Source of the DNA: a virus
DNA length: 43,259 nt
IMG/VR virus record: IMGVR_UViG_3300007363_000035
Span: 1-43,259 of that record
Strand: one strand, 5' to 3'
The notes beneath the pieces were generated by a model. That model made no database searches and was not told the origin of the DNA. It worked only from the letters and a program-made list of their open reading frames with translations. The position numbers were made by a program, and so were the translations under genes. The stretch's first letter is position 1; each line of letters begins with the position of its first letter. Of the stretch, positions 1-43,259 are shown piece by piece.

Positions 1-564
1 TTTCAGTACGGATGTAAAACCCATTTCCACAGTGTCACCCAAGTTGGTCCACAAGGCATGGTTTAAGTATCCACGATCACGAAGACTATCTATTAGATAT
101 TTGCGATGCGGGCGCAGGCGGCCATTTAAAAACAAAAATTCATAAGGTCGGTGTGTCTTGTAGTCCAGTGCGGCTTGCATCTGAGCATGTTTGTTTTCTG
201 TGTATTCTACAATGTTAGAGAAGTAGCAGTCGGTTTGGCAATAATTCCAGCCTGGTTCCAAGTCACCCGATGTTAGTAACCCAATGCGCCCGTCCCGCAC
301 ATGCTGGGCAATGCGTAGCCTTTGAAGTTGCAGCAGTATGGTTTCTGATCCTTCGGCTGGGTTTGAAAAGATCACACGTCCAGGATACTGTGTGGCCCAG
401 TCGGTGATGGTCTTCCAATTTTCTTTCAACAGCACCCGCCCCACAATGTAGATGTTGGCAGGGTCCAGTTCAGGCAGTTGCCAAAAACTTGCGTCGGCCC
501 AGGGTCTCAGCAGATCCCAAACTTCGGCCCATTCGTCTACCACGAGTTTATGTGCGCCTAGCAT
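1..564 (-). CDS. Conserved hypothetical protein, partial (C-terminus off the left edge)
   Basis: This reading frame is open for 188 codons and leaves the window at base 1, so its C-terminus is missing. I do not recognise a defined domain. The most distinctive stretch, near residues 142-152, reads FLFLNGRLRPH and is followed by an Arg/Lys-rich helix and the segment ALWTNLGD. From memory, similar motifs occur in uncharacterised proteins of marine phages, often near glycosyltransferase genes, but that is not evidence of function. The chosen ATG lies inside the end of the upstream radical SAM gene (17 bp overlap) and has no clear ribosome binding site. A GTG at 543, just after that gene's stop, is an alternative start. 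As the last visible member of the accessory cluster, it probably shares the transcript of the glycosyltransferase, sulfotransferase and radical SAM genes. Confidence 0.75.
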   Translation of the reverse strand, partial: MLGAHKLVVDEWAEVWDLLRPWADASFWQLPELDPANIYIVGRVLLKENWKTITDWATQYPGRVIFSNPAEGSETILLQLQRLRIAQHVRDGRIGLLTSGDLEPGWNYCQTDCYFSNIVEYTENKHAQMQAALDYKTHRPYEFLFLNGRLRPHRKYLIDSLRDRGYLNHALWTNLGDTVEMGFTSVLK

Positions 565-1942
565 GTGATTCACATTCGGCCCAGAAACTCTTCATTTCAG
601 GAAATGCACGCAAAAAGTCTGTGCCTCTACGGCGATCGTGTTCTGCAAAGAAACGATAAAAGTCTGCCCGAGCCACTGAGTTGTCCTGCCGTTGTCCCTC
701 ACGCATCCAGGCAATGTCTCTGCGCAGGCGCTGTACTTCATAGTCGCGGAATCCGTGCAAGTCTGTTGTTACTTGACTTTCCATCCAGTCTGCACAGTGT
801 TCTAACTTCTGAGCATAACTTTCAGGCAGGATCTGCAGGCTTTGCCACGCAGGCTGTCGCAGCACTGGTGTGTCAAACCACACACGTTGATAGGTTTCAC
901 TGTAGCTTTGACGCAGGCGCAGGATCCATTCCATGTACTCGCGAAAGCCCGACACTGAAAGATTGTTCATTGTGATAATGAACGTTAGACTGTTGCGATG
1001 GGGCACTTCAGTTAGATACTGATTGACATTGCTGAACACACGATCAGCACTCATGCCATGACGTATGTATTCGGCCTGAAATCCGTTGCCTGAGTCCAGG
1101 CTAACATACTGCATGAAGTGTTCTATTTGGGTATTGCACAGTCGTTTAACGTAGTCTAGGTATCGTTCAAACAGTGTATCTTCCACTGAAAAGTTCGATG
1201 TTACGTTTAGGTGCAAGTCAGGCTTGGGCAAGTCCAACACATAGTCAAACACTCTGTAGGTGTTGCGATCCATCAAAGGTTCGCCACCAGTCATACGGAA
1301 ATGCTTCAGCTGAGGGTAAAGCGTGGGCCACCACTGCCAAAATGCGTCCACATACGGATTGTTCTCTCGAACTGGGATAGGTTTGCGATTACCGGTAAAG
1401 TGAGAAGGATCATTATGAACACGGCTAGTCGGGTATCCTCCCAACCTATCAACTTCGTCAGCCCATGAGCTACTAAACTGAGGACTACAGTAACTGCACT
1501 TAAGGTTACAAGCGTGATTAAAGTTAACCTCCACGTAACTGGGTATGACATCATCCTCATCTCCAGTTGAATTGCGTATTTTTTCAAAGTCCACAGCGGC
1601 CCAAGGCTCGCCACTGCGATAATGCCTATCGCTTAATTGCCCAAGGTCTTCCATGTTCCAGCAGTACTGACATTCGCTAGGGCGCTGCCCAGCCAACATT
1701 AGTTTACGTTGCTGCTTCTTGTAGTCGGTATTGTGCAGGCCACCTGTGCGTTTTAAATCTTCTACTGATATTTGGTGCAAGGGAGGATGATAACATGAGT
1801 TGTTGAGTCCTGTTGGTAGGTGCAAACTGACCTGTTTCCATTTGGCTAGACACAAGGCGGCCCCCAAATGAGTTTTCATGAGTTGCGCCGCACTTAGAAA
1901 CTTGCTTTGCGTCCCCACTGACTCATCGCCTTTGTTATTCAT
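548..1942 (-). CDS. Twitch-type radical SAM protein (464 aa)
   Basis: This is a radical SAM enzyme that would cleave S-adenosylmethionine with a [4Fe-4S] cluster to start radical chemistry on an unknown substrate. The cluster motif CX3CX2C is at C145, C149 and C152 (CNLKCSYC), and the SAM-binding GGEP motif is at residues 219-222. An N-terminal Cys-containing region (C31, C50, and the pair C91/C94 in CQYC) precedes the barrel. This arrangement is typical of the twitch-domain radical SAM family found in phages and marine bacteria, whose substrates are mostly unknown. The ATG follows a GGGA-like ribosome binding site and overlaps the sulfotransferase-like gene by 8 bp, which points to translational coupling. 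The partial gene after it overlaps by 17 bp. I see nothing that ties it to queuosine synthesis or to nucleotide reductase activation. The class is secure; the reaction is not. Confidence 0.9.
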   Translation of the reverse strand: MNNKGDESVGTQSKFLSAAQLMKTHLGAALCLAKWKQVSLHLPTGLNNSCYHPPLHQISVEDLKRTGGLHNTDYKKQQRKLMLAGQRPSECQYCWNMEDLGQLSDRHYRSGEPWAAVDFEKIRNSTGDEDDVIPSYVEVNFNHACNLKCSYCSPQFSSSWADEVDRLGGYPTSRVHNDPSHFTGNRKPIPVRENNPYVDAFWQWWPTLYPQLKHFRMTGGEPLMDRNTYRVFDYVLDLPKPDLHLNVTSNFSVEDTLFERYLDYVKRLCNTQIEHFMQYVSLDSGNGFQAEYIRHGMSADRVFSNVNQYLTEVPHRNSLTFIITMNNLSVSGFREYMEWILRLRQSYSETYQRVWFDTPVLRQPAWQSLQILPESYAQKLEHCADWMESQVTTDLHGFRDYEVQRLRRDIAWMREGQRQDNSVARADFYRFFAEHDRRRGTDFLRAFPEMKSFWAECESHARRT

Positions 1943-2579
1943 TTTGTCCCAAATGTGCTGATGTGAATTTCCAAGTGCCTAATTGTTGTTGTACAAAATC
2001 TAAATTTGAAAACATCTGCGGCAGCGGAAAACTAAATTGATTTTTTTGATATAATTTTTGTTGACTAAAATTCATAGTCTCATAACATAATCTAAAGTCA
2101 GGCAAAAAATATTCGTCTAACATTTGCTCAAGTTTGAATTGATCAATATCTTCTTTTTTGGCAACTATTTGGCCAGGTTGTAATCTGGTTTTTTGTTTAC
2201 TATGATTGTGCCAACCGTGAAGGCCTGTGGGATCTAAAACTCTAAAATACATCCAACTAGCAAACTGCAAAACTAGATCTTTGCGTTTGATATTGACCAA
2301 TACACATCGTTTTTTTATTTTTTCAACATTTTCTGCCAATACCATTTTTGGAGTAAGTTGAACAACATGCCCCACAGCAAAAACTTTGCAATCTATTAGA
2401 CTGTGTATATCTTGCCATGGATCATTGCAGTAACCAGTCATACAAATTTCCCCAAAATTCTTTGCCTTAGATAAAACAGCAATCTCTTGCCCCAATGCAT
2501 GAGTGCCTGTTCTTGGCGCCGCAAGAATTAATATTTGCTTGTTTGTGTCTTGAGCTGTTTGAATTATTTTGTCTAGCAT
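1935..2579 (-). CDS. Sulfotransferase-like protein (214 aa)
   Basis: This is a probable PAPS-dependent sulfotransferase, which would move a sulfate group to a sugar or other acceptor in the cytoplasm. After a beta strand (ILILA), residues 20-30 read AAPRTGTHALG, the pattern of the 5'-phosphosulfate-binding loop. Further on, near residues 107-120, the stretch NIKRKDLVLQFASW has the Arg...Ser layout of the 3'-phosphate-binding site. At 214 aa it is short for the family, so the acceptor side may be reduced. The gene starts at an ATG one base past the glycosyltransferase stop region, with an AAGGC ribosome binding site, and overlaps the radical SAM gene at its end. It is strikingly AT-rich compared with its neighbours: bases 2041-2100 have 12 G+C in 60, while 1261-1320 in the radical SAM gene have 29 in 60. 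Recent transfer is plausible. Other P-loop kinases are a less likely reading. Confidence 0.75.
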   Translation of the reverse strand: MLDKIIQTAQDTNKQILILAAPRTGTHALGQEIAVLSKAKNFGEICMTGYCNDPWQDIHSLIDCKVFAVGHVVQLTPKMVLAENVEKIKKRCVLVNIKRKDLVLQFASWMYFRVLDPTGLHGWHNHSKQKTRLQPGQIVAKKEDIDQFKLEQMLDEYFLPDFRLCYETMNFSQQKLYQKNQFSFPLPQMFSNLDFVQQQLGTWKFTSAHLGQNE

Positions 2580-2580
2580 G

Positions 2581-3504
2581 TTACCAGCCTTCTTGTTGCC
2601 TGATTACATCTATTTCACGAGTCATGACACCGCGATTGCGCCAGTCGCTACGATAGTGATATTTGAAAAATGCTGACTGTTCACTTTCCATAATGGCCAT
2701 GGGCAGATCCAGCTGAGTGCCTAATTCTGGCCCCAGTTGATTGGCCAAAATACGTGGATTAGAATCTTTTACTGTGTCCCACAATTTACTTAATTCATGA
2801 AAATCTTGAACTTGAGTATGATCCCAATTGGTCAACATGGTCATATACGTGCCTTGGCGTGCGCCGGCCATGGCCCATTCGCCATGTTCGACATCGGCAC
2901 CTATGTTATGCCATATAGTGAGATTATCAAGATTGCGTAATACTTGAGTTTTGAATCGTTCGATGCTGGGCTTGATGCCTTTTTGCAAACACATCTTGAC
3001 GCCTTCGCGAAAGCCTGCACGCCAGGCATGATAAGGCGACTGGTTAGGATATGTTGTTGAGTAGCAGTCATACATGGCCCAGTACAAGGGATCAAAACAG
3101 AATTCAACTTCGGTTTCTGCACGCCCGTCGGTGGCTTCGTGCGTGCGCATGTTCTCAACAAAAGTTTTAGTCCACGAACTCAATCCGCCATTGCCATACA
3201 TCAATCCGTTGACATGGTTGCGGGCACGCCAACGAAACACAGCCTTTTCATACTCTAGCGTAGGGAGAACCAGAGTTTGATTAAAAAACGCTGGATCGGG
3301 GATGTTATCACCGTCAATGAGTACAAAACGTTCTGTGTCACTGGCCCGGGCAGCTGCCTTGTGTGCTGCGTCACTGCCCTTGACCCCGTCCACTCGTCGG
3401 GCCCAGGGAACCATGTTTTTAATTTTTACCCAAAATTCTTCACGTTGTGGTTCATCATAAGTCAAGTAAATGCAGTCTAAATCTGCTATATCAATCTGTT
3501 TCAT
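2581..3504 (-). CDS. Putative GT-A-type glycosyltransferase (307 aa)
   Basis: This is likely a nucleotide-sugar-dependent glycosyltransferase of GT-A-like fold. The N-terminus (residues 9-16, LDCIYLTY) looks like the first strand of the Rossmann-type nucleotide-binding half. It leads to a DGDN motif at residues 64-67, which has the position and form of the metal-binding DXD motif. A conserved-looking segment with MYGNGGLSSW follows. The frame is open upstream to a TTG at 3546. I prefer the ATG at 3504 because GGAG stands 11 nt before it and because it gives only a 14 bp overlap with the upstream small gene. Donor and acceptor are unknown. With two further GT-A-like genes and a sulfotransferase in the same run, a surface or virion glycan is the natural target, but that is inference. 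Confidence 0.72.
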   Translation of the reverse strand: MKQIDIADLDCIYLTYDEPQREEFWVKIKNMVPWARRVDGVKGSDAAHKAAARASDTERFVLIDGDNIPDPAFFNQTLVLPTLEYEKAVFRWRARNHVNGLMYGNGGLSSWTKTFVENMRTHEATDGRAETEVEFCFDPLYWAMYDCYSTTYPNQSPYHAWRAGFREGVKMCLQKGIKPSIERFKTQVLRNLDNLTIWHNIGADVEHGEWAMAGARQGTYMTMLTNWDHTQVQDFHELSKLWDTVKDSNPRILANQLGPELGTQLDLPMAIMESEQSAFFKYHYRSDWRNRGVMTREIDVIRQQEGW

Positions 3505-3823
3505 AAGTTTGTTTGCTCCATCGTTGGTGCGGTTCGGTTTCTGCAACCACTATGGCTACATTGTCAGAATGACACGGTGTTCCTGTATCACTAGGTACTA
3601 GTTTTACAACAGTTTTCCAAATTTTTTCTACTAATTTACCGTCACATACTCGCACATGCATGGAAGACCGAGCAAATGTTTCCGAGTCGATCTCAATGTA
3701 TGTACCAGGCAAGTCTTCCATGCTGTAGAATAACGGAACCCCATCCTGGTGATATAATCTAAAAAACACCGGCTGGGGCTCAGGCATAGCATGTAATATG
3801 CTCCAAAATTCATCTATTTGCAT
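3491..3823 (-). CDS. Small conserved hypothetical protein (110 aa)
   Basis: I do not recognise a domain. The protein starts MQIDEFWSILHAM and is rich in aromatic and charged residues in its first half. Its central part (MHVRVCDGKLVEKIW) is beta-like, and the C-terminal part reads PSDTGTPCHSDNVAIVV. No signal peptide or membrane segment is visible. The frame is open to a GTG at 3856, but the ATG at 3823 gives the 14 bp overlap with the preceding glycosyltransferase gene that is common in this cluster, so I chose it. Its position between glycosyltransferase-like genes, overlapping on both sides, suggests co-translation and a role linked to them, such as a partner subunit. Function unknown. Confidence 0.65.
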   Translation of the reverse strand: MQIDEFWSILHAMPEPQPVFFRLYHQDGVPLFYSMEDLPGTYIEIDSETFARSSMHVRVCDGKLVEKIWKTVVKLVPSDTGTPCHSDNVAIVVAETEPHQRWSKQTYETD

Positions 3824-4595
3824 GGCGTAAATCTTTAACGTGGTAATGAAATGCACCCCATTGTGTCATTGTGTTTACTCTCATCATGTAATTTTTAAAT
3901 TCCCAAACCAATTCGTCTTGCCATGATTCACGATGGGTTCCAGCAATATGTCGTTTCATGTGTACTATTCTTGGATAATCAGCAAATGGCATGGTACACA
4001 GTTCTGGCCCAACAATATTGGCAGCCATGGCATATACAACATCAGTTGACGGCACTTCTTCAGGAAACTTTAGTAATTTTCGATATTCTGTCCAGTTTTC
4101 AAATATATTACGTACTGTGCTAAAAAACTCTTGTGCAGTTTCTGACCTACGCCAGTATGTAATAGCATTGTAAACGTCAGGCAAGTTGTTGGCATCAAAT
4201 ACTTTTCGATAGTGACGTGCGGCAGCCCGTTGGTCTTTCCAATCTCTACAACCAGTGCTGACAACAATGTCTCGATTTCGAAGCATGTTCCACCAGTGAT
4301 CAATGTGACTGGTAATCATCATGTCGGCTTCTAGTTTGATTGTTTCTCTAAATGGTGTAGCTTGAAACACCTGCCAGTCGTTGGCATAAGGGTTTTCTGC
4401 CAACGGATAAGGAAATTGGTGTACGTAATCAAACAACACATCTGTACCAACTTGCTCGTTAGTTAACAAACATATTTGTGCATCTGGGTGCCAATATTTG
4501 ATTGTTTTGGCCAAGGTGCGAGCACAATCAATGTAATTTACATCTTTGCTATTCTGTGCTACTATCAAGTAGCCTTGTTCTGCAATCGGTTTCAA
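3810..4595 (-). CDS. Putative GT-A-type glycosyltransferase, paralogue of the upstream gene (261 aa)
   Basis: This is probably a glycosyltransferase-like protein of GT-A fold. Its first strand (GYLIVAQNS) and the segment IKYWHPDAQICLLTN look like the nucleotide-binding half, and EADMM near residues 89-93 sits where a DXD metal site is expected. It aligns by eye with the next gene upstream: both have an [RW]RRS[EN]TAQ[EY] segment followed by a helix ending in NW..YR and then an Asp before a hydrophobic helix. The two are therefore tandem paralogues. The predicted start is a TTG at 4595, supported by AGGGGA about 7 nt upstream. A second TTG at 4568 is possible; no ATG fits. It overlaps the upstream gene by 47 bp. 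The replacement of the first Asp of DXD by Glu may mean altered metal use or loss of activity. Confidence 0.68.
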   Translation of the reverse strand: MKPIAEQGYLIVAQNSKDVNYIDCARTLAKTIKYWHPDAQICLLTNEQVGTDVLFDYVHQFPYPLAENPYANDWQVFQATPFRETIKLEADMMITSHIDHWWNMLRNRDIVVSTGCRDWKDQRAAARHYRKVFDANNLPDVYNAITYWRRSETAQEFFSTVRNIFENWTEYRKLLKFPEEVPSTDVVYAMAANIVGPELCTMPFADYPRIVHMKRHIAGTHRESWQDELVWEFKNYMMRVNTMTQWGAFHYHVKDLRHANR

Positions 4596-5397
4596 CGATT
4601 TCCCCTAAATGTTTTTTTCCCATGGCATGAAAACTGTATCCTGCGATTGACATCTGATAAGGTTTACTTTGGGAATCAATGTACTCTAATCGGTAGTGAT
4701 CTTGATCTAATTTTTCTAATTTAGTATCGGGCATTACACTGGCCAACGGCCATGGTATTTCATTAACTTTAAATGTTTGTCCACTTACAATACCTATTGC
4801 AATACTTAATGCAAAGTCATTACGATACGTTGCTTTTTGAATTCCATACAAGTCCCTGTAGTGTTGCCAATTATTTCGTATCATGTTCATGCAATCAAAT
4901 ATGTATTGTGCGGTATTTGATCGTCTAAACATCATTACGGTTGCCCACCACATGGGCAATTTGTGTTGCCCAAAATAGTTTAATTCATCTAAATATCCTT
5001 GATTATCGTGTGACCTGTTAGATAGATCAAACGCCAATCTATGACACATGAAATCTGCGTGATTCCACAGTTGATTTAAATCACTGTCTGCTACTACATA
5101 GTCGGCATCGAGTACAAGCGTATGATCCCAGGGACTAAGAGCGTAGGCATCGGTTCTACCAGCGTTGTGCCACGATACAGTTTTTGCATAGTCCTCAAAA
5201 TAACGTGTTCCTCCTGCGGCAGGTAAGGCTTTGATGACTTGATCAAATCTTTTATCTGACTCCGCGTCTTCTTGGTCGGTGACAACAGCCACTGGAATGT
5301 TGAGGTGCCTACGAATGTTTTGAGCCGACCAAGCAGCCATTTCCAAATAGTCTGTTTGTTCATTGTTGAAGGCAAATATTAGTGCGCCGCGTGTCAT
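4549..5397 (-). CDS. Putative GT-A-type glycosyltransferase (282 aa)
   Basis: This is a likely nucleotide-sugar glycosyltransferase. It opens MTRGALIFAFNNE, a Rossmann-type first strand, then has IPVAVVTDQ, and a clear LDADYV motif near residue 105 that matches the DXD metal and nucleotide-sugar site. After it comes a region (MWWATVMMFRRSNTAQ) shared with the next gene downstream. The frame is open back to a TTG at 5433, but the ATG at 5397 forms a classic ATGA overlap with the stop of the preceding 101-aa gene, so I set the start there. Of the three glycosyltransferase candidates in this cluster it has the best-preserved DXD motif. The acceptor is unknown. Confidence 0.72.
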   Translation of the reverse strand: MTRGALIFAFNNEQTDYLEMAAWSAQNIRRHLNIPVAVVTDQEDAESDKRFDQVIKALPAAGGTRYFEDYAKTVSWHNAGRTDAYALSPWDHTLVLDADYVVADSDLNQLWNHADFMCHRLAFDLSNRSHDNQGYLDELNYFGQHKLPMWWATVMMFRRSNTAQYIFDCMNMIRNNWQHYRDLYGIQKATYRNDFALSIAIGIVSGQTFKVNEIPWPLASVMPDTKLEKLDQDHYRLEYIDSQSKPYQMSIAGYSFHAMGKKHLGEIVETDCRTRLLDSSTE

Positions 5398-5699
5398 CTT
5401 TTTTTCTGGTTTTGCTCGTGTTCTACTAACCAAGCGTTCATTTGTTCTTGCCAGCGTTGTTGACTTTGAGCATATAACTCTTTGGTGTCTACTCGGATTG
5501 GATTTTCATATAGGTCTAACAGCACTGCTTCTGCGCCTGAACAAGTCAACAGTGTAGTTTGTAATTCAGGACCAGCACGCCACATACCGCCAGCATAAGC
5601 AAACAGCATTTTGGCTTGATATTTTTCTTTGAGCGTTCGTTTGGCTGCTTCGTGATCAAAACGTGCTCGTGCGTGAGCAATTAATGCATTAGTATCCAT
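5394..5699 (-). CDS. Conserved hypothetical phage protein (101 aa)
   Basis: This is a small, mostly helical protein of unknown function. It starts MDTNALIAHARARFDHEAAK and has a central FAYAGGMWRAGPEL segment and a Gln-rich C-terminal helix (QSQQRWQEQMNAW). From memory, similar proteins occur in T4-like phages of aquatic bacteria as conserved hypotheticals, so it may belong to the phage core rather than to the accessory cluster. It is the first gene after the terminator and is coupled to the glycosyltransferase gene by an ATGA overlap. There is no ribosome binding site. Its ATG lies 6 nt after a TACAAT -10 box, so its mRNA may be leaderless. Confidence 0.75.
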   Translation of the reverse strand: MDTNALIAHARARFDHEAAKRTLKEKYQAKMLFAYAGGMWRAGPELQTTLLTCSGAEAVLLDLYENPIRVDTKELYAQSQQRWQEQMNAWLVEHEQNQKKR

Positions 5700-5704
5700 G
5701 CTTT

Positions 5705-5733
5705 ATTGTACAGGAGTTTTAGGTAAAAGTAAA
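5705..5733 (-). promoter_or_regulatory. Sigma70-type promoter candidate for the accessory cluster
   Basis: Read on the minus strand, TTTACT (5733-5728) and TACAAT (5710-5705) are separated by 17 bp. This matches a host-type promoter with 4/6 and 5/6 consensus bases. The -10 box is identical to that of the strong promoter at 37682. The ATG at 5699 starts 6 nt after the -10 box, so the transcript would begin at or next to the start codon. The -35 box overlaps one arm of the terminator hairpin. Confidence 0.5.
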
Positions 5734-5750
5734 GGGGCTGTTGCCCCTTT
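5731..5750 (-). terminator. Intrinsic terminator hairpin (probably bidirectional)
   Basis: The arms AAAGGGGC (5731-5738) and GCCCCTTT (5743-5750) pair perfectly around a 4-base loop. On the minus strand the hairpin lies 4 nt after the stop of the 320-aa structural gene and is followed by a T-rich stretch (TTTACTTTT). It therefore should end transcripts of the fibre genes before the accessory cluster. On the plus strand it also has a short run of T. Confidence 0.8.
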
Positions 5751-5754
5751 TTGG

Positions 5755-6717
5755 TTAAGCTGTTGTAGCCGCCACAGTTGGTGTGCCCCAACTGGCTGAT
5801 GTTAGATAAGTTGTTGCTGGTGGGTAATAGGTAACAATGGTACAAGGAGCTGTGCCAGGGGTAGCGCCTGAGGCCGCTGTGCCGCCCGAAATTGCGTCGC
5901 CGTCCGATGCTGACCAAGTAGTAGTTATGACCAGTTGTGTGCCTGCTGTTGCTGTCTTGGCTTGATGTTGGATGTAGTTATTAGTATAAGGTGCTGTGTC
6001 AGCAAATTGCTTGTAGAGTATTTGATCGCTAGTAGTCAAATTGTACCAGCCTAGACTTGTTTGTAGTGAAGCAGGAGTTCCAGTCCCGCCAATTTTGGTT
6101 ACACCGGTGTATGACGTGGCTGCTATGGTATGTGCAGTGCCTGCTCCGGAAATCCAAATGTCGCCACACAAGGTGTTAGCTAAATCGTTCCATTCTGGAT
6201 CACCTAAAGCACCTGTGGAGGTTTTGCTTACATCTATTTTGATCAGGCCGCCGCCATTGAAAAAATAACGAGCCGCGTTGGCAGAAGACCAGGTAATGGT
6301 ATTTGTAATTGTGATTGTCCATGTAGCGCCCGATGTAGCTGCGGTTTTAGAATTTGTACCCGTCCATCCAGTATTTTGAGAACCTATTGCTACAGCGTTG
6401 TTTCTATTGGTAGTAATGTTTGTCAAGTCGGTATTAACAGCCGAAAGTACACTGATCAATGTTCCAGCAGTAGGGGCTGCTCTTGAAGTGATTGAAGTAT
6501 TGGTTTGACTGCCCATGCTTGCAATTGTATTGACCAAACTAGCCCATTGTGTAGCAGTTACAGTGCCAGCGGCGCTGACAGTGGCCAATGCACTTTGTCC
6601 CCAACCTTTATCGCCGGATCCGGTGCTCCATAGATCATTAACGTTTGCTCCTGATGTGGTGCTAACAAATCCGTTGTAGTCTGTGGCTTGAATTAGGCCG
6701 CCTGATGAATAAGTCAT
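5755..6717 (-). CDS. Virion structural protein, fibre-like (320 aa)
   Basis: This is a probable tail-fibre or other virion protein. It is very rich in Thr, Ser, Ala and Gly, has few charged residues, and is composed of short beta-type segments (for example TWTITITNTITW and TQLVITTTW), typical of phage adhesin or fibre parts. An N-terminal segment carries GWGQSAL and WASLVNTIASM. From memory, proteins with this composition and these motifs occur in T4-like phages of aquatic bacteria. The ATG at 6717 has AGGAAC about 8 nt upstream and lies 15 nt after the stop of the large fibre gene, so both share one transcript. A terminator follows its stop. Which fibre it belongs to cannot be told from the sequence. 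Confidence 0.72.
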   Translation of the reverse strand: MTYSSGGLIQATDYNGFVSTTSGANVNDLWSTGSGDKGWGQSALATVSAAGTVTATQWASLVNTIASMGSQTNTSITSRAAPTAGTLISVLSAVNTDLTNITTNRNNAVAIGSQNTGWTGTNSKTAATSGATWTITITNTITWSSANAARYFFNGGGLIKIDVSKTSTGALGDPEWNDLANTLCGDIWISGAGTAHTIAATSYTGVTKIGGTGTPASLQTSLGWYNLTTSDQILYKQFADTAPYTNNYIQHQAKTATAGTQLVITTTWSASDGDAISGGTAASGATPGTAPCTIVTYYPPATTYLTSASWGTPTVAATTA

Positions 6718-6732
6718 TGTCTCTGTTCCTGT

Positions 6733-8481
6733 TTAGTTCTTGATAGTCACAATCGCTTCTATTGTACCGGGTTCTGGGGTGTTCTTGTCAACCAGGCTAC
6801 GTCCAATTACGTTGAACGCTGTGGCTTCTCCGGGCAGGGCCGCTCTAGCAATACCGTTTCCGGCACTTACTAGTCGATCTCCTTTCTTGATATAACCAGT
6901 AACCTTAACAGGCACACGACCAGTCATAGCAACTTTGGGGTGAGTATTGTCTTCGCCGGCAGCGCCGTTCATAGTATACGCTGGTCTAGTACTTATCACA
7001 CCAAATACATTTTCACTTAGATCAGTCTTAGAACGTGTGATTTCTTTGGTACCGCCAAGCTCAACAACTGTGCCGGGCTCAAGAGTCTCATCGGCTTCAA
7101 ATCTTTCTGCAACGTCAGCATAAAGTGCCGTTGTAGCAGTAGCAAATACTTGGTTAAAGTAGTTGGCGCTGGAACCAATGTTCCCCACGCCATTTGATCC
7201 TGTTTTAGCAATGCTTTGAACACTGACCACGTTGGCATAAACTGTCGTAGTATCAACAACAACCACGTTGGCTGTGCCTGCTACAGTAAAGGCTATATTA
7301 CCATTGGGCGCATTTATTTCACCCTTGGATGTGCCGTTTTCAAACTTGGTTACAGACACACCCAAACTTAAACCTGTAAGTTGTGATCCATTGCCTAAAA
7401 AATAAGTGCCTGCAATATTAGCAGCAGATGTGATGTTGCCTGTAGCACTCACAAGACCAGTAGTTCGTAAATTGCCTGCTTGTACGTTAGCAGTTGCAGA
7501 CACATTGGCAGCCTGCATCAGTGCGGATGTAATAATGTTACCACCAGTGATATTGCCTGTGGCTGTAATTAAACCTGCGGTTGACACGTTGGCTGCAATT
7601 ACATTGCCGCCGGCTGTGACAACCCCCGTAGCAGACACATTGCCTGCAGTGATTATGTTTCCGCCAATTACGTTGCCTGTAACAGTGGCCAAACCTGCAG
7701 TAATCAAGTTAGCGCCAGTGATGTTACCTGTGGCTGTAACTAATCCTGCTGTGGTAATATTACCACCTATTACGTTGCCTGTAACTGAACTAAATCCTGT
7801 AGTCAAAACTCCAGTAGCTTGTACAATGGCCGTAGTAGCACCGCCTGCTGTAATCACCACGTTGCCACCATTTCTGAGGTTGCCAGCAAACACAGTGTCT
7901 GCCGAATTGCTCATGGTGATACCTTTGAATACAGTGGGGAACAACACAGATGTTGGAGCCGCGGCAGTGAAGGTTGCGTCCTTGGACACCAGGCCCACTC
8001 TGGTACCTGCTACATAAAGGCCAGTCACATAGTGAGGAGTTGCTGTGTTGTCGTTGACTGTTTCAGGAATTGCACCAGCGGTGCCTTCTGTTGATGTAAA
8101 TGCAGGCCCCACTACAATGAAACTGGAACCTGTGTATACTTTGACCTGTTGGTTTGTGGTATCGTACCAGAGGTCACCTGTGACGTTGGATGAAGGTTGA
8201 GTGGCGCTGGCAGTGGCGGCACTGATTGTTTTGAATATGCTACCGTTGTAGACTTTCAGCAAGTTGTTGGTTTTGTCCCACCATAGTTGCCCTGTAAGAG
8301 GTGCTACTGGAGCCGAAGTATTTGATCCGTTTTCCAACAGGTGTATAAAGTTTTCATCCAAAAACTCCCCGTACCCTGCGTAATTTTTACCCACAAGGGT
8401 CATGCTACTTGCGGTGTTTACTGTACCGTCGTTAACTGTGGCAAAAACTGTGCCGTCAGTAAGATTGATTGTATATGCCAT
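6733..8481 (-). CDS. Tail fibre-like protein with repeat shaft (582 aa)
   Basis: This is a likely fibre or adhesin of the virion. The N-terminal part holds two copies of a G-x-LW-x-D...VY-x-G unit (from residues 64 and 102). Residues about 227-358 form a shaft of Gly/Asn/Ala/Thr-rich repeats, with units such as ATGNITGGNIITAG repeated with variation. The C-terminal 130 residues (from AERFEADETLEPGTVVELGG) form a compact domain with FGVIST, GRVPVKVTG and IKKGDRLV. It is of the kind seen at the end of other marine phage fibres; I do not see the S74 peptidase autocleavage motif. The ATG at 8481 is preceded by AGGAAA and, 18 bases earlier, by a perfect TATAAATA late promoter box, so it should be a late gene with its own promoter. 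Confidence 0.82.
   Translation of the reverse strand: MAYTINLTDGTVFATVNDGTVNTASSMTLVGKNYAGYGEFLDENFIHLLENGSNTSAPVAPLTGQLWWDKTNNLLKVYNGSIFKTISAATASATQPSSNVTGDLWYDTTNQQVKVYTGSSFIVVGPAFTSTEGTAGAIPETVNDNTATPHYVTGLYVAGTRVGLVSKDATFTAAAPTSVLFPTVFKGITMSNSADTVFAGNLRNGGNVVITAGGATTAIVQATGVLTTGFSSVTGNVIGGNITTAGLVTATGNITGANLITAGLATVTGNVIGGNIITAGNVSATGVVTAGGNVIAANVSTAGLITATGNITGGNIITSALMQAANVSATANVQAGNLRTTGLVSATGNITSAANIAGTYFLGNGSQLTGLSLGVSVTKFENGTSKGEINAPNGNIAFTVAGTANVVVVDTTTVYANVVSVQSIAKTGSNGVGNIGSSANYFNQVFATATTALYADVAERFEADETLEPGTVVELGGTKEITRSKTDLSENVFGVISTRPAYTMNGAAGEDNTHPKVAMTGRVPVKVTGYIKKGDRLVSAGNGIARAALPGEATAFNVIGRSLVDKNTPEPGTIEAIVTIKN
7405..7800 (-). repeat. Tandem repeat shaft inside the fibre gene
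   Basis: This stretch encodes about ten imperfect copies of a 10-14 residue unit of the form [TS]AGxVxATGNIxGGN. At DNA level the recurring element is a mix of words such as TTACCTGTGGCTG, TGCCTGTAACAG and ACGTTGGC. Its length could change by slippage or recombination and alter fibre length. It codes for protein throughout and is not a CRISPR array. Confidence 0.75.
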
Positions 8482-8499
8482 GTCTGTTTCCTAGTTCAA

Positions 8500-8507
8500 T
8501 ATTTATA
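8500..8507 (-). promoter_or_regulatory. Late promoter -10 box (TATAAATA)
   Basis: On the minus strand this is a perfect match to the T4 late promoter box, 18 nt before the ATG of the 582-aa fibre gene and with AGGAAA between. It overlaps the stop codon of the 201-aa gene. It would be read by host RNA polymerase carrying the gp55-like sigma factor encoded at 37716. Confidence 0.75.
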
Positions 8508-9108
8508 CAGCATTGATATTGCTCAATGTCTGAATTCTCAGCGTGTAGTCAATTTGAATTTGACGATTTAAACTCTTTTGCACAGGGTGAAAAATCACGT
8601 GTGTAATTAAGCGCAAATTATCTGCGGCTCCGTTCCAGGCCTTGAGTCCTAGTTCATCAAACACAAATTCACCGTTGAAATTGGTTGAATTATCAAATGC
8701 TTGTTGTTCTGCGGGCTCACCGTAGTCCAACAAACATTGTACCAAAATATCAGTATAAACGTTTCCAGACGTGTGAAACACAGTCATTTTGTTGTTGGTT
8801 GGGTCTGTGTCAGCAGCTGAGTTATCATTAACAACTTTGGCATAGGTTTGATTGTACAAGTCTGCGTTTTGCCCTGTGGTGTTTGGAGGCAAGTAAGTAA
8901 TCACCCCGGTAGGATCTACTGAGCTTCCACCGTTGCCAAACGCCATTTGATAGATATAACCAATATTTCTATCACTGAGTGTTTGAGCCATGGCAATAGA
9001 TATGTTTTCATAATGAATGGCGTTGTGATCATTGTAAAAAATTTCGCCGCTGTTGGGGTCATGTATTTTTACATGCCCGGTAATTTTTGCCAATCCTGCC
9101 GAAATCAT
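8503..9108 (-). CDS. Virion structural protein (201 aa)
   Basis: This is a probable small structural protein; the exact place in the virion is unknown. Its N-terminus (residues 9-24, ITGHVKIHDPNSGEIF) is followed by an Asn/His-rich segment and a helix (SIAMAQTL). The middle has FGNGGSSVDPTG, and the end has beta strands (LRLITHVIF, IQIDYTLRI). From memory, similar proteins lie next to baseplate and fibre genes in marine T4-like phages. The start codon overlaps the stop of the 49-aa gene as ATGA, with a strong GGAGG site before it. The first 25 residues resemble the C-terminal half of that 49-aa protein. Confidence 0.78.
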   Translation of the reverse strand: MISAGLAKITGHVKIHDPNSGEIFYNDHNAIHYENISIAMAQTLSDRNIGYIYQMAFGNGGSSVDPTGVITYLPPNTTGQNADLYNQTYAKVVNDNSAADTDPTNNKMTVFHTSGNVYTDILVQCLLDYGEPAEQQAFDNSTNFNGEFVFDELGLKAWNGAADNLRLITHVIFHPVQKSLNRQIQIDYTLRIQTLSNINAV

Positions 9109-9254
9109 GCACGGCCCTCCACATAAGTTTTCTGTGTTTTAGGATCAAAAATTCTCATGTGCGCCTGAACAGATATAGATCCAGTTTCGTTGGGCCGACT
9201 GGGTTTTTTCTGTGTTTTGGGCTCAACTGGTTGTTTTTGTTGTGTGTTTGACAT
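9105..9254 (-). CDS. Small structural-region protein (49 aa)
   Basis: This is a short gene, easy to miss. The protein begins MSNTQQKQPVEPKTQKK, a polar Lys/Gln-rich tail, and ends with a folded-looking segment, SISVQAHMRIFDPKTQKTY. Its stop overlaps the ATG of the 201-aa gene (ATGA), and the ribosome binding site of that gene lies inside it. It starts just 8 nt after a TAAATA-type late promoter box, so its own mRNA may lack a leader. Its C-terminal half resembles the N-terminus of the next protein in the pattern [AG]H[MV][RK]IxDP, so the two may share a small fold or be a split pair. Function unknown. Confidence 0.72.
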   Translation of the reverse strand: MSNTQQKQPVEPKTQKKPSRPNETGSISVQAHMRIFDPKTQKTYVEGRA

Positions 9255-9261
9255 GGTCACT

Positions 9262-9269
9262 TATTTAGC
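9262..9269 (-). promoter_or_regulatory. Late promoter candidate (GCTAAATA)
   Basis: On the minus strand this box matches TATAAATA at 6 of 8 positions and lies 7 nt before the ATG of the 49-aa gene. It resembles the site at 37621 (both continue as AGTGA). It stands directly after the stop of the 15 kb gene, a sensible place to restart late transcription. Confidence 0.5.
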
Positions 9270-9274
9270 CTGCT

Positions 9275-12200
9275 TTATTCACCGCGCAAGAACCTTGCGG
9301 CTAGAGTATTGGTATCTTGCAGAGCTACACCGTCACTGGCAGTTGTTTCTCCTTGTTGATACCAAGTCACGCCCTGGCGTACCAAAATAGTCACTTCGCT
9401 ACCAGCAGCTGGTGCTTGCAATACAGGATACACAGCGCCATCTACTACAAATTCAATGGTTACTGGGTCAAACTGGCTTAAGAACCAGCGATATTGGCTA
9501 GTTGCAGAAGTATCGCTGTATTTGTATTGCCGTACTCCCCCAACGTAGACTTCGATTGACAAATTTTCTGTTGAGCTGTCGTCAAAATCAGTAACGTCAA
9601 TGCTTGGTGCATAAAATACGCTGGTTGTGCCGTCTCCCATGCCGGTGTCGCTTACAATGTAATCTTGATATCGTTGATCTAGTAAATTACCGCGCCCAAT
9701 ATCATAGACATTTGCTCCTGCTGTGTGGGTAGTAGCTGCGGTTCCTGCGGTACCACGCAACAGACTGCTAACGGTGTTGAAAGCCGTGTCTCTGTAGCGG
9801 TACATGATCCGTTCGCCATCGATGGTAATTACCCCAAACACTCCTAGCTCAAGATTAGGTTCGCTCAGCGCAGAAGCATCTGTTACATGAATAGTATCAG
9901 CAGAAGCACTGAGATCTTGACTTAGTGTAGTTGAGGTTGCAGCAGTAATTCGATATGTGGCTTGTACCCCCCGCATGTCTTGGAATATTCTAAAAGCCAT
10001 GGATTCTGGAACTACGCTGTCAGTAAACATGGTCACCGCAAGAATTTGTCCAGGAGCAATGGGGCCTGCGGCCAAAACCAAAGTTGCACTTTCGAGGGTT
10101 GACCCGTCATCTTCAACTGTAAAATCGGCTCCCTCAAACAATCTATATCCATCTAACGTTACCCACAAACGTCCAGCATTGACACTAGTACGATTCAATA
10201 AAAAATCATTACTGTAGACTGCGGTACCAACGGAATAATCATATGACCCAGGATCTCCTGAAACAGTTGCAGCATCATAAACTGTGCTGTCATACGGTTC
10301 GGCGATGGTCAATCCACTTACTATAGGTCCATTGAATATCAGGGTCACTGGATTTTGTTGTGCTGTGTCATTCCAAGTGGTTACAGTAAACACATCATTT
10401 AGGTTTACTCCTGAAGAAATTTGTAGTGTTTGTCCTATTGCTCGATAATCTGCTTCGGTACTCACACTGATCAATATTCTAGCACCACTACGTGGAGGAT
10501 CAGTAAACACCACTTGACGCCCAGGTGTGTTTGATCCTGACCAGTTAGTTACGCTGTAGGTTCCTATGATGGCGCCAATACTTTGTACTTGTAGTATATT
10601 GTCCACCCAGACCTGGATATCGTTGGGAGCATCAATAATGCTTTGGCTGTAGCCGCCACGTTGAGGTAACCCAAAACTCACCTCAACATTATCACCAATC
10701 CATTCAATACCTTCAGGTGGTTGTAGTCGCAATCCATTGCGTGTGACCACCATGTTGGCAGAATTACTGCCTTGCATGCTGTTGATTAATGTAATCACAG
10801 GTGTAGCTACCATGTTTGCATCAGCTACCTTGTACTGTGTCTGTGGAGTGCTCCAACTGTAGTCAATTGTGGCTGTGCCCGTACCTGTGCCTGCGCCTGT
10901 AGCAGTAAAAGTTACTCCCACTGTGTTTTCGGCAGCACCTATTGAAACAAAATCAGTGGTGCCAAGTGTGGCAATGGTATATTGGTTGCCTTTGATAAAA
11001 TAACCAGCTTCAACTGTGGTCAAGCCAAATGCTACTAGGGCAATACCTGATCCTGGGCCGTAACTGGTGCCAAGATCAACTTCGCTTGCAAGTGTGGGCA
11101 CAAAATTGATCCAGTAGTCTGTGTTAGTAATAACAACTCCAGGTGGCACATTCTGCTGTGCGCGGTAATAATTGCCACTGTTGTTTACAATGTCTAATCT
11201 TGAATAACTATTCAAAATATTCCAGGCAGTGCTGTCAATATAAGGTGTCCAAGTGATGCCACTAACTGACTCGCCATTCACAAACACATAGACATCACTG
11301 ATTTCTGCGGTGTTTACTGGAATTATAACAGTGGCGCCAATGTCTCCGCCAAGGTAATTGGCACGATACAATTGACTGCCGCCGCCTAGCTCGTACACCG
11401 AAATGTTCACAATATCGCCTGCTGTCACAGTCAGTAATGTGATTGTGTAATCGTCCCAGTCGATGGTAAAATCAGTGCCTGGCACAAGATCTATTCCAGT
11501 GGTAATATTACTGACCAACACCTGCACTGGATGTTCGACAACACCTGCCCAACTCAAAGTTGAAGTTACAGCAGGTTCGTATGTGTATCGTATGGTTCCC
11601 AGTTGGAATCCATGTCCGTCACGGCTCCAGTCGGCACCCGATCTAGTGTACACACGCATGTCTAGCGTGTCAAATTCTGCACCATTGACTAACTCTTCAG
11701 GCGCATGTCCTTCATAAACATCAACAAACTGGCCGCCGTCAACATCAATATCTGTGGGCAAAGTTCCTAAAGTAGTGTCAGTAAATTCGCTTTGATATTC
11801 TGCATCAACTGCAAGTGGGTCTCCTAAGAAATAATCTCCATACACTTGCACACCGGGATAATCAACCCCGTCAATTAAAAGCGGCAATTCCAATCCGGGT
11901 TCACTTACTCCGGGAACATATAAGCCCATGGTGCGATCAACACCTGTGAGACCTTGGCCGTTGTTGTACGTTCCAGCGTTTACTAAAGTCCAATCTTCAA
12001 GATTAAATTCAGGGCCCACAACGGCGGTTGAATCTGAGCTACTTGCTTGCCACACTCTATCATCGTAGCGAACCAAAGTGCCGTCTTGGTAGGTACCATT
12101 TGGGCTCCAAGTTTGAACATCACTGAAGTACTGGAATCTATCATATTTGATCACAGTGCGAAAGCTTCTAACTAGATTATAGTTGTTTTCTGCTCCAGTT

Positions 12201-15200
12201 TGTTCAGTATTAAACGTTTCGCCGGTACCTGACCCAATTAGATGCACATAGGCTCGTACGCCTGTGCCGTTACCACCGCTGAATTCAACTGTGGGCGTGC
12301 TACGATATCCTTGACCAGGATCAGTTATTGTGACTGCTACTACCTGGCCCAAGCTGTTGATAACCGCTGTACCTTGTGCTTCTACTACAGCATCGCCCAC
12401 AAACGTCACTTGAGGTGGTTCATTATATCCTGATCCACCATCAACTATTTGTACATTGTCAATATTCAATAGATAATTTGTATACCATTGTGAGTAAGGC
12501 CATGTTTCCCATATTGTACTTGACGCAGAAAAATCACTTTGAGTATTGATACCAGCATTAAAACTTGTAGAGTGTTCATAAGGCAACAAGATTGGACTGG
12601 TATATTTTGCTACTTGCAAATCGGTGTTAAAATATGCTGGCAAATCAAAGTCTGTATTGTCTCCAAATGCCTGATCGTTACCAGTATACTTCAAATTGAA
12701 TTCTCTAATGCTCACATGATATGGCTTGACTTCTTGAATATAGTCTGCCACAAATTCTTGGTTGTCTCGACGATAGTTTTGGAACGGTAGCAGTTCTCGA
12801 ATTCTATGGTCTACATCAATCAAAGATGTTTTAACTAACCATTCGGGTGCTGAGAATTCGCTCAATACAAAGTTAAACATCAGCACCAAGGACCGGTTAC
12901 GTTCAATAGCCAGGTCGTCGATAAACAACTCTTCATTGATGGCTTGAATAATCTTTCGAGTTTCTATCACTGGCTCTTGATCATAGTACTGTGCATCAAA
13001 TACTTCAAGATCAAATCCAAATCTGCCCAGTGCATAATCCCACAGCTCTGCTGAGAATTTAATAGTGCCATCTTGTAACACCACACGTTCCCATCCGGTG
13101 TCAGTGCTCAGATAAATTTCGTACTTGCCCTGGGCATTGGCTGTAACTTTAACCGAGCTGCCAACGTCAACTGTGAGCGTACTCAACGCTGCGTAGTTTG
13201 CAACTTCTGTGATTACCTTGGTACTGGGGTTGTATCCTGGGCGGTTCCATACAATGTAACTCCAGTAGTCTGGGGTGTTGTATCCTTGCACACTGGTCAG
13301 CACCAACACACGTTGTCCTGCTGTAACGTCACTGTTTTGTACAGTGTAAATGGTCCACAGACCTCGATTGTCGCTGTCAGAAACCACTAGGTATTTGTAA
13401 CCAATGGGTATAGGACCATTGGGATTGCTCCAAATTGGTTCTTGGAATCCTAGTATTTCTTGAGTTGCCACACGCAGATTCCAGTTGGTTACTGTTACCC
13501 CATTTACTACTGTTATTTGACTCGGCTCAGGTTCGCTGGAATTCAGCAAGTTAAAGATTCTTGTTTCAACAATAGGGTATTGTGCTAATATTGCATTAGC
13601 TTTAGTGAGATAATTCTTGAGTGCGGCAAAACGATCCACAAACATGCTTTGTCTTGGACGGAACTGCACACCATAACGTTCGGCTGGACTTAGATTAGGG
13701 TCCGGCACCAAATTACCAAAAGTGTCTACTCCACAAAAACTATCTAGGAATTTTCGGTACAGATTTGAACTTAAAAACCCGTCTGCGCGATCCTGTGGAA
13801 TTAATTCATATTCCACGTGAACATTGTCATTGGTCAACTCACGATCAAACTCAATGCTGATAATGGTGTCACTGGCTTCAATATAATCAGCACTATTATA
13901 CAGTGCAATGGTACTGGCATTGATAGGTGCCATGTAGGCTATGCCGCTGGCACGAGGATCTTGAATGTATGATGCTACAGTACTAGCTGGTAATGTTTTA
14001 CCCAGTTGTGTGGCAGTGACTGTGATGCCTCGTACCCAAAAATAATATTCAGTAGCAAATGTTCCGTCTACGGTAAGTTTAGTATTAACAGTATAAGACG
14101 CAGTATTCAACGGTACGCCTTCGCCGGTGTAGCTGCCTGGTGGTTGATCACTGACTACCCACTGATACACATCAACTTCGCTGCCCGGGAACAACTGTGC
14201 CCAGCGTCGACTTGCGTACACTATTGAATCTTGGTTAGGATCAATAAATCTTAACGAACTAACGTCCCACCACAATTCGCCTATATGTTCTGCGCCCCAG
14301 GTGGTTCCTGTGATATTTACAAAACCAACATTGTAGGATGCAGGATCTACAGCACCAATGTAGTCAAGATTCTGTCTAGCGGCTCCTAGTATTCTACCTT
14401 GCAACGGATTGATAAAATCTAAAAATTCTGACTTGGCACTAGTGATACGATCGTACAAAAATACACTGTTCAATAAACGAATGTCTACTACAGGCTGCTG
14501 TTGTCTTAGCACTGTCCACGACGGTGTACGAGTAGCGTTTTCAAATACAAATACTGCGCCAAAATCAGCAGTACTGTCACTGTAGTCGTTTTTGGGTGCG
14601 CCGGCCATGAGCACACCAGAAGTATAGTTTACTGCTGTGCCAAAACCATCATATGGTGCAACATCTGCATTGTTGATCTGTTGTCCAAAAACAAATTTGC
14701 CCGGATTGGTTATCAATAGTGTTGAGCTAGGGAGATAATCGTATGTGTATACTGATCCACTCTGTACAATAATTGAAAAGAAAACAGTACTGCCAGCATC
14801 AAAGAAAGTGGTTCCATCGTCAAATTCTGCTTCTAGATATAGCGTACCTTGTGGTGCGCCTACCACAAGGTTGACCGCAGAATCATCAATGCTTAAACTG
14901 GCACCAAATCCTGCATATTCTGTGGGATATGGACTGGTGATTGTTTGAGTCCAAACAAATGTTTCAAACCCTAAATCGTCAAATGTTGAGCCTATGGTAC
15001 CGGGTGCTACTTGAAGTTTATTAAATTCTGGAGCAGCATCGGAGTTCTTCACGCTGAGCGTTAAATATCCAGCGGCATCAACTGTGGCCAATACGTTTAA
15101 TACCGACAGTGAAATTTGTTGTGCTAATGCACGAACTTCTACACTGGCCAACACTGTAGTTGACTCTAATTGAGTCCAATAGGCTGTATTGGTCAATGCT

Positions 15201-18200
15201 GTAAATGCAGGTACATTTTGTATAGAAACGTAGATTTGTGCAGTACTGCCACTTGTGTTGTAGACCACAGTGTTGACGTCGTATCCAGTGGATGATGACC
15301 AAGACCCAGGTACTACAACCTCAATGTTGTTTACACAAATAGTATCGCCGTTGTCAAGGTCGGCCATGGGTATGGTGCTGGTAATAGTACCATACACGCG
15401 ACTTTGGTTAACAAAACGCTCAACTACGCCACCTTTGAAAACTTGTTGACTACTCTGTGGCTCTCCTACATACAAACTACAGTTGTTGCTGCAAATGTCT
15501 GTGGCTTGACCAAAGTTTGAGAACTCGGCTATAATGTTTTGGTCAATTTCTTGAACCTGCTGAAATTGATTGGTTTCTATTTCAATTATGTCACCTGTGA
15601 CCAAGTCAGCATTTATAGTAATAATGTTACCATTTACAGTGAATGTATTGATTAAGCCTGGACCGGCATCTACACTGTTTTGTTGATTGATCAAAAACTG
15701 ACCGTTCAGCAACACGCTTACTGGTCCAGTGACTGACCCAAGCACTGTGAAATCAATTGTGCTGCCGTCGGTACCATAGATAAATTTTTGAACACTGCGG
15801 TCAAATACATAAGTTGACCCAGCTTCGGTGAAAGTTTCAACTTCGTTTACTGTTATAGTCAAATTATTGACGCCGGTTCCGCCCAGTGATGTTCCTAGAA
15901 TAGTTATAGTATCATTGACTGCGTAGTCTTGCCCACCACGTACTACTGTTACTACATATGACGAGTCACTTCGACTAACATCAAATTTAGCACCAAATCC
16001 TGACCCAGATGTGCTGTACTGACTGAGATTACTGTAAGCAGCCGAGCCTGCTGCTGCCAATCCCGTACTGCTCACTGTGTCAATGGCATTTGCTATGGCT
16101 TTGTAAGGTGTACCAATCAATACCTGGCGTCCGTCTGTGGTGCAGCATACACTGTGTCCAAATCTATCTCCGGCAGTGAGTCCACCCGTGACATCGCTAG
16201 AGTCAATAGTGTAAACATAAGTAAAATATTCTTTGGCAGACACAACCAAGATGTCTGCACTGATAAATGATATCAAAAATGTTACCGTTGTGCCGGCAAA
16301 CGTATAATCAAGGTTGGGTCGTAGTAGATTACCGTTTAGTTTGATACTGAATGAATAAATGTTATCAGTTTCTACTGTGGCCAAGCCCAATCTACGACCA
16401 TTGGCGTCTAGATCATCTGCTAAGTTTTGTGTCACAGCAGTGTATGGAATTTGATAACTGTTGTATCTTGCAAATTCAATCAACGTTTCTTCTAGCACAG
16501 TGCCCGAGCCCGTAGCTGATCCAGTAGCGGTAAAGGTAACACCCACTGTGTTTGAAGCAGCGCCTATTGAAACAAAATCTGTGGTACCCACAGTTAGAAT
16601 AGTGTATTCTGTTCCAGGTACAATAGCGGTGGCATTAACCAGCCCTGGAGTATTAATAAAAGTCACTGTATTAAGATCAGTAATAGTGTAATCTACTCCC
16701 ACTGTTTGAACCTGTCTGTTTAGAGTGACTTTCAATTGATATATGTTGTCAATTTGAATTGAATTATTGATATTCCAGGATTTAGTTGACCCGTCGGCAA
16801 ACACCTTTAATTGCTGCTGTTGCCAATCAACCTGACCATAGGCATGTACTTGATTTGCACCTGGTGCTCCTACATATATCCAGCGTTCGTCTTGGCTGAC
16901 TGCTACAGAATATCCCATTTCTCCTGCTACAGCACGATCTGGTGCTGTAGGCGGGGTTAACAATTGCCATGTGGTATAAGGAATGCTGCCTGGTTCGCCA
17001 AGAAGAGGATCTCGGAAAATTACAAAAGCATAGCCTACATTAGCAAGACTGGCGGTACCTTGACTGGCACTGGCTCCAGCGGCGGCCCAAGTTTGGTTGC
17101 CAAAATCAGCGGCGTTGCCCAAGCCTCTTACGCCGGTGGTTTCCACTGTAAGTATTGAATCGCTTGTGCCAATGGGGCTGACTGGTATGTATTGGTCTCC
17201 ATAACTTTTGACATATACATAAATCGCACCGTACTCTGTGCCAGAACCAAATCCATATCGGGGACTACCCACTAGAGCAGCCAGTCTATTGCGGGCTTGC
17301 GCCACACTGGCACCATACTGTTCGCCCGCATCTAGCAACACAGGATTCAATGAGATAATATCAGAAAATACACTGTTCTTTTGTAAAACTTCCCATAGGC
17401 CTGAGCCGTTGTTGTCTACCCAGACTTTGGCACCTGGTAGAATATTGTTGGCATATGGCAAATTGATCACATCGCTGGCCTGGTCCACACGCATAGTCTG
17501 TAAGGTGAATCCCAGTCCTAGTCCATTGGCTACCACACGATCGCCAGTAAAATTAAACGCTATATTCACTGTGGTCAAATTTGCCACTGATAATACCTGA
17601 TATACACCGTTAATTTCAGGGTCAAAGAATTTAATAATTAGTTTATTGCCTGCTGTCAAGCCATGTTGAGCGTTAAAAATCACACGGCTTGTGCCATCTA
17701 AGTTGTCGCAAACGTGCTGGATTACACCAGGTACAGCTTGGGCACGATATATGTTCCAGTCGTAAGAGTTGACCTTGGCCACCCATATACTGGTTCCCAC
17801 TTGAATAGCATCAATATTGGCAGCAAGGCTGGCTGCATTCTCAATGTCAAATACTGTGATATCAACATCTTCAAGATTTACATAACCAGCACTTGGCAGA
17901 GCCGTATCTGTTGGTAAGTCCGTGGTTACTGGCAAGATATCAGTGGATGTTAATGCAAAACTTTGTCGCCACACATTACTGAAGAAGATAGTTTGATCAG
18001 CTTCACTTGCCTGTTGTGGATAAATTACTTGTACTAAACTAGGATTGCTATCTAACAATGCGCGATTTAGCCTTAGTTCAAAGAAACTACGGTTTGCATT
18101 GGCACCATATACTGCACGTTGCACTGCCCAATTTTCATAGATGTCATAGTCTGCAGATTCTTTTCCAAGATTGGCTTGTTTGAATAGTTCTGCCGCAAGT

Positions 18201-21200
18201 ATAGTACCTTTAGTTCTAAGGAATTGTCGGTATACATTTACTTGACTAACATCGTCTAAATTCAACGCAGCCATGTATTGGCGAGGTTTAAATCCAATCA
18301 GACCATATGCCAACAAATCGTTGTCTGATTCAATATTGGCTGTGTTAATATTGTAGCTATTAGCTAGTTGATTGGCTTTGTTGGCCAAGTTAGGTAGTAA
18401 ACCTAGTTCAATTTGAGTGTAATCGCTTTGGGTCCAAACATTAAAATCAAATTTGTCGGTAGGTTGCACAATGGTCAGTGCTGACCAATAGACATTTTTA
18501 TATTTGACAATTTCGCCTTTGCTATAGGTTCGTAAACCAGTCCATTCTTGAACATTGTCTTGATTTAATATAAATCCTGGAGTATCAACACTTCCAGTCC
18601 AATCTGAGGTGGTAAGTGCCACCAAAGTCAACCGACTTTGTCTTGCGCCGGTCACCGGATCATAGATCAAATCTCCAAACACACTTTGATTGTTTAAAAC
18701 AATCATGTGTTCGTAATTGGTAAATCTCATATCAATATAACTGATAGCATCTAGATTTAATGGTTCAACAGAGAACCTATTGCCTAGTCTAACAATATTG
18801 AGTGAACGCTGTGGTATTTCTTGTGAATTTTGATTCAACAGCAAGTTTTCTGTGGTTTCGACGTTGATGCTATCAACCACAGCAAGTGGTCTAGTAATTT
18901 CTAGTTTGGCAGCCAGTGGATTAAGATTGATAATTGCATCTTGACCCCAGCCTTGCTGACTCCAATACAAAAATTCATTGATCATGCGCGGCCAATCTAA
19001 CACATAACCATTGGCGGTGTTGGTAAATGCCAATCCTTGTGTATCTAAAAGTTTACCGTAACTGGCCAAGAAATCACACACAGTAGTTTCGTTGCTGAAT
19101 ACAAATCCATATGGTACTTGTATCACAGTATCAGTGTAAAATGTAGGAATACGTACGGTGATACCACCCGAGCTGTAAGTAGCCAATTTGCCCACAGCCT
19201 GGCTTTGCAGAATGTTAAAATAAGGCTGCGAATTACCAAATCCAAACACAGCATAACCATTGGCAACTTTTTGCACAGCCACGCTACTGTATCTCACTTG
19301 ATCAAAAGGTTGATTCTTGTACAACAAAATGTCATAACTTTGATCAGGAATCAACAAAGCAGTGTTGGTTGAATTAGGACTAGATTTTTCTGTAAACAAC
19401 TTGATATATTGTTTGTCACTAAATGACGCCATACGATAGCACAATCGTACATCTAGATTTTTAAGATCCGCAGTCAATAAGTCAGTTGAATCAATGCCAG
19501 TCTGACGATTATAATCCACAATCCAATTGATATAACTGGCCTTGCTTGTACCATTGCCATATACTTCAACGCCGTTAGCGTCTAAACGATAGCGATCATC
19601 AAGTAGATATTGGTCGTAGTCTAAATTGTATCGATATCTATCACGATCAGCGAACAAAGCAAAAAACTTTGCTGGTCGTGTTACCGCCAGCACATGCATC
19701 ACAGAAAATGGATACGATGAACTATTGTACCATGATGCTTCAACCGGGCCGCCGTCGCCTAACGCCCAACTCTTAGAAAATTTACTGTTAAGACCTGTAT
19801 TCAAAGGAGTAAATCCTACCACAGAATTAAGCGGGCTCAATAAATTGCCTTCGCTGTCGGTAGGAATTACCGAGGTCAACCCTGGTCGCACATAATTTGG
19901 GACTGTGTAGGGTGCAACAGGATCAGCCACTAAACCAATTTCTAAATCGTCCCATAACACCAAGTTGTCAGAAGTGTAAGGGGCCGGACCATAACGATCT
20001 TGCCACCAGGCAGGCTCATCAGTTAATCCCAACATTTCCCACGGTGTTAGGCTAGGTTGTTCTGTATCGTAAAAATACCGATAAATTCCCCGCCAGGCAC
20101 CTAACAACGGTTGATTGTCAAGGCGATTGTTACTGCTACTGTAGTTGTAGGTAAATTCGTTGCTGGCCAAATAATTTTGCTGATTATAGTCTAGTTTATT
20201 CCATCCACAGTAGGACAAGAAATCACTATTAAAGATAGTGTTGATTTCTTCAAACGTGTATCCTGTGTCGCGAAACTGCCCAGGTAACACATCATCTATA
20301 GTGAGCGGCACTGGATTGTCATCTAGTTTAAGATTATTATAAATTCGTGTTTCAAATTCCAATAACACATCATCGCGAATGTCATCAAACACAGGAGTGG
20401 TACTACCATCATGGCCTAATATAAATTGTGCTGTTCCATTACTGGTTACCTGAGTGATCAACGCTGGTTTCCAAGAAGGATACAGTCCTAATTTGGTAGG
20501 TGTGTTAGGTAGAAAACTTCCATAAGTGGTGTTGTATTCATTGATCAGTATTATATCTCCTGGTACCAATGGAGACAACACAGTGATACGTGGACCGTCA
20601 GTGGCCACAGTATAGTCTGTACCTCGAGTTAACTGCTGACCATTGAGATATACCAAAAGACCAAGATAATTTTGAGTAGTAAAATCATACACCTGTACAG
20701 TATCAAAAACATTGGTGGTGATAAAACTCACAGTGTAAGAATTGCTGGCATAGGTTATACCAGCAGGAATCATGTCGCTCCAATAAAATGGTTGAGTATC
20801 TAGTTTGCCCAAGGTCACATTTTGTATAGCAGTATCAAGTACTTGTGCTGTGGTTTCAAATCCAAGGTTTTGAGTTAACACTGAATCCAGCATTTGTGCT
20901 TTAAATTTGGTATATTCGCGGCTGTTGTATTGCATAGCGGCAAAAATATTAAAGTCACTGCTACGCATGAAATATCCGGCCAGCGTCAATGGTGAGCTCT
21001 GTTGTAAGATAACTAGACCGTAAGGAATTATGTTGCCAAGATCTCGAGTGTTGTTGGCACCATTGACTGGACCTTGAAGAGTTTGCAGATTTTCGCAGAT
21101 GCTTTGATAATGAGTGCGAATAGTTCCCAGTGTAAACTCTTGTGAGTTTGAGTTTAACGGATTACTTTGCAAATTGTTAGGTACTTGATAAAATGCAACT

Positions 21201-24200
21201 TTACTGGTTTGATTGCTTAATACCAGGACTTCTACAATATCTGTCAGTTCATAGGTATTGAGTAAAGTTATAGTAGTACTGTTATCAGTGGTAGTATAGG
21301 TATATGTGCTGGGATCTATAAAAATACTTCCTACATATATTTTAATCACTGGTACGGCGATAGATGTTTGAGTCAATGCTGCTACATCTAGTTTGAGTGT
21401 AGCACCTGTGTATGAAAACTTAAACTGCTGATAAAGTTGTTGATCCACTGCGGCTTTTTGCCACCCTATTAACTTTTGATAATTGATTCGGCTAGAGTAT
21501 TCTCTTACAGACCCAGAACTAATGTCTGATGTAACACTAACGTTGTCAACAACATACAAGAACGTATCAACATACAAATTGTTGTCAAAAACTATGTCGC
21601 CAACGTTGTTGATATTCAAATACTTAAGAGGAAACTGCAAAATTGGGTCAAGAATACCTGTGTCACCCACAGCATAACTAAACAGCTTTGATCCTGCAAA
21701 TGTGGTTGATTGATATTGTGTGCCATCTCCAAAACTCACGCCATCAGAATTATAAATATTGAACAATGGTGCTTGTTGTACTGAAGTTTTTTGTTGGGCT
21801 TCGACCCATTCAATTCCGTTGTACCAAAAAGTTTTTCCAGCAATGTCAGTGCCGTTGATACACACTGTAGATTCATCTAGTAAAACCAATCCGTCAGTGG
21901 CCTGCGTCAGGGTAATAATAGGTTGTGCTATCAACGGATCTACAGTATCTGGAGTCACAAAGCTCACGATATAAATTTTGTTGCGCACAGATGTATCTTC
22001 ATCTGCTGCAAAAATAACTCGTGTGCCTTCTACAAAAGTGTAACCAGCGGTAGTGTAACTGGTAGATCCTTCGATGTTAGAAAAAGCATCTGTGGCTTCA
22101 AAATCAATAATATCAACTGGCGCTTTGCCTGACGTTCCCATGTTCCACAGACGCATTCCTGGTCTGAATTGAATAATTGGTCTCTTGGCTCTGTAGTTGT
22201 TGTCCAATACTGCGGTAGTGTTATTGTACTCAGCCGTGGCATTGAGTACATCAATATGGAACCAACGATTACTTCTAGACCATGCATTTAAATCTTTACT
22301 TGCACGATTAATGGTCAAATAGTCTGGTTGAGCAGGTTCTGAAGCTATAGTACTGTCGTCTGCATCTTCTACATAGAGTTCTGGCACAACATAATTTGTT
22401 GTAGGCAAAAGTTCAATTGCAGTACCTACACCACTCACGTAATATTCTCTATTGCTAATAGCCGTAGCCACTGCGGTGCCTATACCGCTGGCCAACACCA
22501 CCGCAGGACCACCTTCCACTGCGCTAACAGTAAATTTTATCCCGTTAGCTGAAATTGATCTTACATAGTAGGTCTGGCCGGGATTGAGACCGCCCAGTGA
22601 CGGTGAAGAAAATACTACTTGTTGACCTACGTACAAATCTGTAGCATTGTTGTAGGTAATATAGTTTGTACCAGCTTCGGTGGCTGTGTATTCAAATTCA
22701 GACAAGCCAGATGCATAACTGCTAGGAGACACATCACCAACGAAGCGAACCCGCAAGCCGTTGCTGAATGTTACACCATTGGGACTGGTATAATTTTGAC
22801 GACCTAGTATTTCGTCCACATATATCACATTGGTTTGTGTTTGTTCTATTAATTTAATACGTCCAAATATTTCTGGGTCTGTTCCGTCTTGATAATACAA
22901 GGTATCTTGTACTGCTGACAATAGAGGAATTTGTTGAAATTGTCCGGTGGCATCTTTGTACCATTGAGTATTACTATAGGTCAGACCGTATCCAATAGTA
23001 AACTTTTCCAACGATGCAATATCAGATACCTTGTTCAATTGTATGTACATGATACCTGCAATGTTTTCGTAACTGATTTGATACTTTTGATAGCGTTGAT
23101 TAGGTGCAATATCAATGGTGTAATCATAAGGCACACTGTCATAGCTGCCTGCCACACCCACATTAGATGGATCATCTATCAGTGGATCAAAGAAACTAGT
23201 ACGATACCAGCCACCTGCTTCAGTATCTTCTATGGGGTTGGTAAACACCAGAGTACGACCATCAAGATTTGTAATCCCGTCAATACCATTGTATTGGTTG
23301 ATAAATTCGCTGACTGGTTGATTGTTAATTTGTGCAAACTGCATGTCTGTTAACAAATCAACTGTACCAATATTGGTCAAGTTGTAATAGAAACTCTGTG
23401 CGTCTTTGTACGGAACATTAAAAGTAATGGTGCCTAAATCTTCACCGTTATTGATTACTCCCAGTATGTTTCTACTACTGATGTTGGGAGTAGCAGGTAA
23501 CGTTCCTGACACTCCTGGAGCAGTCTGAATCCAAAAACCCGGTCCGGTGCCTGGTGTACCATCAACAATGTTTAAAATACCTTGCATGCTGCCTTGATTT
23601 TGAGCCACATAGTATAATGTATCAGGAGCATCTTGTGGTACTGTAAATGTTACCAGGCCAGAACTGGCACCATTGCGGCTGACTCCTTGTGTGTAAGCGT
23701 CTCCTGTACCAGTGGTAGCTGAGGTTTTGATCCAAAAAGGATATACTCCATCTAGAGTTAAATTAAACACATAAGTATTGCCGCGAGCTAGTTCCAGACT
23801 AGGATTGTTTTGAAAATCAATTACATAGGCCGTGGTGCCTGAATTTTTTACTCGATAATTAACAGTTTCTTTAGTGTTTTGGGCAACTTGAAAAGTATAA
23901 TTGCCACCGCGCACCAATTCAATCACCGGATTGTCACCATTAATGCCAGAAAAACTATAGACCCCATTGGCTCGAGTTACTGTAAAATTGTCTGAGGTAG
24001 GGACGCCCGTAGCTCCAACATCTACCACATCTGGGCCACCAGGTACCCAAAAATATTGTGAAAAATTCACAAATGCATCAAAATCTACAAAAGGATCCCA
24101 GGTATAGTATTCACTAGAGTACAGCCGATCTGGGCGATTGCTGTTACCGCCTTGGAATCCAATAGCATCGTTTAGTCCAGGATAGGTAATAGCATTGCGA

Positions 24201-24451
24201 ATCTGGCTGGTTTCAGGTATGAGGCTAACTACTCCAGGTTCCAATTGGTAATTGGCTCTGGTAGCTGTGGGTTCAACCACATACTTGTCGTTGGGATTAA
24301 CTCCCGGGCCCACCGAGCGCCCAATAAAGCCTTGTGTTTTTCTAAAGTTAGGCTCTTGGATCAGTTGATCAAGAGTAGCGGCCAAAAATTGTTTGTTAGC
24401 ATCAGTCTGAAAAATTTCAGGAAGAAAATCTACACTACGAACTGTTGCCAT
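9275..24451 (-). CDS. Giant virion structural protein (5058 aa)
   Basis: This is one uninterrupted frame of 15.2 kb, among the longest phage genes, and almost certainly a baseplate-linked virion protein. The N-terminus (FLPEIFQTDANKQFL) leads to a cupredoxin-like module at about residues 176-295. Residues about 2390-3310 contain six FG-GAP-like units of the type FGxSV...VGAP (near 2399, 2512, 2762, 2978, 3180 and 3268), suggesting a beta-propeller of the integrin type. A module with the words GTTDFVSIGAA occurs twice (about 2620 and 4500). A Gly/Tyr repeat with YxxxPxVxF lies near 4000-4065. Near the C-terminus (about 4865-4940) is a GVITIDGERIMYRY...LLRGTAGT segment common in phage structural proteins. 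The ATG overlaps the gp6 stop as TAATG. It sits where T4 has gp7 and gp8, so it may replace them or form the outer baseplate or a fibre. No catalytic motif was seen. Confidence 0.88.
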   Translation of the reverse strand: MATVRSVDFLPEIFQTDANKQFLAATLDQLIQEPNFRKTQGFIGRSVGPGVNPNDKYVVEPTATRANYQLEPGVVSLIPETSQIRNAITYPGLNDAIGFQGGNSNRPDRLYSSEYYTWDPFVDFDAFVNFSQYFWVPGGPDVVDVGATGVPTSDNFTVTRANGVYSFSGINGDNPVIELVRGGNYTFQVAQNTKETVNYRVKNSGTTAYVIDFQNNPSLELARGNTYVFNLTLDGVYPFWIKTSATTGTGDAYTQGVSRNGASSGLVTFTVPQDAPDTLYYVAQNQGSMQGILNIVDGTPGTGPGFWIQTAPGVSGTLPATPNISSRNILGVINNGEDLGTITFNVPYKDAQSFYYNLTNIGTVDLLTDMQFAQINNQPVSEFINQYNGIDGITNLDGRTLVFTNPIEDTEAGGWYRTSFFDPLIDDPSNVGVAGSYDSVPYDYTIDIAPNQRYQKYQISYENIAGIMYIQLNKVSDIASLEKFTIGYGLTYSNTQWYKDATGQFQQIPLLSAVQDTLYYQDGTDPEIFGRIKLIEQTQTNVIYVDEILGRQNYTSPNGVTFSNGLRVRFVGDVSPSSYASGLSEFEYTATEAGTNYITYNNATDLYVGQQVVFSSPSLGGLNPGQTYYVRSISANGIKFTVSAVEGGPAVVLASGIGTAVATAISNREYYVSGVGTAIELLPTTNYVVPELYVEDADDSTIASEPAQPDYLTINRASKDLNAWSRSNRWFHIDVLNATAEYNNTTAVLDNNYRAKRPIIQFRPGMRLWNMGTSGKAPVDIIDFEATDAFSNIEGSTSYTTAGYTFVEGTRVIFAADEDTSVRNKIYIVSFVTPDTVDPLIAQPIITLTQATDGLVLLDESTVCINGTDIAGKTFWYNGIEWVEAQQKTSVQQAPLFNIYNSDGVSFGDGTQYQSTTFAGSKLFSYAVGDTGILDPILQFPLKYLNINNVGDIVFDNNLYVDTFLYVVDNVSVTSDISSGSVREYSSRINYQKLIGWQKAAVDQQLYQQFKFSYTGATLKLDVAALTQTSIAVPVIKIYVGSIFIDPSTYTYTTTDNSTTITLLNTYELTDIVEVLVLSNQTSKVAFYQVPNNLQSNPLNSNSQEFTLGTIRTHYQSICENLQTLQGPVNGANNTRDLGNIIPYGLVILQQSSPLTLAGYFMRSSDFNIFAAMQYNSREYTKFKAQMLDSVLTQNLGFETTAQVLDTAIQNVTLGKLDTQPFYWSDMIPAGITYASNSYTVSFITTNVFDTVQVYDFTTQNYLGLLVYLNGQQLTRGTDYTVATDGPRITVLSPLVPGDIILINEYNTTYGSFLPNTPTKLGLYPSWKPALITQVTSNGTAQFILGHDGSTTPVFDDIRDDVLLEFETRIYNNLKLDDNPVPLTIDDVLPGQFRDTGYTFEEINTIFNSDFLSYCGWNKLDYNQQNYLASNEFTYNYSSSNNRLDNQPLLGAWRGIYRYFYDTEQPSLTPWEMLGLTDEPAWWQDRYGPAPYTSDNLVLWDDLEIGLVADPVAPYTVPNYVRPGLTSVIPTDSEGNLLSPLNSVVGFTPLNTGLNSKFSKSWALGDGGPVEASWYNSSSYPFSVMHVLAVTRPAKFFALFADRDRYRYNLDYDQYLLDDRYRLDANGVEVYGNGTSKASYINWIVDYNRQTGIDSTDLLTADLKNLDVRLCYRMASFSDKQYIKLFTEKSSPNSTNTALLIPDQSYDILLYKNQPFDQVRYSSVAVQKVANGYAVFGFGNSQPYFNILQSQAVGKLATYSSGGITVRIPTFYTDTVIQVPYGFVFSNETTVCDFLASYGKLLDTQGLAFTNTANGYVLDWPRMINEFLYWSQQGWGQDAIINLNPLAAKLEITRPLAVVDSINVETTENLLLNQNSQEIPQRSLNIVRLGNRFSVEPLNLDAISYIDMRFTNYEHMIVLNNQSVFGDLIYDPVTGARQSRLTLVALTTSDWTGSVDTPGFILNQDNVQEWTGLRTYSKGEIVKYKNVYWSALTIVQPTDKFDFNVWTQSDYTQIELGLLPNLANKANQLANSYNINTANIESDNDLLAYGLIGFKPRQYMAALNLDDVSQVNVYRQFLRTKGTILAAELFKQANLGKESADYDIYENWAVQRAVYGANANRSFFELRLNRALLDSNPSLVQVIYPQQASEADQTIFFSNVWRQSFALTSTDILPVTTDLPTDTALPSAGYVNLEDVDITVFDIENAASLAANIDAIQVGTSIWVAKVNSYDWNIYRAQAVPGVIQHVCDNLDGTSRVIFNAQHGLTAGNKLIIKFFDPEINGVYQVLSVANLTTVNIAFNFTGDRVVANGLGLGFTLQTMRVDQASDVINLPYANNILPGAKVWVDNNGSGLWEVLQKNSVFSDIISLNPVLLDAGEQYGASVAQARNRLAALVGSPRYGFGSGTEYGAIYVYVKSYGDQYIPVSPIGTSDSILTVETTGVRGLGNAADFGNQTWAAAGASASQGTASLANVGYAFVIFRDPLLGEPGSIPYTTWQLLTPPTAPDRAVAGEMGYSVAVSQDERWIYVGAPGANQVHAYGQVDWQQQQLKVFADGSTKSWNINNSIQIDNIYQLKVTLNRQVQTVGVDYTITDLNTVTFINTPGLVNATAIVPGTEYTILTVGTTDFVSIGAASNTVGVTFTATGSATGSGTVLEETLIEFARYNSYQIPYTAVTQNLADDLDANGRRLGLATVETDNIYSFSIKLNGNLLRPNLDYTFAGTTVTFLISFISADILVVSAKEYFTYVYTIDSSDVTGGLTAGDRFGHSVCCTTDGRQVLIGTPYKAIANAIDTVSSTGLAAAGSAAYSNLSQYSTSGSGFGAKFDVSRSDSSYVVTVVRGGQDYAVNDTITILGTSLGGTGVNNLTITVNEVETFTEAGSTYVFDRSVQKFIYGTDGSTIDFTVLGSVTGPVSVLLNGQFLINQQNSVDAGPGLINTFTVNGNIITINADLVTGDIIEIETNQFQQVQEIDQNIIAEFSNFGQATDICSNNCSLYVGEPQSSQQVFKGGVVERFVNQSRVYGTITSTIPMADLDNGDTICVNNIEVVVPGSWSSSTGYDVNTVVYNTSGSTAQIYVSIQNVPAFTALTNTAYWTQLESTTVLASVEVRALAQQISLSVLNVLATVDAAGYLTLSVKNSDAAPEFNKLQVAPGTIGSTFDDLGFETFVWTQTITSPYPTEYAGFGASLSIDDSAVNLVVGAPQGTLYLEAEFDDGTTFFDAGSTVFFSIIVQSGSVYTYDYLPSSTLLITNPGKFVFGQQINNADVAPYDGFGTAVNYTSGVLMAGAPKNDYSDSTADFGAVFVFENATRTPSWTVLRQQQPVVDIRLLNSVFLYDRITSAKSEFLDFINPLQGRILGAARQNLDYIGAVDPASYNVGFVNITGTTWGAEHIGELWWDVSSLRFIDPNQDSIVYASRRWAQLFPGSEVDVYQWVVSDQPPGSYTGEGVPLNTASYTVNTKLTVDGTFATEYYFWVRGITVTATQLGKTLPASTVASYIQDPRASGIAYMAPINASTIALYNSADYIEASDTIISIEFDRELTNDNVHVEYELIPQDRADGFLSSNLYRKFLDSFCGVDTFGNLVPDPNLSPAERYGVQFRPRQSMFVDRFAALKNYLTKANAILAQYPIVETRIFNLLNSSEPEPSQITVVNGVTVTNWNLRVATQEILGFQEPIWSNPNGPIPIGYKYLVVSDSDNRGLWTIYTVQNSDVTAGQRVLVLTSVQGYNTPDYWSYIVWNRPGYNPSTKVITEVANYAALSTLTVDVGSSVKVTANAQGKYEIYLSTDTGWERVVLQDGTIKFSAELWDYALGRFGFDLEVFDAQYYDQEPVIETRKIIQAINEELFIDDLAIERNRSLVLMFNFVLSEFSAPEWLVKTSLIDVDHRIRELLPFQNYRRDNQEFVADYIQEVKPYHVSIREFNLKYTGNDQAFGDNTDFDLPAYFNTDLQVAKYTSPILLPYEHSTSFNAGINTQSDFSASSTIWETWPYSQWYTNYLLNIDNVQIVDGGSGYNEPPQVTFVGDAVVEAQGTAVINSLGQVVAVTITDPGQGYRSTPTVEFSGGNGTGVRAYVHLIGSGTGETFNTEQTGAENNYNLVRSFRTVIKYDRFQYFSDVQTWSPNGTYQDGTLVRYDDRVWQASSSDSTAVVGPEFNLEDWTLVNAGTYNNGQGLTGVDRTMGLYVPGVSEPGLELPLLIDGVDYPGVQVYGDYFLGDPLAVDAEYQSEFTDTTLGTLPTDIDVDGGQFVDVYEGHAPEELVNGAEFDTLDMRVYTRSGADWSRDGHGFQLGTIRYTYEPAVTSTLSWAGVVEHPVQVLVSNITTGIDLVPGTDFTIDWDDYTITLLTVTAGDIVNISVYELGGGSQLYRANYLGGDIGATVIIPVNTAEISDVYVFVNGESVSGITWTPYIDSTAWNILNSYSRLDIVNNSGNYYRAQQNVPPGVVITNTDYWINFVPTLASEVDLGTSYGPGSGIALVAFGLTTVEAGYFIKGNQYTIATLGTTDFVSIGAAENTVGVTFTATGAGTGTGTATIDYSWSTPQTQYKVADANMVATPVITLINSMQGSNSANMVVTRNGLRLQPPEGIEWIGDNVEVSFGLPQRGGYSQSIIDAPNDIQVWVDNILQVQSIGAIIGTYSVTNWSGSNTPGRQVVFTDPPRSGARILISVSTEADYRAIGQTLQISSGVNLNDVFTVTTWNDTAQQNPVTLIFNGPIVSGLTIAEPYDSTVYDAATVSGDPGSYDYSVGTAVYSNDFLLNRTSVNAGRLWVTLDGYRLFEGADFTVEDDGSTLESATLVLAAGPIAPGQILAVTMFTDSVVPESMAFRIFQDMRGVQATYRITAATSTTLSQDLSASADTIHVTDASALSEPNLELGVFGVITIDGERIMYRYRDTAFNTVSSLLRGTAGTAATTHTAGANVYDIGRGNLLDQRYQDYIVSDTGMGDGTTSVFYAPSIDVTDFDDSSTENLSIEVYVGGVRQYKYSDTSATSQYRWFLSQFDPVTIEFVVDGAVYPVLQAPAAGSEVTILVRQGVTWYQQGETTASDGVALQDTNTLAARFLRGE
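10871..10981 (-). repeat. GTTDF module, copy 2, in the giant gene
   Basis: This stretch encodes about 37 residues beginning YTIATLGTTDFVSIGAA and ending in an alternating Gly/Thr tail. It is a close copy, also at DNA level, of the stretch at 16495-16606. Related modules are common in phage structural proteins, so it is probably a mobile or recombining protein segment. Confidence 0.75.
16495..16606 (-). repeat. GTTDF module, copy 1, in the giant gene
   Basis: This stretch encodes YTILTVGTTDFVSIGAA and a following Thr/Gly-rich tail, matching the copy at 10871-10981 except for a few residues. The two copies are about 5.6 kb apart in one reading frame. Confidence 0.75.
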
Positions 24452-27400
24452 TAAATTACTCCGCTACCAGGGGCAGTACGCAAGTTGGTACTGGTCAATG
24501 CTTCAATTACTTCAATGTTATTGATAGTGGCACCATTAGCAAATATTTCATTTGGCTCTGAGCGTATTTCGTACAAGTCGCCAAAGTACTTTTGTGGGTT
24601 CAACGGAACCAAAACAACTGAACTAATAATACTACCCAAATTACTATGTAGGTAGGCCGCAAGTTCTGAAAAGTAAAAAGTATCTCCAAAGTTCCATTTA
24701 TCAATGCTAAAATATGTATTCATTGCAGCAACTACAGAACTTTTTATTTCACTAGTACTAGCAGTTGAACCGCTAGCTCTAATGACTTTAATAGTGGCAC
24801 GTAGTTCTTGTGCTGCTTTTTGTCCAAACAATGGTTTGAACACAACAGAATTTAAAATAATATTGTCGCTCAGCATCTTGTAGTTCTGCAGACCTTGATA
24901 AGTGGTTGTTAATTCATCAAGGGTCGGGGCGTCAGGTTCAATCACTGTGTCTGTAGTATCCTGAATCCAGTTTTGATATGCAGTATAATAGGCCAAAGTA
25001 ACCACATATAAATCAATAATATTAGTAGTGCCTGGATCAATGCGTGTAGTTAAAGGGGCATTGTGTCTATATTGAAAATATAAATTTTGTCGACCTGTTT
25101 TGGCCAGCCATTCTGTACTGACATCAATCAAGGTTCTTAGTCCTGTGGCGCCCACGCTCAATTGATAAAATGCTTCGTCGGTGTAGGCATAAAAAATCTG
25201 GCCTGGAGACCACTCAGTCTTGGCCAACTCAATATCATCTAGAGTGGCATAGTCACTGACGACTTCGCCCTGAGCTACTAAAAGATAACGTTGTAAATTA
25301 TCAAAGTCCACTGTTTTTTGTAGGTATACATACTTTTGCGTAGGGTCTACAGAAGGAGCAACAATGTCAGCAAAAAAATCAGGGTTGTCAGGTACACCAT
25401 CGTTGTCACTGTCACGATAACTGACCAGCACTTGAAAATCGTCCACATAGCCGTCAGACTCAACAGGTTGTCCAGTAATTGTCATGATAATATCTCCAGA
25501 CAAATGATCGGTAGAGTCAGGTTTGGTGTTTACTGCTAAAACATTAATATAGTCCTTGATCACTGTGCCAGTTCGTGAATCGTAAATTTGTGATCCATCA
25601 TAGAAGAAAAAGCGTGTGCTCAATACTGAACCAAAGTAATAGGCTAAGCCACGGAAAGTGATTGTGTAATTTTGATTTTGAACCACAAACTGGACCAACC
25701 AAGATGCATCTTGATTTGTGCCTGATGTAGATCCTGCGTTGGCTTGACTAAATGCACTGCCAGCCGCTAGGTTGGTACTGGTGATCAAGTACCAGCTGTA
25801 AGGAGTTCCAGTAATATCACCATTACTGTCGTAGCCAATACCAAAGTTACGATTGAGCAAAATTTGTTCAGCCATGGCCTGTTCCAATGCCAATGGCAAG
25901 TCTGAAACAAACAGTGGAATAATAGTATCAACTAGGGCACCAGTTGGTATAAAATTATTCAGCGTGATAGGGCCTGCACCTGAACTGAGATTTCCAAGTC
26001 CATTGTTGTATCCAGTGCCTTGTATGCTCAATGGACTGGCCCAAATTTCCAGTGTTTCGTCGGCGCGACTGGGTGTGCCAGGCTTGAGTCTATTGTTAGC
26101 GTCAAAGTAGTAACCAGCAGGTGGTACAAATTTTATCAAACTGCCCACTGCCACATACCTAAAATTGGTAGTGGTAGTAAGTCCTACAGGAATTGGGGTA
26201 CCGTTGGGCCAAGTTGCAGATGTCACTGCATTTCTAAAATAACCAGTTGTTTCATTGGCCAAGGTGGTACTCTGATTCCAGGTGGCGTCCGGAACCCAGG
26301 TAGTGCCGCCATATGTGGGCAGAGTAGACTCAGTTACCCTTGGAAAGTTAGCATAGTAAAACTGCTTCATGGTAGTTTCAGCTAGGCCAGGTTGTACCTG
26401 ATTGGAAATCACATCCGCTATTTCATTTCGGTTAGTGTATGAAAACAAAATAGTGGGCAATATGTTTTGTTCCCACAGCCCGCCATCAGCACCAAAACTG
26501 TTGGTGCTAGAATATTTGCCTGTGTTGTCCACAAGGTCAAGATAACGGCTGGTACCAATTGAGGCACGATTCACAGCCTTGCTTTTCACAATTGAATTGT
26601 ATTGTGTGTACGGGAAGAGATTGTAGTCTTCGCCGTTGACCATACGATTTTGAGTGTAGTATTGTGCAGGCGCACGTTGTTTGATTTGATCGATAGTTTC
26701 ACGTGCCTGGCTATTGCTCACAGGTCTTGTGATACCGCAGGTGAATGTGATGGTTTCTAGATTGCCGTTGCGACTGATGTAACTGATGGGAATAGTTACA
26801 CTCTGCATTTCTTCAGGATTGATAATGTATTGCAATCCGTTTGATGCACGAACATAGGCACGGAACGTACCTACTGGGATCTCTGAAAACACACCGTCGC
26901 CAAACACCAAGGTGATTTGATCATTGGTACGTGATGTCACTGTGTAGATTGGACGCAAAGTGGTTCCAATTTGTTCAGCAGCCGCTGCATAAATGTTTTC
27001 TGTGTATTCCCATTCGCGGTTGATATTGCCCACATTATCCAGCTGATACAACCAACGGTCTTCGTTGTTGACACCTTCAATATTGATGTTTACTGTGCGG
27101 TTGCTAATTTTTTCAGCCAAGTTAAAATCTTGATTCTGTAACACACCTTGTTTGAACATAAAAAAGTAACCTGTATTGGCAGATTGAAATCCCAGTTGAT
27201 CGTTTCTAAACAAAATGTTAAAAGGCTGGTTCGCTCTTGGACTTGGTTCGTACAAATAATCTGCGCCCACCGATGTAGATGTCATGGCTTCAAATGGCAT
27301 GTTTACACCATCAACAGTGGCTGTATAAGGCACAATTGGCAAATAACCAGGTACCAAGTTAATACCATATTCGTCTGTTCTTACGCCTAAAATGGTCTGG

Positions 27401-27927
27401 CGGTTACCGGGACGTCCTACTCGTTGAGTATTAACAAGGCTGGCATTGATAATGGTAGTAAATTGTTCTTGCCAATCTGGATTAGTAGGGTCTGCCCAGT
27501 TAACTGTGACATTGCTTAAATTTATTCCTTGATAGTCTATAACATTTTCTGTTGTTGTTACTGAAAAAACTTTGAGTAATCCTTGGGCAGCGGTATTTCG
27601 TTTGGCAGTATAACTAACCAAGTTAGCAAGACGCACAACAGAATCCCTACGTTCTGCCGTGTCCATGTAGTTTTCGCGAGTGTTTAAGTCAGTGCGGAAG
27701 GCCAGGGCTTGGCCCATGAAGGCCATGACATCTAGTAATGCAATAAACTCTGACGACTCAATGTAGTCATTGAATGTCTCAGGATAGTACAAACGCAAAT
27801 AATCAATAAAACTCTTACGTAGTGTTTCAAAGTCGTAGCTTTGAAAATCGGCTTCGCGATAAGTTTGATAGATCTGTTTCCAGTCCTCAACTCCAAATAT
27901 TGCCGTTTGTCTTGTTGTTGTTGCCAT
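24451..27927 (-). CDS. 6: Baseplate wedge protein, gp6-like (1158 aa)
   Basis: This is the baseplate wedge subunit that in T4 forms the ring linking the six wedges around the hub. The N-terminal 150 residues carry the typical features: DFETLRKSFIDYLRLYYPE, then DYIESSEFIALLDVMAFMGQ and LAFRTDLNTRENY, and a region with RLANLVSY. The C-terminus reads LNPQKYFGDLYEI. T4 gp6 is 660 aa, so this version is about 500 aa longer, with added Tyr/Thr/Asn-rich material in the middle. The gene follows gp25, as in relatives, and its stop overlaps the start of the giant gene (TAATG), so the two products are probably made together and may contact each other. AGAGGC precedes the ATG, and a GATAAATA late box lies 21 nt upstream. 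Confidence 0.9.
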   Translation of the reverse strand: MATTTRQTAIFGVEDWKQIYQTYREADFQSYDFETLRKSFIDYLRLYYPETFNDYIESSEFIALLDVMAFMGQALAFRTDLNTRENYMDTAERRDSVVRLANLVSYTAKRNTAAQGLLKVFSVTTTENVIDYQGINLSNVTVNWADPTNPDWQEQFTTIINASLVNTQRVGRPGNRQTILGVRTDEYGINLVPGYLPIVPYTATVDGVNMPFEAMTSTSVGADYLYEPSPRANQPFNILFRNDQLGFQSANTGYFFMFKQGVLQNQDFNLAEKISNRTVNINIEGVNNEDRWLYQLDNVGNINREWEYTENIYAAAAEQIGTTLRPIYTVTSRTNDQITLVFGDGVFSEIPVGTFRAYVRASNGLQYIINPEEMQSVTIPISYISRNGNLETITFTCGITRPVSNSQARETIDQIKQRAPAQYYTQNRMVNGEDYNLFPYTQYNSIVKSKAVNRASIGTSRYLDLVDNTGKYSSTNSFGADGGLWEQNILPTILFSYTNRNEIADVISNQVQPGLAETTMKQFYYANFPRVTESTLPTYGGTTWVPDATWNQSTTLANETTGYFRNAVTSATWPNGTPIPVGLTTTTNFRYVAVGSLIKFVPPAGYYFDANNRLKPGTPSRADETLEIWASPLSIQGTGYNNGLGNLSSGAGPITLNNFIPTGALVDTIIPLFVSDLPLALEQAMAEQILLNRNFGIGYDSNGDITGTPYSWYLITSTNLAAGSAFSQANAGSTSGTNQDASWLVQFVVQNQNYTITFRGLAYYFGSVLSTRFFFYDGSQIYDSRTGTVIKDYINVLAVNTKPDSTDHLSGDIIMTITGQPVESDGYVDDFQVLVSYRDSDNDGVPDNPDFFADIVAPSVDPTQKYVYLQKTVDFDNLQRYLLVAQGEVVSDYATLDDIELAKTEWSPGQIFYAYTDEAFYQLSVGATGLRTLIDVSTEWLAKTGRQNLYFQYRHNAPLTTRIDPGTTNIIDLYVVTLAYYTAYQNWIQDTTDTVIEPDAPTLDELTTTYQGLQNYKMLSDNIILNSVVFKPLFGQKAAQELRATIKVIRASGSTASTSEIKSSVVAAMNTYFSIDKWNFGDTFYFSELAAYLHSNLGSIISSVVLVPLNPQKYFGDLYEIRSEPNEIFANGATINNIEVIEALTSTNLRTAPGSGVI

Positions 27928-27948
27928 CTTAGATATGCCTCTGTGTTT

Positions 27949-27956
27949 TATTTATC
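27949..27956 (-). promoter_or_regulatory. Late promoter candidate (GATAAATA)
   Basis: This minus-strand box matches the T4 late consensus at 7 of 8 positions. It lies in the 48-base gap between gp25 and gp6, 21 nt before the gp6 ATG, with an AGAGGC ribosome binding site in between. It would drive gp6 and the 15 kb gene. Confidence 0.6.
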
Positions 27957-27975
27957 GGGGCTGAAAACGGCTTAG

Positions 27976-28353
27976 TTATACATAGGAGGCATTGCGCTGT
28001 TGAAAATCAAAGAAAATACTCAACCTCTCGGCATTGGTACTGGGAACCACTGTGAGTTCTATTTGTATTAAAATACCGTTATTTTGTGGGAACGTTTGGA
28101 TGTCGCTGATGTAGATTCTAGGATCACCGCCGGCCACTCGCTGAATTTCTGTTTCAATGGCCTGTTGTAATTCTTCCAGTTGCGGCTCAAACAGATAATC
28201 CCATATCACAGTGCCATAACCTGGTCTCCCAGGCAGTTGTCCTTGGCGAATATTAAACGCATTCAACAAGTCGCGTTTGACCAGTTCAAAATTAGTGAGT
28301 GTAAATTTTTTAAACTGATTTTGTGTGTTGAATCCAATAAATTTTTGTATCAT
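27976..28353 (-). CDS. 25: Baseplate wedge protein, gp25-like (125 aa)
   Basis: This is a member of the gp25/GPW family, a small conserved baseplate wedge part that helps start sheath assembly. The motif PGRPGYGT, followed by the DYLFEP stretch and the helix LQQAIETEIQRV, matches the family core. DPRIYISDIQ and the beta strands ILIQIELTVV complete it. Length is close to T4 gp25 (132 aa). Despite the old family name it is not a working lysozyme. The ATG lies 4 nt after a perfect TATAAATA box and has no ribosome binding site, unlike most genes here, so its transcript may be leaderless. Confidence 0.92.
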   Translation of the reverse strand: MIQKFIGFNTQNQFKKFTLTNFELVKRDLLNAFNIRQGQLPGRPGYGTVIWDYLFEPQLEELQQAIETEIQRVAGGDPRIYISDIQTFPQNNGILIQIELTVVPSTNAERLSIFFDFQQRNASYV

Positions 28354-28357
28354 GCTG

Positions 28358-28365
28358 TATTTATA
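28358..28365 (-). promoter_or_regulatory. Late promoter -10 box (TATAAATA)
   Basis: This is a perfect T4-type late box on the minus strand, only 4 nt before the gp25 ATG. In T4, transcription starts about 6 nt after such a box, so the mRNA would begin at the start codon. The box lies in the 17-base gap between the 651-aa gene and gp25. Confidence 0.65.
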
Positions 28366-28370
28366 GAGCG

Positions 28371-30326
28371 TTATTCGCCTGCCCGTTGACCTTCAATCTT
28401 GAGAGATAGTTGATATAATAATTCTTTTATCTGGCGAAATTGCTCAACGATGTATTGAACTAAACTTGCTATTTTACTTGGCGAATTTGACTGAAAAGAA
28501 TTAACTACTTGTTTTTGTGATGCACTCAACCGGTCGTAGATAGCAAATACTTCTGAAGCAAGTACAGGACCTTGAGGATTATATGCCTGACTAGCAGTTT
28601 GAAATTCGTTGTTTACTGCGTCGTATTGTTGTTGAGTAATAAATTGCTGATTTGCTAATGCTTCTATCTTTGTTTTTACCACTTCTAAGGCCCGGCCTGC
28701 TACATTGATGTATTTGTTTATAAGCTCAACAGATTTGATCACATACGCTTCGCCGTCAGCTTGATTTTCAATTGTTTGTTTTGGTCCATAGTTGGGTGTG
28801 GGAACTTTGTCGTCCCCAATGACTCGGGTGCTAGCAGCATCTACTGTGGCACGATTTACTGTGTTAGAGGATGGCACCGGCGTGTCTTCTTGTTTGAACG
28901 CCGTGGGAATTTTAGTTTGCACCAAGTTCACAGCAAATGCACCGTCGCGTACCGCAGATGAAAACTCTGCTTGTAGCGCACCTGTTGCATCTCCAGGTAT
29001 GGGAAGACCTTTCACAAATGCTTCAGCACTGGGTAAATCTTTTGCAGCATTTAATGCCATGCCGGCAAGACCTTGACTAGATAAATTTTGAACGGGCACG
29101 CCTACTGCTGCCAGTCCAGCGACACCTTTAGTCATGAGATCTTGTTGTATTTGACTTTGTTTGGGTATGTTTTGCAATAGGTCTGTGGCAGTCTTTATTC
29201 CGTCTTTTCCAGTCCATACCGCAGGACTTTTAATCACATCAGCAAACACATTTGTACCTGCTGCTAGCAATGCTTTTGTACCCGGTTTTACATAACCAGC
29301 AGTTTCTAATTGTCCAACATCAAGTCCGAATGATCCAAGACCTTTGGTATTGCTTAACACTGAACTGGCTTGGTTTACTAGATTTTTAGCCTGTGCCAAC
29401 ACTCCGTTGACTTCAGGTACACTCATGGGTCCTAGTCTGGCCACAGCACCTGCAGGATTAGTACTACCAGCAATTTTAGTAAAATCCGCAGCGTCGATGG
29501 GGCTGGTCACTGAAAATTGTGTGAGTGTGCGATTGATAGTTTCAATACTTTTGATAGCTGTTGATCCCTGTATGCCAGCAGCTCCTACTAGTGCAGTGCC
29601 CAAGCCGGATACCGAGTTGACTGCTGGACCCACAGCGGCTGTAAGTCCTGGAGTAATACCGGCCAATGATCCGCTAATGGCACCGCCGGCGGCGCCCAAG
29701 CCACTGGCCACGCTGCCTATTACACTATTAAACGCACCAGCTCCGCCATTGACGCCGCCGCGAGCGAATGCCGCGTCAACTGATGGTATGCGCCCAGTGG
29801 TTAGGTCTACCCCAGATGCTGATAGTCTGGATGTAAAACTTCCCACGTCGAGACTGCCGGTTACACCTGCCTGAGCTTGTGCTACCATGGCCTGTGCTCC
29901 GGCCAGGCCGTCTGCAGCTTGTGTTGCGGCGCTTAGTGTTTCACCTGGTTTGAATCCTACTAGGCTACCAGTGTCGGCTTGTTTCTTGAATATTGCAAAT
30001 GCCTGCTCACGTGTGAGTCCTGGTGGACCTTTGATGGCAAATGTTTTTGCAGAGCCGTCAGGGTTTGTGGGCACTGATCCTGTGGCCGGTATGTCAGTTG
30101 CTGTTCCTGTGGTGTCTTCAGGCGGGCGCGGATAACCAAGTTGGGTTAAACTAGGCAATCCTCTGCGCAGGCGTTCTCTATTGGTGTTGTCCCAGACAAT
30201 GTAGTCATTGCCAGTATAGGTTAGGTCTTCATCTTTTGTTTTGGAATACAGGCCAGCTTCAAACTTGCTAGCACCTTTGCTAACACTGGCTTTGAGTTGA
30301 TCAAGATTAAATGTAAATTCAGCCAT
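28371..30326 (-). CDS. Virion structural protein of the baseplate block (651 aa)
   Basis: This is a probable structural protein encoded between the hub spike and gp25; its exact role is unknown. The N-terminus (about residues 30-68) has LTYTGNDYIVWDNTNRERLR followed by RGLPSLTQLGYPRPPED, a stretch I associate with marine T4-like phages. The middle, about residues 130-450, is dominated by Ala, Gly, Ser and Val in low-complexity helices, similar in texture to proteins that pack along other tail parts. The C-terminal 120 residues are predicted helical with many Gln and end in a Lys/Glu-rich tail. A tape-measure role seems unlikely because it is short and sits inside the baseplate block. Its ATG follows an AGGC site, and its start and the hub spike stop are 1 base apart. 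Confidence 0.72.
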   Translation of the reverse strand: MAEFTFNLDQLKASVSKGASKFEAGLYSKTKDEDLTYTGNDYIVWDNTNRERLRRGLPSLTQLGYPRPPEDTTGTATDIPATGSVPTNPDGSAKTFAIKGPPGLTREQAFAIFKKQADTGSLVGFKPGETLSAATQAADGLAGAQAMVAQAQAGVTGSLDVGSFTSRLSASGVDLTTGRIPSVDAAFARGGVNGGAGAFNSVIGSVASGLGAAGGAISGSLAGITPGLTAAVGPAVNSVSGLGTALVGAAGIQGSTAIKSIETINRTLTQFSVTSPIDAADFTKIAGSTNPAGAVARLGPMSVPEVNGVLAQAKNLVNQASSVLSNTKGLGSFGLDVGQLETAGYVKPGTKALLAAGTNVFADVIKSPAVWTGKDGIKTATDLLQNIPKQSQIQQDLMTKGVAGLAAVGVPVQNLSSQGLAGMALNAAKDLPSAEAFVKGLPIPGDATGALQAEFSSAVRDGAFAVNLVQTKIPTAFKQEDTPVPSSNTVNRATVDAASTRVIGDDKVPTPNYGPKQTIENQADGEAYVIKSVELINKYINVAGRALEVVKTKIEALANQQFITQQQYDAVNNEFQTASQAYNPQGPVLASEVFAIYDRLSASQKQVVNSFQSNSPSKIASLVQYIVEQFRQIKELLYQLSLKIEGQRAGE

Positions 30327-30327
30327 G

Positions 30328-31854
30328 TTATTTTGCCTGTATTTCTACACCAGCCGGAACTGGTACTGCACCTGGTGGCGGGCTTGGTTTACCTTCTTCG
30401 AACGCAATCTCAACATCCACGCCCTTGTTGTGATAAGGATATGGTTCGTGCGTGGGCGCTCGGTTCACAATGCTTTCAAGTCCTTCGGGTTTGACTATCC
30501 AACCTCGGCTGGTATCCCATTCAGTATCGTCTAAGAGTGTTTTGGTCAAGGGTTGTGGTGTGTTCACTTGACCCGCGGCAGGCCCGTTGAGATCAATGCC
30601 GCCTGCTTGTAATACCAGCGCAGATCCTGCGCCCCAGGATCCTGATGAGCTGTTCAATGTCAATGTTCCATCAGCTTTGACTCCAATTGTGTTTTTGCTA
30701 TACAGTGTGATATCTTCCTGTGCTTGAATGGCCAAGAATGTGCCAGACTCTATCTGCATATCTTCTTTGCTTTTCATTTTAAAATATCGTCCAGCAAACA
30801 TATTAATATCTCTGTCAGCGTGAAAATTAATATCTCCTTTAGTACGTACATTTACAGAATTTGTAGCATAGACGTCTACTGTACCTTCAACCCCAAATTC
30901 CAACCAGGTTTGACCATTGGCATGCACAATGTAAAAAAAGTTGCCAGAGTCACTCATTGTGATTTGATGGCCAAGACTGGTTCGCAAACGCAACAAAGCG
31001 TTGTTGCCGTCTAGATCACCGTCATCCATAACCAAGCTATGACCACCTATTCGACCAATTACTCTAGCATCACCAGGTTTGATTTCTCCTGAATTTAATT
31101 TACTTCTAATGTCATTGGGTTTCATGCCACCTTGATAAATGGCTGTACCTGGTGTGCTGATGCCAAACACAGCACTAGGCGTTTCGCGCTGACTAGAGCT
31201 TTTAATTGTGCCGCGCTCAAGATCTGTAATCAATCCTTGTTGCAACAATGCTTGTGCGAGATAACCGTGTACTGGTTTGGGTTGATCATAAAATCTTGGA
31301 TTGTTAAAAATACCATCGTTATTAATGTTAATTTCTGACACTGGTAATCTAGGTGCGTCAGCAAAATAAGTTTCTTGATTTTGATTTTGTATTTCTGCTT
31401 GTGTTGAGGATGCTGAACCAATAGCTGGCACCATGTGCCCTAGCCCTTGTTCCGGAACTACCCCAATATAAAAACCCTGTGAGCGGTCACCATTGACAAA
31501 TATGCAAATTACAGTTACTCCTACGTCAGGTGGTGTAAACCACATACCATAGCTGGTGGGGTTTCCAGGATAAGCACCAATACCTTGTGTAGCCCCTTGG
31601 CTTTGGCTAGGCGGTGTATTACCATAAAATGCAGGCATGTAACTCACAGTAGTCCAGGTAGCTTCGTTACTCATGCTATTGATATCTGATCCTGAACTAA
31701 AAGCATCAATGTAAACTCGCAATCGCCCCGACCGTGTGGGGTCTACCGTGCTCATTACCACGCCAGTAAATGGCCCAAACTCCGCAGGTACGCCGCCTCG
31801 ATCTAGTTTATAATTGCGCGGTCTTCCTCTACTGCGTTCTACATTCTCTGCCAT
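30328..31854 (-). CDS. 5: Baseplate hub spike protein, gp5-like without lysozyme domain (508 aa)
   Basis: This is the central spike below the tail tube that pierces the cell envelope. Residues about 28-135 form the OB-fold domain: FTGVVMSTVDPTRSGRLRVYI is its first part, MWFTPPDVGVTVICIFVNGD its middle. Residues about 275-435 have the repeating short strands of the triple beta-helix, with GHSLVMDDGD, LRLRTSLGHQITMSDSG, then D-I-N and S-V-N type repeats ending in IGVKADGTLTLNS. T4 gp5 (575 aa) has a lysozyme domain between these two parts. Here the linker (about 150-270) is Gln/Pro-rich and shows no lysozyme motif. Peptidoglycan cutting must come from another protein. The ATG follows AAGAGA and the gene is spaced by 2 bases from the 1102-aa gene. 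Confidence 0.87.
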   Translation of the reverse strand: MAENVERSRGRPRNYKLDRGGVPAEFGPFTGVVMSTVDPTRSGRLRVYIDAFSSGSDINSMSNEATWTTVSYMPAFYGNTPPSQSQGATQGIGAYPGNPTSYGMWFTPPDVGVTVICIFVNGDRSQGFYIGVVPEQGLGHMVPAIGSASSTQAEIQNQNQETYFADAPRLPVSEININNDGIFNNPRFYDQPKPVHGYLAQALLQQGLITDLERGTIKSSSQRETPSAVFGISTPGTAIYQGGMKPNDIRSKLNSGEIKPGDARVIGRIGGHSLVMDDGDLDGNNALLRLRTSLGHQITMSDSGNFFYIVHANGQTWLEFGVEGTVDVYATNSVNVRTKGDINFHADRDINMFAGRYFKMKSKEDMQIESGTFLAIQAQEDITLYSKNTIGVKADGTLTLNSSSGSWGAGSALVLQAGGIDLNGPAAGQVNTPQPLTKTLLDDTEWDTSRGWIVKPEGLESIVNRAPTHEPYPYHNKGVDVEIAFEEGKPSPPPGAVPVPAGVEIQAK

Positions 31855-31856
31855 AA

Positions 31857-34800
31857 TTAATCTCTTACAATTTGTTGCTCAGCTGGATTAGTGGGGCTGT
31901 TTGATGTCGTGCCAGCGGCAGCGGCTGCTTGACGCTGGCGTTGAATATCTCTCAAACTGCCTGGAACAATGGGTCGTCCAGGTAATTTTGGCGGACCGTT
32001 TCCGGCTTCTTCTGTTGTTGTGCCAACTGTGCCTCCAGTGCCGTCAGTTGGTGCAGTAGGTGCACCTGCAGGTCCAAGATTTGCGCCTGCTGTGATACCT
32101 TGTCGTGTAATGCTGGGATTACCAAGGGCTGCGCCCTCACCAGTTTCAGCAAATTTTGCTTGTTTGTATGCGCCTTGTGCTCCAAGAATTGCACGTTTAC
32201 CACCGTCACCTGTGTCAAGGCGTCTAGGATCTGTTGCTGCAAAATTAGATCTAGCTTTTTGAGCAGCTTCCTCTGTTAAATTTACACCGGATCGGGCAGC
32301 AGTTTCTTTGGTTTTATTTGCTGTATTATTACTTCGACCAGCATCGCTGCCAGTTTTGTTAGTGGCCAGTGCAGCCACTGAAGGTTTGGCGGCATTGCTA
32401 GCATCTGATTTCAAAAAAGTGTAAAGTTTGCCTTCAAGAGTTTGTTCAAATCTTCCAGATCTAAATTCACTGGTAACCTTGGTAGCAATATACACTCGAC
32501 TTTGCAAGGCCACTCGAGCGTTGTATTTTTTTTGTGTCTGGCTATAAGGATCTGCCAGGCCGGTACTGAGATCATAGTCTTCGGGGCGTTGCCAAACTAT
32601 TTCAAACAAAATTTCTTGATTGTCAAATGCCACTGATCCGTCAGGCATGAAACCGGAGGTCAGTGCGTTGCCACCAAATGTTTCTTGAGTAACAGGACGA
32701 AAAAAACTACCTTGCGCGATCCAAGCAGGGTCACCAATGATTTTAATTTTGGCATTTTTCAATCCTGCTGGATCATAAAGCAACTCAGCTGCATTGGCGC
32801 CTAATTCAAAACTCTTGCCCAGGGCACCTGCACTGGATTCTACACTGCGAGCCTGATAGGTATACATCATGATTTCATTTAAACTTGCAGTTTGTGCGTT
32901 GCGTAATTTTGTTGCTGCGGCATCCTCTTCAACATTGCCACTCAAGGTCATTCTAAAAATACCATTGAGATTTTCTTGGTACTCCAACACCGCGGTATTT
33001 TTGCCAGTAAACCAATAAGGATAACTTTTGTGAACTCCACTAAACTTGTTCACTGGAAAATATACGCTGGCTAGATTCTTGATCAAAAAAGGACTCACAG
33101 TGTATTTGATATCGTAAGCATAGTCGTTTCTTTTGCCATCAAGTTTGCTGCTGCGCGGTTGAGCACTCATGTTTATGATGTACCATTTTACTGGCTCGTT
33201 GTAATTGAGATTCTTGGTGGGTATTTGACGTCCTTCTTCATCAATGGTAAACAAGGCCTGCGAACTGATGTAGCTGCTGTTGCGAATGGCTAATTCAATC
33301 ACTTGCAAAATTTGTTGGCCAGCAGTGATACTGAAACTTCTGCTAACATTGTCTACTCGGTTACTATCAGGACTAATATTGCCGCCGCTACCAGCAACCC
33401 CGCTAGCAGTTCTAAGTTTGTCTATTTTAACTGTATTCTGTGCTAAGGTGGCTCCGGCTATTTTCTCAGAGCCAGGCCCAACAAATTCAATTGAATAGTT
33501 GTCAGCCTGTTCATAAACACCATCCAGCACAAGTTTTTGTTGAAAGTCATTCATGGCCTGCATGAGTCCTTGTACAATGGTACGTGAAGGATTAGGCGCA
33601 GACACAGCAGTTTGTGGTGCTGGTGCGCCAGTTGACGCGGTCCCATCATTTTCGTAATATGTGGTAGTTGATGTTCCAGGACTGGATGCAGGTGTCACTG
33701 CTGATGAATATTTTGCCTGCCCACCTAGTAATTTGTCTATACTGGCAGCATTGAGCTGTAAATCATAGGGAATGGTCCCACGGGCTGTAGACCCAGCAAT
33801 GTGCAGCCCCACAGGTTTGCATTTCCATTCATAACTGGTAGTCTTGGTACCCACTGTCCAGTCTATATTTACAATCTGAAATGGCACAAGTTTTTCTACC
33901 ACTGCCTTGGTATCACTGGTTTGGCTGCCTACTGTGAGGCCTCCTTTAATGGGCATCACAATGTTGCCATTTTGATCATATCCATAAAATCTAATCACCA
34001 TGACATAGGTGGCAGCAAGATAGTTGACTTTGCCGTTTTCATTTTGAGGTGAATGATTTTCCACAGCATCTCGCAAGCGTTCCAGCAGGGTCACGCCCTG
34101 TGGTTCTATCAAGGTAAATTTTAGATCAGTGTCAAAGTGTGCTCCACCTGAGCCGCCACCTGGTAATTTGTTTTCTAGCGTTACTGAATCTATATAGAAA
34201 TCATTGTCAAAAAATGGATTACGTCCACCATCGGGGTAGTTGCGTTCTTCTGGGGGCACGGTGCCACCGTCTTGATCCGTGGTGCCAGCTGCGGGCTGTG
34301 GCCTAAATCCGTCACGATTCAACGGTGCTCCTCCAGTTTGAAATAGCAATTGATAACCGTCAAGTTTGAGATTGTTGCCAAACAACAATCTCTTGTATTG
34401 CGAGTCATTGCACAGATACACAGATATCTGATAGGAATAACTGTAATAATCATCCAGCACGTTTGGTTGAGGAATGATCTTGACAAGACTGGCTTCGCTG
34501 GCGTTTACTTCAGTTTGTTTAGTAGATGTAGAATTGTTGGCTGCATCATCCCGAGTGGGTGGACCAGGTTCTGTTTTTAACTCAACACTACCTGGTGTGC
34601 CACCAGGAGCGTCCAACTCACCTGCTTCAGGAGCCTTTCTAAGATTAGATAGCGTGCCGTCGGCGGCCCTGACATCTAATCCCCTGGCGTTGCCGTTGGT
34701 ATTATAACCGTTAGTAGCTTGTGTTTGTTCTGTGGTACGCACTGGAGCATTGGTGCCTGTGTCGCCGCCTGTGTCAGAGGTCGTTGGTGTTTCGGCACTA

Positions 34801-35165
34801 GCAGGGGTTGAAGTATCTGGCGGCGCTACTACACGACCGTTACCAGCAACTTGCACTGCTGCGGGCGCATTAGGTCCCTTGGGTGCATCATCCTGGGCAG
34901 CCTGGCTGGCTGTAACCGGTGGTTGTGGTTGCTGTCCTGGCGCCTGCGCCTGGGATAGTGCTTGTTCTGCTTCTGCCAGTTCTCGTCGTTGATTTGCGAT
35001 AACCTCCTGATTTCTTGCCTGTACTGTTTCACCAGTTCGTCTTTGTGCTTCTGACAGGTTAGGATTCGCCAACAATTGATCTCGTTGAGCAATCAACTGC
35101 TCAGATCTTGCAATGTCTCGTTTAAGACGATTGATAATAACTTCTAGTTCAGCTACGGTGGCCAT
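31857..35165 (-). CDS. Baseplate structural protein, possible hub component (1102 aa)
   Basis: This is a large structural protein encoded just before the gp5-like spike. It begins with a coiled-coil-like helix (residues 1-90, rich in Glu, Arg and Gln), followed by a Pro/Thr/Gly-rich linker to about residue 230. The folded middle starts near VKIIPQPNVLDDYYSYSYQI. It contains SYEWKCKPVGLHIAGST and, later, a segment with SFSITAGQQILQVIELAI and WYIINMSAQPRSSKLDGKRN. The C-terminal 180 residues return to Ala/Thr/Gly-rich low complexity. Position next to the spike and the hydrophobic beta content make a hub part, the role of T4 gp27, the most natural guess, but I see no clear family signature. GGGG before the ATG is a plausible binding site. 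Confidence 0.75.
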   Translation of the reverse strand: MATVAELEVIINRLKRDIARSEQLIAQRDQLLANPNLSEAQRRTGETVQARNQEVIANQRRELAEAEQALSQAQAPGQQPQPPVTASQAAQDDAPKGPNAPAAVQVAGNGRVVAPPDTSTPASAETPTTSDTGGDTGTNAPVRTTEQTQATNGYNTNGNARGLDVRAADGTLSNLRKAPEAGELDAPGGTPGSVELKTEPGPPTRDDAANNSTSTKQTEVNASEASLVKIIPQPNVLDDYYSYSYQISVYLCNDSQYKRLLFGNNLKLDGYQLLFQTGGAPLNRDGFRPQPAAGTTDQDGGTVPPEERNYPDGGRNPFFDNDFYIDSVTLENKLPGGGSGGAHFDTDLKFTLIEPQGVTLLERLRDAVENHSPQNENGKVNYLAATYVMVIRFYGYDQNGNIVMPIKGGLTVGSQTSDTKAVVEKLVPFQIVNIDWTVGTKTTSYEWKCKPVGLHIAGSTARGTIPYDLQLNAASIDKLLGGQAKYSSAVTPASSPGTSTTTYYENDGTASTGAPAPQTAVSAPNPSRTIVQGLMQAMNDFQQKLVLDGVYEQADNYSIEFVGPGSEKIAGATLAQNTVKIDKLRTASGVAGSGGNISPDSNRVDNVSRSFSITAGQQILQVIELAIRNSSYISSQALFTIDEEGRQIPTKNLNYNEPVKWYIINMSAQPRSSKLDGKRNDYAYDIKYTVSPFLIKNLASVYFPVNKFSGVHKSYPYWFTGKNTAVLEYQENLNGIFRMTLSGNVEEDAAATKLRNAQTASLNEIMMYTYQARSVESSAGALGKSFELGANAAELLYDPAGLKNAKIKIIGDPAWIAQGSFFRPVTQETFGGNALTSGFMPDGSVAFDNQEILFEIVWQRPEDYDLSTGLADPYSQTQKKYNARVALQSRVYIATKVTSEFRSGRFEQTLEGKLYTFLKSDASNAAKPSVAALATNKTGSDAGRSNNTANKTKETAARSGVNLTEEAAQKARSNFAATDPRRLDTGDGGKRAILGAQGAYKQAKFAETGEGAALGNPSITRQGITAGANLGPAGAPTAPTDGTGGTVGTTTEEAGNGPPKLPGRPIVPGSLRDIQRQRQAAAAAGTTSNSPTNPAEQQIVRD

Positions 35166-35168
35166 AGA

Positions 35169-35468
35169 TTAAAACCCCAATACTGATTTCAGCGTTGTAA
35201 TTTTTGGCAAATATATCAAGGTGCCTACTTTAAAGTCCAAAGGTGGTGCTTGCAGGGTGTTGGGATTGCGTTGATAAAACACCCACCACAAAGTGGCATT
35301 GTCATAAAGGTCAAATGCCAACATGTCTGGTCGATACTGATAAGTGGTATTGATCACAAAAGTCTGATCGTCATCCTCTTTGGGTATAGGCCTATTGACC
35401 ATGACATCAAGATAAAATTGTGTGTATCCAGTCTCAAAGTACGGACTGGTTGAGTCGTAGTTGGCCAT
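35169..35468 (-). CDS. Small baseplate protein, gp53-like or LysM-like (99 aa)
   Basis: This is a probable baseplate wedge part. The segment LAFDLYDNATLWWVFYQRNP followed by a hydrophobic loop and GTLIYLP resembles the LysM-like core of T4 gp53, where an [IL]YGNPxLYWV motif stands in the same place. T4 gp53 is 196 aa, so this is a trimmed form. The N-terminus (YFETGYTQFYLDVMVNR) is beta-like. The gene overlaps the 710-aa gene by one base (TAATG) and has the clearest ribosome binding site in the block, AGGAGG about 10 nt upstream. Other small baseplate adaptors are possible. Confidence 0.7.
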   Translation of the reverse strand: MANYDSTSPYFETGYTQFYLDVMVNRPIPKEDDDQTFVINTTYQYRPDMLAFDLYDNATLWWVFYQRNPNTLQAPPLDFKVGTLIYLPKITTLKSVLGF

Positions 35469-37600
35469 TACCAGAACCCTCCTTTGAGTAGTTGTCCGTT
35501 AGCAAAGCCTTTGAGACTGAATTGTTTGCTGACTTGTGTGCGTGTTTGTACAGGTATCAAAGTAATATCAATTTCCATCTTGGTTGGTACATAACTTGCG
35601 CCAGCGGTGTTGCTGACATTTTGTTGAATGGCGCTGGGGTCTGGAACACCTTGACCAGGCGCACCTTTTTTCAGCAAGGCATTGGCCAATCTATTCAATC
35701 CTGCTAGACTTTGCCCACCTGGGTTGCTGGCCGCTGCGGCACGGCGATTCAACAGGTTAATGCCGTAATTGTTGGGACTGCCTGCTCGTATGTAGTCAAC
35801 ATCATTGGGCAGGGTGTAATTAAATGACGATATCACCACTGGATGATCTGAGAATTGGTACTGTCCAAACCCGTTCAACAAGCACACAGGCGGTGGCACA
35901 CCACGTTGTGCATCTTGTCCATAGAACATCTTGGTTGCTGAGCGAAAAAAATGTATCACTGCCAGCAAGTAGTCGGCCTCTGCGGTATCTTGAGCCGTGA
36001 ATGTGCCTCTAATTTGAATGTCCCCTACTCTGGAATTTTTGTAAAATAAGCCACGATAATTGGAGTGAACAAGATCATACTGTTCATATTGAGCTGAGTA
36101 CGTGGTAGTTATGTTGGGTGTGTAGGGAAATATTACTCCGTCCGTTTTAGCCAAAGGGGCAAGAATGCCAACCGAGTTTTTTTCATTGTACAGGTATTGT
36201 GCATTAGGTGCAAGGCTCAGTCTTACACGCCAGTCATTGTTGCCAGGTTGTTTGTATCGCGCCTGGAATGTGGCCTGTTGCCGTGCTCGGTCTCTAACAG
36301 CGGCTTCTCTGCTGGCTGCTGCCGATTCTGCAGTAGCTGGTTCAACAAAACCTCCCCCTACAAAAACTGGATTGTTGTCTTCATCAAGAGTATAGCCTGG
36401 ATTCAAAAAACCATTATCGTCGTAAGCTGTGCCGCCAATACCTGGATCAACTCCAGGGTTCACTGGTAGTTGTTGACGAGCCAGAATTTCTTCGTCGCTT
36501 AGACCCCCAGCATTTTGTCTTGCTAAGATTTCTTCATCAGACAATGTTACAGGTTGTGCTTGGCGTGCTAAAATTTCTTCATCTGACAGCCCACCAGCAT
36601 TTTGTCTGGCTAGAATTTCTTCGTCTGATAGTCCTGATTGTGGGCTAAACACAGTAGGCGGGGTGTCAGGATCGACTCGTACTGGGTTGTTGTTTTCGTC
36701 AAGTTCAAATCCAGGGCTGAGATTGCCTTCGTCGTCAAACGCTGTAGGATAAACGCTTTGTTGTGGCGGCGCTTCGGGTGCTACTTCCGCTACTCTGGTA
36801 TCAGCTACAGTTAATCCTCGAGTGCCTGTACCAGGATCTTGATCTAAGTTAACCGCAGCAGCACTGGTTGTGGTAGTGCCATTGGCTGCTGTGGGCGTCT
36901 GTTGATTTAGTTGTATTTCAGTTTTTTGATTCAATGATTCGTCGTTGCTGAAATTCACCGGAGCATTGACCGCGGCCGTTTGTGTGGTCACAGTTTCTGT
37001 AGATGTTGTGGTATTAGGTACCGTGGTTACCGTGGGGGTTCCAGGAGTTTCAGCATCAATTTGCTGATTGACCAGTTGACCTTTTTGTTCTTGCAAGGCA
37101 CGTAATTGTTCAGATCTAGCTAGATTTTCTTCAGGAGTCAATGGTGGTAACCCTTGGCGCCGGCGAAGAAAATTGCTGGGATTGTCTTTGATAAATTGAT
37201 CAATTTCTGCCTGTTTGGCAGCAGCTTCTTGAGCATAGGCCTGGCTGGCTTCGGTAGCCTGCCTGGGGCCTGCTGTGATTGTGGTTGAGCCGCCGCCACT
37301 CACAGTTTCTGTGCTGGTAGTGGTATAAGTTACAGTTTTGGCACTGGGTTGTTGACTCGGCAGTCCGTCGGCTGATTGTTTGTATTCTACTTGAGCAGGT
37401 TGATTTTGGCCAGTGACAACTTCAACATTGGGTTTAGTTCCGGTTCCAATGATCAATGCTCCCATTTTGCCATCCATGCCAATGGCATAATCTGCAAAGT
37501 CGTTGGCGCCGATGCCGGCCTGGGCCAGTGCGGCATCTTCCGAAATGCCCGATTGAATTAATTTGTTGTATGTTGCTGCTTTGCCTGCATCGTACGCCAT
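35468..37600 (-). CDS. Virion structural protein, tail or baseplate (710 aa)
   Basis: The N-terminal third is low-complexity (Thr, Ser, Gln, Ala, Pro), and a repeat block follows at residues about 324-380, where LSDEEILARQ occurs four times. Two related units (AFDDEGNLSPGFELDENNNP and AYDDNGFLNPGYTLDEDNNP) flank the block. The folded part is C-terminal, from residue about 460: NNDWRVRLSLAPNAQYLY, then IFPYTPNITTTYSAQYEQYD, HSNYRGLFYKNSRVGDIQI, FTAQDTAEADYLLAVIHFFR, and a final KGFANGQLLKGGFW. This C-terminal pattern is one I associate with virion proteins near gp53 in marine T4-like phages; a tail-tube junction role like T4 gp48 or gp54 is possible but unproven. AGGAAC precedes the ATG and a late promoter candidate lies 20 nt upstream. 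Confidence 0.77.
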   Translation of the reverse strand: MAYDAGKAATYNKLIQSGISEDAALAQAGIGANDFADYAIGMDGKMGALIIGTGTKPNVEVVTGQNQPAQVEYKQSADGLPSQQPSAKTVTYTTTSTETVSGGGSTTITAGPRQATEASQAYAQEAAAKQAEIDQFIKDNPSNFLRRRQGLPPLTPEENLARSEQLRALQEQKGQLVNQQIDAETPGTPTVTTVPNTTTSTETVTTQTAAVNAPVNFSNDESLNQKTEIQLNQQTPTAANGTTTTSAAAVNLDQDPGTGTRGLTVADTRVAEVAPEAPPQQSVYPTAFDDEGNLSPGFELDENNNPVRVDPDTPPTVFSPQSGLSDEEILARQNAGGLSDEEILARQAQPVTLSDEEILARQNAGGLSDEEILARQQLPVNPGVDPGIGGTAYDDNGFLNPGYTLDEDNNPVFVGGGFVEPATAESAAASREAAVRDRARQQATFQARYKQPGNNDWRVRLSLAPNAQYLYNEKNSVGILAPLAKTDGVIFPYTPNITTTYSAQYEQYDLVHSNYRGLFYKNSRVGDIQIRGTFTAQDTAEADYLLAVIHFFRSATKMFYGQDAQRGVPPPVCLLNGFGQYQFSDHPVVISSFNYTLPNDVDYIRAGSPNNYGINLLNRRAAAASNPGGQSLAGLNRLANALLKKGAPGQGVPDPSAIQQNVSNTAGASYVPTKMEIDITLIPVQTRTQVSKQFSLKGFANGQLLKGGFW
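36461..36631 (-). repeat. LSDEEILARQ protein repeat (four copies)
   Basis: This stretch of the 710-aa gene encodes four copies of LSDEEILARQ, alternating with two linker types (NAGG and a Pro/Val linker). The 1-2-1-2 pattern points to duplication of a two-unit block. The acidic helical unit could be a flexible linker or a binding motif. Confidence 0.85.
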
Positions 37601-37620
37601 GACGGTTTGTTCCTATCACT

Positions 37621-37628
37621 TATTTAAC
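37621..37628 (-). promoter_or_regulatory. Late promoter candidate (GTTAAATA)
   Basis: On the minus strand this box matches TATAAATA at 6 of 8 positions and lies 20 nt before the ATG of the 710-aa gene, with AGGAAC in between. It is followed by AGTGA, as at 9262. It would start the long baseplate transcript. Confidence 0.55.
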
Positions 37629-37659
37629 CATTTTTAAAACGGCGTATTTTAACCATAGG

Positions 37660-37687
37660 TTGACAACTGTTGTAAATATGTTACAAT
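37660..37687 (+). promoter_or_regulatory. Sigma70-type promoter for the plus-strand operon
   Basis: A perfect TTGACA (37660-37665) and TACAAT (37682-37687) are 16 bp apart. This is the best host-type promoter in the window, and it drives the late sigma factor gene and probably the genes after it. It needs no phage factor, in keeping with early expression. Confidence 0.82.
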
Positions 37688-37698
37688 AAGTACTAATC

Positions 37699-37704
37699 AG
37701 GAGA
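37699..37704 (+). promoter_or_regulatory. Ribosome binding site AGGAGA for the sigma factor gene
   Basis: AGGAGA stands 11 nt before the ATG at 37716 but only 2 nt before the in-frame TTG at 37707. This decides in favour of the ATG start. Confidence 0.8.
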
Positions 37705-37715
37705 TTTTGTCACTT

Positions 37716-38612
37716 ATGACTCTTATACCAAAAGCCGCGCCGCGAGTTAACTATCTCAACAACAGAGACATTTTAAAAGAAATTCACCTAAGCAAAAACA
37801 ACTACTGCTGGTTCCGAGACCGTGATCTTGACCATCAATACGATATTATTTTGCCATCTATAGAACGAATCAATCAACGTACCATTGCAGAAGCAAGACG
37901 TAATCGAGCTGACCGTCTCAAACGCGAAGGCATTATTGTGGATCCAAAAAAAATACCCAACATAGACATTGTGTTCCGTATTACATGTTGGGATCATATA
38001 CCACGGGCACCCAAAAAACTAACCAAAGCCGAGCAAAAAAAGCGTAAGCTAGAAGATATTCTAGATCTAGACGATGTTATTGAAGACGATTCAATGGCAG
38101 ACATTGTGGACGTTCCTGTGCTAGATCTGAACCATGTTAGAGTAAACTTTCCACCTTTTGAACACTACCGTATAGACGAAGAGAAAAAGCCTTATATTGT
38201 GGGTCGCTCACACTGGAAAGGTGATTTGGCCACAGGAGAGTTTTCCAAAGATCACGGCGACATGACCAAGAAATTGGCCATGATGTTTATGAAACTGTGC
38301 GAGCGCTATGCCACACGATCGAACTGGCGCGGCTACACCTACAACGAAGAAATGCGCGGGCAAGCACTACTACAACTCAGTCAAATTGGCCTGCAATTTG
38401 ACGAGTCAAAATCACAAAATCCCTTTGCCTATTACACCGCTGCCATTACCAACAGTTTTACTCGTATCCTGAATATTGAAAAGAAGAATCAAAACATACG
38501 TGATGACATTTTAGAAATGAACGGGCTCAATCCTTCGTGGACCCGCCAGAATTCTGGCAAACATTCAATGGCTGCCATGAGCGGGCCGGTTGTGTCTAGC
38601 CTGGATGAGTAA
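37716..38612 (+). CDS. 55: Late transcription sigma factor, gp55-like (298 aa)
   Basis: This is a phage sigma factor that directs host RNA polymerase to TATAAATA late promoters. The region at residues about 196-258 matches the sigma region 2-like core of T4 gp55: RYATRSNWRGYTYNEEM, then DESKSQNPFAYYTAAITNSF and RILNIEKKNQNI. T4 gp55 is 185 aa. This protein has about 110 extra N-terminal residues (NYLNNRDILKEIHLSK and a charged Lys/Glu stretch at 97-130), and the C-terminal tail ends PVVSSLDE. The start is set at the ATG at 37716 because of the AGGAGA site; an in-frame TTG lies 9 bases earlier. It is the first gene of the plus-strand run and its product probably controls the minus-strand late genes through the five late-type boxes found here. 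Confidence 0.88.
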   Translation: MTLIPKAAPRVNYLNNRDILKEIHLSKNNYCWFRDRDLDHQYDIILPSIERINQRTIAEARRNRADRLKREGIIVDPKKIPNIDIVFRITCWDHIPRAPKKLTKAEQKKRKLEDILDLDDVIEDDSMADIVDVPVLDLNHVRVNFPPFEHYRIDEEKKPYIVGRSHWKGDLATGEFSKDHGDMTKKLAMMFMKLCERYATRSNWRGYTYNEEMRGQALLQLSQIGLQFDESKSQNPFAYYTAAITNSFTRILNIEKKNQNIRDDILEMNGLNPSWTRQNSGKHSMAAMSGPVVSSLDE

Positions 38613-38624
38613 TACAAAACTAAG

Positions 38625-40217
38625 ATGACTAGTCTATTTGTTGAAGATGATTCGTTGCAATCAATCAGAAATAAATTATCCAACCAGTATCAAGTTGAGT
38701 GTACTATTTTCATTGAAGAGATAGAAAATTCCCCAAGTTCTTTTTTATATAAAAAGTTAATACCGTTATACCAACCAGTATATCGTGCTCAACAACGCTT
38801 TGTTTTTTTTAACTTTGCGCCTATACAAAAAACAACATTAGATCACGTTATTGCAACATTACAATACATCGATATTTCTCCATATTTTATATTAGTAGTC
38901 ACTAATCAGGAATCAACTGCTTCCTATTTCAAATCGTTGCCTGAGCCTATTTCTGTAATCCTATCGTCTGAATCGTCTCATCTTCAAAAAAATATTACAG
39001 AAATAAAACCACTGTTCAATACTGATAAAAGAATGTGTGCCCATGCCTGGGCAGGACTGCATGTCAACCCCGATGGCACCACCAGATTATGCTGTGAAGA
39101 TCGTGATTTGATCAAGGATACTCAAGGTACGCCATATAACATAAAAACCACCGACATTTTAGACATCCTAGATAGTGAGCACATTAAAAAAGTAAGGCAT
39201 CAATTTAGGCAAGGAGTAACTCCGCCTGGGTGTAATAATTGTTTAAAAATAGAATCTGTCGGGGGGACTAGTAAAAAATCATTAACTCCATTCAAGTTAG
39301 AAAATATCTACGGCAACATCAATTGGGAATCTGATTCAATTGACTCAATGGGATGGATTGGCGGGCATCTCGGTAATCTATGCAATCTCAAATGCAGAAT
39401 ATGTAACGAAACTTATAGTTCTAGCATTGCTGCTGAAAAAATAAAATTTAGCTTGTATGAAAACAAAAAACAAGATCCAGTGTATAAATTTTTTGCCAAC
39501 ACCTGGGCTGACTACAGCAATACATTTTATAGCAACCTAAAACAGATAGTCCCGCCAATTAAAAATTTTGAATTTCTAGGAGGGGAGCCGTTGTTGATGT
39601 TGGAGAATATCAAATTTATGCAACACCTAATAGATTCTGGGATTAGCCAGGACTGCATATTTGAGTTTGTTACCAACGGAACACAATATCCAGAAATTTT
39701 TGATCATGCTGATAAATTTAAACGGTTAACTATAACAGTAAGCATTGATAACTTAGGCAAAAGATTTGAGCTTGAAAGATCTGGTGCGTCATGGAACATT
39801 GTGGAAACTAATTTAGAAAAATTAATCAATCGAAAAAATTCATGTAGTTCAATGAAAATAGGAGTTAGTATAACTGTGAACATACAAAATGTATATTATT
39901 TGCCTGAACTAATTGCATGGCTTACCAGCAAAGGTATCAGTCACTACTACTACAATTTCCTATCTACTCCATCTTGGCTTAGCCTCAACGGCCTAACAAG
40001 CAATGCCAAAATTATAGTTTTAGATAAATTGCTATCGGCAGAGTTACCTCAACAAGATCAAACAATGTTAGCAACAGTAATACAACAGGTGCAACAATCT
40101 GCCACGTCTAACGGCCAAAAATTTTGTGCGGAAATGAAAAAATTAGATGCCATTCGCTCACAAACTTTTAATTTGACTCACAAAGAGATTGCAGAAGCAA
40201 TGGGATACATGCTATAA
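38625..40217 (+). CDS. Second twitch-type radical SAM protein (530 aa)
   Basis: This is a radical SAM enzyme with CX3CX2C at C253, C257 and C260 (CNLKCRIC) and GGEP at residues 319-322. A second Cys set precedes the barrel: C138, the pair C156/C157, and C203/C206 (CNNC), within a segment CAHAWAGLHVNPDGTTRLCC typical of twitch radical SAM proteins. The first 130 residues are an extra domain that I do not recognise. The gene lies between the gp55-like and gp47 genes, which are adjacent or close in many T4-like phages, so it looks inserted. It is AT-richer than its neighbours: bases 39721-39780 have 19 G+C in 60, against 33 in 60 at 42601-42660 in gp46. Its substrate is unknown. It shares only the family, not close sequence, with the radical SAM protein at 548. 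Confidence 0.88.
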   Translation: MTSLFVEDDSLQSIRNKLSNQYQVECTIFIEEIENSPSSFLYKKLIPLYQPVYRAQQRFVFFNFAPIQKTTLDHVIATLQYIDISPYFILVVTNQESTASYFKSLPEPISVILSSESSHLQKNITEIKPLFNTDKRMCAHAWAGLHVNPDGTTRLCCEDRDLIKDTQGTPYNIKTTDILDILDSEHIKKVRHQFRQGVTPPGCNNCLKIESVGGTSKKSLTPFKLENIYGNINWESDSIDSMGWIGGHLGNLCNLKCRICNETYSSSIAAEKIKFSLYENKKQDPVYKFFANTWADYSNTFYSNLKQIVPPIKNFEFLGGEPLLMLENIKFMQHLIDSGISQDCIFEFVTNGTQYPEIFDHADKFKRLTITVSIDNLGKRFELERSGASWNIVETNLEKLINRKNSCSSMKIGVSITVNIQNVYYLPELIAWLTSKGISHYYYNFLSTPSWLSLNGLTSNAKIIVLDKLLSAELPQQDQTMLATVIQQVQQSATSNGQKFCAEMKKLDAIRSQTFNLTHKEIAEAMGYML

Positions 40218-40218
40218 T
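40210..40218 (+). promoter_or_regulatory. Extended -10 promoter candidate for gp47
   Basis: TGCTATAAT is a perfect extended -10 element, formed by the last codons and stop of the radical SAM gene. The gp47 ATG begins 8 nt after it, and no ribosome binding site is visible. A good -35 box is missing. It may be a real start of a near-leaderless gp47 mRNA or a chance match. Confidence 0.35.
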
Positions 40219-40225
40219 ATTGTTT

Positions 40226-41242
40226 ATGACTAACCTATTCCGGAAGGCTGCGATCTTTACAGACATCCACTTTGGCCTAAAGTCCAATAGCACACTACAC
40301 AACGAAGATTGTTTGGCATTTGTAAAGTGGGCCACTGCTCGAGCAAAGGAAGAAGGTTGTGAAACCTGTTTGTTTTTGGGTGACTGGCACAACAGCCGTG
40401 CCAGTTTAAACATTGTTACTTTGAACTACAGCCTGCGAGCCTTGGAGCACTTGAATGACAATTTTGAGCGGGTTTTCTTTATTCCTGGCAATCATGACTT
40501 ATATTATCGTGATAAGCGAGATATTCAGTCCGTCGAGTGGGCTCGACACCTCCCAAAGATACAAATTTGTAATGATTGGTTTAGTTCTGGGAACGTTGTC
40601 ATTGCTCCTTGGCTCGTTGGTGATGATCATCGCCGACTAGCTAAAATGTCCGGTAAATATTTGTTTGGGCACTTTGAACTGCCAGGCTACTTGATGAATG
40701 CCATGGTGGAAATGCCCGATCATGGCGAAATCTGCAGAGAGGACCTTGGTGGGTTTGAACATGTCTACACTGGTCACTTCCACAAAAGGCAAACCAAAAA
40801 GAATATCACCTACATTGGCAACTGTTTCCCACACAATTATGCCGATGCCGGCGATGACGAACGAGGCCTGACTGTATTAGAGTGGGGTCAAGAGCCGGTG
40901 TATCATGCCTGGCCTGATCAGCCCACCTACAGAGTCTATGGTCTTGCCAATGTCATTGATCACGCTGACCAGTTATTAAAGCCCAAGATGCATGTGCGTG
41001 TTAACTTAGACATTGAAATCAGTTATGAAGAAGCAGGGTTTATCAAAGACAATTTTGTAAATAATTACAACCTGCGTGAAATGGCCCTGTTGCCCAACAA
41101 GACCCAAGGCGTAGAAGAAGATCTCGCGCCAGGCGACGTTAAATTTGAGAGTGTGGATCAAATTGTCACCGATCAAATTACCAACATTGAAAGTGAATTT
41201 TACGATAACAAATTGTTGTTGAAAATTTATCAAAGTCTATGA
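40226..41242 (+). CDS. 47: Recombination nuclease subunit, gp47-like (SbcD/Mre11 family)
   Basis: This is the nuclease half of the phage Mre11/Rad50-type complex, which trims DNA ends for recombination-dependent replication. The metallophosphoesterase motifs are all present: DIHFG (D13, H15), GDWH (D53), GNHD (N89, H90, D91), GHFE (H149) and GHFH (H184, H186). At 338 aa it is the same size as T4 gp47 (339 aa). An in-frame TTG at 40220 is possible, but the ATG at 40226 gives the expected N-terminus. The 3' end overlaps gp46 as ATGA, typical for a translationally coupled complex. Confidence 0.93.
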   Translation: MTNLFRKAAIFTDIHFGLKSNSTLHNEDCLAFVKWATARAKEEGCETCLFLGDWHNSRASLNIVTLNYSLRALEHLNDNFERVFFIPGNHDLYYRDKRDIQSVEWARHLPKIQICNDWFSSGNVVIAPWLVGDDHRRLAKMSGKYLFGHFELPGYLMNAMVEMPDHGEICREDLGGFEHVYTGHFHKRQTKKNITYIGNCFPHNYADAGDDERGLTVLEWGQEPVYHAWPDQPTYRVYGLANVIDHADQLLKPKMHVRVNLDIEISYEEAGFIKDNFVNNYNLREMALLPNKTQGVEEDLAPGDVKFESVDQIVTDQITNIESEFYDNKLLLKIYQSL

Positions 41243-43002
41243 TCTCAATAAAAAATCTTACTGTTCGAAACTTCATGAGTGTGGGCAATACCACACAGGG
41301 CATTGACTTTGATCGAGGCGACTTAACCCTGGTCCTAGGCGAGAACCTAGACATGGGCGGTGATGGTAGTCGCAACGGTACAGGTAAAACCACAATCATC
41401 AATGCCTTAAGCTATGCCTTGTATGGCACAGCTCTTAGCAATATACGCAAGGACAATCTAGTAAACAAAACCAATGGTCGGAACATGTTGGTGGGTCTTG
41501 AATTTGATGTTGGCGGCAAGGCGTATCGAATTGAGCGCGGGCGCAAACCCAATGTGTTAAAGTTCTACGTCAATGACGAAGAACAGTCAGCTACAGATGA
41601 AGCACAAGGCGACAGTCGTGAAACACAGGATGCCATTGAAGGCATTCTGGGCATGAGTCATGACATGTTCAAACACATCTTGGCCTTGAACACCTACACA
41701 GAAGCATTTTTGTCCATGAAGGCCAACGATCAACGTAACATGATCGAACAGTTGTTGGGCATTACTCTACTGAGCGAACGTGCTGAAAAGATCAAAGAAC
41801 TAAACAAGGCCGCCAAAGACGCAATACATGCCGAAGAGATACGCATTCGTGCAGTACAAGAAGCCAACATTCGTATTCAAGAACAAATTGACAGTTTGCG
41901 AAAGCGCCAGCGGCTGTGGACTGTTAAAAGAGATGAGGATGTGGCCACACTCAAACAGGCCATTGCTGACCTTGAACACATTGACATTGAGTCAGAAATT
42001 CAAGCACATAGAAACCTAGAAGCATACCATATTCAGCAAAAGGCCATCAACGAAGCCAACAAGTACATTCGACAGATCGATGCCGATGATGTCAAACAAA
42101 CCCGGCTGTTGGAAAAACTCAAGAACGAAATTGCAGCTCTAGACGACCACAAATGTCATGCTTGTGGTCAAGAACTGCATGACGACAAGCAAACTGAATT
42201 AAAGCAGGCCAAACAGGCCTTGGTTCAAGAAACAGCACTACAACTACTAGCCAACGACACACAGAGAATGGAGCATCAAGACACCTTGACCAAACTAGGC
42301 AAGTTGGGCACGGCTCCCACGGTGTTTTATGACACGCTGGAAAATGCTCTCAATCACAAAAACAGTTTGACCACACTCAAAGGCAACTTGGCCACACGTG
42401 AACTTGATGTAGATCCTTACGGTGAGCAAATCTCAGACATGGAGGGGCAGGCCCTGCAGACCGTCAGCTATGACACCATCAACGAGCTCACACGTTTACA
42501 AGACCATCAAGAGTTTTTGATCAAGCTGTTGACCAGCAAAGATAGTTTTGTTCGTAAGAAAATTATTGATCAAAATCTTGCCTACTTGAATCAACGGCTC
42601 ACACACTACCTGGATCGTATTGGCCTGCCGCACACGGTTCGATTCATGAACGACCTCACTGTGAGCATTGAAGAACTGGGTCGTGAGCTGGACTTTGACA
42701 ACTTGAGTCGCGGCGAGCGTGGCAGATTGATCTTGAGCATGAGCTGGGCTTTTCGTGATGTTTGGGAAAGTCTGTATCATCCTATTAATTTGCTGTTCAT
42801 TGACGAGCTCATGGACAATGGCTTGGACACGCAGGGCGTGGAGAATGGCCTGGCCTTGCTGAAGAAAATGAGCCGGGAGCGCAACAAGAGCGTTTGGCTT
42901 GTGAGTCACAAAGATGAACTAGCTGGGCGTGTGGAGAACATTCTCAAAGTGGTTAAGGAAAATGGCTTTACCAGCTACAACACGGATGTTGACATGGCAT
43001 AA
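41239..43002 (+). CDS. 46: Recombination ATPase subunit, gp46-like (SbcC/Rad50 family, 587 aa)
   Basis: This is the ATPase half of the nuclease complex. Walker A is SRNGTGKT at residues 44-51, with Ser in place of the usual first Gly and a short insertion (ENLDMGGDG) before it compared with T4 gp46. A central coiled coil carries the zinc-hook CHAC at C306 and C309, where two molecules join. The ABC signature is LSRGE in the C-terminal part, and Walker B is LLFIDE with D522 and E523. The H-loop is in VSHKDE. Length is close to T4 gp46 (560 aa). It works with gp47, whose stop it overlaps. The shifted P-loop appears normal for relatives in aquatic phages. Confidence 0.93.
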   Translation: MISIKNLTVRNFMSVGNTTQGIDFDRGDLTLVLGENLDMGGDGSRNGTGKTTIINALSYALYGTALSNIRKDNLVNKTNGRNMLVGLEFDVGGKAYRIERGRKPNVLKFYVNDEEQSATDEAQGDSRETQDAIEGILGMSHDMFKHILALNTYTEAFLSMKANDQRNMIEQLLGITLLSERAEKIKELNKAAKDAIHAEEIRIRAVQEANIRIQEQIDSLRKRQRLWTVKRDEDVATLKQAIADLEHIDIESEIQAHRNLEAYHIQQKAINEANKYIRQIDADDVKQTRLLEKLKNEIAALDDHKCHACGQELHDDKQTELKQAKQALVQETALQLLANDTQRMEHQDTLTKLGKLGTAPTVFYDTLENALNHKNSLTTLKGNLATRELDVDPYGEQISDMEGQALQTVSYDTINELTRLQDHQEFLIKLLTSKDSFVRKKIIDQNLAYLNQRLTHYLDRIGLPHTVRFMNDLTVSIEELGRELDFDNLSRGERGRLILSMSWAFRDVWESLYHPINLLFIDELMDNGLDTQGVENGLALLKKMSRERNKSVWLVSHKDELAGRVENILKVVKENGFTSYNTDVDMA

Positions 43003-43046
43003 TATAAAATTTTAATTGCAGGCAGAAATCAGGTAACTAAGCATGA

Positions 43047-43259
43047 ATGACATGGCTTTACAACAATCAACTAGTAGACTTTCTCCCCGAAGATTGCGTG
43101 GGTTTTGTTTATATCATAACTAATCTTACCAACAATCGCAAATACATAGGCAAAAAACTAGCAAAATTCTCAAAGACTACACAGAAAACAGTCAAACTCA
43201 AAAACGGCAACAAGAAAAAACGAAAAATTCGCAGCAAGATTGATTCGGATTGGCGAGAC
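43047..43259 (+). CDS. GIY-YIG domain protein, SegE-like, partial
   Basis: This frame runs off the right edge after 71 codons. The segment VGFVYIITNLTNNRKYIGKK (residues 18-37) has the two signature motifs of the GIY-YIG nuclease fold: the first in variant form (FVY) and the second complete (YIG). It is followed by a very basic stretch (NGNKKKRKIRSK) that could bind DNA. The start is the ATG at 43047, with AGGT about 12 nt upstream; the ATG at 43043 is in another frame and closes soon. Related proteins are annotated as SegE-like endonucleases in T4-like phages, but catalytic residues lie beyond the window. It could be a homing enzyme or a domesticated nuclease. Confidence 0.75.
   Translation, partial: MTWLYNNQLVDFLPEDCVGFVYIITNLTNNRKYIGKKLAKFSKTTQKTVKLKNGNKKKRKIRSKIDSDWRD

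Follow-up and report, generated by a model that had tools for sequence, protein, structure and literature searches.

A conserved radical SAM and glycosyltransferase operon of uncultured giant phages, probably for an unusual sugar coat

The genes at one end of the viral record IMGVR_UViG_3300007363_000035 belong to an operon that lies next to the tail-fibre genes and is strongly conserved across a sizeable group of uncultured giant phages, where its probable product is an unusual sugar coat. In the window (the whole stretch analysed, 43,259 nt), positions 1–5397 hold seven open reading frames (ORFs), all on the minus strand (Table 1). These had been described in the original prediction as seven overlapping or near-touching genes; the run is real, but it covers just the beginning of a conserved operon, which extends further and is truncated by the contig end. 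An eighth gene, U101, belongs to the operon as well. Using start codons backed by relatives, we computed overlaps of 4 nt (U101/GTa), 47 nt (GTa/GTb), 14 nt (GTb/U121), 14 nt (U121/GTc), 8 nt (STF/rSAM1), and 17 nt (rSAM1/P1), and a 1-nt gap at GTc/STF. Median dN/dS values of the operon genes (STF left out) range from 0.07–0.17, with GTa at 0.11, showing that the ORFs are genuine genes rather than chance frames. Hydropathy is low across the operon, which encodes no strongly hydrophobic protein.

Table 1 Coordinates and main properties of the features discussed
Feature	Position	Strand	Description
P1	1..564	-	3' part lost at contig end; frame first listed as 1-573
rSAM1	548..1942	-	Radical SAM enzyme, N-terminal twitch domain
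STF	1935..2579	-	Optional cargo gene with sulfotransferase-like P-loop motif; putative family
GTc	2581..3504	-	GT-A-like transferase (weakly supported); ATG at 3504
U121	3491..3823	-	Small conserved protein; ATG at 3823; dN/dS 0.17
GTb	3810..4595	-	GT8/glycogenin-like transferase
GTa	4549..5397	-	GT-A-like transferase; ATG at 5397; longer TTG frame to 5433
U101	5394..5699	-	First gene of the operon; adjoins GTa in 93/93 non-redundant loci
Sigma70-type promoter	5705..5733	-	TTTACT-N17-TACAAT, immediately 5' of U101
Terminator-like hairpin	5731..5750	-	AAAGGGGC-AACA-GCCCCTTT, then T-rich tail
tailA	5755..6717	-	Final gene of tail-fibre block
T4-type late promoter motif	8500..8507	-	TATAAATA, 5' of tailB; contrasts with operon promoter
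Second N-twitch radical SAM gene	38625..40217	+	Outside operon; NF033640 268.3 bits, 1.1e-79

The idea that these genes act together, for which co-occurrence and conserved order in related phages had been put forward as the test, is supported by the relatives (106 non-redundant contigs; locus statistics are for 93 non-redundant loci). The set is kept as a unit in the 106 contigs with the near-invariant order U101-GTa-GTb-U121-GTc-[cargo]-rSAM1-P1-rSAM3-rSAM2-rSAM2-rSAM4-c14-carbamoyltransferase, with U121 separating GTb from GTc at most loci. All core genes share one strand (899/899); GTa, GTb, and GTc accompany rSAM1 in each of the 73 rSAM1-anchored loci with enough sequence, and 49 of 51 GTa-anchored loci contain rSAM1.

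The operon is set off from the tail genes by a conserved boundary. Upstream of tailA, for which a family search gave no match, the further genes encode virion or baseplate proteins. A terminator-like hairpin lies 5' of U101 in 73% of the 93 loci (2% in shuffles), whereas a comparable hairpin was found in 0–6% at 13 other junctions. Likewise, the promoter of U101 has at least 9 of 12 consensus matches in 80% of the 93 loci (6% when shuffled), and the scan 5' of GTa, GTb, GTc, and rSAM1 found nothing comparable. Upstream of tailB, the late motif TATAAATA was present in 45 and ATAAATAT in 68 of 101 relatives. The conserved terminator and sigma70-type promoter contradict co-transcription with the tail genes and imply that the operon is independent of the late tail transcript, which weakens the link to tail-fibre expression implied by the original prediction. 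Judging by this promoter, the operon would be expressed earlier than, or separately from, the late virion genes; this is a concrete prediction on timing and gives no specific support to a virion target. Given that order, strand, and promoter are conserved across many contigs, the operon is hard to dismiss as passenger DNA.

Three GT-A-like transferases had been proposed, and sequence comparisons make this assignment probable for GTa and GTb and tentative for GTc. The GTb profile matched glycogenin-1 in the PDB (E 0.003) over a region that covers the acidic motif, as well as phrog_1903 (4e-10), and GTa is homologous to GTb (hhalign 99.6%). An acidic D/E-x-D motif is invariant in all three alignments (D109 and D111 among 31 GTa sequences, E89 and D91 in GTb, D78-G-D80 in GTc). 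GTc (mean column identity 69%) is weakly GT2-like (best member 1.8e-4) and had no useful PHROG match; with relatives encoded on at least 576 viral stretches, it represents an abundant viral protein family that has no Pfam or PHROG model of its own. Two further proteins, U121 and P1, had been left without a function; P1 is probably a GT-B-type transferase, judging from the model of a full-length homologue (pLDDT 88). Foldseek matched this model to POGLUT1 and SdgB (E 0.046), the best PDB matches being mostly GT-B enzymes with E values of at least 0.046, and the homologue also matched a viral glycosyltransferase (1.5e-5). GTc and P1 resemble known transferases only remotely.

The presence of a twitch radical SAM enzyme was confirmed: rSAM1 matches NF033640 with 313.7 bits (1.9e-93; cut-off 170), and its relatives occur on 260 candidate stretches. 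Across 12 radical SAM paralogues, the CxxxCxxC motif and four twitch cysteines align (C9, C27, C74, C77, C124, C128, and C131 are invariant), and GGE(P) is invariant or nearly so. The twitch region matches BtrN (E 0.0019), and the radical SAM genes also match several peptide maturases weakly. The second such gene in the window is flanked by a late-sigma gene and a gp47/SbcD-like gene. Long related contigs (130–349 kbp) carry 7–21 twitch radical SAM genes; as many as 21 family matches on one phage contig is striking.

The predicted sulfotransferase was not confirmed. STF shows, by eye, a P-R-S/T-G-T-H loop and an RRDKxxQFAS-like motif; it had no match in Pfam, NCBIfam, or the PDB, and its structure model (pLDDT 34.6) is too poor for judging a PAPS-site fold. 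A scan for sulfotransferase relatives returned one near-identical gene and no others, and PF13469 matches elsewhere were all below cut-off. STF is present at only 3 of the 93 loci, and its GC content is 34% (rSAM1: 48%). Because of this rarity and its unproven family, sulfation is unsupported as a general feature and was rejected as the theme of the operon.

Other genes of the extended cluster fit glycan or nucleotide-sugar chemistry. Exactly one carbamoyltransferase occurs on 19 of 20 long contigs (the copy of one relative, which lies past the window edge, matches PF16861 at 1.6e-48 and PF02543 at 3.7e-31, both TobZ/NodU domains), a DegT sugar aminotransferase on 18 of 20, and the cluster also includes NAD-dependent epimerases (PF01370, 2.3e-44). 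The labels ‘amidinotransferase’ for c28 and SGNH were assigned by eye; a c28-type gene had no Pfam match, and a c15-type gene has a weak DUF6071 match.

Our preferred explanation, held tentatively, is that the phage uses a pathway of soluble enzymes to build an amino-sugar, tailored by radical chemistry and carbamoylated, and to attach it to the virion fibres (most likely) or else to the host surface. We infer the substrates, step order, and acceptor of this pathway as follows. The locus represents the 5' portion of a long operon with a sigma70-type promoter of its own. The NAD-dependent epimerase/dehydratase and DegT aminotransferase would make an amino-sugar nucleotide, which several twitch radical SAM enzymes may oxidise or rearrange via H-atom abstraction. 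GTa, GTb, GTc, and P1-type enzymes would transfer sugars, the carbamoyltransferase would cap hydroxyls, and optional cargo genes may vary the product between phages. The likeliest acceptor would be a virion surface protein, probably of the fibres encoded nearby; the host surface ranks second. PF02397, PF00953, and PF01943, the three families searched for the initiating phosphoglycosyltransferase and flippase of lipid-linked assembly and export, were absent from all 20 long contigs (most contigs are fragments); their absence favours a soluble acceptor and argues against O-antigen-type polysaccharide export, which was rejected. A bolder version, that the conserved gene content of a jumbo-phage lineage includes the complete pathway for decorating its own virions with this sugar, the decoration being altered through swappable cargo, is doubtful. 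Phage sugar-gene clusters are known yet unexplained, and the conserved operon gives defined targets for tests.

Alternatively, the operon may modify the host surface early (e.g., the LPS core from the cytoplasmic side), blocking superinfection or altering receptors. Its place by the fibre genes would then reflect a need to inherit receptor modification jointly with fibre specificity. The sigma70-type promoter permits early expression, cyanophage S-CAM3 also has sugar genes (carbamoyltransferase, heptose) beside its tail fibres, and the cargo in locus L072 is a PfkB-type sugar kinase. However, lipid-linked modification on the periplasmic side would require membrane partners, and both the absence of those three families and the lack of strongly hydrophobic proteins make this reading rather unlikely. 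It is improbable that the product is a small molecule or modified peptide decorated by the transferases, with U101 or U121 as precursor or carrier. Both proteins are small and nearly always present, and many radical SAM/SPASM-type enzymes mature peptides, in line with the weak maturase matches; however, the U121 alignment has no obvious leader or variable core, the core has no evident transporter or protease, and the twitch segment matches an aminocyclitol-acting enzyme. Least probable is hypermodification of phage DNA, with the transferases and carbamoyltransferase acting on hydroxymethylated bases (cf. 5-carbamoyloxymethylcytosine). Genes for DNA modification tend not to be late genes, which would suit such a role. 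A TobZ-like phage carbamoyltransferase does act on 5hmC, but the DNA-acting enzymes are found together with a homologue of thymidylate synthase, in most cases with Asp177, whereas carbamoyltransferases on unmodified contigs are flanked by, e.g., glycosyltransferase genes (PMC8670742). Here, PF00303 is missing from 14 of 20 contigs (including the four of 320–349 kbp), and residue 177 is Asn rather than Asp in all five sequences examined; a dCMP hydroxymethylase (PF00303 with Asp177) was thus not found in this search, which argues against 5hmC-based modification, and that reading was rejected.

Compared with the 5hmC system (PMC8670742), the operon shares a TobZ/NodU-type carbamoyltransferase in a phage genome, but it has no hydroxymethylase-type thymidylate synthase and its flanks are transferases and radical SAM genes. 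BtrN, a twitch radical SAM dehydrogenase of butirosin biosynthesis that oxidises an aminocyclitol (PMC9012708), combines a radical SAM domain with a twitch auxiliary-cluster domain as do rSAM1-type enzymes; the twitch domain is C-terminal in BtrN and N-terminal here, where each long contig has 7–21 paralogues. Mycobacteriophages carry glycans on virion proteins (Freeman et al. 2023, as cited in PMC12619734), which sets a precedent for the acceptor that we favour; unlike here, an array of radical SAM, aminotransferase, or carbamoyltransferase genes is not recorded there for that system. The moraphages (PMC12619734) appear to be a different lineage. The isolated jumbo phages Paride/PA5oct, Munch, Phosso, and Atu_ph07 have the tail module tailC-tailB in common with our contig, whose gp46-like protein is 51% identical to that of Paride/PA5oct, and Phosso and Atu_ph07 carry radical-SAM-like genes shortly after tailC-tailB. 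Unlike our contig, isolates gave no matches in searches with rSAM1, GTa, GTb, GTc, U121, and U101, whereas the gp46-like protein, used as positive control, found 3387 records. A literature search for the gene combination returned nothing usable. The larger cyanophages P-SSM2, S-SM2, and S-SSM7 have LPS gene clusters of putative function beside their tail fibres, and in S-CAM3 a carbamoyltransferase and sugar-nucleotide genes adjoin the tail-fibre genes, as in our operon, with neither the radical SAM array nor the GTa-GTb-U121-GTc core seen. Compared to these cyanophage clusters, the operon described here has a fixed core order over many contigs and a promoter of its own.

The seven open reading frames (ORFs) at one end of the window, an IMG/VR record of 43,259 bases, had been described in the original prediction as a cluster of glycosyltransferase, sulfotransferase and radical SAM genes (coordinates are given in the table). 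A twitch radical SAM enzyme is encoded as proposed: rSAM1 scored 313.7 bits (cut-off 170) in a search with the N-terminal-twitch radical SAM profile NF033640. The three GT-A-like candidates, GTa, GTb and GTc, each contain an acidic motif that is invariant in alignments. Two of them were further supported by profile comparison, GTb through its similarity to glycogenin (E 0.003) and GTa through its homology to GTb, whereas GTc shows just a weak GT2 likeness. The sulfotransferase assignment, made from a motif, was not confirmed: neither family nor PDB searches returned a match for the candidate gene (STF), and its structure model has a pLDDT of 34.6. STF is present between GTc and rSAM1 in 3 of 93 loci.

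Features in the window and on related contigs, with their coordinates
Feature	Position	Strand	Remarks
Seven ORFs	1-5397	minus	Fill this interval, most neighbours overlapping; ORF calling
Hairpin, 20 nt	5750-5731		Between tailA and U101
Sigma70-type promoter	5733-5705		Between tailA and U101
One 15-kb gene	9275-24451	minus	5058 residues; corresponds in position to Paride's large virion structural gene
Second N-twitch radical SAM gene	38625-40217	plus	GC 35%; one neighbour is a late-sigma gene, the other is gp47/SbcD-like
Open frame	G001 (long contig of locus L007) 191531-192700		Length similar to that of the second N-twitch radical SAM gene
Two adjacent genes resembling fatty-acid desaturases	L164:1861-3331		On phage contig G001; identified by eye
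GTc-GTc-radical SAM	L178:9998-13162		On a 493-kb Bdellovibrionia contig

Scans of IMG/VR returned 260 candidate stretches encoding relatives of rSAM1 and 177 encoding relatives of GTa. The best 80 from each scan were retained for comparison, their ORFs were clustered, and the set was reduced to 106 loci that are non-redundant at 95%. The genes had been proposed to act together, and we found that the set, STF apart, co-occurs in other phage contigs with its order almost always kept: the small protein gene U101 adjoins GTa (93/93 non-redundant loci), GTa adjoins GTb (103/103), and a second small protein gene, U121, adjoins GTc (92/97). GTc is followed by rSAM1, with eight or fewer genes in between, in 93 of 96 loci, and all 899 of 899 core genes lie on one strand. 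Because the two scans use different anchors, the co-occurrence of the three transferases with rSAM1 can be read without circularity: GTa, GTb and GTc are present in 73 of 73 rSAM1-anchored loci, and rSAM1 in 49 of 51 GTa-anchored loci. The interval between GTc and rSAM1 is empty in 36 of 93 loci and holds 1–6 cargo genes in the other 57. Median dN/dS values of the operon genes other than STF range from 0.07 to 0.17.

The promoter scan of the window alone was unremarkable (22 found vs 16 expected), and the case for an operon boundary between the tail-fibre gene tailA and U101 therefore relies on the relatives. A hairpin lies upstream of U101 in 73% of 93 loci (2% in shuffled sequences) and a promoter in 80% (6% shuffled), where the shuffles preserve base composition only and the loci, being related, are not independent trials. 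Neither element occurs at a comparable rate at the inner operon junctions of the relatives. In front of tailB, another gene of the tail-fibre block, a T4-type late motif (TATAAATA) takes the place of the sigma70-type promoter. Given this arrangement, the operon is best read, at the level of sequence, as a transcription unit apart from the tail genes, and we infer its expression timing accordingly from these signals. At three loci (L042, L075 and L080), an operator-like inverted repeat overlaps the sigma70-type promoter upstream of U101.

Past the window edge, the relatives carry P1 (a probable GT-B-type transferase), rSAM3, two rSAM2 genes, rSAM4, c14 and a carbamoyltransferase downstream. In 20 contigs of 130–349 kb, NF033640 matches number 7–21 per contig; 21 are found on a single phage contig (G001; 346,856 bp). 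One carbamoyltransferase each is present in 19 of the 20 contigs and a DegT aminotransferase in 18, with an epimerase adjoining the latter in the stretches examined. Outside the operon, a ThyA-type thymidylate synthase was observed in six of the 20 (e.g., L169), close to the DegT gene in several, and a ThyX-like gene, recognized by eye, has a similar position in L166 and L168.

Alignment of twelve twitch radical SAM paralogues showed that the cysteines of both clusters are common to all, and the twitch segment matched BtrN (E 0.0019), an aminocyclitol dehydrogenase (PMC9012708). Sugar chemistry is the activity predicted from the BtrN-like twitch in combination with the presence of an aminotransferase, an epimerase and a carbamoyltransferase. 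The structure model of P1 is confident; GT-B enzymes make up most of its closest PDB matches, albeit with E values of 0.046 or more, and comparison with viral models gave a match to a giant-virus glycosyltransferase (E 1.5e-5). Three families for lipid-linked initiation or flipping (PF02397, PF00953 and PF01943) were not found in the 20 contigs, and the operon proteins contain no strong hydrophobic stretches, which together argue for a soluble acceptor. Based mainly on position and solubility, a virion protein would be preferred over the host surface as this acceptor. A 5hmC route for the operon is disfavoured, since the thymidylate-synthase family PF00303 is missing from 14 of the 20 contigs and the five sequences examined have Asn where DNA-acting systems mostly have Asp177.

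Contigs binned as bacteria or archaea that carry GTc relatives (about 25–60% identity in several cases) keep the order tail-U101-GTa-GTb-GTc, mostly with radical SAM genes next; mis-binning of phage sequence into MAGs is the probable origin of these contigs. The GTc and radical SAM genes on the Bdellovibrionia contig, which lie among bacterial-type neighbours (DUF58- and peptidase-S49-type genes) and without phage tail genes, are an independent pairing. With regard to isolates, the tail genes are present and the cluster is absent in Paride and Munch, within the stretches examined; in Phosso and Atu_ph07, tailC-tailB is soon followed by radical-SAM-like genes, whose similarity is weak (E from about 1e-4 to 2e-5). 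The isolated Vibrio phage K566 (255 kb) contains three clustered radical SAM genes with two further matches nearby, and is a possible laboratory model for the twitch radical SAM enzyme family. In cyanophages, sugar genes and carbamoyltransferases adjoin the tail fibres; thus, the general kind of this operon is already known, and what is new is its fixed transferase core, radical SAM array and separate promoter.
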